Assembly: GCF_003264855.1 (NCBI RefSeq)
Contig: NZ_NFZS01000002.1
Location: 124,001-188,000 of the forward strand
Source of the DNA: Dyella jiangningensis
GTDB lineage: Bacteria > Pseudomonadota > Gammaproteobacteria > Xanthomonadales > Rhodanobacteraceae
DNA length: 64,000 bases
Direction of reading: 5' to 3'
Numbering within the stretch: position 1 is the stretch's first letter; every line of letters begins with the position of its first letter. The notes beneath the pieces are model-generated. The model did no database searches and was not told where the DNA came from. It saw only the letters and a program-made list of their open reading frames with translations. The position numbers and the translations under genes are program-made. Below are positions 1 to 64,000 of this stretch, one piece after another.

Positions 1-209
1 GCGGTTAAATCGATCTAAACACAACCACCAAAAAAAGGCGAAGAGTTTCCGAGTGCGGCCGGTTGCGGCCCGATCATCGAAACTGATGCCCGCCGCAACT
101 CTAACCCGTTTTCGCCGGATCATGCTTGCTGCGTTGCGCAAAACAGCGGCTGCCGTCGCTGCCGCGATGGCAGAACGCGCTCAAGGCGCACGGATCTCGT
201 CGTGAAGAA

Positions 210-1265
210 TCAGCGGAGCCCTGTGGAGGGAACGACCTGCCGCAGCTCGATCACCTGCGCCGATTGATAGCCATGTGGATGCATCGATTGCCATCGCCAG
301 GCATCGGCGCACATGCGCACGAGATCGTGCTGCGCACGCCAGCCAAGCGCCTTCTCCGCACGCGAAGGATCAGCCCAGACTTCCGCGACATCGCCAGGGC
401 GGCGATCGACGATCTCGTAAGGCACCCGGCAGCCCGACACATGTTCGAAGGCCGAGACCACCTCGAGCACGCTGTAGCCGCGGCCAGTGCCGAGATTGAG
501 TACATGGCAACCACCGTGGCGCAGCAGCTGCAGGGCCTTGGCGTGCGCGTCGGCCAGATCCATCACGTGGATGTAGTCGCGCACGCCCGTGCCGTCACGC
601 GTGGGATAGTCACCGCCGAACACGTGCAATCGTTCCTGCAGGCCTGCGGCAACCTGCGAGACGTAAGGCATCAGGTTGGTCGGGACGCCGCACGGATCCT
701 CGCCCATCAAGCCGCTGGGGTGCGCTCCCGCCGGGTTGAAATAGCGAAGGATCGTGGCGCTGAACGAGGGACGCGCATCGCACACCTCTTCGATCAACTG
801 CTCCATCACCAGCTTGGAATGGCTGTATGGGTTGCATGCGCGCAAGGGAGCGTCTTCGCTGATGGGCACGACGTCGGGATCGCCATACACCGCGGCCGAC
901 GAACTGAACACCAGTCGCTGCACGCCGGTCGCCTGCATGGCCTGCAGCAATGTGATCGTGCCGGCGACGTTGTTGTCGAAGTAGAGCAACGGAAACCGGC
1001 AGCTCTCGCTCATGATCTTCAACGCGGCGAAATGCATGACCGCATCGAAGCCCGTGGCGAGCACGGCCTCCAGCGATTCCCTGTCGCGGATGTCGCCTTC
1101 GACGAAACGCACGCTGGCACCGCTCAACTGGCGGATGTGGTCCACGGCGGATATCGATCCATGGCAGAGGTTGTCGTAGATGACGACCTCGTGCCCCTGC
1201 TCGATCAATGCCACGCACGTGTGGCTCCCGATATAGCCGGCACCGCCGCAAACAAGCACTTTCAT
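210..1265 (-). CDS. galE: UDP-glucose 4-epimerase
   Basis: Cytoplasmic NAD-dependent epimerase interconverting UDP-glucose and UDP-galactose (GalE-type members may also use the N-acetyl forms), supplying nucleotide sugars to the adjacent polysaccharide genes. The 351-residue protein is close to the usual 338-350. The N-terminus has the Rossmann motif GGAGYIG (residues 7-13), Ser122-124 precedes the active site, and the SDR catalytic pair is Tyr147/Lys151 in YSHSK. The start at 1265 is chosen because the fold begins at once with MKVLVCGG and a GGAGAG ribosome site lies just upstream; an in-frame upstream codon at 1319 would add 18 unrelated residues. It is divergent from the wza-like gene across a 575-bp gap. 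Identification is firm; which sugar it serves in vivo is not shown by the sequence. Confidence 0.95.
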   Translation of the reverse strand: MKVLVCGGAGYIGSHTCVALIEQGHEVVIYDNLCHGSISAVDHIRQLSGASVRFVEGDIRDRESLEAVLATGFDAVMHFAALKIMSESCRFPLLYFDNNVAGTITLLQAMQATGVQRLVFSSSAAVYGDPDVVPISEDAPLRACNPYSHSKLVMEQLIEEVCDARPSFSATILRYFNPAGAHPSGLMGEDPCGVPTNLMPYVSQVAAGLQERLHVFGGDYPTRDGTGVRDYIHVMDLADAHAKALQLLRHGGCHVLNLGTGRGYSVLEVVSAFEHVSGCRVPYEIVDRRPGDVAEVWADPSRAEKALGWRAQHDLVRMCADAWRWQSMHPHGYQSAQVIELRQVVPSTGLR

Positions 1266-1840
1266 AGGTCTCTCCGCCGGTCGGTTGATCCGCGAATGAG
1301 GCATCCCTTCCTTGAACATGGATCGCGTTTCGAACGTCCTATACGACGAATCTCATTGGACGTATATACGCCTTAGCAAATATCGCGGATCAGCTGAACC
1401 CAGCCCGATCAGGAGGCGATCTCTCGTCGCAAGAGGCAACGTAGACGCGATCAAGCAACGCGCATCGTGTGCGTGAAAACATAATGAAGTCGACGTACTT
1501 CCGTGCCACTCAAGGCAATCTCGTTTTCTTCAGGCGACATAGCGCGTGCAACGCAACGCGATCGTGCGGCAATGATTCAGGCAGCACCTCTATTTGTAAT
1601 GCTGCGTTCATGCTTTTTATGGCATCACATGTCGCCCTTCTAAATAACCTGCAAAGCCAGGGTTATGTAAGCGGAAGGCCACGCTTGGAAACGTGCCTGT
1701 GCTCGCTCTCCACGCCAGCCCTCCTTCGACCGTTCAGCCGAGCTGAACCTTAATTGCGAGCTCCCGGTGTGCCGACGTATGGCGGCGCCCATGGCACACC
1801 ATTGCTCGTGGAAGGCCTTCTGAATAAGGAGCCAGTGACC
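1266..1840. promoter_or_regulatory. 575-bp divergent galE / wza intergenic region
   Basis: No convincing gene lies here. The stretch from about 1380 to 1680 is visibly richer in A/T than its surroundings, as expected of a control region. It must hold the galE promoter (leftward) and the wza promoter (rightward). A 10-bp palindrome, CGTATATACG, sits at 1361-1370 about 100 bp before galE. A near-perfect hairpin with arms ATAACC and GGTTAT lies at 1644-1666. A 7-bp perfect inverted repeat lies at 1732-1748 and is listed separately. Specific promoter elements could not be assigned. Confidence 0.6.
1732..1748 (+). repeat. Perfect inverted repeat in the wza leader
   Basis: The arms GTTCAGC (1732-1738) and GCTGAAC (1742-1748) are exact complements separated by CGA. 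The element lies about 92 bp before the wza GTG start. It could be an operator or a small leader hairpin; it is followed by CTTAATT rather than a long U-tract, so termination is only one option. Confidence 0.5.
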
Positions 1841-2947
1841 GTGAAAACGCTATCCGCCTTGTTGATTGCCGGACTCCTGCTTTGTCTGCAGGGATGCGTA
1901 CCAGGACAGTACATGACCAAGGAAGGCTTGACGGAAGGAACACCTACCGACAACAGCCAGATCCAACTGCTGACCATCACTCCGCAGCTCCTGCAGCAAA
2001 CCCACCAGAACGAACTGGGTGCCGCGGTTCCCCAGGCGTTGCTCGACTACCGTCCCGAGCCATACCGCATCGGTCCCGGCGACACGCTCTACATCACCGT
2101 GTGGGACCACGCCGAACTCACCTCGCCCGCCGGCGTGCAGCAGCAGACCGTTGCCAATGGGCGCCTCGTTCGTTCGGACGGCACGCTGTTCTATCCGTAC
2201 ATCGGTTCGATCAAGGTCGAGGGACTTACCCTCGAGGACCTGCGCCAGCAACTGGCCAGCAAGCTCGCGAAGTTCGTGGAACGGCCGCAAGTGGACGTGA
2301 ATGTCGTCAGCTACAACAGCCAGCGCATTCTGTTGCAGGGCGCCTTCATGAAGACCGATCCACAACCGATCACGGCCGTGCCGCTGACACTGGGCCAGGC
2401 GATCGGCACCGCCACCATCAATGCGGATCAGGCCAATCTTGGCGACCTGATCCTTGTCCGCGATGGCAAGGACTATCACCTGGACCTGTCGGGGACGAGC
2501 AGCAACACGCGGCACAGTCCGGCGCAGGACATCTACCTCAAGCCAGGCGACCGCATTTTCCTGCCCTACAACGACACCAAGGAGGTGTACGTGATGGGTG
2601 AGGTCATGCGTCCACAGGCCGTCAACTTCCGCACCGTCGCCAGCATCAACCTGACGCAGGCGCTCGGTCGGGTCGGCGGACTCAACCCGCTCACCGCGAA
2701 CGGCAAGGAGGTCTACGTCATTCGAGGCGCGAACAATTTCGAGAACGCACCCGCCAAGGTGTTCCAGCTCGATGCGCACTCACCTTCAGCGTTCGCCCTG
2801 GGCGACCAGTTCTGGATGAAGCCTGGCGATGTGGTGTTCGTCGGACCTGCAGGCATCACCCGCTGGAACCGCGTCATCAGCCAGCTGCTGCCGTCGCTCA
2901 GCATTCTCAGCACAGCCGCCTATACCAACTACAGCGTAAGCCACTGA
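1841..2947 (+). CDS. wza: Outer-membrane polysaccharide export lipoprotein (Wza/GumB type)
   Basis: Forms the outer-membrane translocon that releases the polymer made by the leftward gene block; its periplasmic ring docks on the Wzc protein encoded at 19.8-22.0 kb. The 368-residue protein starts with a lipoprotein signal ending in LQGC, so Cys19 is the lipidated residue. A Poly_export domain begins at about residue 75 (YRIGPGDTLYI), followed by SLBB-type beta-grasp repeats to about residue 345 and a C-terminal amphipathic segment that would form the barrel. The start is GTG at 1841 with AAGGAG at 1826-1831, nine bases upstream; an earlier in-frame ATG at 1754 would bury the signal peptide behind 29 residues. 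A terminator-like hairpin follows directly, so the gene is probably transcribed alone. Confidence 0.9.
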   Translation: MKTLSALLIAGLLLCLQGCVPGQYMTKEGLTEGTPTDNSQIQLLTITPQLLQQTHQNELGAAVPQALLDYRPEPYRIGPGDTLYITVWDHAELTSPAGVQQQTVANGRLVRSDGTLFYPYIGSIKVEGLTLEDLRQQLASKLAKFVERPQVDVNVVSYNSQRILLQGAFMKTDPQPITAVPLTLGQAIGTATINADQANLGDLILVRDGKDYHLDLSGTSSNTRHSPAQDIYLKPGDRIFLPYNDTKEVYVMGEVMRPQAVNFRTVASINLTQALGRVGGLNPLTANGKEVYVIRGANNFENAPAKVFQLDAHSPSAFALGDQFWMKPGDVVFVGPAGITRWNRVISQLLPSLSILSTAAYTNYSVSH

Positions 2948-2953
2948 CGCGAT

Positions 2954-2985
2954 AGCGGAGTCATCCTTGATGGCTCCGCTTTGTG
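2954..2985 (+). terminator. Intrinsic terminator after wza
   Basis: The arms AGCGGAG (2954-2960) and CTCCGCT (2974-2980), extended inward by a CAT/ATG pairing past one mismatch, form a hairpin with a CCTTG loop. TTGTGT follows. It starts seven bases after the wza stop codon. Confidence 0.7.
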
Positions 2986-3352
2986 TACCGACCCTTAAAA
3001 AGCAGAGGCATTTGCATGAACAAGAACCATCGAGGTCAGGCCAGCATGGCGATTACCAATTCCCTTTGACGCTTTCTGCAAGTTGATCGACTTTGTCTGA
3101 ATGGCCATCGCGCGATGCACAAATCTGCAATGCAAACGTGATAGCGTTCAAAGCCTGGCGTCACCAAGAGTCAGGCTTTCACGCAGGCAGCTGGACTCCG
3201 ATGGTTTCCAGCAGGAGCGCAGCAACGATCCAGTCCTTTCACCGGTCTAGGAGTTGAGACCGCGAGGAACGACGTTGCTCGAAGCCTGCACCACTTACCA
3301 CCGGCTCGCACGGACACAGGGGGGTGAGCTCGAGAGCGGCGGGTAACGTGCT
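2986..3352 (+). promoter_or_regulatory. Long leader upstream of the WecA-like gene
   Basis: About 370 bases without a supportable gene separate the wza terminator from the initiating transferase. A hairpin with perfect 7-bp arms AAGCCTG (3151-3157) and CAGGCTT (3172-3178), a 14-base loop and a short T run (TTTC) lies in the middle. It may be part of a regulated leader. A promoter is expected here but I could not pick out convincing -35/-10 boxes. No known riboswitch consensus was recognised. Confidence 0.45.
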
Positions 3353-4588
3353 ATGCAAGATTCTCACGTGGTTTTCGCCTGTTTGATGGGCGCAATCACA
3401 TCAGCGACAGCGATCTACATGCTGCGCCGGTACGCGCTGGTGCTTGGTCTCATCGACCATCCAACGCAACGCAAGCAGCATGTCGGCAAGGTGCCTTTGA
3501 TAGGCGGCCTGGCGATCTTCATGGGAGTAACCGCCGGCGCGGCGTGTTACGGACACTTCCATTGGTTCATCAAGGTATTGATCGACACCACCATGCTGCT
3601 GACGCTGCTTGGCGCGCTGGACGATCGCTTTGACCTCAGCGTGAGGGAACGCCTGGTGATCCAGACGGTGGCGATCCTCACGGTGATAGCGACGACCGGC
3701 GTGTACATCCACACACTGGGTACCATCTTCGGCTATGAGATCGAACTGGGCTGGCTCGGCTATCCGTTCACGGTGGTCGCCGTCATCGGACTGGTGAACG
3801 CGTTCAACATGATGGACGGCATCGATGGCCTGGCAGGCTGCCTGGAGATGGTGAGCATCGCGGCCATCACGCTGTTCGTCGGCATGGGCCCGCTTCACGA
3901 GACCGTTGTCCTGCTCGCCTTGCTGGCTACGGCATCGCTGCCCTACCTCCTCGCCAACCTCGGCCTGGTCGGCCGCAAGATCTTCCTCGGCGATGCAGGA
4001 AGCACCTTGATCGGCTACCTGCTGGCCTGGGTGCTGATCCGCATGACCCAGCTGCCCGAAGCGCACATGTCGCCGGTCAACGTGTTGTGGTGCGTGGCCC
4101 TGCCCGTCTTCGACACACTCGCCGTGATGGTGCGTCGCATGCGCCAGGGCAAATCGCCGTTCAAGCCGGATCGCGGGCACATCCACCACATCATGCTCGG
4201 CTGCGGGTTCGGGCCCCGCAAGACACTGCTTGCACTCATCGGACTCGCCGGCAGTTTCGCCTTCATCGGCGTGGCGATCAGCCATGGCATCGCCTCCGCA
4301 GGCGTCAACCTGATGATCTTCTGCCTGACCCTGGTGGCTTACATCTGGACCACCACGCGCGTGTGGGCGCGCCAGGAAGCCGCCCGCGAGCACGCCCAGG
4401 CGACGACACCGTGGACTGCGCGCGGCCATGCGGTCGCCACTCCCGCCTCGGTGGGTGTAGGGCTGGTCAGCAGCGCGGGAACCATCGAACCGTCGTCCAG
4501 GCTTGGACGTCCCGGACTCGGCTCCGGGCTCAAGCCGAGTATCGAGGGCAACTCTTTTCGCTCGGCGTTACGCGAGCCGCCACGGTAA
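3353..4588 (+). CDS. wecA: Undecaprenyl-phosphate sugar-1-phosphate transferase (WecA/MraY family)
   Basis: Integral inner-membrane enzyme of the polyprenyl-phosphate GlcNAc/HexNAc-1-phosphate transferase family. It starts the repeat unit by loading a sugar phosphate onto undecaprenyl phosphate. Family hallmarks are visible in order: DHPTQRKQH near residue 35, the Mg-binding pair Asp90-Asp91 in GALDD, NAFNMMDGIDGLAG at 149-162, Asp214 in FLGDAGS, and the cytoplasmic loop RGHIHHIML at 274-282. About ten membrane segments can be seen. The C-terminal 70 residues (after about 345) are hydrophilic and not part of the catalytic fold. At 411 residues it is longer than E. coli WecA (367). The donor sugar cannot be read from sequence. 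It is convergent with the beta-helix gene and ends inside a strong hairpin. Confidence 0.88.
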   Translation: MQDSHVVFACLMGAITSATAIYMLRRYALVLGLIDHPTQRKQHVGKVPLIGGLAIFMGVTAGAACYGHFHWFIKVLIDTTMLLTLLGALDDRFDLSVRERLVIQTVAILTVIATTGVYIHTLGTIFGYEIELGWLGYPFTVVAVIGLVNAFNMMDGIDGLAGCLEMVSIAAITLFVGMGPLHETVVLLALLATASLPYLLANLGLVGRKIFLGDAGSTLIGYLLAWVLIRMTQLPEAHMSPVNVLWCVALPVFDTLAVMVRRMRQGKSPFKPDRGHIHHIMLGCGFGPRKTLLALIGLAGSFAFIGVAISHGIASAGVNLMIFCLTLVAYIWTTTRVWARQEAAREHAQATTPWTARGHAVATPASVGVGLVSSAGTIEPSSRLGRPGLGSGLKPSIEGNSFRSALREPPR

Positions 4589-4605
4589 CCTACCGTGGCG
4601 GCTCG
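4573..4605. terminator. 15-bp perfect hairpin between convergent genes
   Basis: The arms CGAGCCGCCACGGTA (4573-4587) and its exact complement (4591-4605) flank a 3-base loop. The left arm contains the stop codon of the WecA-like gene. There is no U-tract on either strand, so it is a strong hairpin at the meeting point of two convergent units rather than a textbook intrinsic terminator. It may block readthrough or exonucleases for both transcripts. Confidence 0.6.
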
Positions 4606-4622
4606 TCCGGCGGAACAGGCGC

Positions 4623-6059
4623 TCAGCTTCCAAGAAATTGGATGGCTGAGCCGGCCGCGATCTTCGTGATGCCGTCTTCGACGCTGTTGTTGTACTCGTA
4701 GGACTCGCCCAGCGACAGCGTGGCCTTGACGGTACGCATCTCGTTGCTGGTGCTAAGGAACGACATCACGCCGCGGGACACGCCGCTGGCCTGCGGCGCA
4801 CGCCGCGCAACATTGCCCGAGATGACCACGTTCTGGATCTTCCTCGCCTTGTCCGAGGTGTCGTCCATGGCAAAGCTCAAGCAGCTTCCGCGGATGTCGA
4901 TGAAGGTATTGCCGGCACACACGACGTCGTTCGCACCATAGATCCCGACGGCGCCCATCTGCGGACGAATGCCGATGAAGGTATTGCCGGTCACGACGGC
5001 GCGCACGGCATTGTCGCTCGCCTTCCACACGTACGTACCGAGTCGCACGGCATCGCCACCGGGACCGGAGCCCGGCGGAGAGCGCTGGAACGTGCAACCG
5101 CTGATCTGCGTGTTGCTGAGGCCGCCGATGAAGACGTCGTAGCGGATCGAGTTGACGAAGTTGCAGTTGACGATGGTCAGGTCGTCCGTCGGATCGGCCT
5201 TGGTCTTGGGCTTGGTGGCGCCGTAGATGCCCCAGTAGCAGTTGACGAACTCGCAATCGGATACGGTCCACCCATGGATGTTGTCGCCCGTCTGGTGGCC
5301 GTTGAAGAAGGTGATGCCGGCGGTGTTCACCGAGTTGATGTCGATGAACTTGCACCGCCTGATGATGATGTTGCGATAGATGCCCCAGTTGTGGTCGGGC
5401 TCGAAGTCGATCGCGCCCACCGACGAGGACAGCTTCGCATTGCCGATGTTCTGGAAGGTGCAGCCGTCGACGGTCAGCGTGTCGCAGTCGATGATGGAAA
5501 GCCCGTTGCGGTTGGCTTTGACCAGTCCGTCGAACAGGCAATCGCGCACGACGATGCGCTGGTTGTGCCGCTCCGTGTCGTGCAGTGTCCCCGATCCGAC
5601 GTACATGCCGTCGCCGCGGAAGCCATGGAACGTGACGCGCTCCACCAGCATGTCCGACGTGGCGTTGACGGCCAGCAGGTAGAAGTACTGCATGTAGCCG
5701 AACTCGTCCACGCGACCGTTCAGCAGGAAATCGTGCAGGTGGACATTGCGCATGTTGTCGGCGACCGACTTCGTGCCGCCATCGCGTATATGCGTCACCA
5801 TCATGAATTCGCATTGCAGCGAATTGTCGTAGGCCTTGAGCTGGCTCGCGCTGCCCTCGCCATAAAGCTCGAGCCCGGATTTCAGGTCGATCTGCTTGAC
5901 CAGGTACGTGCCCGAGGGAATGAACACCTTGCTGGAACTGTCGATCGCCGCCTGGATTCCCATCGTGCAATCGTAGGTGCTCACGCCGGCCCGGATGGCC
6001 GCACGCTCTTTTTCGGGAAGAAAGTTCAGGACATTGACCGCTTGCGATGCGGTTGACAT
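4623..6059 (-). CDS. Right-handed parallel beta-helix protein, pectate-lyase/tailspike-like
   Basis: The 478-residue protein opens with a segment typical of pectate-lyase-3 and phage tailspike proteins (GIQAAIDSS near residue 35, then VFIPSGTYLV and LYGEG). It continues as repeated short strands with Asn/Cys/Gly-rich turns (VVRDCLFDG, IIRRCKFID, VSDCEFVNC, IVNCNFVNS), the signature of a parallel beta-helix. Such folds bind, cleave or epimerise polysaccharides. No signal peptide or membrane segment is visible at the N-terminus, so export is unexplained. The start at 6059 has GGAG nine bases upstream. It lies 27 bp after the glycosyltransferase at 6087 and is probably the last gene of the leftward operon. 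A lyase, hydrolase or epimerase acting on the local polymer is likely; the reaction is unknown. Confidence 0.75.
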   Translation of the reverse strand: MSTASQAVNVLNFLPEKERAAIRAGVSTYDCTMGIQAAIDSSSKVFIPSGTYLVKQIDLKSGLELYGEGSASQLKAYDNSLQCEFMMVTHIRDGGTKSVADNMRNVHLHDFLLNGRVDEFGYMQYFYLLAVNATSDMLVERVTFHGFRGDGMYVGSGTLHDTERHNQRIVVRDCLFDGLVKANRNGLSIIDCDTLTVDGCTFQNIGNAKLSSSVGAIDFEPDHNWGIYRNIIIRRCKFIDINSVNTAGITFFNGHQTGDNIHGWTVSDCEFVNCYWGIYGATKPKTKADPTDDLTIVNCNFVNSIRYDVFIGGLSNTQISGCTFQRSPPGSGPGGDAVRLGTYVWKASDNAVRAVVTGNTFIGIRPQMGAVGIYGANDVVCAGNTFIDIRGSCLSFAMDDTSDKARKIQNVVISGNVARRAPQASGVSRGVMSFLSTSNEMRTVKATLSLGESYEYNNSVEDGITKIAAGSAIQFLGS

Positions 6060-6086
6060 GGTTTTATCTCCGGCAATGGAAGAGCA

Positions 6087-7241
6087 TCAATGGCGAAGCA
6101 GCGCTGCGCCCACGGGTTGGCAAAGCTCTGCATACACTTCCATGGTGCGACGTATGACGATGCCCTCGTCGAACTCTGCGTGCGCCTTGCGACGCGCCGC
6201 CTGTCCGAGCTCGCGTGCGAAGTCCGGCTGGTCCTGCAGGCGCCGGATGGCGGCGGCCAGCGCATCGCTGTCCTTCACCGGCACCAGCAGCCCGTCGACA
6301 CCGTCGCGCACGACCTCGCGGCAGCCCGGCACGTCCGTGGTGATCAGCGGAAGTCCACACGCCGCCGCTTCCACCAAAGTCCGCGGCAGCCCTTCGCGAT
6401 AACTGGGCAGCACGACCACGTGCACGCTCCCGAGCAGCCGGTTCATGTCGTCGACATGACCGAGCCAGGTGATCAGGCCTTCTTTGACCCAGGCTTGTAT
6501 GGTCGACTCCGGCACCGCCGCGGGGTTGCCAGGATCCGGCATGCCGGCAAGCAGCGCATCGATGGGTCGGCCCTGGTCGCGCAACTGGCGCAGCGCATCG
6601 ATGAACTCCTCGATGCCCTTGTCCCATAGCAAGCGACTCGCCAGCAATACGCGCAGGCTGCCGTCGTCCGGCGCGGCGCGCGGCACGTCGGCGAAGCGCG
6701 CGCAATCCACGCCCGATCCGCGGATCAGGCGGATATGTTCCGGATCGACCAGACCGGCACGCGTAAACAGCTCCACGTCGTCCGAGTTCTGCAGGATGAG
6801 ACGCGCCTGCTCGCCGCCCAGCGCCAATCGCATCAGTCCGCGCACCACCGGGCGCAGCAGCCGCGCCTTGAGTTGTTCGCTGGTAAAGACATAGCCCATG
6901 CCGGCGACTGCATTCACGCGTACCGGCACGCCGGCCAGGCGCGCCGCGAGCGATCCATACACCGCGCACTTGATGGTGAAGCCGTGCACCAGCATCGGCC
7001 GCTCGCGGCGTATCAGGCGCACGAGGTACCACAGCAGCGCCACTTCCCGCATGGGATTGAGGCTGCGCCGTTCCATCGGCAACGGTTCCCAGCGCAACCC
7101 GAGGTTGCGGAGCTTCTCGCCGTAGGGCCCCGGCGGCGAGATCAACAGCACGTCGCAACCGGCATGGCTCAGCGCCAGCGCCAGCGATCGCCTGAAGTTA
7201 TAGAGATACCAATCGGTATTGGCGAAAAGTATGACCTTCAT
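6087..7241 (-). CDS. Glycosyltransferase family 4 (WbpT/PglA-like)
   Basis: A GT-B retaining glycosyltransferase expected to add one sugar to the lipid-linked repeat unit on the cytoplasmic face. The 384-residue protein has the N-terminal pattern of the family (LFANTDWYLYNFRRSLA) and the segment HGFTIKCAVYGSLAAR near residue 86, seen in HexNAc transferases of O-antigen and N-glycan clusters. The C-terminal donor domain carries the E-x7-E motif (Glu283 to Glu291, in REGLPRTLVEA). The start at 7241 follows a GAGGTG ribosome site; 16 further in-frame residues upstream are unrelated to the fold. It sits 75 bp after asnB and 27 bp before the beta-helix gene. Donor and acceptor are unknown. Confidence 0.85.
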   Translation of the reverse strand: MKVILFANTDWYLYNFRRSLALALSHAGCDVLLISPPGPYGEKLRNLGLRWEPLPMERRSLNPMREVALLWYLVRLIRRERPMLVHGFTIKCAVYGSLAARLAGVPVRVNAVAGMGYVFTSEQLKARLLRPVVRGLMRLALGGEQARLILQNSDDVELFTRAGLVDPEHIRLIRGSGVDCARFADVPRAAPDDGSLRVLLASRLLWDKGIEEFIDALRQLRDQGRPIDALLAGMPDPGNPAAVPESTIQAWVKEGLITWLGHVDDMNRLLGSVHVVVLPSYREGLPRTLVEAAACGLPLITTDVPGCREVVRDGVDGLLVPVKDSDALAAAIRRLQDQPDFARELGQAARRKAHAEFDEGIVIRRTMEVYAELCQPVGAALLRH

Positions 7242-7316
7242 TCGTGCACCTCGCGCATGCCCTTCGAGGCCCTGCCCTCCCACGGGCAAACACCGGGCGG
7301 TTCTGTAAGGTGGCCG

Positions 7317-9284
7317 TCACGACAAAGTCCCTTCCGTCTCCTGCAACCACGCCTGAAACATCAAGATCGTCCACAGCGATTGCTGCCAGTTGCGACGGCC
7401 GCTCAGGTGTTCTTCCCAGCGCTGTCGAACCGGCCCAGGCTGCAGGTAGCCTTCGCGGCGCAGCCGGCTTTCGCTCAGCAACGCTTCGGCCCATTCGCGC
7501 AGCGGGCCGCGCAACCAGCTGCCCAGGGGAATGCCGAAACCCATCTTCGGACGCTCGATCAATTCCTTCGGCACATAGCGATAGAGCAACTGGCGCACCA
7601 GCCATTTGCCCTGCCCCTGCCGGATCTTCTGGTGCAGTGGAATGCGCCACGCCAGCTCCACCACGCGGTGATCGAGCATCGGCGCGCGCGTCTCCAGGCT
7701 GTTGGCCATTGCCGCGCGGTCGACCTTCACCAGGATGTCGTCAGGCAGGTAGTTCTGCGCATCCATTGCCATCATCCACTGCGCGAGGTCGTCGGCCTTC
7801 GGCCAGGAACGCGTGTCGGTGAATGACGTCTCGGCCTGGTTCGCGCCGATCACGATGGCGGACGGATCGCGCCAATGACTGACCAGGTTGAGGAAGAACG
7901 CACGGCCGTCCGACGCCGTGAGCACTTCGGCGAGCTTGTGCGCCTTGTCGCCGGGGTTGGCCAGCTGCCAGCGCTTGGGCAGCACGGGGCTGGCCAGGTT
8001 GAACATCGCATCCCATCCGCCCGGCGTCAGCGCCTGCAGTGTCGCGGCCATGGTCCGGCGCACCACATGCGGCATGCGCTGCATGCGCTCCCAGGTCGTG
8101 CGCGCCGCGAGATAGCGGTTGTAACCGCCGAACAGCTCGTCGCCGCCGTCGCCACTGAGCGCCACGGTCACTTCGCGCCGGGTCAGCTCGCTGATGAGGA
8201 AGGTCGGTATCTGTGAGCAATCGCCGAAGGGCTCGCAATAGACCGAAGGAAGCTTCGGAATGACGGCCAGCGTGTCCTCCGGTCGCACGTACAGCTCCGT
8301 GTGCTCGGTGCCCAGGTGGCGGGCCACGGCCTTGGCGTGCACGGCCTCGTCGTAATCGCTCTCGTCGAAGCCGATCGTGAACGTCCGCACGCGGGTGCGA
8401 CTGGAAGCCTGCATCAGCGCCGCCACGGTGCTGCTGTCGATGCCGCCGCTCAGGAAGGCGCCAAGCGGCACATCCGATATCAACTGGCCACCGACACTCG
8501 CGCCGAGCTGTTTCTCCAACGCATCGATCGCTTCCTCGTCGCTGCATTCCAGCGGATCACGCAAGCCGGCGCTCACGATGTCGTTGCAGCTCCAGTACGG
8601 CACGGGCTGCGCTTCACCGGGCGCTTCGGCGCAGATGCACACGAAGTGCCCGGGCGGGAGCTTGAACACTTGGCGATAGATCGAATGCGGCGCCGGTATG
8701 CAATCGTAGGCAAGCAGAAGCGCAAGCGCATCGCGGTCCACTTCGGTCCGGAACGACGGATGGGCCTTCAACGCCTTCAATTCCGAGCCGAACAGGAACG
8801 TCGAGTCCATCCAGGCGTAGTAGAGCGGCTTCTCGCCCATGCGATCCCGAGCGAGGGTGAGTGCGCGTTCATGGCGATCCCAGATGGCGAAGGCGAACAT
8901 GCCCACGCAGGCCACCAGGGTTTGTTCGATGCCCCACGCGACGATACACGCCAGCAGGGTCTCGGTATCCGAGTGACCGCGCCAGGAGGGCGCGGCGCCC
9001 TGCCTGGCGAGGCGCTCGCGCAATTCGAGATGGTTGTAGATCTCGCCGTTGAACACGACCACGTAGCGTCCACAGGCGGACGGCATCGGCTGGTGTCCCG
9101 CAGCGGACAGATCGAGGATGGAAAGCCGTCGATGCGCAAGCGCGACGCCGACGTTCTCGTCGCACCACAGGCCGCCATCGTCCGGCCCGCGGTGATTCAG
9201 CTGGCGCGACATCTCGCTCGCCCGTTCGAGCAGCGCCGACCGCTCGCCCGAGCGCAATTGCCAGAACCCCGTTATGCCGCACAT
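7317..9284 (-). CDS. asnB: Glutamine-dependent asparagine synthetase-like amidotransferase
   Basis: Transfers ammonia from glutamine to an ATP-activated carboxylate. The 655-residue protein has Cys2 after the initiator Met as the glutaminase nucleophile (MCGITGF), a class II glutaminase domain to about residue 220, and a synthetase domain with the PP-loop SGGIDSS at 279-285. The start at 9284 is fixed by the required N-terminal cysteine; 120 in-frame codons upstream overlap the preceding gene. Its start overlaps the end of the upstream glycosyltransferase by 13 bases, so it is co-translated with polysaccharide genes. In O-antigen loci such homologues (WbpS type) amidate uronic acids; here the wbpB/D/E genes would supply one. 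A housekeeping asparagine synthetase role is the alternative. Confidence 0.88.
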   Translation of the reverse strand: MCGITGFWQLRSGERSALLERASEMSRQLNHRGPDDGGLWCDENVGVALAHRRLSILDLSAAGHQPMPSACGRYVVVFNGEIYNHLELRERLARQGAAPSWRGHSDTETLLACIVAWGIEQTLVACVGMFAFAIWDRHERALTLARDRMGEKPLYYAWMDSTFLFGSELKALKAHPSFRTEVDRDALALLLAYDCIPAPHSIYRQVFKLPPGHFVCICAEAPGEAQPVPYWSCNDIVSAGLRDPLECSDEEAIDALEKQLGASVGGQLISDVPLGAFLSGGIDSSTVAALMQASSRTRVRTFTIGFDESDYDEAVHAKAVARHLGTEHTELYVRPEDTLAVIPKLPSVYCEPFGDCSQIPTFLISELTRREVTVALSGDGGDELFGGYNRYLAARTTWERMQRMPHVVRRTMAATLQALTPGGWDAMFNLASPVLPKRWQLANPGDKAHKLAEVLTASDGRAFFLNLVSHWRDPSAIVIGANQAETSFTDTRSWPKADDLAQWMMAMDAQNYLPDDILVKVDRAAMANSLETRAPMLDHRVVELAWRIPLHQKIRQGQGKWLVRQLLYRYVPKELIERPKMGFGIPLGSWLRGPLREWAEALLSESRLRREGYLQPGPVRQRWEEHLSGRRNWQQSLWTILMFQAWLQETEGTLS

Positions 9285-10369
9285 CGGTTCTGCCCCACGC
9301 TGTGCAATACCTCCGCGAGCCGCGGCGCCTGCGTGTGCAGGCAATAGGTCTCTTCGACCGCCACGCGTCCGGCCTGCCCCATGCGTAGACGCATGGCACG
9401 ATCCTCGATCAATTGCACCAGGCTGCTCTCCCAGCTCGCGCGGTCCGTCGCGAGGAAACCGCTTTCCCCGTGGCGCACGATGTCGATGTTGGCACCGACG
9501 CGCGACGCCACCACGGGCAGGCCGCACGCCATGTATTGGATGAGTTTGTAACCGCACTTGCCGCGTTCCCACGGGCCATCGCGCAGCGGCATGATGCCGA
9601 TATCCATGCGCGCGATCGCGTCCGCCTCGCTTTCCTCGGTCCATGGCAGGACCTCGGGGTCGAACCCGTGGAAGCGATCGACGACGCTTGCCTTCGCTCC
9701 CACCAGCAGAAGGCGTGCATCGTGCTCGACGCAGACCTTCTCGAGCACATCACGCTGGTCGAGCAGGTAGTTCTCGGTGAGTGGCGATCCGATCCAGCCG
9801 ATGACCGGCCGCCGATCCTCCTGGTGATCCACCGGCCGGTAGCGGCGCTCGTCCACCACCGTGGGGATGACCTCGATGCGCGGAGCGCCCGCCCGCGCCG
9901 CGCGCTCCGCGAGGTAGCTGTTGCCGGCGACCACGCAGGCGGCGTCGCGCATGACGCGATCGATCTTTCGCCCGAGCAGGCCACGGATCAGTCGATTGGA
10001 CGAGAGATCGTATCGATGGAACAGCGCGTCGTCGTAATCGACCACGTACGGCTTGACCGAGCGTGCCAGCAGCGATTCGACCATCGATGGCAGATAGGGA
10101 AAGAGCTCGCCCTCGATCCACGCGACATCGTGCTCGCCGCTGCGCAGTAGCTCCTTGAACCGGTGCACGCCGCGCCGCCATGCATTCGCCATGGCGGACC
10201 GGCCGTTGCCGTGGAAGATGGCGTCGAGGTACTCATCCGAAAAAAGCGGATGGACCTCCACGTCGATACCGTAGCCGCGCAGCAGGGGCAGGTACTGCAG
10301 GCTGCGCAGTCGCGAACTCGCCCCCCTCCTCGAATACTTGGAAAACAACAACACCCGGATACGCCTCAT
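9272..10369 (-). CDS. Glycosyltransferase (GT4-like)
   Basis: The 365-residue predicted GT-B enzyme begins RVLLFSKYSRRGASSRLRS and has the C-terminal donor-domain segments PVIGWIGSP and GKCGYKLIQYMACGLPVVAS, the last being a common GT4 nucleotide-binding region. It presumably adds a sugar to the undecaprenyl-linked unit. The start at 10369 is chosen because its ATG overlaps the stop of the wzy-like gene by four bases (ATGA), a normal coupling arrangement, and because the hydrophobic first strand begins there. It ends 13 bases inside asnB. Specificity cannot be assigned. Confidence 0.82.
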   Translation of the reverse strand: MRRIRVLLFSKYSRRGASSRLRSLQYLPLLRGYGIDVEVHPLFSDEYLDAIFHGNGRSAMANAWRRGVHRFKELLRSGEHDVAWIEGELFPYLPSMVESLLARSVKPYVVDYDDALFHRYDLSSNRLIRGLLGRKIDRVMRDAACVVAGNSYLAERAARAGAPRIEVIPTVVDERRYRPVDHQEDRRPVIGWIGSPLTENYLLDQRDVLEKVCVEHDARLLLVGAKASVVDRFHGFDPEVLPWTEESEADAIARMDIGIMPLRDGPWERGKCGYKLIQYMACGLPVVASRVGANIDIVRHGESGFLATDRASWESSLVQLIEDRAMRLRMGQAGRVAVEETYCLHTQAPRLAEVLHSVGQNRCAA

Positions 10370-11673
10370 CGCCTCACCCTGACCAGCGCCAGCGAATGCT
10401 CGACGTACCACATCACCAACGGGAACACGTACATCCACTGCAGCGAAAACGCCTCGATGTAGGGATTGGTATTCGTGGCGAGAAACGCACAGACGAAACC
10501 GGAGAACAAAAACTTGTGATGCGCCGGCAGGCGGCGGTCGAACGCAAGCTTGGCCACCCCAAGGACGTAGATGAGGAAGGGCAATGCGTAGATGAAGGCA
10601 CCCAGCAGGCCAACGCGGAAAATGCTCGCGATCCAGACCACTTCATATCGCCACGGGTGAATCGGGTCGCTGACGTAGTTCACACCCACGCCCTGCCCCG
10701 AGCCGAGGCCACCGTTGTCGAGGATCGCGGCATACAGCGAGCGGGACATCTCCGTTCGCTCGACGCCACCACCGGCCGCGAGCTTGTTGAAGACGATATT
10801 GAGCACGGCCGAGACGCGCACTTGCGTGTACGCCTCAAGCACGTACAGCGTCACGATGAGCGCCACCAGCGATGGCACGCCGTACTGCATGAAGCGCACG
10901 ATGGCCGGCTTGCCCCGATGTTCGTTGGTGCGCGAGCCCAGCATCCAGCCCATGCATGCGCCCATCGGGATGGACAGGATCAGGGCCGAGCGACCCGAGG
11001 TGATGGCCGCGATCAGCAGCATGGCCAGCAGGGCGAAGCGCAGGGTGCGCCGCTTGATCAGCTCGGGCGAACTGAAGAATCCACCGCACAGGAAGATCAT
11101 CGACCCGTACACATGCATCGTGGCGCCGGCAAAACCCTCGTTGAGGTTGAGGTTGGCGCCCTGGAAGAAGAACTCCACGGCGGCAGCGCCACGCGTCAGG
11201 TACAGGTAGAAGAACAGCGCGACACTGAGCGCGCAGAACAGGCTCAACACGATGAACCAGTCGATGATCCGCTCGACACCGATCGCGCGACGCAAGCCAT
11301 CGGCAATGATGATCCAGAGAAATGGCGTGACGATATAAACCGCCGCCACCTGAAGCAGACCGATGAACGGCGCACCGTGCATGCCGCCCACGACGAGGTA
11401 GATCACCGTCACCATGGCCGAACAGGCGTACAGCGCCAGCAAGTTCTTGAAGCCAAGCGTAAACCGCATGCCCGGCACAGCCAGCAGGAAAGCCAGGCCC
11501 ATCACGGCCGCTGTCGGGACCGGCAGCGAGTTGGGCACCACCACCGTAAGCAACAACAACAGGAAGGCCACGCCGATAAACAGGTGGCGTACCGTCAACC
11601 TCGGCGCGTCTGTCTCGGGAAGTCGTGTTGGCACCGGAGGGACGATCGGTGCTGGATCATTCACGGAGTTCAT
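10366..11673 (-). CDS. wzy: O-antigen/capsule polymerase-like integral membrane protein (Wzy)
   Basis: The 435-residue protein has about ten to twelve hydrophobic segments and a central periplasmic loop (about residues 170-210) as in Wzy polymerases and WaaL-type O-antigen ligases. It carries no recognisable nucleotide-binding motif. Wzy joins lipid-linked repeat units on the periplasmic side of the inner membrane. Position decides the assignment: it lies in a block with Wzx, Wzb, Wzc and glycosyltransferases, and it is the only candidate polymerase there. Both ends overlap neighbours by four bases (start at 11673, stop at 10366). Sequence conservation in this family is low, so the call rests on topology and context; a ligase is the alternative. 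Confidence 0.7.
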   Translation of the reverse strand: MNSVNDPAPIVPPVPTRLPETDAPRLTVRHLFIGVAFLLLLLTVVVPNSLPVPTAAVMGLAFLLAVPGMRFTLGFKNLLALYACSAMVTVIYLVVGGMHGAPFIGLLQVAAVYIVTPFLWIIIADGLRRAIGVERIIDWFIVLSLFCALSVALFFYLYLTRGAAAVEFFFQGANLNLNEGFAGATMHVYGSMIFLCGGFFSSPELIKRRTLRFALLAMLLIAAITSGRSALILSIPMGACMGWMLGSRTNEHRGKPAIVRFMQYGVPSLVALIVTLYVLEAYTQVRVSAVLNIVFNKLAAGGGVERTEMSRSLYAAILDNGGLGSGQGVGVNYVSDPIHPWRYEVVWIASIFRVGLLGAFIYALPFLIYVLGVAKLAFDRRLPAHHKFLFSGFVCAFLATNTNPYIEAFSLQWMYVFPLVMWYVEHSLALVRVRR

Positions 11674-12944
11674 GCCGTCACCATGCGAGATATCCAGTTA
11701 TCGAGCAGGCCCGCCTGGACGACCCTGCTGTAAGCGCTGATGTCGTGCCGCGCGCCATCGCCCGGGCCGAACAAGGCGTCGCGAAGCGTCGCCGCGTTCG
11801 TCTGGCCACCGCCGGTCAGCAGCGTGCGGCCGGCGCCGGTTTCGGCGAGGATGACGGTGGCGGCGTTGCGCACCTGCGTGACGCAGACGACGTCCACGCC
11901 GGTGGCCAGGTAATCGAACAGCTTGCCGGTGGCGCAGCTGACCCGCGAACCGGTGAGCAACAACAGCTTGCTGCAACGTTTCATCAGCTGGAGCGCGACG
12001 GTGCGTTCCACGGGCGGCACCACGCAGACGGGAAACCTCGCGCGTTCGATTGAAGCGCGCTCCGAAGGCGTCAATTCGCCCACGAACATCACCTGCTTGC
12101 CTGTCGTGATGTCGCTGCACTGGTTCAATGTGTCGATGAAATGTTCGAGCGTCACCGACGCCGAACTGTCGCTGGCACCGATGCGCCCGAAGTGGCCGAT
12201 CAGCGTGGCGCCCGGCGGAACGTGCTCGGCCATGATCGCCGTGGCCCGACCGACACCATCGGCGTCACCTGCCAGTCGCTCGAAGTCGGCGGGATCGTAG
12301 CCATTGGGCAGCACCTTGACGGTCTTGTCCGGATATCGGCGCTGGAAGTCTTCCACCAGCGGGCCACTCACCGACGTGACCAGGCCACTGATGTCCACGA
12401 CCCGTCTTTCGATCTGCGTGCGCACGAGGTTGCGTAGCCAGCCGGGCTTGCCCAGCGCTTCGAACACCAGGCCGTCGCGGAAATCCTGCATGCAGCCGAT
12501 GCCGTACCGGCTCGCGAGGCTCGCCGCCGCGATCAGGGAATCGATGGGAGAGTACGTACCGATGGCGACGCAGGACTCGCCCGCCGCCACACGCTCAGCG
12601 CACAGGCGATCCGCCTCGGTCAACGCCTGCATCAACCAGGTCCGCCCAGCGAAGCCGCGCGGCACCAGGAACGGCAGCGGTCGCACGAAGGCGCTCGCCA
12701 TGGTCAGCAGCGAAGCCGGCACAGACGACTCGCTGCCTACGCACTGCCCCGGCAAGGCAATGACCCGCATGCCGGCGTGCTGGGACTCCATCTTCAACGG
12801 CGCCGCGGACGAGGCCTGCCGGGCGAAGATGAAGATCCGGTATTTGGCCGGGTCCAGGTATTTCAGCAGACCCTTGAAGCGTTCGGCGGCAACATTGCTG
12901 GACAAATGATGCGCCGCAAATACAAACAAATTGATTTTTGGCAT
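11670..12944 (-). CDS. Glycosyltransferase (GT4-like)
   Basis: The 424-residue cytoplasmic protein begins MPKINLFVFAAHHLSSN, a first strand plus acceptor-loop pattern of GT-B enzymes. It continues with DFRDGLVF near residue 155 and a donor-half signature VLPNGYDPADF at about 210, where many GT4 proteins bind the nucleotide sugar. The C-terminal half (GSRVSCATGKLFDYLATG) matches the usual GT4 helix near the donor phosphates. It overlaps the wzy-like gene by four bases and lies 129 bp after wzx. Its sugar is unknown. Confidence 0.78.
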   Translation of the reverse strand: MPKINLFVFAAHHLSSNVAAERFKGLLKYLDPAKYRIFIFARQASSAAPLKMESQHAGMRVIALPGQCVGSESSVPASLLTMASAFVRPLPFLVPRGFAGRTWLMQALTEADRLCAERVAAGESCVAIGTYSPIDSLIAAASLASRYGIGCMQDFRDGLVFEALGKPGWLRNLVRTQIERRVVDISGLVTSVSGPLVEDFQRRYPDKTVKVLPNGYDPADFERLAGDADGVGRATAIMAEHVPPGATLIGHFGRIGASDSSASVTLEHFIDTLNQCSDITTGKQVMFVGELTPSERASIERARFPVCVVPPVERTVALQLMKRCSKLLLLTGSRVSCATGKLFDYLATGVDVVCVTQVRNAATVILAETGAGRTLLTGGGQTNAATLRDALFGPGDGARHDISAYSRVVQAGLLDNWISRMVTA

Positions 12945-13073
12945 CGCCTGACCCTCGCTCGGTCCGCAGCGTTGCCCCCTGATTGGTTAGCTGGATGAGG
13001 TCACCCGACATCGCGCCGCTGGCTGGATCACCCGTCCCGCACGCACGGGACAAATGCCGAGCCGTCGCGATGG

Positions 13074-14528
13074 CTAAGGAAGAGCGTCACGTTCTCGTCT
13101 TGTCTCCTCTGTCCAGTTGGGCCGAATGGCGGATCGCAGTGCTCGGTACATGCCGGACCACTCCGAGCGGAAGCTCCAGAACACCACCGGCACCATCGCC
13201 AGCCAGATCAGGCTGACGACCGCCGGCGTTTCCTCATCGAAGGCCAGCGTGACGATGGACAACGCGACCGCGACGATCACCGATATGTAGAGCTTGAGGC
13301 GCGGAATGGGTCGCCACACGTAGGCCGATGCTTCCGTCCTCGCGATGAAGAACACCAGGAACGCGACCGCATTGGCGACCACGGCGCCTGCCGCTCCATG
13401 CTTGGGTACCAGCCATATGCTGCCCAGCACGTTGACCACCAGCGCGACCAGCGTGGACCACAGCGAGAGCATCGATCGACGGGTGATGCCGATGCCCACG
13501 CAGGTCACCTCGGACAGCGTGTAGAGCAACGGCTGACCGATGCTGCACAGCATGAGGTACTTCACCTGCCGGTAGTTCGCGGGCAGGACGAAATCGATCA
13601 ACCATGAGAACGTTCCGCTCAGGACCCAGATGGCGCAGACCACGGCCAGCGCCTGATGAGCCACATGATCCACACGCTTCATGTCTGCACCATGAGCGAC
13701 CCACTTGTAGACCATGGGCGCCCAGAGCACGGTGAAAATCGTCTGAAAAACGATGCCCACGCCCGCAAAGCTCATCGATACCGAATAGAAGGCGAGCTCG
13801 GTCAAGGTGGAGAGCGAACGCAATGTGAGCGTACTGGTGGCATCCAGGCCCCAATAGGCCACGCCGGCGAAAATCAGCGGCACGCCATAGCTCAGCAAGC
13901 CGCGTACCTGGTCGTTGGATAGTGAGGCACCAAACGCCGGTCGCCAGTCGCGACGCGTGTTCCAGCTGAAAGCGAACAGTACGGACAGCAGGGAAACGAG
14001 ATAGGCCAACTCGAGCTGCCAGAACGACCGCGAGAACTGTGGCAGCGCCATCATGCCGACGACCATCAGGAAAGCGATCTTCGGGAGGATCTGGCTCATC
14101 GAAAAGGCCATGCCGCGGTCCTGCATTCGCAAGATCAGTGAAAGGAACCTCGATATGAAACTCACTACGACACAGGCAACCAGCATCCAGTAATAAGCGA
14201 CCTCGTCCAGGCCGAACAACAGCATGGACAGTCGATCGCTGAATGGAATGGTGAACACCATGGCCAACAGCAGCAGCAGGAAACCCGGGGAAAAGCAGGC
14301 TTTCAGCAACGCGCCGCGGTCGTGCCATTCGTGGTATTCGCGAACGTAGGCTCGATCCAGGCCGAGATTGAATAGTAGTACCCCGAACGACACTGCGATC
14401 TGAACAACGTTTAGACGTCCAACATCCGCCGGCGCGAATATCCAGGTAATCGCCGGAACCGTCACCAGACCCAACCCCGCGGTGGCGATCGGGCCAAAAG
14501 CAAATGCCGCTATCGTTCGTAAATTCAC
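13074..14528 (-). CDS. wzx: Oligosaccharide repeat-unit flippase (Wzx, MATE/MOP superfamily)
   Basis: Moves the completed undecaprenyl-diphosphate oligosaccharide across the inner membrane. The 484-residue protein has about 14 hydrophobic helices and little else, the size and layout of Wzx/RfbX proteins. The first helix opens with FGPIATAGLGLVTVPAITW, a typical MOP-superfamily N-terminus. The start is placed at GTG 14528 because GGAAGG lies seven bases upstream; an in-frame TTG at 14549 would add seven residues and lacks a ribosome site. It is 104 bp downstream of one glycosyltransferase gene and 129 bp upstream of another. The short gap after it carries a 6-bp GTCCCG/CGGGAC hairpin (13034-13051). 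Confidence 0.83.
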   Translation of the reverse strand: MNLRTIAAFAFGPIATAGLGLVTVPAITWIFAPADVGRLNVVQIAVSFGVLLFNLGLDRAYVREYHEWHDRGALLKACFSPGFLLLLLAMVFTIPFSDRLSMLLFGLDEVAYYWMLVACVVVSFISRFLSLILRMQDRGMAFSMSQILPKIAFLMVVGMMALPQFSRSFWQLELAYLVSLLSVLFAFSWNTRRDWRPAFGASLSNDQVRGLLSYGVPLIFAGVAYWGLDATSTLTLRSLSTLTELAFYSVSMSFAGVGIVFQTIFTVLWAPMVYKWVAHGADMKRVDHVAHQALAVVCAIWVLSGTFSWLIDFVLPANYRQVKYLMLCSIGQPLLYTLSEVTCVGIGITRRSMLSLWSTLVALVVNVLGSIWLVPKHGAAGAVVANAVAFLVFFIARTEASAYVWRPIPRLKLYISVIVAVALSIVTLAFDEETPAVVSLIWLAMVPVVFWSFRSEWSGMYRALRSAIRPNWTEETRRERDALP

Positions 14529-14632
14529 AAGCCGGCCTTCCAGTTTCAACGAATGTTCGTGCCTGATCTTTCTCGCACATGATGCCCTTGCCTTCTTACA
14601 CGGGCTTGACCAAGCATTCCCTGCAACGCGTC

Positions 14633-15871
14633 TCAGGAAGCACCGATAGACAACACATCGTGGATGAACGACGGATAATTCTTTGCCGCATCGAAGCGAT
14701 CTTCCACGGCTTTTCGCGCATTCACGCGAAGCTCATTTCGCGAATGGTCGAACGCAAGCACGGTAATTGCATCGGCGATCTCCTTGTACGTGGGATTCTT
14801 GCTGAGCAGCACGCCGCACTCGGCAGACACGAGATTGGACACGCCACCCACGTTGGGAGCGATCGCGATCACGCCGGTGCTCATCGCCTCCATGATCGAC
14901 ACCGGGATGGCTTCCGATTCGCTGGTGTTCATGAAGATGTCCACCGGCATGTTCAGGTAGTACTTCTTCACCGCGTCATTGGGCAGCTCGCCCGCGAACG
15001 TGAATTCCATGTTCGCGAGATCGCCCAGCCTTGCCTGTGCCAGCGCCCTCATCTCGTCGAGCAGCGGGCCCGCGCCGATGTGCGTCCAGCGCACGTGGAA
15101 CTCACTGTACTTGCTTGCGAACAGTCGCAGGCCCTCGATGATGCGATCCATCCGTTTCACGGGAAGACAGAACGACACGGAGACGATATGCAGGCTTCCA
15201 TCCGGACTCGGCTGTGACAGGCCGGGGACCAGCGGCACGCCGAGCGGGATGATGGTGATCTTCTCCGGCGGAGCGGCGTAGGTCTGCCGCAGGTAGCCTT
15301 GCGCTTCGGTCGACAACGCGAAGATGCGATCGAACGAGCCGATGAACTGGCGCTTGAGCGGCATGTACTCCAGCATGCGCCGTTCCTGGTACAGATCGAT
15401 GCCGTGCGCACGCGTCACCACCCGGCGGACCGCGCCCTTCTCCCTGGCGAGGATGGCGGCGTATGCCTGCGTGTCGTTCCAGTAGCTGTACGCCACGTCG
15501 ATGACGCCGTTGCGTCGCGCATAGCTGACGAGCGCGCTGGTCTGCTGCATGACCTTGGACACGTGCAGCAGCGCGCGGACCACGGTCCGACGGCACAGCT
15601 TGCCGGACTGCCGCAGGTAGGACAGCTCGTTGCGGAACAGCTTCGAGAACACCGCCCGCGCGATGTAAGGCAGGCGACGCAGCGTGCCTGGCTTGACCAT
15701 GCTCAGGTCCATCGACACGCCGGGAGGCAAAGGCCTGGGCGACCCCTCGGCGACGGCAGGCAGCACCGTGGCGATGGCGTCGGGCTGCCGGGCCCAGTAG
15801 CCGATCTCGTCTTCGAGGAACTGCTCGCCCGGGTGATAGGGAAACGCGTTGGTGAGTATGACTATCCTCAT
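14633..15871 (-). CDS. Glycosyltransferase family 4
   Basis: The 412-residue GT-B enzyme begins MRIVILTNAFPYHPGEQFLEDEI. The donor domain shows IPLGVP near residue 205 and an E-x7-E motif in SEAIPVSIMEAM near 325, followed by GVIAIAPNVGG, a classic GT4 ending. It would transfer one sugar during repeat-unit assembly. The gene starts inside the stop of the HPr-kinase-like gene (four-base ATGA overlap), so translation of the two is coupled, which ties that unusual kinase to glycan assembly. Donor and linkage cannot be inferred. Confidence 0.87.
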   Translation of the reverse strand: MRIVILTNAFPYHPGEQFLEDEIGYWARQPDAIATVLPAVAEGSPRPLPPGVSMDLSMVKPGTLRRLPYIARAVFSKLFRNELSYLRQSGKLCRRTVVRALLHVSKVMQQTSALVSYARRNGVIDVAYSYWNDTQAYAAILAREKGAVRRVVTRAHGIDLYQERRMLEYMPLKRQFIGSFDRIFALSTEAQGYLRQTYAAPPEKITIIPLGVPLVPGLSQPSPDGSLHIVSVSFCLPVKRMDRIIEGLRLFASKYSEFHVRWTHIGAGPLLDEMRALAQARLGDLANMEFTFAGELPNDAVKKYYLNMPVDIFMNTSESEAIPVSIMEAMSTGVIAIAPNVGGVSNLVSAECGVLLSKNPTYKEIADAITVLAFDHSRNELRVNARKAVEDRFDAAKNYPSFIHDVLSIGAS

Positions 15872-16974
15872 GCGTGCTCAGCCGCTCCGGCCATGAGCGT
15901 ATCGATCATGCGGTCTCGATACGCGACATGGTCCATGTTCAAGGGGACGCTGGTCTTGAAACACGCCACCGTCGCGAGGCACTCGGACAGCAGGCGGCGC
16001 CAGTTGGTGACGACCTGGTCCATGGTGAGCATCGCGGTGCGCGAGGTGGCCAGCGCGTTGTACTGCTCCCAATAGAGCTGGTCGTGGAAAATGCTGTACT
16101 CCGCACTGATGACGGCGATCGTCATCTCCGCGGCGACGGAAGCATCGAGGCGAGCAACCTGGAACTCGGCGACGTCTTCCCTCACCAGGTAATACAGCCG
16201 GGATAGATGGACGGGCGCCGATTCGACCTTGCGATAGACCCGATCGGGACGAAGCTTGCGTCGCGTGCTGGCGACGTTGATCCAGGTCTTGACGTTGAAA
16301 TGCGTGCGGTCGACCCATCCGCGCCCAGCGAGCAACTCGCCCTTCAGCGCAGGGTCGGTGCAGTTGTAACCGTAGATCTTCGGCCAGGCCATGTTGGCGT
16401 ACACCAGCGACGAGCCATAGGACATCAACGAGATGTCGTCGCTGACGAAACCCACGCCCTCGTGCTGCCTGAGCGCGAGCATGGCCGCCGACTTGCCCAC
16501 GCCACCGGTGCCTGCCAACAGGCAGGCCTCGCCGTTCACCGTCAGGCAGGCGGCGTGGATGGGCACCATGTCGCTGAAGAAATACGTCGACGGCACCAGC
16601 ACGAATTCGTGCAGGATCTGCTCGAACGACTCCAGGTCGCTGGCGTATTCCACCGAAAGCAGCTTCTGCACGTTGCGCTTGACGCCCCGGCGCGAGCGCA
16701 GCGTGACCTCTACTTCGAGCGTGCCCGTGGCCGACCATCCCCAGTAGACGTCGCTCGCGGGAAACGAGGTCAGCATGCCGTGATCGAACGTGCGGTGCAG
16801 CCGCGGGTTCATGGCCACCAACGCCCGGCCCGATATCTCGGAGACGATGTGGATCTCCACGTGCGGAGCCATGTCGCCCGCATCCGCATACAGCGCCAGG
16901 CTCTCGGCCAGCCATGCCTGATACATGGGATCGCCAGAAAACGCATAGCATTTTCCGAAGATGATCTTCTTCAT
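15868..16974 (-). CDS. HPr-kinase-like P-loop protein in the polysaccharide operon
   Basis: The 368-residue protein carries a C-terminal HprK-like fold. The sequence PIHAACL (138-144) leads into the Walker A loop GTGGVGKS (155-162), and VSDD (177-180) corresponds to the acidic Walker-B-like pair of HPr kinases. The N-terminal 130 residues match nothing I recognise. Related HprK-like kinases of unknown substrate occur in exopolysaccharide and peptide-modification clusters, sometimes beside a PqqD-like partner. No such partner, HPr or other PTS gene is seen here. It follows the WbpE-like aminotransferase by 18 bp and overlaps the next glycosyltransferase by four bases. It may phosphorylate a sugar, lipid carrier or protein; the substrate is not known. 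Confidence 0.75.
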   Translation of the reverse strand: MKKIIFGKCYAFSGDPMYQAWLAESLALYADAGDMAPHVEIHIVSEISGRALVAMNPRLHRTFDHGMLTSFPASDVYWGWSATGTLEVEVTLRSRRGVKRNVQKLLSVEYASDLESFEQILHEFVLVPSTYFFSDMVPIHAACLTVNGEACLLAGTGGVGKSAAMLALRQHEGVGFVSDDISLMSYGSSLVYANMAWPKIYGYNCTDPALKGELLAGRGWVDRTHFNVKTWINVASTRRKLRPDRVYRKVESAPVHLSRLYYLVREDVAEFQVARLDASVAAEMTIAVISAEYSIFHDQLYWEQYNALATSRTAMLTMDQVVTNWRRLLSECLATVACFKTSVPLNMDHVAYRDRMIDTLMAGAAEHA

Positions 16975-16992
16975 ACCGATCCTCCCGGCATG

Positions 16993-18087
16993 TCAGGCAA
17001 AGACCCTGGCGGACAGCGCCGCGGCGACTTGCTCCTGCCTTCCCTCATCGAGATAAGGCGACATGGGAAGGCTCATGACCTCATCCGCGGCGCGATCGCA
17101 AATCGGCATGCGCGCGCTTTCGTCCGCCAGTGCCGGCTGCCGGTACAGCGGCAGCGGATAGTGCACCGCCGTGGGCACGCCCGCTTCGTGCAGGCGCTTG
17201 CGCAGCGCCTCGCGATCGCCGACCCGCACGGTGTACTGCGCCCAGGCGCTGACGTTGTGCTTTTCGATCACGGGAAGGCCCAGCTGGTCGATGTCGCCCA
17301 GCAGCCGGTGATAGGTCTGCGCGACCTGCTGGCGCAGTCGCATTTCATCGTCGAACACGTCGAGCTTGGCCAGCAGCACGGCGGCCTGCAGCGTATCGAG
17401 CCGGCTGTTCACGCCCACGCATATGTGGTGGTAGCGCTTGTCCTGCCCGTGGCGCGCGATCAGCCGCAGCGATCTGGCCAGCGCTTCATCGCTGGTGAAG
17501 ATCGCGCCACCGTCGCCATAACAGCCCAAGGGCTTGCTCGGGAAGAAACTGGTGCAGGCGATCGTGCTCAGGTTGCAGCTCCTGCGGCCCTTGTAGGTGG
17601 CGCCAAAGCTCTGCGCGGCGTCCTCGATGACGGGAATGCCATGCTTGCCGGCGATCGCGTTGATGGCGTCGAAATCGGCACACTGGCCGTACAGCGACAC
17701 CACGATGATCGCCTTCGTGCGCGAGGTGATGGCTGCCTCAAGCAGCGCAGGATCCAGGTTGTACGTGGACGGGTCGATGTCGACATACACCGGCTTGGCG
17801 CCCAGTACGGCGATCGCCTCTGCCGTCGAGATATGGCTGAAGCCGGGTGAGATCACTTCGTCGCCCACGCCGATATCGAACGCCATCAGCGCGATCTGCA
17901 GCGCATCGGTGCCATTGGCCACCGAGATGCAGTGACTGGCGCCCGTGTAGGTGGCCAGCCGGGCTTCCAGCTCCGCCACTTCGGGCCCGAGAATGTACTG
18001 GCCGTGCTCCAGCACGCGTGCGATACCTGCATCGATGCTGGACTTGATGCGCACCTGTTGTGACTTGAGGTCGATGAAATCGATCAT
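16993..18087 (-). CDS. wbpE: DegT/DnrJ/EryC1/StrS aminotransferase, WbpE-like
   Basis: A PLP-dependent sugar aminotransferase. The 364-residue protein has the family markers SVANGTDAL (55-63), EDAAQSFGA at 155-163 whose Asp156 contacts the PLP nitrogen, and the internal-aldimine Lys185 in [14 protein letters not shown]. Flanked by WbpD- and WbpB-like genes, it most likely makes UDP-3-amino-GlcNAcA from the 3-keto sugar. The start at 18087 gives the canonical [10 protein letters not shown] opening and a four-base overlap with the acetyltransferase stop; 22 in-frame residues upstream are discarded. The reaction assignment rests on the three-gene set; the fold is certain. Confidence 0.88.
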
Positions 18088-18671
18088 GTGACGGGCTCCA
18101 ACTGGCGTAGCGCCTTGCCTTTCAACGCGTAGCGCGTACCGGTGTGCGCGCATACGGCCTCACCCTCGCCTTCCAGTGGAAGGTCGAGGCGTTCGCCGAA
18201 TTCACTCATCCAGCCGATCTGCCTGGCCGGCACGCCTACCATCAGCGCATAGGCCGGCACGTCCTCGGTGATGACGGCACCGGCGCCGATGAAGGCGAAC
18301 TCACCGATGGTGACGCCGCAGACGATGGTGCAGTTGGCGCCCAGCGTGGCGCCGCGGCGCACCGTCGTGTCGCGGTATTCGCTCTTTCGCTCCACCAGGG
18401 CGCGCGGGTTGTAGACATTGGTGAACACCATGCTGGGGCCGCAGAAGACGCCCTCTTCCAGCGTCACGTTGTCGTAGACCGACACGTTGTTCTGCACCTT
18501 GCAATGGTCGCCGATGACCACCTTGTTGCCGACGAACACGTTCTGCCCGAGCGACACGCCCATGCCGATGCGCGCACCGCCGCAGACGTGGGTGAAATGC
18601 CAAACACGCGAGCCTTCGCCGATCACGGCGCCCTCGTCGACGATGGCGGAAGGATGTTGGTAATGGTCCAT
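18084..18671 (-). CDS. wbpD: UDP-amino-sugar N-acetyltransferase, left-handed beta-helix (WbpD-like)
   Basis: The 195-residue protein is built of hexapeptide repeats (for example VIGEGS, RIGMGV, VIGDHC, TLGANC), the left-handed beta-helix of acyl-CoA-dependent acyltransferases, and ends in a short hydrophilic C-terminal extension. The segment FTNVYNPRA is characteristic of the WbpD/WlbB group that acetylates the 3-amino group of UDP-GlcNAc3NA. It follows the dehydrogenase gene by seven bases; AGGA inside the dehydrogenase end is the only ribosome site seen, at a long spacing of 15. It overlaps wbpE by four bases. Together the three genes form the diacetamido-uronic acid branch. Confidence 0.87.
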
Positions 18672-18678
18672 GCGATGC

Positions 18679-19847
<1,169 letters not shown>

Positions 19848-22049
19848 TCATGACACCGCCTTTTCGACCGAGTAGTAGGCATACGCGTAGTAACCGCGAC
19901 TGCGTTTCTCGACCGCATTGAAGATGGCGCCCTTGATGGACACGCCGTTCTGCTCGAAGCGTTGCTTGGCCAGGGCCAGCTCGCGCGACTGGCTGAGGCC
20001 GAAGCGCGCGACCATCAGGCCGGTTCCGGAGTGATGGCCGATCACGGCCGCATCGGTGGCCGCAAGGATGGGCGGCGTATCGATGATGATCAGGTCGTAC
20101 TTCGGCTTCAGGTGATCCAGCAGCGCCGAGAATCGCGCGTTCATCAACAGCTCCGATGGATTCGGCGGAATCTTTCCTCGGGTGATGTAATGCAGCGTGC
20201 TCGGCGACTCGGCCTGGCGTATCGCGCCGGCCATGTCCACCTGGCCGGAGATCAGCTCGGACAAGCCGATCTCCGCCCTTCCGCCGAGGATCTTGTGCAC
20301 CACGCCGATGCGCATGTCGCCATCGATCAGCAACACGCGCTGGCCAGTCTGCGCGACCACGGCGGCGAGGTTTGCGGAGACGAAGGTCTTGCCGGCGTTC
20401 GGGCTCGCGCCCGAGATCATCAGCACGTTGTTCTTCGCTTCGAGGCGGGCGAAGTGCAGGCTCGTGCGCAGGCTGCGCAGCGCCTCCGCCGCGAGATCCT
20501 TGGGCGAATCCTCGACCAGCACGTGCTCCCGGCCATCCGGTCGTGCGCGCTTGCCCTGCAGCGCACGCTCCCGCGGGCTGACTGGAATGGTCGCGTACAC
20601 CGGCAGGCCGATCTTCTCGATGACGGCCGGGTCCTCGATGCCACGATTGAGCATCTGGCGGATGAAGACGTAGAGCAGCGCGACGAAGCCGCCCAGCAAG
20701 GCACTGCCGAGCAGGATCAGCGTCGTCCGCGGCCACACCGGCTGGGTCACGTCGACCGCCGCGCGATCGATGATGCGCACGTTGCCGATGGTGCCGGCGC
20801 GCGCGATGTCCAGCTGCTGCGCCTGGTTCAACAGGCTGGTGTAGGTATCGTTGCTTACCTGCACGTCGCGGGTGAGCTTCAGCAGCTGCTGCTGCGTATC
20901 CGGCAGGCCCCCGACCTTCTTCTCGATCGCGCTCTTCTGCGCCTCGAGCTGACCGATCTGCTTCATCAACGCCTGGTACTGCGGATGCGCCGGGGTGAAT
21001 TGACGCTGCATGTCAGCCTGCTGCAAGCGAAGCTGTTCCAGGTTCGTCTCTATCGAGACGGTCTGGTTCAGCAGCGTCTGCGTCTGCATGTTGATGTCGA
21101 CGGACTGGGACTTGTTCTGGAATTCATTCAGCGCCGCGGTGGCGCGCTCCAGTTCGCGTCGCACGTTCGGGATCTGGTCGCGCACGAACTTGAGGCTGTT
21201 GGCCGCCTCGGCGGAATTGCGCTCCACGTTCTGGCGCACATACAGCTCGGCGACCTGTTCCAGCACGTTGGTGGCCATGACCGGGCTGGCGTTGTTGTAC
21301 GTCATCCCGAGAATGCCGGACTCCTTGCCTTGCTCCGTCACGTTGATCTGCCGCTGCAGCGCGTTGATCACCGTCAGCTCGCGACGCTTGAACACGCGGA
21401 AGCGCGTACCCGGGTTGGCCGCCAGCGATTTCACTTCGATGGTCACGCCATGCGCTTTCGCCTCCTGGCCCACGCGACCGATGACGAGGATGTTTCCGTC
21501 GTCGTCCTGCAACACGTAGAGACCGCCTTCGCCGGCGATGAAGCGCAACGGCTTGTCGAGCAGATCATCGGGCACTTCCAGGCGGAAGATGTCCAGCTTC
21601 GAGCCGCCCCAGTCGTAATCGCTCATGCCCAGCAGCGGCGCGGCGACCTGGCCGGGATGGTTCTTCGCGAAACGATGGGCGTAGAACGAGCCGATCACGG
21701 GGAAGCGCCGGGGCGAGGTTTCCACCGTGAGGTTGAGCTTGTCCACCGCGGAGCCGATCACCATGCGCGAGGTGATCAGGTTGGTTTCGGTGGTGGCCTC
21801 GGGGCTCGCACCCGCCAGCGTCTGGCTGAGCGCGCTCAACTGCGGCAAGTTCTGCACCTGCGCCTCAACCTGCACCATGGCGGTCGCCTGGTAGACCGGC
21901 GTCGCCACCAGCGAATAGGCGATCGCCAGCAGGATGAAGAAGCAGGTGATGCCGAGGATCTTCCACTTGTGATCCTTGACGGTACCGACCACTTCACTCA
22001 GGTCGATTTCGCCATCAGGCTGCATGGAGGGGTACTGGATAATAGTCAT
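19848..22049 (-). CDS. wzc: Capsule chain-length regulator and bacterial tyrosine autokinase (Wzc)
   Basis: Inner-membrane co-polymerase that, with Wza, forms the export channel, and whose phosphorylation cycle with Wzb governs polymer length. The 733-residue protein has a first membrane helix at about 32-52, a periplasmic Wzz domain with coiled-coil stretches at 290-420, and a second helix at about 443-463. The cytoplasmic BY-kinase has Walker A GASPNAGKT (547-555), Walker A-prime LLIDGDM (573-579) and Walker B IIIDTPP (654-660). The tail carries a tyrosine cluster (Tyr720, 721, 723, 725, 726). The start at 22049 is chosen over an upstream in-frame ATG that would overlap wzb. It lies 37 bp after wzb. 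Confidence 0.95.
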   Translation of the reverse strand: MTIIQYPSMQPDGEIDLSEVVGTVKDHKWKILGITCFFILLAIAYSLVATPVYQATAMVQVEAQVQNLPQLSALSQTLAGASPEATTETNLITSRMVIGSAVDKLNLTVETSPRRFPVIGSFYAHRFAKNHPGQVAAPLLGMSDYDWGGSKLDIFRLEVPDDLLDKPLRFIAGEGGLYVLQDDDGNILVIGRVGQEAKAHGVTIEVKSLAANPGTRFRVFKRRELTVINALQRQINVTEQGKESGILGMTYNNASPVMATNVLEQVAELYVRQNVERNSAEAANSLKFVRDQIPNVRRELERATAALNEFQNKSQSVDINMQTQTLLNQTVSIETNLEQLRLQQADMQRQFTPAHPQYQALMKQIGQLEAQKSAIEKKVGGLPDTQQQLLKLTRDVQVSNDTYTSLLNQAQQLDIARAGTIGNVRIIDRAAVDVTQPVWPRTTLILLGSALLGGFVALLYVFIRQMLNRGIEDPAVIEKIGLPVYATIPVSPRERALQGKRARPDGREHVLVEDSPKDLAAEALRSLRTSLHFARLEAKNNVLMISGASPNAGKTFVSANLAAVVAQTGQRVLLIDGDMRIGVVHKILGGRAEIGLSELISGQVDMAGAIRQAESPSTLHYITRGKIPPNPSELLMNARFSALLDHLKPKYDLIIIDTPPILAATDAAVIGHHSGTGLMVARFGLSQSRELALAKQRFEQNGVSIKGAIFNAVEKRSRGYYAYAYYSVEKAVS

Positions 22050-22086
22050 GGCGATGGTCTTCCCATGGCATGAGGCAGGCGCGGAT

Positions 22087-22521
22087 TCATAGGTAGCCCA
22101 CCCAACTGTCGACGGCACGCCGGATCATTTCGTAGGCGCGCACGGATACCGTGTGATGCTGTCGGTACGGATCGGGTATGTCCCGTCCGTCCACCCATTT
22201 ATCGATCAAGAAAACCTTGCCTCGTGCCGCGGGAGCGAGCTCGACCATGGCATCGACATGGCTCTTTTCCATGCCGAGCACGAGGTCGGCCTGGAGGAGC
22301 ATCGGTGGCGTGAGCTGATGGGCACGATGCGGCGAACCGTCTATGCCGCTTTCGCTGAGCAGACGCATGACGGTCGCGTCCATGGGGTCGCCGACGACTG
22401 CGCTCAGCCCAGCACTGTGCAACTGAATGCCGCGTCCGTTCACGCGCTGCCGAAACAAGTATTCGGCTGCCGGACTGCGACAGATATTGCCCATGCAGAC
22501 GATCAATATCCGCTTAAACAC
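22087..22521 (-). CDS. wzb: Low-molecular-weight protein tyrosine phosphatase (Wzb)
   Basis: A cytoplasmic phosphatase that removes phosphate from the Wzc tyrosine tail. The 144-residue protein, the usual Wzb length, begins with the P-loop CMGNICRS (Cys9 nucleophile, Arg15), and the general-acid Asp lies in IPDPYR near residue 116. The start is GTG 22521, directly before the first beta strand (FKRILIVCMGN). An in-frame ATG at 22563 would add 14 residues with no family counterpart but cannot be excluded, since the ribosome site before the GTG is weak. It is the first gene of the leftward block, and a 724-bp gene-free stretch lies upstream. Confidence 0.92.
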   Translation of the reverse strand: MFKRILIVCMGNICRSPAAEYLFRQRVNGRGIQLHSAGLSAVVGDPMDATVMRLLSESGIDGSPHRAHQLTPPMLLQADLVLGMEKSHVDAMVELAPAARGKVFLIDKWVDGRDIPDPYRQHHTVSVRAYEMIRRAVDSWVGYL

Positions 22522-23245
22522 GTATTGGCATACTCCCGGATTCAGGCCCACCGGCGTCAACATCGACGCCAGACGTTCATCAGCCCCCTGTCCGATCCGG
22601 AAGACACACCGAAGTGCGCTTCCGATTTCAGCTGCCAAAAACCAAGTAACACGGCCGTGATGAATGCACGCCTACGAAGCGCCAATACCCTGGTTCGACA
22701 ACGCGCTCTCCCTCGCTTCGCGGATCGCCGGTCAACCGTGGCTCTTGCTGTCGACGTACTTGCAGTCACGGCTGCAAGACACTCAGTACTCAGCAATCAT
22801 GGCACGCTGTTATTACTTCACAGTGAACCGTAGCGAAATGATTTGGGCGGCTGAATGCATCTTCACAGCCCTTCACGAAACCTCCATGCGAGATATCGCC
22901 GAGCACGCTCGGACACGCCCTATCATTCGCAAGAGCATGCGCTGTATATCCCGGTAAATAGGTGTCTCCACGACGCGTGGAAGCAGCGAAACATGAACGA
23001 GCGCGATGGCGCGCATCCTCGCTGCGGAAGCAGTCATCCTGGGGCTCGATGCTTGTTCTAGCCTCTCCCAGCTGGTGTTCGCTTCGTCCCGCTAAGTATT
23101 TCGCCAGCCAAGGCGCATACCCTTCGCACCGCGCGCGGTCGTTCCAGCACCCGCGACACCGACCCGCGCAGTGCTCTCTGCGAGAAGAGGCGAGACTTCC
23201 TTCAAGGTTCGCCGCGAGCACGCCGACCCACTGCGGAGCGTATGG
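22522..23245. promoter_or_regulatory. 724-bp gene-free region between wzb and the phosphoesterase
   Basis: Small open frames exist but none shows codon pattern, ribosome site or family resemblance. The stretch 22790-22960 is A/T-richer than its flanks. A perfect 7-bp inverted repeat (CTTGCAG at 22759-22765, CTGCAAG at 22772-22778) lies about 240 bp before wzb. The region must contain the promoter of the long leftward capsule operon and that of the rightward phosphoesterase gene. I found no JUMPstart/ops element (GGCGGTAG) on the leftward strand. Confidence 0.55.
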
Positions 23246-24379
23246 ATGAAGTGGATTCATTCGATAACGAGACTGAAACAATGCGTCATCACACTGGGCT
23301 TCGTGGCAGCAGCCACCTTATGCTCGTCGCTGCGCGCCGATGACCGATCGACCCCTGCAGCGGCCGCCATCCACCACGTGTTCCTTATCGTTCTCGAGAA
23401 CGAGTCTTTCGACATCGCGTTCGGACCACAGACGAGCGCACCCTACCTCAGCCATGAACTCACCGCGCAGGGCGCGTTGCTCACGCAGTACTACGGCATC
23501 GGCCACAACAGCCTGGACAACTACATCGCGTTGATCAGCGGACAGGCGCCGAACCCCGCGACGCAAAAAGACTGCCTTAATTTCGTCAACTTCCACGCGA
23601 GCGCCAGGCAGCTCGACGCCAACGGCCAGCTCGCCGGCCAGGGTTGCGTCTATCCATCGTCGGTGAAGACGATCACCGACCAGATGCGCGATGCGGGCCT
23701 CAGCTGGAAGGGATACATGGAAGACATGGGCAACAACCCCAGGCGTGAATCGCCGCGCTGCGGACATGCCAGCATCGGCGCCGTCGACCAGACCTATCGC
23801 GAAACGCTGACCGACCGGTATGCGGACAAGCACAACCCGTTCGTCTATTTCCATTCGATCATCGACGACACGACGTACTGCAACCAGCACGTCGTCTCGC
23901 TGGGCGCGCTGCAAGGCGATCTGCAGCAGGCGAGCACCACGCCGAACTTCGTGTTCATCACGCCCGACCTCTGCCACGACGGGCACGATGCACCCTGTCT
24001 CAATGGCGAACAGGGCGGCCCCATATCGGCGGACGCGTTCCTGCGCAGCTGGGTACCGCGTATCACCGCGTCTCCGGCTTTCCAGCAGGATGGCGTGCTG
24101 ATCATCACGTTCGACGAAGGGACGGACGCTGCGGCCTGCTGCGACGAGCAACCGCTGCACGGTGGACCACCACCGGGCCAGTACGGCCCGGGAGGCGGCC
24201 GCATCGGCGCGGTGGTGCTATCGCCGTTCGTCAAACCGGGCACGGTGTCCCACACGCCGTACAACCACTACGCGACCTTGCGCAGCATGGAAACGTGGTT
24301 CGGCCTGGGTTACCTGGGCTATGCGGGGCAACCCCAGGTGCATGCGTTCGGAGAGGACGTGTTCACGCGCTCGCCCTGA
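23246..24379 (+). CDS. Secreted acid phosphatase/phosphoesterase (phospholipase C-like, AcpA superfamily)
   Basis: The 377-residue protein has an N-terminal signal peptide (hydrophobic stretch at about 13-29, ending near LRADD). It then has the start motif of the phosphoesterase superfamily, HHVFLIVLENESFD, where Glu and Asn bind metal and phosphate. GIGHNSLDNYIALISGQ and ITFDEGTD further along complete the metal-site pattern; TPYNHYATLRSMETWFG near the C-terminus is typical of bacterial phosphatidylinositol-3-phosphatase/acid phosphatase annotations. Start 23246 has GGAG seven bases upstream. It is a single gene, divergent from wzb. Substrate could be phospholipid, phosphoinositide or another phosphomonoester; periplasmic or secreted location is inferred from the signal. 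Confidence 0.82.
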   Translation: MKWIHSITRLKQCVITLGFVAAATLCSSLRADDRSTPAAAAIHHVFLIVLENESFDIAFGPQTSAPYLSHELTAQGALLTQYYGIGHNSLDNYIALISGQAPNPATQKDCLNFVNFHASARQLDANGQLAGQGCVYPSSVKTITDQMRDAGLSWKGYMEDMGNNPRRESPRCGHASIGAVDQTYRETLTDRYADKHNPFVYFHSIIDDTTYCNQHVVSLGALQGDLQQASTTPNFVFITPDLCHDGHDAPCLNGEQGGPISADAFLRSWVPRITASPAFQQDGVLIITFDEGTDAAACCDEQPLHGGPPPGQYGPGGGRIGAVVLSPFVKPGTVSHTPYNHYATLRSMETWFGLGYLGYAGQPQVHAFGEDVFTRSP

Positions 24380-24568
24380 CCGAAATTCGGCACACACACA
24401 GGACCGGCGAACTCAGGCGACCGCTTACGGCGATGCGTCGCAGCTCCCTTGTGTACCCCTTTCACGTCACTACTTCGTATCCTGTGGCAGGTTTCCTCGG
24501 TTGCCCGCATGCACCCAGCGCGCGGCGGACCACTCGATAGTCATCGTCAATAGATACCATCCCAACAA

Positions 24569-24602
24569 TCAATTGGATCAATTGACAGGAAATCCCTATT
24601 CT
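24569..24602 (+). promoter_or_regulatory. Candidate ahpC promoter with inverted repeat
   Basis: A 7-bp perfect inverted repeat, TCAATTG (24569-24575) and CAATTGA (24579-24585), lies just upstream of TATTCT (24597-24602), a plausible -10 box with no well-spaced -35. That arrangement, an activator site covering the -35 region, is usual for OxyR-type control of ahpC. The classical ATAG/CTAT OxyR half-sites are not clearly present, so the regulator is not established. Confidence 0.35.
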
Positions 24603-24639
24603 TAGGCTTCTACCAACCACAACCAACGGAAAAACAACG

Positions 24640-25203
24640 ATGTCGTTGATCAACACCGAAATCAAACCGTTCAAGGCACAGGCTTACAAGAATGGCCAGT
24701 TTGTCGAAGTGACCGATGCCAGCCTGAAGGGCAAGTGGTCCGTGGTGGTGTTCTACCCCGCCGATTTCACCTTCGTCTGCCCGACGGAGCTGGAAGACCT
24801 GGCCGACTACTACGACCAGTTCCAGAAGCTGGGCGTCGAAGTGTACTCGGTGTCGACCGACACGCACTTCACGCACAAGGCATGGCACGACACGTCGGAC
24901 ACGATCGACAAGATCAAGTACCCGATGATCGGCGATCCGACCGGCGCGATCACGCGCAACTTCGACGTGATGATCGAAGAAGAAGGCCTGGCGCTGCGTG
25001 GCACGTTCGTGATCAACCCGGAAGGCGAGATCAAGCTGTGCGAGATCCACGACAACGGCATCGGCCGCGACGCGTCCGAACTGCTGCGCAAGGTGCAGGC
25101 CGCGCAGTACGTCGCCTCCCATCCGGGTGAAGTGTGCCCGGCCAAGTGGACGCCGGGCGAGAAGACGCTCAAGCCGTCGCTCGACCTGGTCGGCAAGATC
25201 TAA
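24640..25203 (+). CDS. ahpC: Alkyl hydroperoxide reductase peroxidase subunit (2-Cys peroxiredoxin)
   Basis: A cytoplasmic peroxiredoxin reducing H2O2, organic hydroperoxides and peroxynitrite, recycled by AhpF. The 187-residue protein is the normal length. The peroxidatic Cys47 lies in DFTFVCPTE and the resolving Cys166 in GEVCPAKW, with conserved Arg120 in [11 protein letters not shown]. Its start follows an A-rich ribosome region (CCAACGGAAAAACAACG). ahpF begins 150 bp downstream, behind two hairpins, so the pair is probably co-transcribed with AhpC produced in excess. Confidence 0.97.
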
Positions 25204-25223
25204 GACACCGCTGTTCTGCCTGT

Positions 25224-25269
25224 GGCCCGCTGCATCGGGCCGCCTCGGACCCGGCGTCCTGCCGGGTCC
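25224..25269 (+). other. Tandem hairpins in the ahpC-ahpF spacer
   Basis: Two perfect stems stand side by side: GGCCCG/CGGGCC (25224-25241, 6-base loop) and GGACCCGGC/GCCGGGTCC (25247-25269, 5-base loop), the second followed by GCTTTCC. They could act as a partial terminator or as a 3-prime stabiliser for the ahpC message, giving more AhpC than AhpF. This is inference from position and structure. Confidence 0.55.
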
Positions 25270-25353
25270 GCTTTCCGAAGTTCAAGACGCGCGCATCGTC
25301 CGGCCAGACCGGGCGCTCGACGCGCTCACCCCGAAGAAACCGATGGAGTTCCC

Positions 25354-26943
25354 ATGTTGGATGCCGATCTGAAGACCCAGTTGCAGGCTTACCTCGAAAA
25401 GGTCGTCCACCCGATCGAGCTCGTGGCCTCCCTCGACAACGGCGAGAAGTCGCAGGAACTGAAAGGCCTGCTCGAAGACATCGCCTCGCTTTCCAGCCAG
25501 GTATCGGCCCGTTTCGACGGCAACGATGCACGCAAGCCATCCTTCGCAATCAACCGCGTGGGCACGGACGTGAGCGTGCGCTTCGCCGGCATCCCGATGG
25601 GCCACGAATTCACCTCGCTCGTGCTCGCCCTGCTGCAGGTCGGCGGTCATCCGTCCAAGGCCACGCAGGAAGTGATCGAACAGGTCCGCCATCTCGAAGG
25701 CGAGTTCCGCTTCGAGACCTTCATGTCGCTCTCCTGCCACAGCTGCCCTGACACCGTGCAGGCGCTGAACCTGATGAGCGTGCTCAACCCCAACATCAAG
25801 CACGTCGCGATCGACGGCGCACTGTTCCAGAACGAAGTGGACGAGCGCCAGGTCATGTCCGTGCCGACCGTGTTCCTCAACGGCGAGCTGTTCGACACCG
25901 GCCGCATGTCGATCGAGCAGATCGCCGGCCGCCTGGACGCCAACGCCGGCGAGCGTGCTGCCGAGAAGCTGAAGAACAAGGCACCGTTCGACGTGCTGGT
26001 GGTAGGCGGTGGCCCCGCGGGCGCAGCGGCGGCGATCTACGCTGCACGCAAGGGCATCCGTACCGGCGTGGCCGCCGAGCGTTTCGGCGGACAGGTGCTG
26101 GACACCATGGCGATCGAGAACTTCATCTCGGTGACCTACACCGAAGGCCCCAAGCTGGCCGCTGCGCTGGAGCAGCACGTGCACGAGTACGACGTGGACG
26201 TGATGAACCTGCAGCGCGCGGAGAAATTAATCCCGGCGTCGACCGAAGGCGGACTGCACGAGATCGTGCTCGCCAACGGCGCATCGCTGAAGTCGAAGAC
26301 GGTGATCCTTTCCACCGGTGCCCGCTGGCGAAACATGAACGTGCCGGGCGAACAGGAATACCGCAACAAGGGCGTGACCTACTGCCCGCACTGCGATGGC
26401 CCGCTGTTCAAGGGCAAGCGCGTGGCGGTGATCGGCGGCGGCAACTCCGGCGTCGAGGCGGCCATCGACCTGGCCGGCATCGTGGGCCACGTCACGCTGC
26501 TCGAATTCGGCGGCAAGCTGCGTGCGGACGAGGTACTGCAACGCAAGCTGCGCAGCCTGCCGAACGTGGACGTGATCGTCAGCGCGCAGACCACCGAGGT
26601 GCAGGGCGATGGCCAGAAGGTCACCGGGCTGGTCTATACCGACCGCAGCAGCGGCGAAAGCCGCCAGGTGGCGCTCGAAGGTATCTTCGTGCAGATCGGC
26701 CTGCTGCCCAACACCGAATGGCTGAAGGGCACGGTGCAGTTGTCGCCGCGCGGCGAGATCGAAGTCGATGCGCGTGGCGAGACCTCGGTCCCTGGCGTGT
26801 TCGCTGCAGGCGACGTGACCACGGTGCCGTACAAGCAGATCGTGATCGCGATGGGCGAAGGCTCCAAGGCCTCGCTGAGCGCCTTCGACTACCTGATCCG
26901 CCTGCCGGTGGACGAGACGACGAAGGAAAGCGTCGCCGCCTGA
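25354..26943 (+). CDS. ahpF: Alkyl hydroperoxide reductase flavoprotein subunit
   Basis: An NADH-dependent FAD disulfide reductase that regenerates AhpC. The 529-residue protein has the full AhpF layout: a double thioredoxin-like N-terminal domain with CHSC at 128-131, a linker near 200, and the FAD-binding GGGPAGAAA (218-226). The thioredoxin-reductase-like redox pair is CPHC at 344-347. The NAD-binding GGGNSGVEA follows near 365, and the C-terminal FAD motif is GVFAAGDVT. Start at 25354 with GGAG five bases upstream; longer in-frame extensions enter the hairpin spacer. A strong terminator follows. Confidence 0.97.
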
Positions 26944-26957
26944 TCCACTGTTTCACC

Positions 26958-27009
26958 GCCCGGTCCCGCGCAGCCGCTCCCCTCACGGCTCGCGGGGCCG
27001 GGCTTTTTT
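26958..27009 (+). terminator. Intrinsic terminator after ahpF
   Basis: GCCCGG-TCCCGCG-AGCCG on the left pairs with CGGCT-CGCGGGG-CCGGGC on the right with one bulge. A run of six T (27004-27009) follows immediately. This is a textbook Rho-independent terminator 14 bp after the ahpF stop. Confidence 0.93.
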
Positions 27010-27307
27010 ATGCCCGCGGAAAGCTCGCCAGCCCAGCCGCCGCGCGGCTTATAACCATCGGTTCTACCCAGATGGGAAATGATCATCTGCGTAACCCTTT
27101 CCATCGATCTAATCCCGGGTTTTCATAGGCGCAACCCACGACGCCGGAGCACTTTCGCCCGGCATGCATCGCGGCGCCGGTGTCCCCACGCCGGCATGGG
27201 GGTTTGATTTCTCCGAGCGCTGTCACTGGAGCGGGCATCGATTCCCGCGCGGGCATGGATTGCCGCCAGCAGCAGCCACTTCTCCGTTGCGACCAGAGAA
27301 CCAGGAC
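27010..27307 (+). promoter_or_regulatory. Promoter/leader region of the Oar-like TonB receptor
   Basis: About 300 bp between the ahpF terminator and the receptor start. It contains an inverted repeat CAGATG (27069-27074) / CATCTG (27084-27089) with a 9-base spacer, of operator-like size. No promoter boxes could be assigned with confidence and no other gene is seen. Confidence 0.4.
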
Positions 27308-30300
27308 TTGAACAAGCAGATTGCGTTATCTCCGCGCACCCTCACGGTTGCGCTTGCCGCCCTCTTGACGCTGGGCACCTCGCCCGCCTTTGCGCAATCG
27401 ACTACCGGCAGCATCTTCGGCCAGGTTCCCGCCGCCAACGGCGAGACCGTGCAGATCAAGAGCGCGACCGGCATCACGCGCACGGTCGCCGTGGATGATC
27501 GCGGCCGTTACGTCGCCTCCGAGCTTCCGCTGGGCACCTATACGGTGTCGTTGCTGCGCGATGGCAGCGTGGTCGACACGCGCAACGACATCAGCCTGCG
27601 CGTCGGCGCGGGCACGGAAGTGTCCTTCGAAACGGCGGCGGCGAAAGAGCTCGGTGCGGTGAGCGTATCGGCCAGCACCGCGCCGCAGATCGACGTGACC
27701 AGCGTCGACTCGCGCACCGTCATCACCGCGCAGGAACTCGCTCGCCTGCCACTGGGCCGTTCGGCGGAAGCCATTGCACTGCTCGCACCCGGCGTCACCG
27801 GCAACAGCGGCGGCTACACCGGCCCGACCGGGCAATCGCTGGTCAGCTTCGGCGGTTCCGCGGCCAGTGAGAACGCGTACTACATCAACGGCTTCAACAC
27901 CACGGAAAGCCAGCGCGGCCTGGGCGGCCTCACCCTGCCCTATGGCGCCATCGAGCAGCAGGAAATCTATACCGGCGGCTACAGCGCTCAGTACGGTCGC
28001 TCCGACGGCGGCGTGATCAACATGGTGGGCAAGCGCGGCACCAACGAATGGCACTTCGGCGGCCAGGTGCTGTGGGAACCGGCATTCGCGCAGTCCGACG
28101 CGCGCAATACGTACTACACCAACGGCCTGCCCGCCTCGCCTGTCGCCGGCGGCCTGTACGACCCCAACAGCCGCAACCGCCAGTGGACCACCACGGTGGA
28201 TGCCTATGTCGGCGGCCCGCTGATCAAGGACAAGCTGTTCCTGTTCGTCGCCGCCGAGGCTTCGCGCCAGGAAGGCGACACGGTGAACAACGTGTCCAGC
28301 GCCAAGCCCTACGTCGACTATCGCTACACCACGCCCAAGTGGTACGCCAAGCTCGACTGGAACATCACCGACAGCAACATCCTCGAGATCACCGGCGCGT
28401 CGAGCAAGCGCTCCACCTCGGGCTCGATCTACGATTACGATTACAACGCGCTGTCGCGCGGTGCATACGTCAACGCCAACGACAACACCAAGACCGGCGG
28501 CGATCTCTACACCGCCAAGTTCACCAGCTATCTCACCGACCGCCTGACCTTCTCGGCGCTGTACGGCAAGATGAAGACGGTGAACTACGACGTGCCGGGC
28601 AACTACGACGGCAGCCTCACCTACCTCACCGACATCCAGAACCAGAACCCGGCGTTCAATGGCGGCAACCCGATCAGCAACAGCCAGGTCACGCAGTCGC
28701 TGTTCAATCCCAACCGCCACAACAACAGCAACAACCTGCGCATCGATCTGTCCTACCAGCTCGGTTCGCACACCTTGTCGGCGGGTATCGACAACCAGAA
28801 CGCGCGCGCCATCGACCAGGGCAGCCAGAATTCCGGCCCCGGCTACTACTGGCAGTACGCGTACACCACCACGCCGAACGTGGCGTTGATCCCCAGCCTC
28901 GGCGTGGGCGCACCGGCGAATTATCCCAACGGCGCATCGGGCTACTACGCCGTGCAGTACGTCAACAGCTCGATCGCCAGCGTGCGCTCGGCGCAGCGCG
29001 CGCAGTACATCGAGGACAAGTGGCAGGTGACCGATCGCTGGCTGCTCTCGCTGGGCCTGCGCAACGACCAGTTCACCGACTACAACGCCAACGGCGAAGC
29101 CTATATCCGCCAGCGCAGCACACAGTGGGCGCCGCGCCTGGGCTTCACCTGGGACGTGAACGGCGACTCCAGCTTCAAGGTCTACGGCAATGCCGGACGC
29201 TACTATCTCGGCCTGCCGCTCAACCCGGCGCTGAATGCCGCCGGCGCCTACGTCGCCACGCAGCAGTACTTCACCTATAGCGGCATCGCGGCGGATGGCA
29301 CGCCCATCGGCCTGACGCCCTTCTCCAACCCGGTGTCGTCCAACAACACGTATGGCGTGCTGCCCGATCCGAAGACGGTAACGGCGCAGAACATCAAGCC
29401 GGAATACCAGGACGAATTCATCCTCGGCTTCGACAAGACGCTGGGCACGAACTGGACGTATGGGGCCAAGCTGACGCAACGCATCCTGCGCACGGCCATC
29501 GACGATTACTGCGACGTGCCGGCCATCGAGAACAAGGCCGCGCAGCTCGGTTACACGGTGAGCGCCACCAACAGCTGCTACCTCATCAACCCGGGGCGCG
29601 CCAACACCTTCACCGTGGTCGATGACGGTGGCGCCTATCGCAGCGTCTCGTTGAGCAATGCCGAGATGGGCTTCCCCGCACTCAAGCGCAAGTACTACGC
29701 GCTGGAGGCGTACCTCGAGCATCCGTTCGACGGCCGCTGGTACGGCAAGGTCGACTACGTGTTTTCGCGCAGCTACGGCAACACCGAAGGCCAGCTGCGT
29801 TCGGACATCCAGCAGACCGCGGCGTCGACCAGCATCGACTGGGATTTCCCCTCACTGATGTCCTACGCCAACGGCGCGCAGAGCAACGACCATGCGCACC
29901 AGATCAAGCTTTACGGCTACTACCAGATCACGCCGGAATGGCAGGTGTCGGGCAACCTCTCGATCGTCTCGGGCAACCCGCGCAACTGCCTGGGCTACTA
30001 CGGTCCGGAACAGAGCGACCCGAACGGCTACGGCAGCTACTACCACTGGTGCGGCGGGCAGCCGTCGCCTCCGGGCACGCATCGCCTGCCGTGGAACAAG
30101 CAGCTGGATCTCGGCGCCACGTACCGTCCGGCGTTCGCCGAGGGCAAGCTCGGCTTCTCGCTCAACGTGTTCAACGTGTTCAACTCGCAGGCCATCCTCA
30201 ACGCCTACCCGTACTACCAGATCTCGCCCGGCACGCCTGATCCACTGTACGGCTCGGCGGTGGTTCGCCAGCAGCCGCGCTACGTGCGACTGGCGGCGAC

Positions 30301-30313
30301 GTACGACTACTGA
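27308..30313 (+). CDS. TonB-dependent receptor, Oar-like with carboxypeptidase-regulatory domain
   Basis: A large outer-membrane receptor of about 1001 residues. A signal peptide (hydrophobic core LTVALAALLTL, ending SPAFAQ) leads into a carboxypeptidase-regulatory-like beta-sandwich (about residues 33-110), then a plug domain (ITAQELARLPLG, GYSAQYGRSDGGVINM) and a beta-barrel ending in an aromatic residue (RLAATYDY). This is the Oar/CarboxypepD_reg type common in Xanthomonadales. Start is placed at TTG 27308 because it directly precedes the signal peptide; an ATG at 27164 would add 48 residues without a signal. The TTG lacks an ideally spaced ribosome site, so the start is uncertain. A secreted thioredoxin-like gene follows 110 bp later. 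The ligand is unknown. Confidence 0.87.
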   Translation: MNKQIALSPRTLTVALAALLTLGTSPAFAQSTTGSIFGQVPAANGETVQIKSATGITRTVAVDDRGRYVASELPLGTYTVSLLRDGSVVDTRNDISLRVGAGTEVSFETAAAKELGAVSVSASTAPQIDVTSVDSRTVITAQELARLPLGRSAEAIALLAPGVTGNSGGYTGPTGQSLVSFGGSAASENAYYINGFNTTESQRGLGGLTLPYGAIEQQEIYTGGYSAQYGRSDGGVINMVGKRGTNEWHFGGQVLWEPAFAQSDARNTYYTNGLPASPVAGGLYDPNSRNRQWTTTVDAYVGGPLIKDKLFLFVAAEASRQEGDTVNNVSSAKPYVDYRYTTPKWYAKLDWNITDSNILEITGASSKRSTSGSIYDYDYNALSRGAYVNANDNTKTGGDLYTAKFTSYLTDRLTFSALYGKMKTVNYDVPGNYDGSLTYLTDIQNQNPAFNGGNPISNSQVTQSLFNPNRHNNSNNLRIDLSYQLGSHTLSAGIDNQNARAIDQGSQNSGPGYYWQYAYTTTPNVALIPSLGVGAPANYPNGASGYYAVQYVNSSIASVRSAQRAQYIEDKWQVTDRWLLSLGLRNDQFTDYNANGEAYIRQRSTQWAPRLGFTWDVNGDSSFKVYGNAGRYYLGLPLNPALNAAGAYVATQQYFTYSGIAADGTPIGLTPFSNPVSSNNTYGVLPDPKTVTAQNIKPEYQDEFILGFDKTLGTNWTYGAKLTQRILRTAIDDYCDVPAIENKAAQLGYTVSATNSCYLINPGRANTFTVVDDGGAYRSVSLSNAEMGFPALKRKYYALEAYLEHPFDGRWYGKVDYVFSRSYGNTEGQLRSDIQQTAASTSIDWDFPSLMSYANGAQSNDHAHQIKLYGYYQITPEWQVSGNLSIVSGNPRNCLGYYGPEQSDPNGYGSYYHWCGGQPSPPGTHRLPWNKQLDLGATYRPAFAEGKLGFSLNVFNVFNSQAILNAYPYYQISPGTPDPLYGSAVVRQQPRYVRLAATYDY

Positions 30314-30324
30314 GCATGCGTCTT

Positions 30325-30382
30325 GATGCGACGGTCCCTCGCCGTACGCATCGGGCGGGATGGTCTTGGGGCCATCCCGCCC
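30325..30382 (+). other. Two hairpins between the TonB receptor and the thioredoxin-like gene
   Basis: The first stem, GATGCG-ACGG with CCGT-CGCATC (30325-30352), has one bulged base. The second, GGGCGGGATGG with its exact complement (30353-30382), has 11 bp and an 8-base loop. No U-tract follows. They may terminate part of the receptor transcripts or stabilise the message; the downstream gene probably still depends on readthrough or on a promoter not seen here. Confidence 0.55.
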
Positions 30383-30423
30383 ACCTTCACCACCGGCACG
30401 AAACCTGAGTGAGGCACGCCACC

Positions 30424-31743
30424 ATGTCGAACCTGCTCCGTCGCACCATCGCTCCCCTGACCGCGGCCCTGATGCTCGCATCGCTGCACGCTTCTGCCGC
30501 CGACAAGGCACCCACGACGATTGCCGATGCGCTCAGGCTGGCGGCCACGCAGCATCGACCCGTGCTGGTCGATTTCCAGGCGGTGTGGTGCTACTCGTGC
30601 TACTACATGGCGAGCCACGTGTTGAACGGCCCCGAATGGGAGGCTGCGCAGCGCAAGGCGATCGTGGTGGAGTCGGATGCCGATTCGCCGGAAGCGCAGA
30701 CGTGGATGAAGAAACTCAAGACTTCGTTCCTGCCCACCTACGTGGTGCTGGACGAGCACGGCAACGAGCTGGGCCGCATCACCGCGGAACAACCGCGCGA
30801 GAAGTTCTATCCGCAGCTGGACAGGATCCTCGCCAGCGGCAACACGCTGGATGGCTTCAAGGACAAGGCCGTCAAGGGTTCGATCGATGCAGTGGCTGCC
30901 GTGCTCGATGCCTATCAGGCGCGCGGCGAAGGCGATGACGGTTTCGCCTGGTTCGGCAGCCTGCCCGCATCGCTGCAGCAGAACGCACGCAAGGATGCAC
31001 GCGTGGCGCTCGCGCTGGACCAATTGACGCTCGCGCGCGCCAAGGCTTCCGGCAACCAGCCGGCCATCGCCGCCGGCGCGCAGAAAGTACTGGCGCAGGA
31101 CATCGGCTGCCAGCGTCCCTACGTGCTGGACAACCTGCTGGAGGCGACCGAAAAACTCCCGGCGGCACAGCGCAAGACTGCACTTCAAGCGCAGCGCAAG
31201 CCGCTGGATCGCTATGTCGCCACGCAGGTGCTGGTGAACCAGCCCGCCTGCGCCGACCAGCGCAGCGCCGTGCTGGCAAACGCCGATCTCGACGAAGCGC
31301 TGGGCGACCGGGCGGCGGCAGCGGCCGTGCTCGATCGCGCCATTACGCTCACCCGCCAGCGGCTGGGCGATGACCTTGCCAGCGATCGCAACCTCGCAGA
31401 CAACCTGCGCGTCTATCTGCTGCGAGCCAAGCGCGTGTCGGAACTCGACGCTTACCAGCGCAAGCTGATCGCCGCCTATCCCGACGACTACGTCTACGCG
31501 TATCGCTACGGCCGCAGCCTGGTGGATGCGGGCAAGCCGTCGGACGCCCTGCCGTACCTCGCGCAGGCGGCCGACAAGGCCTACGGCGCCAATCGCCTCG
31601 CCGTCGCGCAGCAGCGCGTGAAAGCGCTGAAGGCGCTGCACCGCGATGAAGAGGCCAGGAAGGTCGCCGCCGACGCGCTGGAAACCAATGGCCCCTGGTT
31701 TCCCAAGCAGGTGGCCGCATTGAAGGCCGAACTGCAGGCCTGA
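30424..31743 (+). CDS. Secreted thioredoxin-fold protein with C-terminal TPR-like helices
   Basis: The 439-residue protein has a signal peptide (cleavage near ASAAD), then a thioredoxin-like domain (about residues 30-150) with the redox pair Cys56/Cys59 in WCYSCYYM. The second half (200-439) is Ala/Leu/Arg-rich, all helical and built of roughly 34-residue units such as AYPDDYVYAYRYGRSLVDAG, resembling tetratricopeptide repeats. Periplasmic location is inferred. It may reduce or capture a disulfide-containing partner connected with the upstream receptor. Start chosen at ATG 30424; an in-frame GTG at 30409 is possible. It resembles DUF255/thiol-disulfide isomerase-type proteins in the N-terminal half only. 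Function unknown. Confidence 0.8.
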   Translation: MSNLLRRTIAPLTAALMLASLHASAADKAPTTIADALRLAATQHRPVLVDFQAVWCYSCYYMASHVLNGPEWEAAQRKAIVVESDADSPEAQTWMKKLKTSFLPTYVVLDEHGNELGRITAEQPREKFYPQLDRILASGNTLDGFKDKAVKGSIDAVAAVLDAYQARGEGDDGFAWFGSLPASLQQNARKDARVALALDQLTLARAKASGNQPAIAAGAQKVLAQDIGCQRPYVLDNLLEATEKLPAAQRKTALQAQRKPLDRYVATQVLVNQPACADQRSAVLANADLDEALGDRAAAAAVLDRAITLTRQRLGDDLASDRNLADNLRVYLLRAKRVSELDAYQRKLIAAYPDDYVYAYRYGRSLVDAGKPSDALPYLAQAADKAYGANRLAVAQQRVKALKALHRDEEARKVAADALETNGPWFPKQVAALKAELQA

Positions 31744-31762
31744 TCGGTGCGCAAACCTGCAC

Positions 31763-33001
31763 TCACGCGCCGCGTACCGGTCGGCGCGCCATCGGCCACA
31801 TCGCCAGCAGCGCCACCACACTGAAAACGGCGCCCGCATAGAACGTCGTGGACGCACCATGCGTTTCCCACAGCCAACCGGCCACGACGCTCGCGCACAC
31901 TATGGCCACGCCGCTCACGAGATTGAAGAAGCCGTAGGCCGTGCCGCGCAGGTCCGCCGGCGCGGTGTGGGCCACCAGGGCGGCAAGCAGGCCCTGCGTG
32001 ATGCCCATATGCACGCCCCAGAGCGCGACGCCCAGCAAAACCGACGGCCAGCGCGCTCCGGTCGCGAGCACCAGATCCGAAGCCACGAGTACGGCCAGGC
32101 CAAGCGCCAGCAGATGAGCCCGGTTCATCTGATCGGACCAGCGGCCGAAGGGATACGCCGTGAGCGCATACACCACATTCATCGCCACCATCACGAGCGG
32201 CACCCAGGCGATGGGCATGCCGCCCTGCTGAGCGCGCAGCACCAGGAACGCTTCGCTGAAACGGGCCAGCGTGAACGTCGCCCCCACGCCGACCACCCAC
32301 CAATAAGCGGCGCCAAGGCGTCCGAGGTTGGCGAGGCTCACGGGATTCGTGCGCTTTGACGCCGAAGCGACCGCGGGCTCGCGCACACCGAACGCAAACA
32401 ACATCACCGACAGCACGCCGGGAACGACCGCCACCCAGAACACCGCGCGAAAGTCGTCCTTCCACCGGAGCATGAACAACACCGCCAGCAGTGGCCCCAG
32501 GAAGGCACCCACGGTGTCCAGCGATTGGCGCAGACCGAACGACGCACCACGCAGGTGTGCCGGTGCGATGTCCGCGACCAAGGCGTCGCGCGGCGCGGCG
32601 CGAATGCCCTTGCCGGTGCGGTCGAGCAGACGCGCGAACATCACCAGCCCGACGCTGGTGGCCAGGGCGAACAACGGCTTGCTCAACGCGCCCAACGCAT
32701 AGCCGGAAATGCTGACCGCTTTGCGCTTGCCGAGGTAATCGCTGGGCGTGCCGGAGAACACGCGAACGATCAGGGCCGTGCCTTCGGCCAGGCCTTCGAT
32801 GAAGCCGACGGCCAGCGTGCTCGCACCCAGCGTGGTCACCATGAACAGCGGCAACAGGCTGTGGATGAGCTCCGACGAGATGTCCATCAGCATACTCACG
32901 AAGCCGAGCACCCAGATGCCGGACGGGAGTTGCCGCAGCGCGTCCATCATGCCGATCTGTCGCCGGCCATCGGCGGGGTCGGTCTCTGAAGGATCGCTCA
33001 T
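31763..33001 (-). CDS. Major facilitator superfamily transporter
   Basis: The 412-residue inner-membrane protein has twelve predicted helices. The MFS loop 2-3 motif appears as GTPSDYLGKRK, and its second-half counterpart as GRWSDQMNR. The family is that of bacterial MFS permeases with a wide range of substrates; the N-terminal MDISSELIHSLLP segment is typical of a group often annotated as putative antibiotic or metabolite exporters. Start at 33001 is picked because 51 upstream in-frame residues are hydrophilic and unrelated. It is convergent with the thioredoxin-like gene (19 bp apart). The substrate is unknown. Confidence 0.85.
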   Translation of the reverse strand: MSDPSETDPADGRRQIGMMDALRQLPSGIWVLGFVSMLMDISSELIHSLLPLFMVTTLGASTLAVGFIEGLAEGTALIVRVFSGTPSDYLGKRKAVSISGYALGALSKPLFALATSVGLVMFARLLDRTGKGIRAAPRDALVADIAPAHLRGASFGLRQSLDTVGAFLGPLLAVLFMLRWKDDFRAVFWVAVVPGVLSVMLFAFGVREPAVASASKRTNPVSLANLGRLGAAYWWVVGVGATFTLARFSEAFLVLRAQQGGMPIAWVPLVMVAMNVVYALTAYPFGRWSDQMNRAHLLALGLAVLVASDLVLATGARWPSVLLGVALWGVHMGITQGLLAALVAHTAPADLRGTAYGFFNLVSGVAIVCASVVAGWLWETHGASTTFYAGAVFSVVALLAMWPMARRPVRGA

Positions 33002-33125
33002 GGAGGGTTTCCAGGACGCTACGCGATCATCGTAACCGGTAGCCAGACCGACGAACCGCGAACGACCGACCGATCCTCGCGGGCATTGCGCCCTGCCGTA
33101 TCGCAGAGGCCGACCGTCGAGAAAC

Positions 33126-33172
33126 AAAAAAGCGAACTCCATCGCGCATCTCACGATGCGCGATGGATTCGC
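33126..33172 (-). terminator. Intrinsic terminator after the AT-hook gene
   Basis: The 12-bp perfect arms TCCATCGCGCAT (33138-33149) and complement (33156-33167) are extended by GCGAA/TTCGC past one bulge to 17 bp. On the leftward strand the stem is followed at once by six T (positions 33131 to 33126). It ends transcription of the small gene at 33188-33445 before the MFS gene. Confidence 0.92.
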
Positions 33173-33187
33173 ATCGCCGCTGCAGCG

Positions 33188-33445
33188 CTAACGCCGCAAC
33201 TGCGAGAGCAATTGCTCCAGCTCGCCGCGCAGGCGCTCCAGCTCGCCCCGCGCTTCATCGCGGGCCCGCACCACCGAGTGATGCACCGCCATCGGCACCA
33301 CATGCATCGCCAGGGTTTTCTGCCTGGCGCGGTAGCGCCGCGCGCGCTCGGCGGGTGTCAGTGCATTGGGTTTTCGTGGTCGGCCGCGGGCACGTCTGAA
33401 CGTCAGCGGCAACGCAAGCGTGCCGGGATCAAGGGGGTCAACCAT
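33188..33445 (-). CDS. Small AT-hook-like basic protein
   Basis: An 85-residue protein with a short N-terminal region, the AT-hook-like core RGRPRKP at about 21-27, a basic helix rich in Arg (PAERARRYRARQ), and a C-terminal coiled-coil (ARGELERLRGELEQLL). The sequence suggests a small minor-groove DNA-binding or nucleoid-associated protein that dimerises by its C-terminus. I do not recognise a named family. The start is ATG 33445 with GGAGG eight bases upstream; a TTG at 33463 would add six residues. It has its own strong terminator and an A/T-rich upstream region, so it is a monocistronic gene. Confidence 0.68.
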   Translation of the reverse strand: MVDPLDPGTLALPLTFRRARGRPRKPNALTPAERARRYRARQKTLAMHVVPMAVHHSVVRARDEARGELERLRGELEQLLSQLRR

Positions 33446-33699
33446 GGGCGCATCCTCCGTCAATTTCGGCCGGTATTTTGCGTTACGTCACATAAAATAG
33501 CAACAAATTTCGGCGAAAAATCAGAAGGTCAGGCCAAATTCCTCACCTCGACTGAAAGATCTTGGCGGGCCATTTCCGGGCCATTCGGGTGTTCACGCGC
33601 CAAGGAGACGCGGGCCACTACCGTGCGGCTCACCACGTGTCGAAGGTCGGCGTGGAACGCCGGAGCACTCCGCCCGTGCAGCCTGGAGGAAACAGGAAG

Positions 33700-34383
33700 A
33701 TGGATTCGCTCTACGAGCTTTCGTCGCGTGCGATCCGGCGCCTCTATGACGCGCGACTGGATACGCCGCCCGTGCTGGATATCGACAGCTGCTTCCCGGC
33801 TGCGCGCCGCTTCGAGGCAGCGTGGACGCAGCTGCGCGAGGAAGCGCAGGACGTACTGCGCTCGGCCACCTCGATTCCCCGTTTCCACGAGATCATGCCG
33901 GCGCAGGCCGAGATCTCGGCGACCGACGGCCGGGACTGGCGCATGTTCCTGCTCAAGGTCTACGGCCAGGAGCTGCGCGCCAACCTGCTGCGCTGCCCGG
34001 TGCTGGGCGAGTTGCTGGCGGACACGCCCGAGGCGATCTCGGCGACGCTGTCGTTCCTGGCGCCGCACAAGCACATCCCCCAACACCGCGGCCCGTTTCG
34101 CGGCATCCTGCGCTACCAGCTCAACCTCGACGTGCCGCCCGATGGCGAAGGCAGGCCCGGCGCCGTGCTGTGGCTCGCCGGCCACGAGCATCGGTTTGGC
34201 GCCGGGCAGTCCCTGCTGTGGGACGACACCTATCCGCACGAAGTGTGGAACCACAGCGAGAGCACGCGCATCGCGCTGCTGCTCGACGTCTACCGGCCCG
34301 AAATGCCGCTGGATCTTCGCCTGCTGTCGCGCACGATCACCGCCGGCGTCGGCGTGGTGGCGCGGCTGCGCGGCTTTTCCTGA
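33700..34383 (+). CDS. Aspartyl/asparaginyl beta-hydroxylase-family dioxygenase
   Basis: The 227-residue protein belongs to the Asp/Asn beta-hydroxylase double-stranded beta-helix family, iron- and 2-oxoglutarate-dependent. The iron and cosubstrate motif appears as HIPQHRGPFRG (His129) followed by WDDTYPHEVWNHS (His180, His185), with Arg190 after it. Members include LpxO, which hydroxylates lipid A acyl chains, and enzymes acting on peptides. No signal peptide or membrane anchor is visible, unlike canonical LpxO. Start at 33700 is set by the GGAGG ribosome site at 33685-33689; upstream in-frame residues are discarded. It is transcribed alone, ending nine bases from the convergent MscS gene. 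Substrate unknown. Confidence 0.8.
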   Translation: MDSLYELSSRAIRRLYDARLDTPPVLDIDSCFPAARRFEAAWTQLREEAQDVLRSATSIPRFHEIMPAQAEISATDGRDWRMFLLKVYGQELRANLLRCPVLGELLADTPEAISATLSFLAPHKHIPQHRGPFRGILRYQLNLDVPPDGEGRPGAVLWLAGHEHRFGAGQSLLWDDTYPHEVWNHSESTRIALLLDVYRPEMPLDLRLLSRTITAGVGVVARLRGFS

Positions 34384-34392
34384 AGCGACGCG

Positions 34393-35490
34393 TCAAGGCG
34401 ACGCGATGGAACCTTCCGGCGAAGGCTCCCGTGCCGACGCTTCCAGCTCGCCGCGCAGGCGCGGCAGCGATTGCGGGTAACGGTCCTGCACGAAGGCGAT
34501 CAGGCCCTCCCGCACGCGGCAGCGCAGATCCCAATTGCGGCCGGAATCGGTGGAACTCACCAGCGCGCGCAACTGCACCGCGCGCTCATTGGCATCCGTC
34601 ACCTGCAGGATCGACACGCGACCATCCCATTCCGGCGCCTCTTTGCACAAGCGCATCAATTCGTCGCGCAGCGGCTCCATCGGCACGCGGTAGTCCAGCC
34701 ACAGGAACACGGTACCGATCAGCTGCGAACTCGAGCGCGTCCAGTTCTGGAACGGGTTCTCCATGAACCAGTTGAGCGGCACCACCAGGCGCCGGTCGTC
34801 CCAGATGCGCACCACGACGTAGGTGCCGGTGATTTCCTCGATACGGCCCCACTCCCCCTGGATGATCACCACGTCGTCGAGCCGGATCGGCTGCGTCAGC
34901 GCGATCTGCAGGCCAGCCACCAGATTGCTCAGCACGGGCTTGGCTGCCAGGCCGAGCGCCAGACCTGCCAGGCCGGCGGACGCGAGCAGGCTGGTGCCCA
35001 GTTGGCGCACGCCGGGAATGGTCAGCAGGATCGCGCTGGCGCCGAGCAGGATCACGACGACCTCGGCCGTGCGTCGAAGCACGCGCACCTGGGTCAGCAT
35101 GCGGCGCGCGGAGAGGTTGTCGCTGACATCGATGGGATAGCGGCGGATGGCGACGAGCTCGAGCGTGCGCAGGCAACGCAGCACCAGCCACGTCACGCTG
35201 ATCATCAGCGCAATGACCAGCACATGCTGGATCAAGGCGAACGATGGCAGGACATCCGTATCCGGCACCACGCGCAGGGCCGCCACCAGCATCAGCAGCG
35301 GAATCACCCATTCCATCGGCGCACTGATCCTGCCCAGAAGGTTGGCGACCACCGGCCGGCGTCGCGCGAGCCGCCCCAGGACGGCATAGGCAAACACGCG
35401 CAAGGCTAGCGATCCCAGCAGGGCAACGACCAGCGCCATGCCCAGCCGCGTCCACGGGTCGTCGTTCCACAGGTGGGCCAGGACGTTCAC
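34393..35490 (-). CDS. Mechanosensitive ion channel of the MscS family
   Basis: The 365-residue inner-membrane protein has four to five N-terminal helices (about residues 15-175) followed by the MscS pore helix and beta domain. LLASAGLAGLALGLAAKP is the Gly/Ala-packed TM3-like pore helix, and PIRLDDVVIIQGEWGRIEEI marks the conserved MscS beta domain. The C-terminus has an alpha/beta domain ending in a hydrophilic tail. Such channels open under membrane tension to release osmolytes. It sits convergent with the hydroxylase gene, 65 bp downstream of the small hydrophilic protein. Among MscS proteins it looks like the mid-sized YbdG-type rather than the 286-residue E. coli MscS. Confidence 0.88.
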   Translation of the reverse strand: MNVLAHLWNDDPWTRLGMALVVALLGSLALRVFAYAVLGRLARRRPVVANLLGRISAPMEWVIPLLMLVAALRVVPDTDVLPSFALIQHVLVIALMISVTWLVLRCLRTLELVAIRRYPIDVSDNLSARRMLTQVRVLRRTAEVVVILLGASAILLTIPGVRQLGTSLLASAGLAGLALGLAAKPVLSNLVAGLQIALTQPIRLDDVVIIQGEWGRIEEITGTYVVVRIWDDRRLVVPLNWFMENPFQNWTRSSSQLIGTVFLWLDYRVPMEPLRDELMRLCKEAPEWDGRVSILQVTDANERAVQLRALVSSTDSGRNWDLRCRVREGLIAFVQDRYPQSLPRLRGELEASAREPSPEGSIASP

Positions 35491-35555
35491 GAGACGCGTC
35501 CGGGTGGGCTCGGCGGCGATCCTGCCCTCGCCTGTCGAATCATCGCGCGCTGGGG

Positions 35556-35789
<234 letters not shown>

Positions 35790-35861
35790 TCAAACAGCAA
35801 GTGTTAGCGTCGTGCCTTGAAGACGTGACCAGGCGTCGACAACGTTCAAGTTGCCGTCAAA

Positions 35862-35896
35862 CGCCGCGGACCGATCGCCATGACCGACCCGCGGCG
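35862..35896 (-). terminator. Hairpin after dps
   Basis: The arms CGCCGCGG (35862-35869) and CCGCGGCG (35889-35896) form an 8-bp stem with a 19-base loop. On the leftward strand TTTGACGG follows. Position 13 bp after the dps stop suggests a weak intrinsic terminator for that gene or for the operon upstream of it. Confidence 0.5.
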
Positions 35897-35909
35897 CAGG
35901 CATAGACGA

Positions 35910-36428
35910 TCAGGCGCGCCGGCTGGTCTCGAACAGGAACCACACGCGGCGCTCGGCCTCGTCGATCCAGTTCTCGAGCAGGCTGGCGGTGGCCACGTCG
36001 CCATACTCGTCGCACAGCTCGTGCGTCTTGCGCATGTGGCCGATCAGGCTGCCGTTGTCTTCGCGCAGTTCCGCGAGCATGTCGTCCGGCGTGACGAAAT
36101 CCGCATCGTTGTCGAGCAGGCGCTTCATGCGCGAGGCGTGACCCAGCGAACGCAGGGTGGTACCGCCGATCTTGCGCACGCGTTCGGCGATCGGATCGAC
36201 GGTCGCGTAGATCTCGTCCGACTGTTCGTCGAGCAGCAGGTGGTAATCACGGAAGTACGGGCCGGACATGTGCCAGTGGAAGTTCTTGGTCTTCAGGTAC
36301 AGCGCCAGCACATCGGCCAGCAAGGCGTTGAGTTCGCCGGACAGGTCGCGCGTGGCCTTTTCGCCAAGCGCGGAAGGCGTGTTCAGGGCCGCCTTCTGGC
36401 GGGACTTGGCTTTGCTTGTGTCGCTCAT
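35910..36428 (-). CDS. dps: Dps-family ferritin-like DNA-binding stress protein
   Basis: A 172-residue member of the ferritin-like Dps family that forms 12-mer shells, oxidises Fe2+ with H2O2 and protects DNA. The ferroxidase residues lie in TKNFHWHMSGPYFRDYHLLLDEQ: His and Asp/Glu at the dimer interface. The basic N-terminal tail (SKAKSRQKAALN) is the usual DNA-contact extension. The start at 36428 is preceded by GGAGAG. It closes a run of nine closely spaced leftward genes, 44 bp after the YoaK-like gene. Its link with the detoxification genes upstream is consistent with oxidative stress response. Confidence 0.93.
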   Translation of the reverse strand: MSDTSKAKSRQKAALNTPSALGEKATRDLSGELNALLADVLALYLKTKNFHWHMSGPYFRDYHLLLDEQSDEIYATVDPIAERVRKIGGTTLRSLGHASRMKRLLDNDADFVTPDDMLAELREDNGSLIGHMRKTHELCDEYGDVATASLLENWIDEAERRVWFLFETSRRA

Positions 36429-36472
36429 GGGTGGCTCTCCGGGGTGATGGGAGGTGGAACGAACGTCGGAAA

Positions 36473-37165
36473 TCATGTCGGCACGGCGGCTTCATCCGCG
36501 TCGCGATGGCGAAGATAGGCGGCCAGGGCGACGAGCGGCGGCGCCACGAAGCACCACATGCCCGCATAGGCATAGAGCAACGCGGCCGCCGCGCAGCCGG
36601 CGGCAAAGGCCAGCACGGCAAGGCTCATGCGTGACAGCCGCGCATCCACCGCAGCCTTCTGCTCGGCGGATACGCCATGGATGCGATCGCCGACGTCCAG
36701 CATGATCTGCGTGGTCGTGCCGGTCATCAGCGTCGAGGGTGGCATGCTGCCCAGGTGCACGCGATGCACGGCATTCTGGATCGCCATTGCCGTCACCATG
36801 GTCATGCCGAGCAATGTGGCGGACCAGCTGTCGCCCGGGCCGAACGGCCCGTAGCACAGGGCCAGCGTGGCCGCCACCACGAACAGGGCGAACTTCAGGA
36901 ACAGCAGCGTGCGCACCACGGGCAAGCTCCGTTGCATCAGCCAGTAGCGCAACAGCCGCGCCAGCACGACGGCCACGCAGAACACCGGCAGCGCAAGCAG
37001 CTTGGCGATGATGCCGGACGTGCCCAGCACCAGGGCCGCGCCAACGGTGACGAAGTTGCCCGTCACGTGCGCCGTGAACAGGCCATGCAAGGCCATGAAT
37101 CCCGCGGTGTCGACGTAGCCGGCGTTGACGCTCAATATCGTCGACAAAGGTGCCTGGTTCGCCAT
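36473..37165 (-). CDS. DUF1275/YoaK-family integral membrane protein
   Basis: A 230-residue protein with about six hydrophobic helices. It matches the DUF1275 family (YoaK) in the early motif VNAGYVDTAGFMALHGLFTAHVTGNFVTVGAAL and the segment GSMPPSTLMTGTTTQIMLDVGD. Members are often seen beside transporters or stress genes; no biochemical activity has been established for them. The start at 37165 is the ATG directly before MANQAPLST with GGAG 11 bases upstream; 32 upstream in-frame residues are discarded. It is 46 bp after the AlgE-like porin and 44 bp before dps. Confidence 0.85.
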   Translation of the reverse strand: MANQAPLSTILSVNAGYVDTAGFMALHGLFTAHVTGNFVTVGAALVLGTSGIIAKLLALPVFCVAVVLARLLRYWLMQRSLPVVRTLLFLKFALFVVAATLALCYGPFGPGDSWSATLLGMTMVTAMAIQNAVHRVHLGSMPPSTLMTGTTTQIMLDVGDRIHGVSAEQKAAVDARLSRMSLAVLAFAAGCAAAALLYAYAGMWCFVAPPLVALAAYLRHRDADEAAVPT

Positions 37166-37211
37166 GTTGTCATGTACTCCGGTGACGCGTGTGAGCGGGC
37201 GACCCAAGGGG

Positions 37212-38648
37212 TCACCACAGGGTTTTGAGTTCGATGCCCAGGTAATCGCCGTCGTGTCCACCGGACAGACGGATCACGCGACCCGCGTCGTAATGCACAG
37301 CTTCCACTGCGCCGGTGAAGTTGGCGTTGAAGGCATAGTCCACGCGCAACTGGGCGTATGCGCCGGTCCAATGGCCGCCCTGCCCGGCGGTGCCGGGCAA
37401 TGGGATATTGGGTTGCACGTAGACCGCATCCCTGGTGGATTCGCGCCACTGGAACCCCAATGCCCCCATCACTGTCAGCCGGGCGATCGGCTGAAGGGTG
37501 AGGCTGGGTTTCACATGGCGCAGGTTGGCATAGCCGGTGAAGCCGGCCAAGGTGAAGTAGTAGCCGTTGGGAAACAGTGGATTGAAGGTACCCAGCCTGC
37601 CATCACCGCGCCGGCCATCGCCCGAGGCCGCATCGAACTGCAGTCCGATGCGAGGGCGCCAGCCTGCGTTCCACGTATAGCCCACCCGCGCACCGCTGCC
37701 CCATGCATCGATGTCCTTGCCGCCCACGTGGCCGCGCTGGGCCATGCCTTCGACGTCCCAGTCCAGCCCGGCCGCCTTGCCGGCGAAACGTGCGTCGTAG
37801 ACGTCGCGGCGTTCGTCGCCGGTGGCGTCCAGGTAACGCGCGCCGTCGCGGCTGTAGCGCGAGTAGTACGCCGACAACTCGTTGCCGCCGAGCACCAGGC
37901 GCTCCACGCGCAGGGTGTTGAAGCGGAAGCGGTGGCTGGACGTGTCGTCGAACGGATGGCGGTCGTCGTACTGCACGGGCTGGCTGACGAAGCCGATGAA
38001 ACGCCACTGCCCCGTTTCCCAATCCGCCCAGATCGCATCGAAGGACTGCCGCACGTTGGGACCGTCGCGCAGCGACACGAAGCGCTGCAGGTCGAAAGCG
38101 AAATCCTGCCGCCCCACGCGCGCCTTGAAGGTGCCCGCATCAAAGCGACGTACATACGCGAGAAACGCCAGGCGAAGGTCCCAGGGATTGCGGTCGGCGC
38201 CACCGATCACCTGCTTGTTCACCGTCCGCGCATCCTCGACCTGCACGAACGCCTGCCAGTACGAAGCGAAGCGCAGGTCGGCATGCAGCTGCCATCGTTG
38301 CAACAGATAGGTGTTGTCGGGATTGCCGATGCCGAAGCTGGCGGCATCCGACATTTCCGTTCGCTCACGCAAATTCGCGCCCAGCGACAGATAGGTGTTC
38401 TTGTCCGCGTCGCTCAGCGGGATGTACTTGAGCGCATCACCCCACTGCGTGCGCAATGCAGGATCGGCCAGCGCCGACCAATCCTCCTGCCAGCGATTGC
38501 TGCTGAGCTTGGGACGCGCGGCGGGTGCCTGCACGGACGCTGCCGTGTCGTCGATCTCTTGCGCGTGCAACACGTCGGGCACGCATGTCGCCATGCCGAG
38601 CAAGACCACGCCGCCGCAGCGTATGCAGGCCACCCGTGCCGCACGCAT
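37212..38648 (-). CDS. AlgE-like outer-membrane porin (alginate export family)
   Basis: The 478-residue protein has a signal peptide ending near LHAQE and a beta-barrel domain of the Alginate_exp type: alternating hydrophobic/charged strands, LSLGANLRERTE near the start and WQLHADLRFASYWQAFVQ after it. The ending, a run of strands to LGIELKTLW, gives the usual aromatic C-terminus. Family members pass polymers or small organic acids; given the neighbours (amidohydrolase, YcaC-like hydrolase, exported alpha/beta hydrolase) it may admit a small aromatic or amide compound. The start is the ATG 38648 with a weak GGTG ribosome site. It lies 31 bp after the VOC gene. Confidence 0.82.
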   Translation of the reverse strand: MRAARVACIRCGGVVLLGMATCVPDVLHAQEIDDTAASVQAPAARPKLSSNRWQEDWSALADPALRTQWGDALKYIPLSDADKNTYLSLGANLRERTEMSDAASFGIGNPDNTYLLQRWQLHADLRFASYWQAFVQVEDARTVNKQVIGGADRNPWDLRLAFLAYVRRFDAGTFKARVGRQDFAFDLQRFVSLRDGPNVRQSFDAIWADWETGQWRFIGFVSQPVQYDDRHPFDDTSSHRFRFNTLRVERLVLGGNELSAYYSRYSRDGARYLDATGDERRDVYDARFAGKAAGLDWDVEGMAQRGHVGGKDIDAWGSGARVGYTWNAGWRPRIGLQFDAASGDGRRGDGRLGTFNPLFPNGYYFTLAGFTGYANLRHVKPSLTLQPIARLTVMGALGFQWRESTRDAVYVQPNIPLPGTAGQGGHWTGAYAQLRVDYAFNANFTGAVEAVHYDAGRVIRLSGGHDGDYLGIELKTLW

Positions 38649-38679
38649 CGAACGGCACCGATGAGCCACCCTGCCCGGC

Positions 38680-39573
38680 CTAGTGCGCCGCGCTGGCGTG
38701 GATTTCGGCAACATAGCCACCGGGGAATTCCACCATCGCCGATGCGCGCCCCTCGCTGGTGAACGGCTCGACCAGCACCTTGGCGCCATGCGCTTTCGCC
38801 TTCGCCAGCGTGTCGCCCAGATCGGCCACTTCATAACCCGTCAGCTCATGCCCGTACGGATACGGAAGATGGCCATCGGTCACCAGCACCGTCATCTTGC
38901 CGAAGGCGGATTCGACGCGAATGCGCCGATAGCTGCCCTCCGGCCGCCCGATCTCCACGCCCGGCGCCTGCTTCGTATCGGACACCGTCTTGCCATGCGA
39001 GAACGCGAGGAAGCTTTTCACGAACGCATCCGCGCGACCGGCCGATACGTACACGCGATTCTCGGGAACGGTCTGGAACGCCGCATAGTTCGGCGGCGTG
39101 GTGTGCCAGTACAACTGCATGTTCACGCCGCCCGGCCACTGGATCACCGCGTCGCGGCCGATCGGATCGGGAAAAATGTCGACGATGACATCCGCACCCG
39201 ATGCACGCGCGGCCTTGACCGCAACGTCGAGATCCGTCACCAGGTAACCCGTGCGCTCAAGGCCAAACGGATGCGGCACCGGCGTGCGGAACCCGAACAG
39301 CGACACCGTGCCCACCGGCGTCTGCAGCAGCTGCGTGCTGGTGCTGCTTGGCGTCGGCGTCACCGTGGCGATGCCCTGCCTGGTGCTCTGCCCGCCGAAC
39401 GTGCCGAGGAAACTGTCCACGAAACGATCCACGTCGGCGGGCGCGACATAGACATGGGTCGTGTCGTACTGCGAGCCCACGGCGACCATCGGCGTGGCCG
39501 CTTCCCTGGCGAACGGTGCCAATGGCGCGCCCAGGCTCAGGGCCAGGAGGAGAAGCTTGGAGAACGTGCGCAT
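38680..39573 (-). CDS. Exported VOC (glyoxalase/dioxygenase)-fold protein
   Basis: The 297-residue protein has a signal peptide (hydrophobic residues 5-20) and two beta-alpha-beta-beta-beta modules of the VOC fold. The first covers about residues 35-155 and the second 165-297. Repeated TTHVYVAPAD and NRVYVSAGRAD openings mark the two modules, with metal-ligand-like His/Glu at the module edges (for example AEIHAS at the end). The reaction class is lyase, isomerase or dioxygenase; the substrate is unknown. It follows doxX by 17 bp and precedes the porin by 31 bp, and would act in the periplasm. Confidence 0.78.
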   Translation of the reverse strand: MRTFSKLLLLALSLGAPLAPFAREAATPMVAVGSQYDTTHVYVAPADVDRFVDSFLGTFGGQSTRQGIATVTPTPSSTSTQLLQTPVGTVSLFGFRTPVPHPFGLERTGYLVTDLDVAVKAARASGADVIVDIFPDPIGRDAVIQWPGGVNMQLYWHTTPPNYAAFQTVPENRVYVSAGRADAFVKSFLAFSHGKTVSDTKQAPGVEIGRPEGSYRRIRVESAFGKMTVLVTDGHLPYPYGHELTGYEVADLGDTLAKAKAHGAKVLVEPFTSEGRASAMVEFPGGYVAEIHASAAH

Positions 39574-39590
39574 GGAAAGCTCCTTGCAGA

Positions 39591-40031
39591 TCAGGAATGG
39601 ACGGAAGCGAAAGGCGGTGTCGCGCGCCCGTGCAGGTCATGCCACGCCACCAGCACGAAGCCGCCTACCAGGCCGAGGTGCTCGAAGAAGGCATTGGTCA
39701 TGCCGAAGCGTGCCGACGCGGGCGCGTCCCAGAAACGGTTGGCCACGAAGGTCGCCGCCAGCGTGAACACGGCAAGCGCCATGGCGCCAAGCCAGCGCCC
39801 GCGATTGCACAGGATCGCCAGCGATGCGCCCAGCTCCAGCACGATCACGGCCAGCGTCACCGGCACCGCCGGCGCCATGCCGAAGTGCGCGGTCTCGGCA
39901 ACCGCACCATTGAAGTCCATGACCTTCTGGATGCCGCCCTGCAGATAGGCGGCGCACAGCCCCAGCAGGGCCAGCCAATGCACCACGGGCGTGGCGAACC
40001 AGGTCGTGCGCGTCAGCGAAGAAGCGTTCAC
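39591..40031 (-). CDS. DoxX-family membrane protein
   Basis: A 146-residue protein with four hydrophobic helices, matching the DoxX family: LCAAYLQGGIQKVMDFNGAV in the first pair and VANRFWD in the third. Such proteins often associate with thiol-redox and oxidative stress functions and with quinone-linked oxidation. It starts nine bases after the amidohydrolase stop and runs into the VOC gene after 17 bp, so it belongs to the same operon. Function in this operon is unknown. Confidence 0.82.
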   Translation of the reverse strand: MNASSLTRTTWFATPVVHWLALLGLCAAYLQGGIQKVMDFNGAVAETAHFGMAPAVPVTLAVIVLELGASLAILCNRGRWLGAMALAVFTLAATFVANRFWDAPASARFGMTNAFFEHLGLVGGFVLVAWHDLHGRATPPFASVHS

Positions 40032-40040
40032 GGCAGGCTC

Positions 40041-41921
40041 CTATACCGCCCAGCACGCGCAGCCCAGCGCGCCCCAAAACGACTTGAGATCCGAAGCCGG
40101 CACCTGGCTCGCCCATGCGTGGGCATGGTCGTGGCCATGCACGCCACAGGCATGGTCGCACCCGCAGGCCACGCGTGGCGCCGCCTGCTGCTCGCGACGC
40201 GCCTGTGCCCATGCGCTGTAACCGCCATAGACGCGCACCGGCGACCACTCGGGCATCGCTGGCGGCACGCTCACGTCTTCGAGCGATGCGAAGCCACCCG
40301 CGCCATACACCACGCGCCCGCCCACGATGGTGAGCAGCGACGTGGTATCGGCGATGCCGTCCTCGGGACAGGCGAAGAAATCGCGGTCGGGCACGATGAG
40401 GTCGGCGAGCTGGCCCAGCTTGATCTGGCCCTTCTTGCCTTCTTCGTTGGAGAACCAGGTGACGTGCTCGGTCCACATGCGCAGTGCGGTCTCGCGATCC
40501 AGGCAGTTGCGGCGCGGAGTGATGGCGAGCCCGCCGACGGTCCTGCCGGTGATCAGCCACGATAGCGACACCCACGGGTTGTACGACGCCACGCGCGTGG
40601 CGTCGGTCCCGGCCGAGGTCTTCACCCCTTTCTCGAGGATGCGCGCCACCGGCGGCGTGGCCTGCGCGGCGGCAGCGCCGTAGCGTTCCACGAAGTATTC
40701 GCCCTGGTAGGCCATGCGATGCTGCACGGCCACGCCGCCGCCCAGCGCGGCGATGCGATCGATCGAGCGCTCCGAAATGGTCTCGGCGTGGTCGAAGAAC
40801 CAGTGCAAGCCTTCCAATGGAATGTCGCGGTTGACCTTCTCGAACACGTCCAGCGCGCGGCTGATGGTTTCGTCGTAGGTGGCATGCATGCGCCACGGCC
40901 AGCGGTTCTCGGCGAGGATGCGCACCACTTCCTCCAGGTCGCCTTCCATCTGCGGCGGCATGTCGGGACGCGGCTGGCGGAAATCCTCGAAGTCCGCCGC
41001 GGAGAACACCAGCATCTCGCCGGCGCCGTTGTGACGGAAGTAATCGTCGCCCTGCTTGTACTTGGACGTGCGCGTCCAGTTCAGGAAATCGTCCTTTTCC
41101 TGCTTGGGCTTCTGCGTGAACAGGTTGTACGCCAGACGGATGGTGAGCTGGTTCTCCGTCGCGAGCTTTTCGATCACGGCGTAGTCTTCCGGATAGTTCT
41201 GGAAGCCGCCACCGGCGTCGATCGCCCCGGTGACACCGAGCCGGTTCAACTCGCGCATGAAATGGCGCGTGGAGTTGAGCTGGTAATCGAATGGCAGCTT
41301 CGGCCCTTTCGCCAGCGTCGCGTAGAGAATGGCCGCGCTGGGCTTGGCCAGCAGCAGACCGGTGGGATTGCCTGCACCGTCGCGCGTGATCTCGCCGCCC
41401 GGCGGCTCGGGCGTTTCCTTGGTGTAGCCCACGGCACGCAGCGCGGCGCCGTTGAGGATGGCGCGGTCGTACAGGTGCAGCAGGAACACCGGCGTATCCG
41501 GCGCCACCGCGTTGAGTTCCTCGATGGTGGGCAGGCGCTTTTCCGCGAACTGGTGCTCGGTGAAACCGCCGACCACGCGCACCCATTGCGGCGCCGGCGT
41601 CATCGCCACCTGCGCCTTCAACATCGCCATGGCATCGGCGAGCGAACGCACGCCGTCCCAGCGCAGCTCCAGGTTGAAGTTGAGGCCGCCGCGGATGATG
41701 TGCAGGTGGTTGTCGATCAGGCCGGGCAACACGCGGCGACCTTGCAGGTCGATCACGCGCGTCGATCCGTCCGCCAGCGCCAGCACGTCGGCCGAGGTTC
41801 CCACGGCGCTGAAGCGGCCACCGCTGATGGCGACGGCCTGCGCTTCGGGCTGCGATCGATCCAGCGTAGTGAAGCGACCACCGTGCAGGATCAGCTCGGG
41901 GGCCATCGCCGGCGCATTCAT
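40041..41921 (-). CDS. Amidohydrolase (YtcJ-like, amidohydrolase-3) with Cys/His-rich tail
   Basis: The 626-residue metal-dependent hydrolase begins with the small beta domain (LILHGGRFTTLDRS, then RVLPGLIDNHLHIIRGG, containing the metal-binding HxH). Further metal ligands appear as MHATYDETI and FFDHAETI. The last 45 residues are unlike the family: five cysteines and five histidines (ACGCDHACG, HGHDHAH, GALGCACWAV), a potential extra metal site. The start ATG 41921 overlaps the XapX stop by four bases. A homologue set of amidohydrolase-XapX-YcaC is seen in several Proteobacteria. The substrate is unknown. Confidence 0.85.
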   Translation of the reverse strand: MNAPAMAPELILHGGRFTTLDRSQPEAQAVAISGGRFSAVGTSADVLALADGSTRVIDLQGRRVLPGLIDNHLHIIRGGLNFNLELRWDGVRSLADAMAMLKAQVAMTPAPQWVRVVGGFTEHQFAEKRLPTIEELNAVAPDTPVFLLHLYDRAILNGAALRAVGYTKETPEPPGGEITRDGAGNPTGLLLAKPSAAILYATLAKGPKLPFDYQLNSTRHFMRELNRLGVTGAIDAGGGFQNYPEDYAVIEKLATENQLTIRLAYNLFTQKPKQEKDDFLNWTRTSKYKQGDDYFRHNGAGEMLVFSAADFEDFRQPRPDMPPQMEGDLEEVVRILAENRWPWRMHATYDETISRALDVFEKVNRDIPLEGLHWFFDHAETISERSIDRIAALGGGVAVQHRMAYQGEYFVERYGAAAAQATPPVARILEKGVKTSAGTDATRVASYNPWVSLSWLITGRTVGGLAITPRRNCLDRETALRMWTEHVTWFSNEEGKKGQIKLGQLADLIVPDRDFFACPEDGIADTTSLLTIVGGRVVYGAGGFASLEDVSVPPAMPEWSPVRVYGGYSAWAQARREQQAAPRVACGCDHACGVHGHDHAHAWASQVPASDLKSFWGALGCACWAV

Positions 41922-42190
41922 GAGCGTTGCCCCGAATCCGTCTTGGCGACAGGCGTCGCGCGGGGCAACTCGCCGAATACATGAGGCTTTACGTGCGTGC
42001 GCACCCAGCTGGTCGTCACCGCCTCGCGCTGCCACAGGTGTTTCACCAACGGCGGCAACTGCTCGCCGATCAGGATGCCGAGCAGGCCGATCAGGGCGAT
42101 CACCGGCGGCGCCGGCGAACGCACGTTCAGCAGGCTGTAGATGATGCCGACCAGCAGGCCGGCCCCGAGCGAAAACAGATAAGGCTTCAT
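41918..42190 (-). CDS. XapX-domain (DUF1427) small membrane protein
   Basis: A 90-residue protein with two hydrophobic helices, SLGAGLLVGIIYSLL and VIALIGLLGILIGE, the signature of XapX/DUF1427 proteins. A hydrophilic tail follows. The family is often encoded beside amidohydrolase and YcaC-like genes, and its role is unknown. It starts 50 bp after the YcaC-like gene and overlaps the amidohydrolase start by four bases, so translation is coupled. Start at 42190 is chosen because 55 upstream in-frame residues would be unrelated. Confidence 0.85.
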   Translation of the reverse strand: MKPYLFSLGAGLLVGIIYSLLNVRSPAPPVIALIGLLGILIGEQLPPLVKHLWQREAVTTSWVRTHVKPHVFGELPRATPVAKTDSGQRS

Positions 42191-42240
42191 CGATGTATTC
42201 CCGCAACGCGGGGCCGGCAGGCGCACCGCCGGCCCATGCT

Positions 42241-42894
42241 TCAACCTTCGTGTGCGCCGAACATGCTCTTGGCGTAGATGATGCCAAGGCCATACGAGCC
42301 GGCGAATCGCTTGGCGACGCCCGTGGTGCTGTCGTAGCTGTCGATGCGCGCCCAATCGCGCTGCATCTCCAACAGGTACTGCACCGAGGTCATCGGACGC
42401 ACGCCCGCCTGGATCATGCGCTCCATCGCGCGGTCATGGGCCTCGGCGGAGACATCGCCGCAGGCATCGGCAATCACATACACCTCGAAGCCCTGGTCAA
42501 GCGCGGACAACGCGGGGCCGACGATGCACACCGACGTCCACAGGCCGGCGAGCACGATGCGATCCTTGCCGATGTCGTTCACGCGCTTGATCACCGCCGC
42601 GTCTTCCCAGGTATTCATGGAGGTGCGATCGAGCAGCGCCTGCCCCGGGAAGGGATCGGTGACCTCGCTGAACATCGGGCCGGAGAAGCTCTTCTCCGCC
42701 ACGGTGGTGAGGATGGTCGGCACCTTGAAGCTGGCCGCCGCATGGGCGACCAGCGCGGCGTTGTTGCGCAGCGTGATGGCATCGATCGAATGCGTCGCGA
42801 AAGACATCTGCGACTGGAAGTCGATCAGGATCAATGCGTGATCCGTTGGCGTAAGCAGCTGTTTGCCCGGCGTCGGGCTGGCTTGGATGGCCAT
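42241..42894 (-). CDS. Isochorismatase-family hydrolase, YcaC-like
   Basis: A 217-residue cysteine hydrolase. ALILIDFQSQM carries the catalytic Asp, and GLWTSVCIVGPALSALDQG carries the nucleophilic Cys, as in YcaC and nicotinamidase-like enzymes. Lys68 in AEKSFSG is the third member of the triad. It would cleave an amide or ester, possibly releasing the acid used by neighbours. The gene lies 60 bp after the exported alpha/beta hydrolase and 50 bp before XapX. The natural substrate of the YcaC branch is not established. Confidence 0.87.
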   Translation of the reverse strand: MAIQASPTPGKQLLTPTDHALILIDFQSQMSFATHSIDAITLRNNAALVAHAAASFKVPTILTTVAEKSFSGPMFSEVTDPFPGQALLDRTSMNTWEDAAVIKRVNDIGKDRIVLAGLWTSVCIVGPALSALDQGFEVYVIADACGDVSAEAHDRAMERMIQAGVRPMTSVQYLLEMQRDWARIDSYDSTTGVAKRFAGSYGLGIIYAKSMFGAHEG

Positions 42895-42954
42895 GAGATA
42901 TACCCCCTCTTGAGCGGCGCCGGCCCCGCGAGGCCGGCGCCACGGAACGAACGA

Positions 42955-43944
42955 TCAGGAACGGATGAAATCGAGCAGGTCCTTGTTGACCTGTTCCTGG
43001 TGGGTCGCGGTCAGGCCGTGCGGTGCGCCCGGATACACCTTCAGCGTGGCGTGCTTGATGATCTTGGCGGAGAGGCGACCGGAGTCGTCGATCGGCACGA
43101 TCTGGTCGTCGTCGCCATGGATCACCAGCGCGGGCACTTCGATCTTCTTCAGGTCCGGCGTGTAGTCGACCTCGGAGAACTGTTTGATGCAGTCGTACTG
43201 GCCCTTGAGGCTGCCCAGCATGCCCTGCAGCCAGAACGAGTCGCGCATGCCCTGCGTGGCCTTGGTATCAGGGCGGTTTGCGCCGAAGAACGGGCCCGAC
43301 AGGTCCTTGAAGAACTGCGAGCGGTCGGCCAGCGTCTTGGCGCGGATGTCCTCGAACACCTCGATCGGCAGGCCGCCCGGATTGTTCGTCCCCTTCACCA
43401 TGACCGGCGGCACGGCGCCGATCAGCACGATCTTGGCCACGCGCGAGTTGCCATGGCGACCGATGTAGTGCGCCACCTCACCGCCGCCGGTGGAGTGGCC
43501 CACGAGCACGATGTTCTTCAGGTCCAGCTTTTCGATGAGCGCGGCAAGGTCGTCCGCGTAGGTATCCATGTCGTTGCCGTTCCACGGCTGGCCCGAACGA
43601 CCATGGCCACGACGGTCGTGCGCGATGGTGCGGTAGCCGTGCGAGCTGAGGAACAGCATCTGCGCGTCCCAGGCATCCGCGGTGAGCGGCCAGCCGTGGG
43701 AAAACACGACAGGCTGACCCTGTCCCCAGTCCTTGTAATAGATCTGCGTGCCGTCCTTCGTGGTGATCGTGCTCATAGTGGGATGTCCATGCGGAGGTTG
43801 AGAAGGCGCCATGGCGCCGAGGGAGGACGTAGGCATCGCCAGTCCGCCGACCGGCAAGGCCAACGCGGCGGAAACCGTTGCCAGTTGGCCGAGGAACTGG
43901 CGACGTGCCAGGTCGGTGTCCGGGCTGCGATCGTCGATCGACAT
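42955..43944 (-). CDS. Tat-exported alpha/beta hydrolase (non-heme chloroperoxidase-like)
   Basis: The 329-residue protein has an N-terminal twin-arginine signal ([21 protein letters not shown]). An alpha/beta-hydrolase domain follows that closely resembles cofactor-free haloperoxidase/esterase enzymes: [20 protein letters not shown], nucleophile elbow GHSTGGG, then acid (HGDDDQIV) and base (APHGL). The mature enzyme would be periplasmic. The start at 43944 is chosen as it gives the intact Tat signal with GGAG seven bases upstream; 53 in-frame residues before it are discarded. It is the first gene of the leftward nine-gene run. Ester or peracid substrates are likely but unproven. Confidence 0.87.
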
Positions 43945-44196
43945 CGGGATGCTCCGCAGAGCCCTGCCATGCGCGGCCTCTGCGCAGCGTCCCGGTGAGG
44001 ACCGCGACGATGCGGGGCTGCAGGTCAGGACGAGGTGAACAACACGCCGGCGTGCTGGCGTGAACGTGGGAATCATTCTGTCGCCATGACGGCAAGACCA
44101 CATGCCCCAACGCGGGGAATCTTGGCTACCCGATCAGGTAAACACGCGAGGCATCGTGCGCACGCCGCGCCGGTGTTGCATCGCCGTTACAGCAGC
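43945..44196 (-). promoter_or_regulatory. Promoter region of the nine-gene operon, with 12-bp palindrome
   Basis: This gap carries the promoter for the leftward run beginning at 43944 and the space after the LuxR-type regulator. A perfect 12-bp palindrome, CACGCCGGCGTG, sits at 44043-44054, about 100 bp before the hydrolase start. Its GC richness makes chance palindromes more likely, so binding-site status is tentative. No gene is seen. Confidence 0.35.
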
Positions 44197-44832
44197 TCAG
44201 CTGTCGAAGAAACCGCGATTGCGCGCCAGCGTCACCGCATGCGTGCGGTCCAGCGCGCCGAGCTTGGTCATGATGTTCTTCAGGCGCGCCTTCACCGTGT
44301 CCTCGGATACGCAGAGGATGTCGGCGATCCGCTTGTTGGTGTTGCCGGTGGCGACCAGGCGCAGCACGCTCAGCTCCCTGTCGCTGAGCATTTCCGACCA
44401 GGCATGCGAGGCGATGTCGCCCGCCACCTCCGATGCCACCACGCGCCGGCCGTTCATGACCGAGCGGATCGCGGCGAGGATCTCCTCGCGCGTGGCGGTT
44501 TTCAGCATGTAGGCATTGGCGCCCTGCGTCAGCGCACGCTTCACCCGCGCGTCGCCCGGATACGAGGTGAGCACGATGATGCGCGCCTGCGGAAACTCCG
44601 CGCTGATCGCGTGGATGGCCTGCAGGCCGTCCACGCCCGGCATCTGCAGGTCGATCAGGGCGACGTCAGGCAGCAGTTCGCGGAAGCGGACGATGGCCTC
44701 CGCGCCGTCCGCGGCCTGGCCTATCACTTCCATGTCGGGACTGCTTTCCAGGGCTACGGCGATGCCATCGCGCATGATGGGATGGTCATCGGCGATCAGC
44801 ACCCGGATGCGGTCTTCGCCGCCTGTCACCAT
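44197..44832 (-). CDS. NarL/FixJ-family response regulator
   Basis: A 211-residue DNA-binding regulator. The receiver domain (about residues 8-125) has ADDHP at the acidic pocket, the phospho-acceptor Asp in LIDLQMPGVDG, the Thr/Ser in LTSYPG and the Lys in MLKTAT. The C-terminal LuxR helix-turn-helix (150-205) reads LSDRELSVLRLVATGNTNKRIADILCVSE in two pieces and ends with IMTKLGALDRTHAV. Start at 44832 is preceded by GGAGGAG; in-frame upstream sequence would enter the divergent gene. The partner kinase is almost certainly the divergent sensor 173 bp away. Targets are not known; the adjacent operon is a candidate. Confidence 0.93.
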   Translation of the reverse strand: MVTGGEDRIRVLIADDHPIMRDGIAVALESSPDMEVIGQAADGAEAIVRFRELLPDVALIDLQMPGVDGLQAIHAISAEFPQARIIVLTSYPGDARVKRALTQGANAYMLKTATREEILAAIRSVMNGRRVVASEVAGDIASHAWSEMLSDRELSVLRLVATGNTNKRIADILCVSEDTVKARLKNIMTKLGALDRTHAVTLARNRGFFDS

Positions 44833-44924
44833 CGCTCCTCCTGGCTCGGCCATCCTTTGTCCGCGCCGCGCGGACCCTTCGACAGCGCTGCCACTATCTT
44901 GGTACGCACCGCAAGGATCAATGC

Positions 44925-44991
44925 CCATTCGGGTGAATCTGCCCTCGCCGCATGCACACGCGGTCGTTATGATTCCTGTCCATTCGGGTGA
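44925..44991. repeat. Exact 12-bp direct repeat in the regulator/sensor promoter
   Basis: The 12-mer CCATTCGGGTGA occurs at 44925-44936 and again at 44980-44991, 55 bp apart start to start, a little over five helical turns. The first copy also reads ATTC-gggt-GAAT, an inverted repeat. The second copy lies just before the sensor start at 45006. This looks like a two-site operator, probably for the adjacent response regulator (autoregulation); the regulator has not been demonstrated. Confidence 0.6.
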
Positions 44992-45005
44992 CGTGGCAGA
45001 GAAGC

Positions 45006-48000
45006 ATGACGATGGTTGGCCGGCGACACGCGCTGCTTCGATCCGGAGGCGCGCCCGCGCGGCATGGCGTGCGCACATGGGGCGCGCTGCTGTTCCTGCT
45101 GTGCTGCCTGGCCACCACGGCGAGCGCCCTGGCTTCCGGCAACGCCATCGAGTTCCGCCGCAAGCAATGGACCATCGACTCGGGCGCACCGGCCGACATC
45201 TGGGCGCTGGCGCAGGGCCGCAGCGGCTACTTGTGGCTGGGCACCGGCAATGGCCTGTACCGCTTCGACGGCGTGCGTTTCGAGCGCTTCGAGCCGTTGC
45301 CGGGCGAGGCGTTTCGCTCCAACGACATCACCGCGCTGAAGATGACGCCGGACGATGCGCTGTGGATCGGCTTCTATTACGGCGGCGCAAGCATCGAACG
45401 CGATGGCCACCTGATCCATTACGCGCCCGGCGCTTCGTTTCCTTCAGGCATGGTGTACGCCTTCGAACGGACCCGCGACGGCGCGGTGTGGGCGGCGACG
45501 GATGGCGGACTGGCCCGTTTCGACGGCCGCGAATGGCGCATCGTGGGCCAGGACTGGCACTACCCGGCCAAGCGGGCAGACTGGGTGATCGCCGCGCGCG
45601 ACGGCACCTTGTGGGTGACCACCGGCGAACGTCTCGTGTTCCTGCGGCCCGGAGCGACGCGCTTCGAGGAAACCGACCAGTCGGTGTATCACGGCAGCGT
45701 GCTCGCGCAGGCGCCCGACGGTACCTTGTGGTTGTCGGACCACGACCACGGCACCCGCGCCCTGCCCGGCCTGGATGCCGACCATCCGCGCATCGGCGTG
45801 CGCGCACCCGAAGCCGACGATTACGGCTGGAGCCACCGCCTGCTGTTCGACCAGTACGGCAGCCTCTGGGGCACCGGCGTGGACAACGGCGGCATCTACC
45901 GCGTCGCCGGCTACACGCGTCTTGCGAACGGCGAGTCGCTGCGTCCCGCCGACATCGCCGAGCGGTTCGACCGCCGTAGCGGCCTGGTCACCAATCGCAC
46001 GGTTCCCTTGCTGCAGGACGCGGAAGGCACCGTGTGGGCCGGCACCAACATGGGCCTGGTGAGCTTCCATCGCAACAATGTCAAGGTACCGACGGACGTG
46101 CCGCTGGGCAATGCATCCAACTACGCGATGGCCGTGGATGGCCATGGCACGCCGTGGATCGTCAACAACGGCACGCTGTGGCGCATCGACACCCAAGGCG
46201 CGACCAGGGTGCGTGGCGACCTGCACGACATCAACAGCGCACTGTTCGATCACGAAGATCATCTGTGGATGATCGGCCGCCACGATCTGTACCGCCTGAA
46301 CGGCGGAACGCTCGACAGTATTCCGCTGCCCGCTGATGTCGGGACCGTGAGCGCCTTTGCCATCGACCACGATGGCACGCCCTGGGTGTCGCTCGTCGGA
46401 CGTGGCCTCTATCGCGTCGAAAGCGGCCGCTTCGTATCCATATCGCCCAGCCCCGCGCTTGCCTCGCTGACGCCCACGGCGCTGGCCGTCGACGACGCCG
46501 GCCACCTGTGGCTCGGCTATCCGGACAACGTGCTGGCGGACTTCGACGGCAAACAGGCTCGCGTGTACCGGTCCGAAGACGGCCTGCACGTCGGCCACAT
46601 CACGGTGATCAAGCCGCTGGACGGCGAAATGCTGATCGGTGGCGAACTGGGACTGGCCCGCCTGCGCGATGGCCGTGCGCAATCCATCGTCATCGCCGAC
46701 AACGATGTCTTCAGTGGCATCAGCGGCATCGCCAAGGATCCGGGCGGCGACCTCTGGCTCAACGCCGGCAAGGGCGTGGTGCGCCTGACCGCCAAGGAGG
46801 CGGAGATGGCGTTCAGCCATCCAGGTTATCGCCCTGCCTATCGCCTGTTCGATTACGACGACGGCCTGCCCGGCATCGCGCTGCAGGCGGCCATCGCACC
46901 CACCGCCTTCAGCGATGCAAACCACAACCTGTGGTTCCTCACCAACCAGGGGCCGGCGTGGATCCAGCCGGGCGAGATCCATAGCAACACACTGCCTCCG
47001 CCGGTGGATGTCCTCGGCCTCACGGCCGACGGCACGCGCCATGCACCGACGCCGGGGCTGCGGCTGCCCAAGGGCACCGATAACGTGCAGATCCAGTACA
47101 CCGCGGCCAGCCTGGCCATCCCCGGCCGGGTGCGCTTCCGCTACAAGCTGGATGGCGTGGACGCGGCATGGCAGGACGCGGGAAGCCGGCGCGAGGCGTT
47201 CTACGCGAATCTCGCCCCGGGCAGCTACCGCTTCCATGTCATCGCGGCTAACGACGACGGCGTATGGAACAGCGAGGGCGCGGAGTTCGCCTTCACCATC
47301 GCGCCGTGGTTCTACCAGACGGGATGGTTCGCCGCGGCGTGCGCTCTCGTGGCGCTCGCGGCGGTGATCGCGTTTTTCGCCTGGCGCACGCGACTTGCCG
47401 CCGAACGCATCCATCTTCAGCTGAGTGAGCGCATGGACGAGCGCGAGCGCATCGCGCGCGACATCCATGACACCCTGCTGCAGGGCATCCAGGGCCTGCT
47501 GCTGCGGCTGCAGGCGCTGGTCTCGGGCATGCATGCGGACGACCGCCACGCAGTGGCCTTGAAAGACGCGATCGCGCAGGCGCGAGAGATGGTGATCGAA
47601 GGACGCGGCAAGATCGTCTCGCTGCGTGGCGACAGCGAGGAATACACCGAGCTGGTGCAATCGCTGCTGGCGGTGGGTGAAAACCTCGCCTCGCTCTACC
47701 ACACGGGCTTCCACATCCGGTCCGAAGGCAAGGCGCGCCCCATCCTCGCCAGCGCGTTCGATGAAATCCTCGACATCGTGCGCGAGGGCATCCGCAATGC
47801 GTTCCTGCACGCGCAGGCGACGCGCATCGACGTGCTGGTCGTGTACGAGCAACGCCAGCTGCGCATCGTCGTCACCGACGACGGCAGCGGCATCGATGAA
47901 CAAGCCCTGCGTGACGCGGCCCAGCGCGGGCACTGGGGCGTCACGGGCATGTACGAACGCGCGGGCAAACTGGGCGCGAAGCTCGTGCTCGGCCCTCGCG

Positions 48001-48101
48001 CCCCGCATGGCACCGAGCTCACGCTGCGCGTGCCATGCCGCGTGGCGTTCCGGGACGAACCGCCCCGGTTCACGCCACCCGGCCGCCGCGCCGTCTCCTG
48101 A
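45006..48101 (+). CDS. Sensor histidine kinase with periplasmic beta-propeller (two-component-regulator propeller type)
   Basis: About 1031 residues. An N-terminal signal/anchor helix (LLFLLCCLATTASALA) precedes a periplasmic domain of repeated propeller blades (for example GYLWLGTGNGLYRFDG, GAVWAATDGGLARFDG, GTVWAGTNMGLVSF), then a Y_Y_Y-like Ig domain near 690-760 (RFRYKLDGVDAAWQD). One transmembrane helix follows (about 775-800), then a HisKA_3 region with the phospho-His at about 821 in RDIHDTLLQ, and an HATPase_c domain (REGIRNAFLHAQAT, DDGSGI, GHWGVTGMYERA). Propeller sensors commonly detect small molecules, often glycans. ATG 45006 is used because the upstream in-frame GTG at 44988 lies within the direct repeat. 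It probably phosphorylates the divergent regulator. Confidence 0.9.
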   Translation: MTMVGRRHALLRSGGAPARHGVRTWGALLFLLCCLATTASALASGNAIEFRRKQWTIDSGAPADIWALAQGRSGYLWLGTGNGLYRFDGVRFERFEPLPGEAFRSNDITALKMTPDDALWIGFYYGGASIERDGHLIHYAPGASFPSGMVYAFERTRDGAVWAATDGGLARFDGREWRIVGQDWHYPAKRADWVIAARDGTLWVTTGERLVFLRPGATRFEETDQSVYHGSVLAQAPDGTLWLSDHDHGTRALPGLDADHPRIGVRAPEADDYGWSHRLLFDQYGSLWGTGVDNGGIYRVAGYTRLANGESLRPADIAERFDRRSGLVTNRTVPLLQDAEGTVWAGTNMGLVSFHRNNVKVPTDVPLGNASNYAMAVDGHGTPWIVNNGTLWRIDTQGATRVRGDLHDINSALFDHEDHLWMIGRHDLYRLNGGTLDSIPLPADVGTVSAFAIDHDGTPWVSLVGRGLYRVESGRFVSISPSPALASLTPTALAVDDAGHLWLGYPDNVLADFDGKQARVYRSEDGLHVGHITVIKPLDGEMLIGGELGLARLRDGRAQSIVIADNDVFSGISGIAKDPGGDLWLNAGKGVVRLTAKEAEMAFSHPGYRPAYRLFDYDDGLPGIALQAAIAPTAFSDANHNLWFLTNQGPAWIQPGEIHSNTLPPPVDVLGLTADGTRHAPTPGLRLPKGTDNVQIQYTAASLAIPGRVRFRYKLDGVDAAWQDAGSRREAFYANLAPGSYRFHVIAANDDGVWNSEGAEFAFTIAPWFYQTGWFAAACALVALAAVIAFFAWRTRLAAERIHLQLSERMDERERIARDIHDTLLQGIQGLLLRLQALVSGMHADDRHAVALKDAIAQAREMVIEGRGKIVSLRGDSEEYTELVQSLLAVGENLASLYHTGFHIRSEGKARPILASAFDEILDIVREGIRNAFLHAQATRIDVLVVYEQRQLRIVVTDDGSGIDEQALRDAAQRGHWGVTGMYERAGKLGAKLVLGPRAPHGTELTLRVPCRVAFRDEPPRFTPPGRRAVS

Positions 48102-48107
48102 CCAGCG

Positions 48108-50237
48108 TTACTTCGCTTCCTTCTCCATCAGCTTGTCGACCAGGCTGGCGGGCACTTCCTCGTAGTGGTCGAACTCCATGGTGAACGTGCCACGGCCGCG
48201 CGTGGCCGAGCGCAGGAAGTTGATGTAACCGAACATCTCGGCCAGCGGCACGAAGCCCTGCACGAAGGCCTGCGTGCCGCGCTGTCCCTGGTCGCTCACG
48301 GTGCCGCGCCGGCGGTTGATGTCGCCGATCACGTCGCCGAGATAATCCGGTTCGGTGACCACCTCCAGCCGCATCACCGGTTCCAGCAGCTTGGGCTTGC
48401 TGAGCCTCTGCGCCTCGCGGAAACATTGCTTGGTGGCGATCTCGAAGGCCAGCGCGGACGAATCCACGTCGTGGAACTTGCCGTCGATCAGGCGCGCCTT
48501 GAAATCCACCACCTCGTAGCCGGCCACCTGGCCTTCGCGCGCCTCCACCGTCACCGCGTGCTCCACCGCGGGGATGTATTCGCGCGGAATGCGTCCGCCG
48601 ACGACCTCGTCGGAGAACACGATGCCGCCGCCGGTATCCAGCGGTTCGAACACCATGGTGACTTCGGCGAACTGGCCGGAGCCGCCCGACTGCTTCTTGT
48701 GCGTGTAGGTGTGCTGCACCGCCTTGCCGAACGCCTCGCGGAAGCTCACCTTGGGCTTGCCCATGTTCGCGTCCACGCCCAGTTCGGTGCGCATGCGGTC
48801 GATGGTGACTTCCAGGTGCAGTTCGCCCATGCCCTTGAGCACGGTTTCGCCGGTTTCCTTGTCCACTTCCAGCCGCAGCGACGGATCGGCCTTCACCATC
48901 TTGTAGAGCGCGGCGGAAAGCTTGTCGACGTCGTTGCGCTGCTTGGGTTCCACCGACACGCTGATCACCGGGTCGGGAAAACGCATGCGTTCGAGCAGGG
49001 CCGGATGCGCCGGATCGCACAGCGAATCACCGGTTTCGGTCTCCTTCAACGAAACGAAGGCGCAGATGTCACCGGCGCGCGCCTCGTCGATCTCGCGCGT
49101 CGCGCTGGCCTGCACCTCGACGATGCGGCCGATGCGTTCCTTCCTGCCACGCGTGACGTTGAGCAGGCTGTCGCCCTTCTTGATCACACCCGAATAGATG
49201 CGACAGAAGGTAAGCGTGCCGAACGGATCGTTGATCACCTTGAAGGCCAGCACGCGGGCCGGCGCATCGTCGACGACGCCCTGCTCGCCCACCACATGGC
49301 CGTTTTCGTCCACCAGCGCGATGCCGCCGTTCTCACCCGGGTAAGGCAAATAATCGACCACGGCGTCCAGCAGCTGCTGCACGCCCTTGTTGCGATAGGA
49401 CGAACCGCAGAACACCGGCACGAGCTTGCCCGACACGCAGCCCTTGCGGATGCATGCCTTCAGCGTCTCCATGTCGAATTCACCGGTTTCGATCAGCTTT
49501 TCGAACGCGGCGTCGTCCATCGACAACGCGCGCTCCAGCGTTTCCTCGCGCAGCTTCGGCAGATCGGCGATCCACGCCTGGTCGGCGGCCGCGGAGAACT
49601 TGACCCGGCCGGGAATCTCGGCGAGCGGCACGGTTTCCCACGGGCTGTCCTTGTCGTCGCCCTGCCACAGGTAACCCACGCCGGCCACGAGATCGACCAT
49701 GCCGATGAATTCGTCGTGCGAGCCCAGCGGTACCTGGCACAGCAGCACGTTGGCGCCCAGGCGTTCGCGGATGCCCTGCACGCAATGGCCGAAGTTGGCG
49801 CCGATGCGGTCCATCTTGTTGACGTAGCACAGGCGCGGCACGTTGTACTGGTCGGCCAGGCGCCAGTTGGTCTCGGTCTGCGGCTCCACGCCCGCCACGC
49901 CGTCGAACACCACCACGGCGCCGTCGAGCACGCGCAGGCTGCGGTTCACCTCGATGGTGAAATCCACGTGACCGGGCGTATCGATCAGGTTGATCTGATA
50001 GCCCTTCCACTCCGTGGACACCGCCGCTGACTGGATGGTGATGCCGCGCTTGCGCTCCTGTTCCAGGTAGTCGGTGGTGGTCGAGCCCTTGCCTTCCTTG
50101 GTGTCGTGGACGTCGATGATCTGGTGCTTTTTGCCCGTGTAATAGAGGATGCGCTCGGTCGTGGTGGTCTTGCCGGCATCGATGTGGGCGATGATGCCGA
50201 TGTTGCGATAGAGCCGAAGCGCTTTGTGCCGAGCCAT
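48108..50237 (-). CDS. fusA2: Elongation factor G paralogue (EF-G2 type)
   Basis: The 709-residue translational GTPase has the full EF-G layout. G1 is AHIDAGKTT, the switch I region ends GITIQSAA, G3 is DTPGH, G4 is NKMD, and a GSS-type G5 segment (CGSSYRNKG) follows. Domain IV carries GGSGQFAEV and FHDVDSSALAFEIA. EF-G catalyses ribosomal translocation and, with RRF, recycling. It is not in an str operon (no rpsL, rpsG or tufA nearby), so it is a second copy, which may specialise in recycling or stress translation. Start at 50237 follows AGGA; a long in-frame upstream extension is unrelated. It is convergent with the sensor kinase, six bases apart. Confidence 0.92.
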   Translation of the reverse strand: MARHKALRLYRNIGIIAHIDAGKTTTTERILYYTGKKHQIIDVHDTKEGKGSTTTDYLEQERKRGITIQSAAVSTEWKGYQINLIDTPGHVDFTIEVNRSLRVLDGAVVVFDGVAGVEPQTETNWRLADQYNVPRLCYVNKMDRIGANFGHCVQGIRERLGANVLLCQVPLGSHDEFIGMVDLVAGVGYLWQGDDKDSPWETVPLAEIPGRVKFSAAADQAWIADLPKLREETLERALSMDDAAFEKLIETGEFDMETLKACIRKGCVSGKLVPVFCGSSYRNKGVQQLLDAVVDYLPYPGENGGIALVDENGHVVGEQGVVDDAPARVLAFKVINDPFGTLTFCRIYSGVIKKGDSLLNVTRGRKERIGRIVEVQASATREIDEARAGDICAFVSLKETETGDSLCDPAHPALLERMRFPDPVISVSVEPKQRNDVDKLSAALYKMVKADPSLRLEVDKETGETVLKGMGELHLEVTIDRMRTELGVDANMGKPKVSFREAFGKAVQHTYTHKKQSGGSGQFAEVTMVFEPLDTGGGIVFSDEVVGGRIPREYIPAVEHAVTVEAREGQVAGYEVVDFKARLIDGKFHDVDSSALAFEIATKQCFREAQRLSKPKLLEPVMRLEVVTEPDYLGDVIGDINRRRGTVSDQGQRGTQAFVQGFVPLAEMFGYINFLRSATRGRGTFTMEFDHYEEVPASLVDKLMEKEAK

Positions 50238-50619
50238 AAGATCCTGTCCGAAAAAATCAAACCACCGTGCGGACCACGACCTGATCGGCCGTCGTCGCCC
50301 GGAACCTTCGCCACACATAAGGTCGTTCAGCCGCGCATCAATGCCGCGTGAAGGCCAAGCCGGGCCCTGCCGGGCGACCGATAGCACTTGACGCGGCCGC
50401 CGGACGCGTCGCCTGATGCGCGGAACCGCCCCCAACCCCTGCTCCACCCGGCGACCGTCAAGCCCCAGACGGGTCGTCACGTCATGACGATTCGTCATGA
50501 GCTTTGAACCATTCGTCATTGGACATGTTTGGACGTCTATACCGCTATTGACGATGTTGTCACATGGCGGGTAGCCTGCAATTGTTGCGACGCATCAATC
50601 ACGTGGGAAACCCAAAAAC
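50238..50619 (+). promoter_or_regulatory. Promoter region of the TonB receptor
   Basis: A 382-bp gap. A candidate promoter is TTGACG (50548-50553), an 18-base spacer and TAGCCT (50572-50577). A perfect 9-bp inverted repeat lies at 50482-50500 (listed separately), and a further half-site-like ATTCGTCAT occurs at 50511-50519. The leftward promoter of the EF-G gene must also lie here. No gene was found in this stretch. Confidence 0.5.
50482..50500. repeat. Perfect operator-like inverted repeat upstream of the TonB receptor
   Basis: The arms TCATGACGA (50482-50490) and TCGTCATGA (50492-50500) are exact complements around one T. A third copy of the half-site core, TTCGTCAT, follows at 50512-50519. 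The site lies about 48 bp before the candidate -35 box, at a position suited to a repressor or activator dimer. Which regulator binds is unknown; the EF-G gene on the other side could share it. Confidence 0.6.
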
Positions 50620-53058
50620 ATGCATAAATACCGCCCCCTCCCCGCAAGCACCCCGACCCTCGCCGCCCTCGCCCTGCTGACCTCGATGACCAGCCTGCAC
50701 GCGCAGGACGCGAATCCGCCCACGCCCGACAACGCCAAGAAACTCGGCACCGTGATCGTCACCGGCACGCGCGCCGACAACCGCACCGAAAGCAGCTCGC
50801 TCACCCCGATCGACGTCGTTTCCGCCGAAACGCTCAAGCAGACCGGCACCACCGAACTGACCACGGCGCTGGCCCGCATCATCCCTTCGCTGACCTTCCC
50901 GCGCCCGTCGGCGGCCGACACCGCCGATTCGCAGCGCCCGGCCCAGCTGCGCGGCCTCTCGCCGGACCAGGTGCTGGTGCTGGTGGACGGCAAGCGCTGG
51001 CACCCGGGCGCCATCCTGCTCACCAATGGCGTGCTGGGACGCGGCTCGCAGGCGGTGGACCTCAACACCATCCCGATGGGCGCCATCGACCATATCGAAG
51101 TGCTGCGTGACGGCGCCTCCGCCCAATACGGCTCCGACGCCATCGCCGGCGTGATCAACATCGTGCTGAAGAAAGGCGCGCAAGGTGGCGACGTGGAAGT
51201 CACCGGCGGCCAGTATTCGGCGGGCGATGGCCGCCAGTGGCAGGGCTCGGCCAACTTCGGCATACCGCTCAACAACGACAAGGGCTGGGTCCGCTTCACC
51301 CTGCAGGACGGCAACCAGGATTACACCAACCGCGCCGAACCCAACCGCACGCGTGCGTGGGAAGGCACTACGCAGCGCTACGGCGACCCGGCGGTGAAGG
51401 ACCACAACCTGTTCCTCAATGCGCAGTATGACCTCACGCCCGGCGTGCAGCTGTATGCGTTCGGCCACTACAGCAATCGCGACACGACCTCACCCGCGTT
51501 CTTCCGCAACCTGGCCAACAGCAATTCGGTGCCCTCGCTCTACCCGAATGGGTACCTGCCGCTGGAGCATGCCGATTCGACCGACCAGTCGCTGGTGTTC
51601 GGCATTCGCGGCAAGACGGCCGGCGGCTGGCGCTGGGACGTGAGCGGCAACTACGGCGGCAACCGCGTCTCCTACGCCACGGAGAACAGCGTCAATCGCG
51701 CCTTCCTGCACGACTTCGGCTACAGCCCCACCGAGTTCCACGACGGCATCCTGCGCGCGACGCAGCAGTCGTTCGACGTGGACATCGCCAAGGAACTGTC
51801 CACCAGCTGGCTGCCCAATCCGGTGACCCTGGCGTTCGGCGCCGAATACCTGCGCCAGACCTACAAGATCGAGGCGGGCGACCCGGCCTCCTGGTACACC
51901 GGCACGTCCGGCGTTTCCGGCGGAGCGCAAGGCTTCGGCGGTTACCAGCCCACGGATGCGGGCTCATACAGCCGCCACGACGTGGCCGAATACGTGAGCG
52001 TGGAAACCAACCTCACCGACCGCTTCGGCACCTCGCTCGCCCTGCGCCACGAGGACTACACCGACTTCGGCAACACCACCTCCGGTGCTTTGGCAGGACG
52101 CTTCGACTTCACCGACCGCTTCGCCATCCGCGGCAGCGCCACCACCGGTTTCCGCGCGCCGTCGCTGGCCCAGCAGCATTATTCGTATACCTCGTCGCTG
52201 TATTACGGTGCGGGCAATTCGCTGCAGCTGCCACCGGGCATCTACAACACCGGCCTGGTGCCGGTGAACAGCCAGGTCGGCCAGTTGCTGGGCGCCGAAT
52301 CGCTGGAACCGGAGAAGTCGCGCAACTTCACGCTGGGCCTGGTGTGGAATCCGCTCGATGCGCTGAACCTGAGCCTGGACATCTACCAGATCAAGGTCAA
52401 CAACCGCATCACGCTGAGCAGCAACCTCGCCACCACCTCGCCGACCGTGCGGGCCTATCTTGCCGCCAACGGCGTCACCAACACCAACTACAGCGGCATC
52501 GCCTACTTCACCAATGCGGTGGATACACGCACGCGCGGCGCGGACCTGGTGGCCAGCTATCTCAGCGACTTCGGCAACAACGGCACGCTGCAGAGCACGC
52601 TCAGCTACAACTACAACAAGAACAAGGTCACCGACATCAAGGCCAACCCCGCGATCCTCGACCAGTTGGGCGTGAACCTCAAGCGCATCGACCGCCGCGA
52701 CCAGTACGGCCTGCTGGCCGATACCACGCCTCGCAGCAAGCTGATCCTCAACGAGGTGTACGGCGTGGGCCACTGGGGCTTCAACGGCACGCTCACCCGT
52801 TACGGCAGCTTCGTGTCGTACAACTCGACCACGGCCTCGCTGGACCAGACTTTCGGCGCCAAGTGGATCCTCGACCTCGCGGTGAACTACAACCTGGATC
52901 GCTGGACCTTCACCCTGGGCGGCGACAACGTGCTCAACACCTACCCCGACAAGGTGATCCACGCCAACGACAACAACGGCACCTTGCCCTACTCGGTGTT
53001 CTCGCCGTTCGGCTTCAACGGTGCCTACGTCTACGGCAAGGTCGCCTATCGCTGGTGA
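50620..53058 (+). CDS. TonB-dependent outer-membrane receptor
   Basis: The 812-residue receptor has a signal peptide (ends near LHAQDA) and a plug domain at about 40-165. The plug contains VIVTGTRADN, the beta-strand VLVLVDGKRWHPGA and GAIDHIEVLRDGASAQYGSDAIAGVIN. A 22-stranded barrel with many aromatic residues follows, ending in KVAYRW as C-terminal recognition signal. The segment TGFRAPSLAQQHY is the usual TonB-receptor extracellular-loop motif. Ligand specificity is not readable. It is preceded by the inverted repeat at 50482 and followed by a GC-rich hairpin, consistent with single-gene transcription. Not siderophore-specific by any motif I see. Confidence 0.92.
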   Translation: MHKYRPLPASTPTLAALALLTSMTSLHAQDANPPTPDNAKKLGTVIVTGTRADNRTESSSLTPIDVVSAETLKQTGTTELTTALARIIPSLTFPRPSAADTADSQRPAQLRGLSPDQVLVLVDGKRWHPGAILLTNGVLGRGSQAVDLNTIPMGAIDHIEVLRDGASAQYGSDAIAGVINIVLKKGAQGGDVEVTGGQYSAGDGRQWQGSANFGIPLNNDKGWVRFTLQDGNQDYTNRAEPNRTRAWEGTTQRYGDPAVKDHNLFLNAQYDLTPGVQLYAFGHYSNRDTTSPAFFRNLANSNSVPSLYPNGYLPLEHADSTDQSLVFGIRGKTAGGWRWDVSGNYGGNRVSYATENSVNRAFLHDFGYSPTEFHDGILRATQQSFDVDIAKELSTSWLPNPVTLAFGAEYLRQTYKIEAGDPASWYTGTSGVSGGAQGFGGYQPTDAGSYSRHDVAEYVSVETNLTDRFGTSLALRHEDYTDFGNTTSGALAGRFDFTDRFAIRGSATTGFRAPSLAQQHYSYTSSLYYGAGNSLQLPPGIYNTGLVPVNSQVGQLLGAESLEPEKSRNFTLGLVWNPLDALNLSLDIYQIKVNNRITLSSNLATTSPTVRAYLAANGVTNTNYSGIAYFTNAVDTRTRGADLVASYLSDFGNNGTLQSTLSYNYNKNKVTDIKANPAILDQLGVNLKRIDRRDQYGLLADTTPRSKLILNEVYGVGHWGFNGTLTRYGSFVSYNSTTASLDQTFGAKWILDLAVNYNLDRWTFTLGGDNVLNTYPDKVIHANDNNGTLPYSVFSPFGFNGAYVYGKVAYRW

Positions 53059-53065
53059 CCGGGAC

Positions 53066-53090
53066 GGCGCGCATCCGCCGGGTGCGCGCC
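53066..53090 (+). terminator. GC-rich hairpin after the TonB receptor
   Basis: The arms GGCGCGCA (53066-53073) and TGCGCGCC (53083-53090) form an 8-bp stem with a 9-base loop, eight bases after the stop codon. Only a short TT follows, so the site may work with Rho or act as a stabiliser rather than a full intrinsic terminator. Confidence 0.45.
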
Positions 53091-53175
53091 GCCTTGCATG
53101 GCATCGTCGACCTTCACCGGGTTGAAACGGTGGCTATGCCATAGCTAACCGACACCTTTCGTTCCGGAGACACCC

Positions 53176-53559
53176 ATGCCCGCCGAACACGCTCACCTGA
53201 GCCCGGAGTTCATCGCCAAGCAGCGCCAGCGGCTGGAGGCCTTGCGGCAGCAGGTGCTGGGCGGCGAACTCTCCTCCAATGCGAACCGCCGTTCCTTCGA
53301 GGAAGAGCATGGCGACGAGGCGATGGAGTTCGAAGACGAGGCCCAGGATTCCGCCATTGAAGAAGTGCGCCAGGCCCAGCGCGACACGGACGCCGGACGC
53401 ATCGGCCATATCGAGCGTGCACTGCGGAAGATCGACGACGGCACCTACGGCTATTCCGACCTCAGCGGCAAGCCGATTCCCCAGGCCCGGCTGGAAGCGA
53501 CGCCCGAGGCCATCTTCACGATCGAGGAAGAACGGGCCGGCGAACACCGACAGCCTTGA
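53176..53559 (+). CDS. DksA/TraR-family protein lacking the zinc-finger cysteines
   Basis: The 127-residue protein follows the DksA layout: an N-terminal helix (residues 8-30), a coiled-coil arm rich in Glu/Arg with the acidic cluster EEEHGDEAMEFEDEA (42-56), and a C-terminal globular region. Where DksA has its zinc finger (YGYCxxCG..CxxC), this protein reads YGYSDLSGKPI and ends IFTIEEERAGE, so all four cysteines are replaced (Ser94, Ser97, Thr115, Glu118). The fold RALRKIDDGTYGY just before it is family-typical. A zinc-independent DksA-like regulator of RNA polymerase is plausible, since cysteine-poor DksA paralogues exist in other bacteria. Monocistronic by spacing; function unproven. Confidence 0.82.
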   Translation: MPAEHAHLSPEFIAKQRQRLEALRQQVLGGELSSNANRRSFEEEHGDEAMEFEDEAQDSAIEEVRQAQRDTDAGRIGHIERALRKIDDGTYGYSDLSGKPIPQARLEATPEAIFTIEEERAGEHRQP

Positions 53560-53647
53560 TTCCGCGCTGTCCGCCACGATCTAGGGGCGAGCCGCCGGCG
53601 CCCTGTCGCCGCGCGCAACCCACCAGGTTCGCCGAGGAGCATGTGTC

Positions 53648-54136
53648 GTGAGTGCATCAGCCCCGTTCGACCTCTCACCGCCGTCGCCGCTGCAGTTCGA
53701 CCAGCTCGCCGCCACGCTTACCAGCGACGAGCGCGACGTGCTGCTCGATCACGGCACGGAATCGCCGTTCTGTGGCGTGCTGCTGACGGAGAAGCGGGCG
53801 GGCGTGTACTGCTGCCGCCTGTGCGGGCTGCCGTTGTTCCTGGCCGGCAACAAGTTCGACAGCCGCACCGGCTGGCCGAGCTTCACCACGCCCTTCGACG
53901 AACGCCACCTGTCCTATGTGCGCGATACCAGCTACGGCATGGTGCGCACGGAGATCCGCTGCGCGCGTTGTGGCAGCCACCAGGGCCATGTGTTCGACGA
54001 CGGCCCGCCGCCAACCCACCAGCGCTACTGCATCAACTCGGTATCCCTGGAGTTCGTGGCCGAGACGGATGCGCTGCCCGACAAGCTGGGGCGCGGCGCA
54101 CCCGAAGGCGCGCCCTGGCATCTCGCCACGGCCTGA
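53648..54136 (+). CDS. msrB: Peptide-methionine (R)-S-oxide reductase
   Basis: A 162-residue cytoplasmic enzyme reducing methionine-R-sulfoxide in proteins. Structural zinc is bound by Cys56/Cys59 (CCRLCG) and Cys105/Cys108 (CARCGSH). The catalytic nucleophile is Cys128 in [11 protein letters not shown], and GWPSF and HVFDDGP are family signatures. A candidate recycling cysteine is Cys42 (SPFCGVLL). Start is GTG 53648 with AGGAG in the upstream GCCGAGGAGCATGT; an out-of-frame ATG at 53641 is rejected. It lies 88 bp after the DksA-like gene and 33 bp before the thiolase gene. Confidence 0.95.
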
Positions 54137-54169
54137 ATCGACCACCCACTCTCCAGCAGGTAGCCCTCC

Positions 54170-55462
54170 ATGACTCTCCATTCGCGCTACCGTCACCAGG
54201 TGTGGCTCGCGGCAGGCGTGCGCACGCCTTTTTCCAAGGTGGATGGCGCACTGGCCAACTACGACGCCATCGCGCTCTCCGTGCCGGTCGTTCGCCACAT
54301 GCTGGACAGCCTGCCGGGCGGCAAAACGCCCGATGTCGCCGTGTGGGGCACCGTGGTGCCCAACCTCACCTGGAGCAATCTCGCACGCGAAGTGCTGATG
54401 GATGCGGGTGCGCCCGCCACCATCCCTGCCTTCTCCACCGTGATGGCCTGCTCCACCAGCATGATCGGCATGATCGAAGCCGCCGGCATGCTCGATGACG
54501 ACAGCATGCAGCTGGCTTTGGTGGGCGGCGTGGACAGCCTGAGCCGCATACAGCTCGGCCTCAACCAGCGGCTGTCGGACTGGATCCGCCGCTTCCAGAA
54601 GGCCCGCTCGGTCGGCGAGAAGGTGTCACACGCGCTGTCGCTGAAGTTCGGCGACATCAGCTTGTACATCCCCGGCATCGTCAACCGCACCAGCGGCCTG
54701 AGCATGGGCGAGCACACCGAGATCACCGCGAAGGAATGGCAACTCAAGCGCGACGACCAGGACCAGATCGCCTACGACAGCCATCGCCATGCCGTGGATG
54801 CGTGGAACCAGGGCTTCTTCGATGACCTGGTGATCCCCATCGGCGAGTTTCGCCGCGACAGCATTCCACGCGCGGATACCTCGCTGGAAAAACTCGCGAA
54901 GCTTCCACCGGCGTTCGATCGCACCAGCGGCCAGGGCACGCTCACGGCGGGCAATTCCTCGCCGCTCACCGACGGCGCCGCCAGCCTGTGGGTGGCGACC
55001 GAGCGTGGGCTCGATCGCCTGCCCAGCCATGTGCCACGCGTGAAACTGATCGACTGGGAGATCGCCGCCGTCGACTTCCGCACCGAGGGACTGCTGATGG
55101 CGCCGGCCTACGCGATTCCGCGGTTGCTGGCGCGCCACGGGCTGGCCTACCAGGACATCGGCCTGTGGGAAATCCACGAGGCGTTCGCGGCGCAGGTGCT
55201 TTCGCATATCGCGGCGCTGCAGAGCAGCGAGTTCCTCAAGCACAAGGCCGGTGTCGATCGCGAGTTCGGCGCGTTCCCTCGCGACCTGATGAATCCCAAC
55301 GGCGGCAGCCTCGCCCTTGGTCATCCGTTCGGCGCCACCGGCGCACGCATCCTCAGCCAGGCGGTGAAGGAACTCGCCGCGATGCCGCCCGGCACGCGCG
55401 CCATCGTCAGTATCTGCGCCGATGGCGGACAAGGCACAGTAGCCCTGCTCGAAGCGGGCTGA
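54170..55462 (+). CDS. Acetyl-CoA C-acyltransferase (thiolase, FadI-like)
   Basis: The 430-residue enzyme has all thiolase residues: the acylated Cys94 in MACSTSMIG, His in HEAFAAQV, His in LALGHPFGATG, and the deprotonating Cys in SICADGGQGT near the C-terminus. Thiolases cleave or condense acyl-CoA units in fatty-acid or polyhydroxyalkanoate metabolism. Length and the NLTWSNLAREV segment suit the FadI/long-chain beta-oxidation group, although the usual fadJ-type partner is not adjacent. A ribosome site (AGG in GCAGGTAGCC) lies upstream of ATG 54170. It is flanked by msrB and the amidohydrolase, with 57 bp before the latter. Confidence 0.9.
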   Translation: MTLHSRYRHQVWLAAGVRTPFSKVDGALANYDAIALSVPVVRHMLDSLPGGKTPDVAVWGTVVPNLTWSNLAREVLMDAGAPATIPAFSTVMACSTSMIGMIEAAGMLDDDSMQLALVGGVDSLSRIQLGLNQRLSDWIRRFQKARSVGEKVSHALSLKFGDISLYIPGIVNRTSGLSMGEHTEITAKEWQLKRDDQDQIAYDSHRHAVDAWNQGFFDDLVIPIGEFRRDSIPRADTSLEKLAKLPPAFDRTSGQGTLTAGNSSPLTDGAASLWVATERGLDRLPSHVPRVKLIDWEIAAVDFRTEGLLMAPAYAIPRLLARHGLAYQDIGLWEIHEAFAAQVLSHIAALQSSEFLKHKAGVDREFGAFPRDLMNPNGGSLALGHPFGATGARILSQAVKELAAMPPGTRAIVSICADGGQGTVALLEAG

Positions 55463-55519
55463 CCCACCGCGGCGAAAGCGTTTGCTAGGATGCCCCCACT
55501 TCATCGGTGGGGGAGCACC

Positions 55520-56950
55520 ATGGCACTGCAGCGATCGCTACGCGCGACGGTATTGGCGGGTTTGTTGACCTCGATGTCGGCCTTTGCGGCCGACAAGCCT
55601 GCGGCCGGCAGCGAGTTCGTGGCCTACGCGCAACCGGTGATTGCCTTCACCCACGCCACCGTCGTCGACGGCACCGGCGGCAAGGCGAAGAAGGACCAGA
55701 CGCTGCTGATCGACAAGGGCCGCATCGTCGCGCTGGACAAGGGCGGCCGCGTGAAGATTCCCGACGGCGACACCATCATCGACGCGAAGGGCAAGACGCT
55801 GCTGCCGGGCTTCGTGATGGTGCACGAACACATGTTCTATCCGGCCGGCGGCGTGGAATACAACGAGATGAGCTACAGCTTCCCGCGGCTGTATCTCGCG
55901 GGCGGCACCACCACGATGCGCACGGCGGGCTCGATGATGCCGTACGCCGACCTCAACGTGCGCGACGCCATTGCACGCGGCGACGCCATCGGACCTGACA
56001 TGGACGTGACCGGCCCTTACCTCAACGGCCCGGGCCTGCCGATTCCCGCGGTGCACTCGCTGAGCGGCGTGGACGACGCGGAGCGCACCGTCAATTACTG
56101 GGCGGATGAAGGCGTCACTTCGTACAAGGCCTACATGCAGATCACCCGCGCGGAGCTGCAGCGCGTCATCGACGTCGCCCACAAGCGCAACGCGAAGGTT
56201 ACTGCGCACCTGTGCTCGGTGACCTATCGCGAAGCAGTCGACATGGGCATCGACAACCTGGAGCATGGCTTCTTCGTCGCGACCGACTTCGTCAAGGACA
56301 AGCAGCCCGACGCATGCCCGCGCGGCACCGACGTGGCGCAATCGTTCGCCACGCTCGATCCCACGTCGCCGGAGGTGAAGGCGCTGATCAAGCTGATGAT
56401 CGACCACCACGTGGCGCTCACCTCCACGCTGACGGTATTCGAGACGTTCGTCACCGGCCGTCCGAAGGCGCCGCAAGGTGCGCTGGACCTGATGCTGCCC
56501 GAAGTGCGCACGCAGTACGAAGACAGCTGGAACAAGGTGCAGACGACCAAGGGACGATTCACTCCGGAGATCTACGCCAATCTCTCCCGTCTGGAGAAGC
56601 AGTACGCCGATGCGGGCGGCCTGCTGCTCGCCGGCACCGACCCGACCGGCTACGGCGGCGTGGTGCCAGGCTTCTCTTCCAAGCGCGAAGTCGAGCTGCT
56701 GGTGGAAGCCGGTTTCAGCTTCGAACAGGCGGTGAAGATCGCCACTTACAACGGCGCCAAGTACCTGGGCCGCGACAAGGAGGTCGGCACGCTCGCGGTC
56801 GGCAAGCGTGCCGATATCGCGGTGGTCGAGGGCGATCCACTGAAGAACGCCGGTGCGCTGGAACACATGCCGCTGGTCTTCAAGAACGGCGTCGGTTACG
56901 ACACGCAGAAGATCTTCAGCGCGATGCACGGCACCGTGGGCCTGCATTGA
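55520..56950 (+). CDS. Exported amidohydrolase (imidazolonepropionase-like)
   Basis: The 476-residue protein has a signal peptide (cleavage near SAFAADK), then an amidohydrolase TIM barrel. The metal-binding HEH at 102-104 lies in LLPGFVMVHEH; later ligands are in LEHGFFVATDF and the Asp in LLAGTDPTGYGG. The initial beta domain is VVDGTGGKAKKDQTLLI. It is related to prolidase-like and imidazolonepropionase-like exported enzymes. It would act in the periplasm on an amide, lactone or dipeptide. Start 55520 has GGGGGAG upstream (10 in-frame residues before it are discarded). It stands alone, 36 bp from the convergent mocA gene. Confidence 0.88.
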   Translation: MALQRSLRATVLAGLLTSMSAFAADKPAAGSEFVAYAQPVIAFTHATVVDGTGGKAKKDQTLLIDKGRIVALDKGGRVKIPDGDTIIDAKGKTLLPGFVMVHEHMFYPAGGVEYNEMSYSFPRLYLAGGTTTMRTAGSMMPYADLNVRDAIARGDAIGPDMDVTGPYLNGPGLPIPAVHSLSGVDDAERTVNYWADEGVTSYKAYMQITRAELQRVIDVAHKRNAKVTAHLCSVTYREAVDMGIDNLEHGFFVATDFVKDKQPDACPRGTDVAQSFATLDPTSPEVKALIKLMIDHHVALTSTLTVFETFVTGRPKAPQGALDLMLPEVRTQYEDSWNKVQTTKGRFTPEIYANLSRLEKQYADAGGLLLAGTDPTGYGGVVPGFSSKREVELLVEAGFSFEQAVKIATYNGAKYLGRDKEVGTLAVGKRADIAVVEGDPLKNAGALEHMPLVFKNGVGYDTQKIFSAMHGTVGLH

Positions 56951-56986
56951 AGGCCGTCCGCCTGCGCCTGAGCAGGCGGAGCGGCA

Positions 56987-57613
56987 TCATCGATCCGGTT
57001 GCTCGAGGCGATACCTGGCCAGCCACCTTGCGTGGTCGGCCGGCGTGTCGATATCGAAAGCGGCGGCCGGCAGGTCATGGGCATCGACCCGTTCGGCATA
57101 CGTGTCCAGCAATGCACGCGCTCCATGCGTTCCGTGGAGCGCCGCGAGTTCATCGAAGCAAAACCGTGGAAACAGGCAGGGCGGTCCCAGATGGCCGTCG
57201 TAGCGCGCAGCAAGGATGCGATCGGGGCGACGGGCATGCGCCTTCAGCATCCGCGCGAGATCCGTCGCGTCGATCGAGGGCTGATCCGCTAGCAGCAGCA
57301 TGACGGACGTCAATGAGGGCGCCTGCTCCGCGATCGCGCGGACACCGGCCGCCAACGATCCGCCCATGCCGCTCGACCAGTCCCGGTGCTCGATCACCTG
57401 GACGTCCAAATCACCGAGGCTCGCCAGCACCTGCTCATGATAGGCGCCGGTGACCACCACCACCGGTGACAGCACGGCCGCGACGGCGGCCATCGCCATG
57501 CGTCGCACCATGGGTTCACCATCGAGCATCAACAGCTGTTTGGGTGCGCCGAACCGGCTGGCGTTACCCGCTGCCAACAGCACCGCACCGATGGTGGCGC
57601 TGGCAGACGTCAT
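56987..57613 (-). CDS. mocA: Molybdenum cofactor cytidylyltransferase (MocA family)
   Basis: A 208-residue nucleotidyltransferase. The N-terminal loop LAAGNASRFGAPKQLL binds CTP, with ADQPSI as the metal-binding Asp further on. It makes the cytosine dinucleotide form of the molybdenum cofactor required by xanthine-oxidase-family enzymes that use MCD. Its start overlaps the end of xdhC by four bases, so the two are coupled. With the divergent iorA/iorB genes it forms a maturation and enzyme set. The ending (DHARWLARYRLEQPDR) is unremarkable. The alternative is a GTP-type MobA, but the pairing favours MocA. Confidence 0.87.
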   Translation of the reverse strand: MTSASATIGAVLLAAGNASRFGAPKQLLMLDGEPMVRRMAMAAVAAVLSPVVVVTGAYHEQVLASLGDLDVQVIEHRDWSSGMGGSLAAGVRAIAEQAPSLTSVMLLLADQPSIDATDLARMLKAHARRPDRILAARYDGHLGPPCLFPRFCFDELAALHGTHGARALLDTYAERVDAHDLPAAAFDIDTPADHARWLARYRLEQPDR

Positions 57614-58701
57614 GCGTGGATGGGCGTACCCGTTCGTGACAGCAATCCGCCTTGCTTGCCATTGCGCAGCGCGAGGATCTCCGCCGCCACGGCAAGCGCG
57701 ATCTCCTGGGGCGTTTCCGAACCCACGTCCAGCCCGGCCGGTACGTGCAGGCGCGGGTCGACCCGCGCCAACGCGCTGGTGATCTGCGCGGCGCGCTGGC
57801 GCGAACCGATCACGCCGATGTAGCCCACCCCGCTGTCGAGCAGCGCGGCGACATAGTCGAGGTCACGCTCCAGTCGATGCGTCATCACGACGGCCGACGT
57901 CATGGCGTCGAGCACCACCTGCGTGGCCAGGGAACGTGCGGACGCCCCGATACGGTGGATGCCGCCGTCGGTATCGCCGCCTGCCTGCGCGGGATCGACC
58001 AGGGTCGTGCGCCAACCCAGTTGCATCGACAGTTCGCCCAGCATGCGCGCGCCGATCCCATCGCCGATCACGACCAGCGCATGCGGAGGCCGCAATGGCT
58101 CGATGAGTACGTCGTAATGCCTGGCATCACTTTCTACCCGGATGGATGTCGCCGCCATGGCATGGGCCGGGCGCAGAACGGCTTCGATGCGTGAGCGCAA
58201 TGCATCGTCGTCGATGTCGCTCCAGGCCATGTCGTCGCTCCATACCGTGCGCCATGGTCGTGGAGAAACCGGTTGTCCATCGACGGCATAGATCGTGGCG
58301 AGCGCGCCGGTACAACGTCGCTCCCGCAATCGCGCCATCGCTTCCAGGAATCGCAGGTCTCCTTCGCCGCGCAGAGGCTCGATCAACACATCGAGCTCAC
58401 CGCCGCAGCCGGTTTCCAGCATCACGTCGTAGTTCGCATCGCGCCCGTAGGACACCAGCTGCGCCTCGCCGTCCTCCATCACCTGCTGCGCGCGCCACAC
58501 GATATCGCGCTGGGGACAGCCACCGGACAGCTCGCAGACCAGGCCTCCATCGCGCCGTACCAACATGCTCGCGCCCGCCCGGCGGAACGTCGAGCCACGT
58601 GTCTGGGTAATGGTTGCCAGCGCCGCGGACGGCGCACCGGAAGCCAAAGGCAACGCCCGCGCGGCGCGGTACAACGAGTCGAACTCTTGGGCGACGTTCA
58701 T
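57610..58701 (-). CDS. xdhC: XdhC/CoxI-family molybdenum cofactor maturation protein
   Basis: The 363-residue protein has the XdhC N-terminal domain (ALATITQTRGSTFRRAGASM, then LSGGCPQRDI) and a C-terminal Rossmann domain (LVVIGDGIGARMLGELSMQLGW, and YIGVIGSRQRAAQI). XdhC proteins bind and sulfurate the molybdenum cofactor before insertion into xanthine-dehydrogenase-like enzymes. It lies divergent to iorA with a 254-bp gap and runs into mocA. It supports the view that the iorB product carries a sulfido-ligated, MCD-type cofactor. Confidence 0.92.
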   Translation of the reverse strand: MNVAQEFDSLYRAARALPLASGAPSAALATITQTRGSTFRRAGASMLVRRDGGLVCELSGGCPQRDIVWRAQQVMEDGEAQLVSYGRDANYDVMLETGCGGELDVLIEPLRGEGDLRFLEAMARLRERRCTGALATIYAVDGQPVSPRPWRTVWSDDMAWSDIDDDALRSRIEAVLRPAHAMAATSIRVESDARHYDVLIEPLRPPHALVVIGDGIGARMLGELSMQLGWRTTLVDPAQAGGDTDGGIHRIGASARSLATQVVLDAMTSAVVMTHRLERDLDYVAALLDSGVGYIGVIGSRQRAAQITSALARVDPRLHVPAGLDVGSETPQEIALAVAAEILALRNGKQGGLLSRTGTPIHA

Positions 58702-58890
58702 GGCTCGGGGTCGTCAGGATCCGGCCATGATGTTGCGTCATAACGGGGCAACGGCGCCAGCTTTCGCACCAAGCCCGATGCCCGGCACCTTCACTTGTCT
58801 TTTCTCTCGCGAAGAGGAAGATGCGTCGAGGTCTTTGCCTGGCGGCTCGTACGCGACAGCCCCGCGATGACCATGCGCAAACGACCATCG

Positions 58891-58923
58891 ACGCATGTCG
58901 CAGGAAGTTGCCGCGACATGCGT
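58891..58923. repeat. Perfect 11-bp inverted repeat upstream of iorA
   Basis: The arms ACGCATGTCGC (58891-58901) and GCGACATGCGT (58913-58923) are exact complements separated by 11 bases, so their centres are two helical turns apart. The element sits 32 bp before the iorA start and about 190 bp before xdhC. It fits a dimeric regulator site controlling the molybdo-hydroxylase genes, or a leader hairpin in the iorA message. Confidence 0.6.
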
Positions 58924-58955
58924 AGCCGGCACACCACGCCAGAAGGGAGCTCCGC

Positions 58956-59435
58956 ATGATCGCCCTTACCATCAACGGGCATGACACCCAGGTCGACGTG
59001 CCCGACGACATGCCACTGCTGTGGGTGCTGCGTGACGTGGTCGGGCTCACCGGCACCAAGTTCGGTTGCGGCATCGCCCAATGCGGTGCCTGTACGGTGC
59101 ACCTGGACGGACAGGCCATACGCTCGTGCGTCCTTCCGGTAAGCGGTGCCGTCGGCAAGAAGATCACCACTATCGAAGGCATCGGCGACACCGACGTCGG
59201 CAAGCGCGTGCAACAGGCATGGCTGGGCGTCGAGGTGGCGCAATGCGGCTACTGCCAGACCGGCCAGATCATGAGCGCTACCGCGCTGCTCGCGCAGAAG
59301 CCCTCACCCACCGACGCGGATATCGATACGGCGATGTCGGGCAACCTTTGCCGCTGCGGCACTTATGTACGCATCCGCGCCGCGATCAAGCAGGCCGCCA
59401 CGGGCACGACCGTCGTACCGCAGACCATCGCCTGA
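58956..59435 (+). CDS. iorA: (2Fe-2S)-binding small subunit of a molybdo-hydroxylase (IorA-like)
   Basis: A 159-residue electron-transfer subunit with two iron-sulfur clusters. The plant-ferredoxin-type cluster uses Cys38, Cys43, Cys46 and Cys58 ([16 protein letters not shown]); the all-alpha domain cluster uses Cys97, Cys100, Cys132 and Cys134 (QCGYCQTGQ and CRCGTY). This is the layout of isoquinoline 1-oxidoreductase and CO-dehydrogenase-like small subunits. It passes electrons from the molybdenum site of the next gene product to the cytochrome. GGGAG lies upstream of the start. iorB follows 37 bp later. Confidence 0.92.
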
Positions 59436-59472
59436 ACTGCACTCCCACCCTCGCAACGCTCGAGAGGCAGCC

Positions 59473-61761
59473 ATGAATCTTCGCGTTCCACCTTCGCCGC
59501 AAGACGCGGACCTGCAGAGCCCTTCGCGCCGGGAGCTGATCAAGCGCGGCGGCCTGGTGGTGGCCTTCATGTGGCTGGGCGGTGCCGGTCGCGTATGGGG
59601 GTTGTCGGACAGCGAACGCGTCGACGCGAGCCACCCCGCGTTCGCGCCCAACGCCTTCGTGCGCGTCGGCAACGACGGCAGCATCCAGCTGGTGATGCCG
59701 ACCGTGGAGATGGGGCAAGGTTCGTACACCGGCCAGGCCACCCTGCTGGCGGAGGAGCTGGACGTCGGCCTCGACCAGATCACGGTCGAGCACGCGCCGG
59801 CCAATCGCAAGCTGTATGCCAATCCGCTGCTCGGCGAACAGGCGACCGGTGGATCCACCACCATCCGCTTCTGCTGGACATCGCTGCGCAACGCCGGTGC
59901 AGCGGCGCGCTCCATGCTGGTCGCGGCGGCCGCGCAGCGCTGGAAGGTCGACGACGCCTCGCAATGCACGGTGGCGCGCGGCGTGGTCACTCACGCTGCC
60001 AGCAACCGCACGCTGCGCTATGCCGAACTTGCCGACGCCGCGGCCAAGGTGCCGATGCCCGACAAGGTCACGCCGAAGGACCCCAAGGACTTCCAGCTGA
60101 TCGGCAAGCCCTTGCGTCGCGTGGATACGCCGGCGAAGGTCGACGGCACCCTGCCCTTCGGCATCGACATCCGCGTGCCGGGCATGAAGGTCGCCACCGT
60201 GCGCGCCAGCCCTACCTTCGGCGGCAAGCTCGCCTCGGTGGACGACACGCGCGCACGCGCCATACCGGGCGTGCTCAAGGTGGTGAAGATCGACAACGCG
60301 GTGGCGGTGATAGGCGAGCACTTCTGGGCCGCCAAGCAGGGCCTGGAAGCGCTCGACATCACCTGGGACCGCGGCGCCAACGCCAACTTCAGCACCGAGC
60401 AGTTGTTCAAGGACATGGCGGAAGCTTCCGAGCATGGCAAGCCCATCCTCGGCCGCGAAGTCGGGCACGTGGACAACGTGAAGGGCAAGGTGGTCTCCGC
60501 CACCTACCAGTTGCCCTTGCTTGCCCATGCGACGATGGAGCCGATCAATACCACCGTCCACGTGCGCCCGGACAGCTGCGAGATCTGGGTCGGCACGCAG
60601 GTGCCCGCGCGTTGCGCCGACGTCGCGGCGAAGGTCACCGGCTTGCCGCCGGAAAGCATCACGGTGCACAACCAGTACCTCGGTGGCGGTTTCGGCCGGC
60701 GCCTGTTCGAGGATTCGGTGGAACAGGCGGTCGCCATCGCCAAGCAGGTGGATTTTCCGGTCAAGATCATCTGGACGCGCGAGGAAGACATCGCGCAGGA
60801 CCGCTATCGCCCCGCCTACTACGACCGCATTTCGGCCACGCTCGACGACAACGGCAAGCCGGTTGCATGGACCGACCGCACCACGGGCGCCTCCGTGCTC
60901 GCCACGTTTGCGCCGGGCGCGATGGGCAAGAACGGCCTGGACGGCGATCTGGTGGAATGCTCGGCGGAGCTTCCCTATGCCATACCGAACATGCGGGTGG
61001 ACTGGGTGCGCCACGACATGCCCGAAGGGCTCGCGGTCGGCTGGTGGCGCGGCGTGGGCCCCACGCATAACGTGTTCGTGGTCGAAAGCTTCGTGGATGA
61101 ACTCGCGCATGCCGCCGGCAAGGATCCGGTGGCCTATCGGCGCGACATGGTGAGCGACAACCCGCGCGCCAAGGCGGTATTGGAGTTGGCCGCCCAGAAG
61201 GTCGGCTGGGGCCAGGGCTCGCTGCCGCCACGCCATGGCCGCGGCGTGGCGCTGGCGGCGCCGTTCGGAAGCTACCTGTGCGTAGTGATGGATGTGGAAG
61301 TGTCGCCGCAGGGCGTGATTTCCATGAAGCGCGCCGTGGCTGCTGTCGATTGCGGCTGGGTGGTGAACCCCAACACGGTGGAAGCGCAGATCCAGGGCGG
61401 CCTGGTATTTGGCTGGAGCGCTGCGCTGTACAGCGGCATCACGCTGAAGAACGGCGCGGTGGAGCAGCGCAACTTCAACGACTACCGCGTGCTTCGCCTC
61501 AACGAAACGCCGGAGATCGAAGTACACATCCTGCCGAGTACGGAGAAGCCCGGCGGCATCGGCGAAACCGGCACGGTGATGGCCATGCCCGCGTTGACCA
61601 ACGCCATCTTCGCCGCCACCGGCGTACGCATACGGACGCTCCCGATCGATCGCGGCGCGCTCGTGCAGGACCAGAACGCACTCAAGGCCGTGCTCACGGC
61701 CACCACGACGGAGGAATCCGGGCATGGTGACGCCATCGACATGGCGAGGAGGCTCGCATGA
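59473..61761 (+). CDS. iorB: Molybdopterin-binding catalytic subunit (IorB / isoquinoline 1-oxidoreductase beta type)
   Basis: The 762-residue periplasmic molybdo-hydroxylase catalytic subunit has a twin-arginine-like N-terminus (SRRELIKRGGLVVAFM). Two lobes follow. Cofactor-binding segments are GGGFGRR, QGSYTGQATLLAEEL and GGIGETGT near the C-terminus, where Glu is catalytic. The family hydroxylates N-heterocycles or oxidises aldehydes. Its C-terminus (ending DMARRLA) overlaps the cytochrome start by four bases. Start at 59473 is selected because the signal begins there; earlier in-frame residues would overlap iorA. The single-polypeptide form without a FAD subunit implies electrons go to the haem protein. 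Confidence 0.92.
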   Translation: MNLRVPPSPQDADLQSPSRRELIKRGGLVVAFMWLGGAGRVWGLSDSERVDASHPAFAPNAFVRVGNDGSIQLVMPTVEMGQGSYTGQATLLAEELDVGLDQITVEHAPANRKLYANPLLGEQATGGSTTIRFCWTSLRNAGAAARSMLVAAAAQRWKVDDASQCTVARGVVTHAASNRTLRYAELADAAAKVPMPDKVTPKDPKDFQLIGKPLRRVDTPAKVDGTLPFGIDIRVPGMKVATVRASPTFGGKLASVDDTRARAIPGVLKVVKIDNAVAVIGEHFWAAKQGLEALDITWDRGANANFSTEQLFKDMAEASEHGKPILGREVGHVDNVKGKVVSATYQLPLLAHATMEPINTTVHVRPDSCEIWVGTQVPARCADVAAKVTGLPPESITVHNQYLGGGFGRRLFEDSVEQAVAIAKQVDFPVKIIWTREEDIAQDRYRPAYYDRISATLDDNGKPVAWTDRTTGASVLATFAPGAMGKNGLDGDLVECSAELPYAIPNMRVDWVRHDMPEGLAVGWWRGVGPTHNVFVVESFVDELAHAAGKDPVAYRRDMVSDNPRAKAVLELAAQKVGWGQGSLPPRHGRGVALAAPFGSYLCVVMDVEVSPQGVISMKRAVAAVDCGWVVNPNTVEAQIQGGLVFGWSAALYSGITLKNGAVEQRNFNDYRVLRLNETPEIEVHILPSTEKPGGIGETGTVMAMPALTNAIFAATGVRIRTLPIDRGALVQDQNALKAVLTATTTEESGHGDAIDMARRLA

Positions 61762-63059
61762 AGATCGGGCGCATCATCGGTGCACTCGTCGGCCTGATCG
61801 TGCTGGTGGGCATCGTCTTCACCGCCTATGCCCTGCTCACCGTGACGCAGGGCGGCGACGAGAACGCGAAACAGCCGTCCGTGGCGGGCGCGCCCGCCGA
61901 TATCACCGACCCGAAGGCGCGCGGCGAATACCTCACGCGTGCGGCCGATTGCGCGGCCTGCCACACCGTGCCCGGCGGCCAGCCCTTTGCCGGCGGCGTG
62001 CCGTTCAAGCTGCCGTTCGGCACCCTCTATTCCTCCAACATCACCGCGGACAAGGACACCGGCATCGGCAAATGGAGCGATGACGATTTCGTGCGCGCGA
62101 TGCATGCCGGCGTCGACAAGGACGGCCATCCGCTGTATCCGGCGTTTCCGTATACCTCGTACACCGCGCTGAGCCGCGACGACATCCTCGCCATCAAGGC
62201 CTACCTCTTCAGCCTGCCTGTCGCGCATGCGCCCGCCCGGGCCAACGAACTGTCGTTCCCGTACAACCAGCGCTGGGCCATCAGCCTGTGGAACGCGATG
62301 TTCCTGAAGAAGCAGCGCTTCGAGCCGCAAGCTGGCAAGCCGGAAGCGTGGAATCGAGGCGCCTACCTCGCCACCGCCCTTGGTCATTGCGGCGAGTGCC
62401 ACACGCCGAGAAACGCCGCGTTCGCGTTGAAGCATGGCGAAGCGCTCGCCGGCGCCGAACTGCAAGGCTGGAAGGCCTACAACATCACCTCCGACAAGGA
62501 CCACGGGGTTGGCGCGTGGACCGATCAGGAGCTGGCCGATTACCTCGCCAAGGGACACGCCGCCGGCCGCGGCACGGCCTCCGGGCCGATGGGCGAAGTG
62601 GTGGAGAACAGCCTGCAGTACCTCACGCCGGCCGATCTTTCCGCGCTGGTTGCCTATCTACGCGACGTGCCTGCGCGTCAGGGCGGCGTTTCCACGGCTC
62701 CCGCCGCCACGGCCGCTGCACCGGCAACAGCCAACGCAACGGCGGGATTGGGCGAGCAGCTGTTCGTCGGCGCCTGTGCCGGCTGCCATCTCGACAACGG
62801 ACAAGGACGACAGAGCGAATACGCCTCGCTCGCGGGCATGCGCTCCGTGCGGGACCCACACGCCACCAACCTCACGCAGATCGTGCTTGGCGGCTCGCGC
62901 TTGAGCGTCGGAAACCAGCATGCCTTCATGCCCTCGTTCGGCGAGGCTTATACCGACGCCGAGATCGCCGCGCTGTCCAACTACGTGCTGAGCCACTTCG
63001 GCGGCCAGCCGGGCACGCTCAGCGCGTCGGACGTGGCTGAACGCAGGAAGGGACAGTAG
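61758..63059 (+). CDS. Membrane-anchored tri-haem cytochrome c, electron acceptor of the molybdo-hydroxylase
   Basis: The 433-residue protein has an N-terminal membrane helix (about residues 8-28) and three haem-binding CxxCH sites: CAACH 65-69, CGECH 211-215 and CAGCH 340-344, each in its own cytochrome c domain. An Ala/Pro/Thr-rich linker separates domains two and three (314-330). This is the standard third subunit of alcohol/aldehyde dehydrogenase-type periplasmic oxidoreductases, carrying electrons to the respiratory chain. It overlaps iorB by four bases, so the three genes form one operon. A hairpin with 7-bp arms around a long loop (63059-63121) follows. Confidence 0.92.
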   Translation: MKIGRIIGALVGLIVLVGIVFTAYALLTVTQGGDENAKQPSVAGAPADITDPKARGEYLTRAADCAACHTVPGGQPFAGGVPFKLPFGTLYSSNITADKDTGIGKWSDDDFVRAMHAGVDKDGHPLYPAFPYTSYTALSRDDILAIKAYLFSLPVAHAPARANELSFPYNQRWAISLWNAMFLKKQRFEPQAGKPEAWNRGAYLATALGHCGECHTPRNAAFALKHGEALAGAELQGWKAYNITSDKDHGVGAWTDQELADYLAKGHAAGRGTASGPMGEVVENSLQYLTPADLSALVAYLRDVPARQGGVSTAPAATAAAPATANATAGLGEQLFVGACAGCHLDNGQGRQSEYASLAGMRSVRDPHATNLTQIVLGGSRLSVGNQHAFMPSFGEAYTDAEIAALSNYVLSHFGGQPGTLSASDVAERRKGQ

Positions 63060-63159
63060 CTCGGCGCACGTTTCTAGCGACTCCTGCACGAGCGGTTCAC
63101 GGCGCGGGTACGTAGCCGAGCGCAGCGTAGACAACCACGCCATTGCCTGGAATCGCGAC

Positions 63160-63549
63160 ATGCGCCTACGTTCCGTCGTCATCGGCATCGCTTTCATCAT
63201 GTCATCCGCCTGCTTTGCGCAGGCGGCGCCTCCGGCCGGCGCGGGCACCGTGCCGACGCCACGCGAACCCACGATGCCCATGCCGATGCACGATCCCAAG
63301 AACCCGAGCCGCGTGATTCCTTCGCCCAGCGCAGGCGACCAGCAACTGGCGGCCAACGTGCAGCAGACACTTCAACGCGACAACTCGTTGTCACCCGCGG
63401 GTCGCCAGGTGAAGGTCATCGCCTCGGACGGCGCCGTCGTCCTGCGTGGTCCCGTCGCCAACGACGCGGAAAAGGCGAAGATCGACTCCGTCGTGCGCGG
63501 CCTTCCCGGCGTCAAGGAAGTCACCAACGAGCTCGACGTCAAACGGTAA
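63160..63549 (+). CDS. Periplasmic BON-domain protein
   Basis: A 129-residue protein with a signal peptide (ending SACFAQAA), a Pro-rich linker with repeated Pro/Met (MPMPMHDPKNPS) and a BON domain from about residue 58 (QQLAANVQQTLQRDN, then VKVIASDGAVVLRGPVAN and GLPGVKEVTNELDV). BON domains occur in OsmY and attach to phospholipid or membrane surfaces; such proteins respond to osmotic or envelope stress. It is transcribed alone downstream of the cytochrome operon, 100 bp away. A named function is not assigned. Confidence 0.87.
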   Translation: MRLRSVVIGIAFIMSSACFAQAAPPAGAGTVPTPREPTMPMPMHDPKNPSRVIPSPSAGDQQLAANVQQTLQRDNSLSPAGRQVKVIASDGAVVLRGPVANDAEKAKIDSVVRGLPGVKEVTNELDVKR

Positions 63550-63660
63550 CCCCTCCGTCATATCGCTCGCCGCGTCATAGCGAACGCTGCAGCGCGCCAT
63601 GACAATGCATCCACACCTGCGCATGCACGATGCCTCTTTCCGTGCGGCGAAGGTGGCGTG

Positions 63661-64000
63661 ATGCCGAAGCTCGATCCTGCACTGCTGGACGCGATGCACC
63701 GCTACTGGTGCGCGGCCAACTATCTCACCGTGGGCCAGATCTACCTGCGCGAAAACCCGCTGCTGGAACAGCCACTGACGCTGGACCACATCAAGAAACG
63801 CCTGCTCGGCCACTGGGGCACCACGGCAGGCCTCAACTTCATCTACACGCACCTCAACCGCGCGATCAAGCAATACGACCTGGACATGATCTACGTGATC
63901 GGTCCCGGCCACGGCGGCCCGGGACTGGTCGCGCACGCGTATCTGGAAGGGTCCTACACGGAAACCTATCCGCGCGTGGAACGCACGCGCGAAGGCATGC
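63661..64000 (+). CDS. xfp: Phosphoketolase, N-terminal part (continues beyond the window)
   Basis: The first 113 codons of a thiamine-diphosphate enzyme cleaving xylulose-5-phosphate or fructose-6-phosphate to acetyl phosphate. Recognisable are [29 protein letters not shown] and [10 protein letters not shown], signatures of the phosphoketolase N-terminal domain. The gene is cut by the window end with no stop reached. Start at 63661 follows AAGGTGG; an adjacent in-frame GTG at 63658 is possible. The remainder (about 680 residues) is outside. Confidence 0.93.

Follow-up and report, generated by a model that had tools for sequence, protein, structure and literature searches.

HprKL, a divergent PEPCK/HprK-fold protein and putative accessory kinase paired with a glycosyltransferase in Wzx/Wzy exopolysaccharide operons

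HprK and PEPCK have been grouped as a single kinase family (PMC1079889). An HprK-like core has also been described outside the PTS, in the lasso-peptide kinases PadeK, ThcoK and PsmK (PMC9266682), and in Xanthomonas the canonical HprK influences EPS via HPr (PMC6916182). For phosphorylation of a glycan, a functional precedent is WbdD of E. coli O9a, a kinase-methyltransferase that phosphorylates a polyprenol-linked glycan (PMC3482155); WbdD is of another kinase type, belongs to an ABC-transporter pathway and terminates chains. Here we describe HprKL, encoded within a Wzx/Wzy exopolysaccharide operon of the soil bacterium Dyella jiangningensis. The window is the whole 64,000-nucleotide stretch that was analysed (contig NZ_NFZS01000002.1, positions 124,001 to 188,000). 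Counterparts recorded for Dyella jiangningensis and D. amyloliquefaciens are 94% and 91% identical to HprKL.

With HprK (TIGR00679, PF07475; PDB 3tqf, 1jb1, 1ko7), HprKL has in common the C-terminal core fold, an upstream His, the P-loop and the DD pair. However, it has neither a match to the HprK N-terminal domain (Pfam, E 0.01) nor an HPr partner, it scores far under the HprK cut-offs, and the genome carries a separate true HprK. With ATP-dependent PEPCK (PDB 1yvy, 1j3b) it shares the fold of the whole chain, including residues 1-134, and the His and P-loop correspond, whereas it has no Pfam PEPCK match, shows ~10% identity, is 368 aa long against ~520-540 and lies in an EPS context. Like HprK_rel A/B (TIGR04352/TIGR04355) and PadeK, ThcoK and PsmK, it has an HprK-like core outside the PTS, but it falls under the family cut-off, is without PqqD and lies in a Wzx/Wzy operon. 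Wzc, a tyrosine kinase encoded in this same operon, is likewise a Wzx/Wzy kinase but of another fold and family. Among titles and abstracts, mostly from outside subscription journals, that were searched for links between HPr kinases and exopolysaccharides, capsules, Wzy or GtrA, none describes an HprKL-type gene.

The HprKL gene starts at an ATG preceded by GGGAGGATC; by coordinates, this start lies 18 nt past the end of the aminotransferase ORF. Its TGA overlaps the ATG of GT_A in a 4-nt ATGA (15868-15871, minus strand), so the translational coupling to a glycosyltransferase that had been claimed earlier is plausible, the partner being a GT4 gene; in genera other than Dyella, the overlap is replaced by a spacing of 8-20 nt. 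The minus-strand order is Wzb, Wzc, Gfo/Idh dehydrogenase, hexapeptide acetyltransferase, DegT aminotransferase, HprKL, GT_A and Wzx, followed by GT_B, Wzy, GT_C, the AsnB-type amidotransferase, GT_D and the beta-helix protein; the opposite strand carries the Wza-type and WecA-type genes (Table 1). Initiating transferase, glycosyltransferases, flippase, polymerase, Wzc, Wzb and Wza thus occur together, and the placement of HprKL beside a glycosyltransferase in a polysaccharide-assembly operon proved both real and conserved. The names Wzx, Wzy, Wza and Wzb come from ORF sequence, position and synteny, not from family matches; the WecA- and Wzc-type proteins were called by NCBIfam and the glycosyltransferases by Pfam.

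Table 1. Features of the operon and of HprKL, in window positions
Feature	Position	Strand	Basis
HprKL, PEPCK/HprK-superfamily kinase (predicted), 368 aa	15868..16974	-	NCBIfam, Pfam, predicted structure
HprKL residues 1-134, PEPCK-like lobe part in full-length alignment	16573..16974	-	predicted structure
His140, invariant, 15 residues ahead of P-loop; pairs with PEPCK H232 (hhalign)	16555..16557	-	
Walker A GTGGVGKS, residues 155-162	16489..16512	-	sequence, alignment
Asp179-Asp180 of VSDD (residues 177-180), invariant	16435..16440	-	alignment
Lys199 in WPKIYGYN motif	16378..16380	-	alignment
Arg238-Arg239, invariant	16258..16263	-	alignment
GT_A, GT4 glycosyltransferase, constant HprKL neighbour	14633..15871	-	Pfam, synteny
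Wzx-type flippase	13074..14549	-	sequence and position; without NCBIfam match
DegT/WlbC-type aminotransferase	16993..18087	-	Pfam, NCBIfam
Hexapeptide N-acetyltransferase (WlbB-like)	18084..18671	-	Pfam, NCBIfam
Gfo/Idh/MocA dehydrogenase (WlbA-like)	18679..19677	-	Pfam, NCBIfam
Wzc polysaccharide co-polymerase / tyrosine autokinase	19848..22118	-	NCBIfam
Wzb-type low-molecular-weight phosphatase	22087..22638	-	sequence and position
GT_B glycosyltransferase	11670..12944	-	Pfam
Wzy-type polymerase	10366..11673	-	sequence and position; without family match
GT_C glycosyltransferase	9272..10438	-	Pfam
AsnB-type amidotransferase, near TIGR03108	7317..9284	-	NCBIfam
GT_D glycosyltransferase	6087..7289	-	Pfam
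Right-handed beta-helix protein	4623..6059	-	Pfam
WecA-type initiating phosphotransferase	3353..4588	+	NCBIfam
Wza-type export protein	1754..2947	+	sequence

The Gfo/Idh, acetyltransferase and aminotransferase genes resemble the WlbA/B/C (WbpB/D/E) set, which we take to be a route to 2,3-diacetamido uronic acids. Three UDP-sugar dehydrogenase-type genes lie in the host genome outside the window, and a dehydrogenase-like gene was read by eye near the Opitutaceae locus. The AsnB-type gene is kept in homologous operons that reach that far, and its product could amidate such a uronic acid. Together, the Wlb-like set, the UDP-sugar dehydrogenases and the AsnB-type protein suggest that GT_A may handle this sugar. 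The AsnB-type protein itself comes close to the XrtA/PEP-CTERM amidotransferase model (TIGR03108), with 564 of 817 bits, here in a plain Wzx/Wzy operon.

The earlier note had likened the protein to HprK from its GTGGVGKS and VSDD motifs. Family models agree above chance, all of them under their cut-offs: Pfam Hpr_kinase_C (E=2e-4, 21.4 bits; cut-off 33.3), NCBIfam HprK_rel_A (TIGR04352; 1.9e-6, 27.2 bits; cut-off 200) and hpr-ser (TIGR00679; 1.1e-5, 24.9 bits; cut-off 240). A search of the host's own genome with PF07475 picks HprKL at E=2.3e-4, and its closest relative among PDB sequences is HprK. All of these sequence-model matches are confined to approximately residues 133-193. HprK_rel_B (TIGR04355) gives 19.4 bits against a cut-off of 200. 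No Pfam family besides Hpr_kinase_C matched at E 0.01, and the PEPCK families are thus absent at that threshold. Support over the whole domain comes from the AlphaFold model (20 sequences, pLDDT 89.3, pTM 0.89), which aligns along its whole length with ATP-PEPCK 1yvy (Z 14.9, 291 residues, 4.6 A). The C-terminal half of the model also aligns with HprK 3tqf (Z 13.0, 134 residues, 2.7 A). Foldseek with this model retrieved PEPCK at E 6e-8 and HprK at 6e-5, and the sole match in a viral structure library was a giant-virus PEPCK. The HprK fold, whose absence from a predicted structure would have refuted the earlier note's proposal, is therefore present in the model. By hhalign against E. coli Pck (25.9%), the His and P-loop were placed, and the alignment breaks at the DD. 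Judged by its modelled fold, HprKL, divergent and intact, almost certainly belongs to the PEPCK/HprK superfamily; by curated cut-offs, at the sequence level, it is a distinct and rare branch that is not HprK, HprK_rel_A/B or PEPCK.

The N-terminal 130 residues, previously called unfamiliar, indeed have no Pfam match, but they align to PEPCK in the full-length model and are thus not entirely unfamiliar. Because the whole chain aligns to ATP-PEPCK, the N terminus need not be an unknown domain, and in the model it looks like part of a PEPCK-type lobe. When residues 1-134 were modelled and searched by themselves, nothing matched significantly (the HprK core came best, at Z 7.0), and their identity as a PEPCK lobe therefore depends on the full-length alignment. 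We set aside a novel N-terminal fold, as the isolated residues do not support a new fold, or indeed a PEPCK lobe.

We aligned eleven HprKL homologs, with identity down to 19-20%, and found G7, H140, A141, G158, G160, K161, L166, D179, D180, Y201, Y203, R218, R238, R239, E292 and P344 to be invariant. Lys199 is invariant in the close HprKL subfamily, and distant members have a shifted Gln or Lys. This residue may be the equivalent of the ATP-binding Lys of PEPCK, and the invariant Arg238/Arg239 may include the gamma-phosphate arginine; because the hhalign alignment to PEPCK breaks at the DD, we infer these equivalences. The dN/dS of HprKL against three Dyella relatives is 0.044-0.074, similar to that of the operon neighbours. 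This conservation and purifying selection fit the pattern of an active enzyme under selection, and we predict that HprKL is very likely catalytically active. The exception is a Myxococcota homolog (L082 8353-9306), a probable pseudokinase, which lacks the P-loop, the His and the second Asp and adjoins a flippase-type gene; this degenerate homolog points to a non-catalytic role in at least one case.

The sole HPr found in the host genome (C1:1062831) adjoins the canonical HprK (C1:1064441), and PqqD has no match anywhere in the genome, in keeping with the earlier statement that no HPr or PqqD-like partner lies nearby. Thus, neither the PTS nor the usual HprK_rel context applies, and we rejected both HPr as the partner of HprKL and a PqqD/lasso setting. 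A role in anti-phage defence was also rejected, as PADLOC gives no match for HprKL or GT_A. The same genome, without a PqqD match, holds a second HprK-like gene (L023 6102-7238, C1 near 1599674, 378 aa), which reaches 37.7 bits with HprK_rel_B, under the cut-off, and lies in an island with radical-SAM-like, GT4-like and ABC-exporter-like genes (read by eye).

The HprKL family is rare: it is present in 10 of the 147 genomes of the window's family, and a phylum sample of 398 genomes yielded one further full-length match besides the window's own. Scanning genomes turned up 19 loci, which belong to Dyella, Rhodanobacter, Alloalcanivorax, Opitutaceae and Myxococcales and to a contig that is probably mis-binned. 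That contig (L040), filed as Verrucomicrobiota bacterium JB024, is nearly identical to the Alloalcanivorax locus L039, and we therefore left it out as an independent case. GT_A adjoins HprKL, upstream or downstream, in 19/19 loci of the scan, and further searches added a Verrucomicrobiota locus with Gfo/Idh, acetyltransferase, HprKL and GT_A. All close relatives found carry the same GT4 beside HprKL, mostly together with a flippase, across Gammaproteobacteria, Verrucomicrobiota and Myxococcota. A flippase-type gene adjoins the HprKL-GT_A pair in Rhodanobacteraceae operons and in loci read by eye, and flippase-type genes border either HprKL or the pair in loci from Gammaproteobacteria, Opitutaceae and Myxococcota. 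In distant Myxococcota members the upstream gene is flippase-type, a call made by Pfam for L066 and L082 and by likeness for the rest, and some have a GT4 on the opposite side. One open frame (L086 7114-8643, on a 737-kb contig) encodes a GtrA flippase-type domain (PF04138, 75 bits) followed by an HprK-like domain, a remote relative that matches the HprKL profile over ~78 columns (hhalign 97.4%, E 1.4e-11). No plasmid-borne homologs of HprKL or of the GtrA fusion were found. Elsewhere, an HprK-like gene lies near two short ORFs that share an RRKLLKA..Y.PPVILG stretch (L084 6255-9625), possibly another peptide-modification cluster.

Orthologs of GT_A occur in 14 genomes of the family, including all 10 with HprKL. 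In the other four (G017, G080, G115 and G135), the operon order is intact and HprKL alone is missing, with 64-148 nt between the aminotransferase and GT_A matches. These genomes group as one clade (support 1.0) whose sister is an HprKL-positive genome, and the simplest reading is that the clade lost HprKL once, cleanly; the remaining pathway can evidently do without HprKL. In this clade, GT_A differs from that of the window no more than it does in HprKL-positive genera (55-60%), so no functional dependence between GT_A and HprKL is visible there. Several Rhodanobacter loci carry one more gene, for a hexapeptide acyltransferase, between those for the aminotransferase and HprKL: at L034 8699-9190 and at the equivalent place in L016, L021, L022, L028, L035 and L036. 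A slot in which genes are gained and lost while the chain-building enzymes stay looks like the behaviour of repeat-unit tailoring genes.

We are in very little doubt that HprKL functions in this polysaccharide pathway. Its pairing with a glycosyltransferase and flippase across phyla and its clean loss in one lineage suggest that it probably phosphate-tags or tunes the building block. In the mechanism that we propose, HprKL would have been recruited to the pathway as an accessory, a phosphotransferase that depends on ATP (or GTP) and Mg and acts at the cytoplasmic face after GT_A and ahead of the flippase. The gamma-phosphate would most likely go to the lipid-linked repeat unit or to the sugar that GT_A contributes, in either case at a hydroxyl, to give a polymer with optional phosphate. 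The whole-chain ATP-PEPCK match and HprK core match, the invariant active site and low dN/dS argue for this proposal, as do the GT_A pairing, flippase proximity, GtrA fusion, clean loss, acyltransferase slot and the HPr with its own HprK. Kinase activity, a saccharide acceptor and pre-flippase timing are its inferred parts. A saccharide acceptor is about an even call. HprK and the lasso-peptide kinases target protein or peptide hydroxyls, which weighs against the proposal, as do the degenerate L082 homolog, the remoteness of the GtrA fusion and the GT_A of the HprKL-minus clade, which is not unusually diverged. Overall, we put just short of an even chance on an accessory kinase that acts before the flippase, with the lipid-linked repeat unit as its most likely, putative substrate.

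Since HprK and the lasso kinases act on proteins and peptides, the main rival is a Ser/Thr protein kinase that phosphorylates GT_A, the flippase or some other product of the operon, in the way that HprK acts on HPr, and thereby adjusts how much polymer is made. The HprK effect on EPS via HPr in Xanthomonas (PMC6916182), the constant GT_A and frequent flippase neighbours, the GtrA fusion and the dispensability of HprKL in one clade would all fit such a regulator; however, the whole-chain PEPCK-like architecture suggests a small-substrate cleft, GT_A shows no excess divergence where HprKL was lost, and the operon is already served by a phosphorylation pair, Wzc/Wzb. We regard this regulator as unlikely, though a serious contender. 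That same architecture would also suit a small-molecule kinase in repeat-unit supply whose target is a soluble precursor, a free sugar or nucleotide-sugar, and the Gfo/Idh, acetyltransferase and aminotransferase genes adjoin HprKL in Dyella, Rhodanobacter, Alloalcanivorax, Opitutaceae and one Verrucomicrobiota genome. Yet Myxococcota loci have flippase and glycosyltransferase neighbours in place of those sugar genes, which persist without HprKL in the deletion clade, making this supply role distinctly improbable.

The L082 homolog beside its flippase would be expected if HprKL were a non-catalytic nucleotide-sensing or scaffold protein of a glycosyltransferase/flippase complex. We give this little credence, as the P-loop, His and DD are invariant in the other aligned members and purifying selection is strong. 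Least credible of all is a stranded RiPP-type kinase (HprK_rel or lasso-peptide kinase) acting on a peptide: HprK_rel_A is the top NCBIfam likeness, and the operon's AsnB-type protein scores with lasso cyclase models too, but the 27 bits stand against a cut-off of 200, PqqD is unmatched in the genome, and the AsnB-type protein does far better with asparagine-synthase/EPS amidotransferase models and persists without HprKL.

Returning to the lipid-linked repeat unit as acceptor, we tentatively propose, at somewhat less than an even chance, a separate PEPCK-fold kinase family that phosphorylates an undecaprenyl-linked saccharide at the Wzx/Wzy flippase step, an optional decoration whose gain or loss leaves the other operon genes unaffected; the GtrA-fused relative would then combine flippase and kinase in a single protein. 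The HprKL-minus clade offers a ready natural comparison, one operon type with and without the kinase. Phosphate alters the charge and recognition of bacterial surface glycans, and to our knowledge it is added to them by enzyme types unrelated to the PEPCK/HprK fold. The other settings in which that fold is known are gluconeogenesis, catabolite control and lasso peptides; should it phosphorylate a glycan here, or regulate a Wzx/Wzy pathway, it would be put to a new use.
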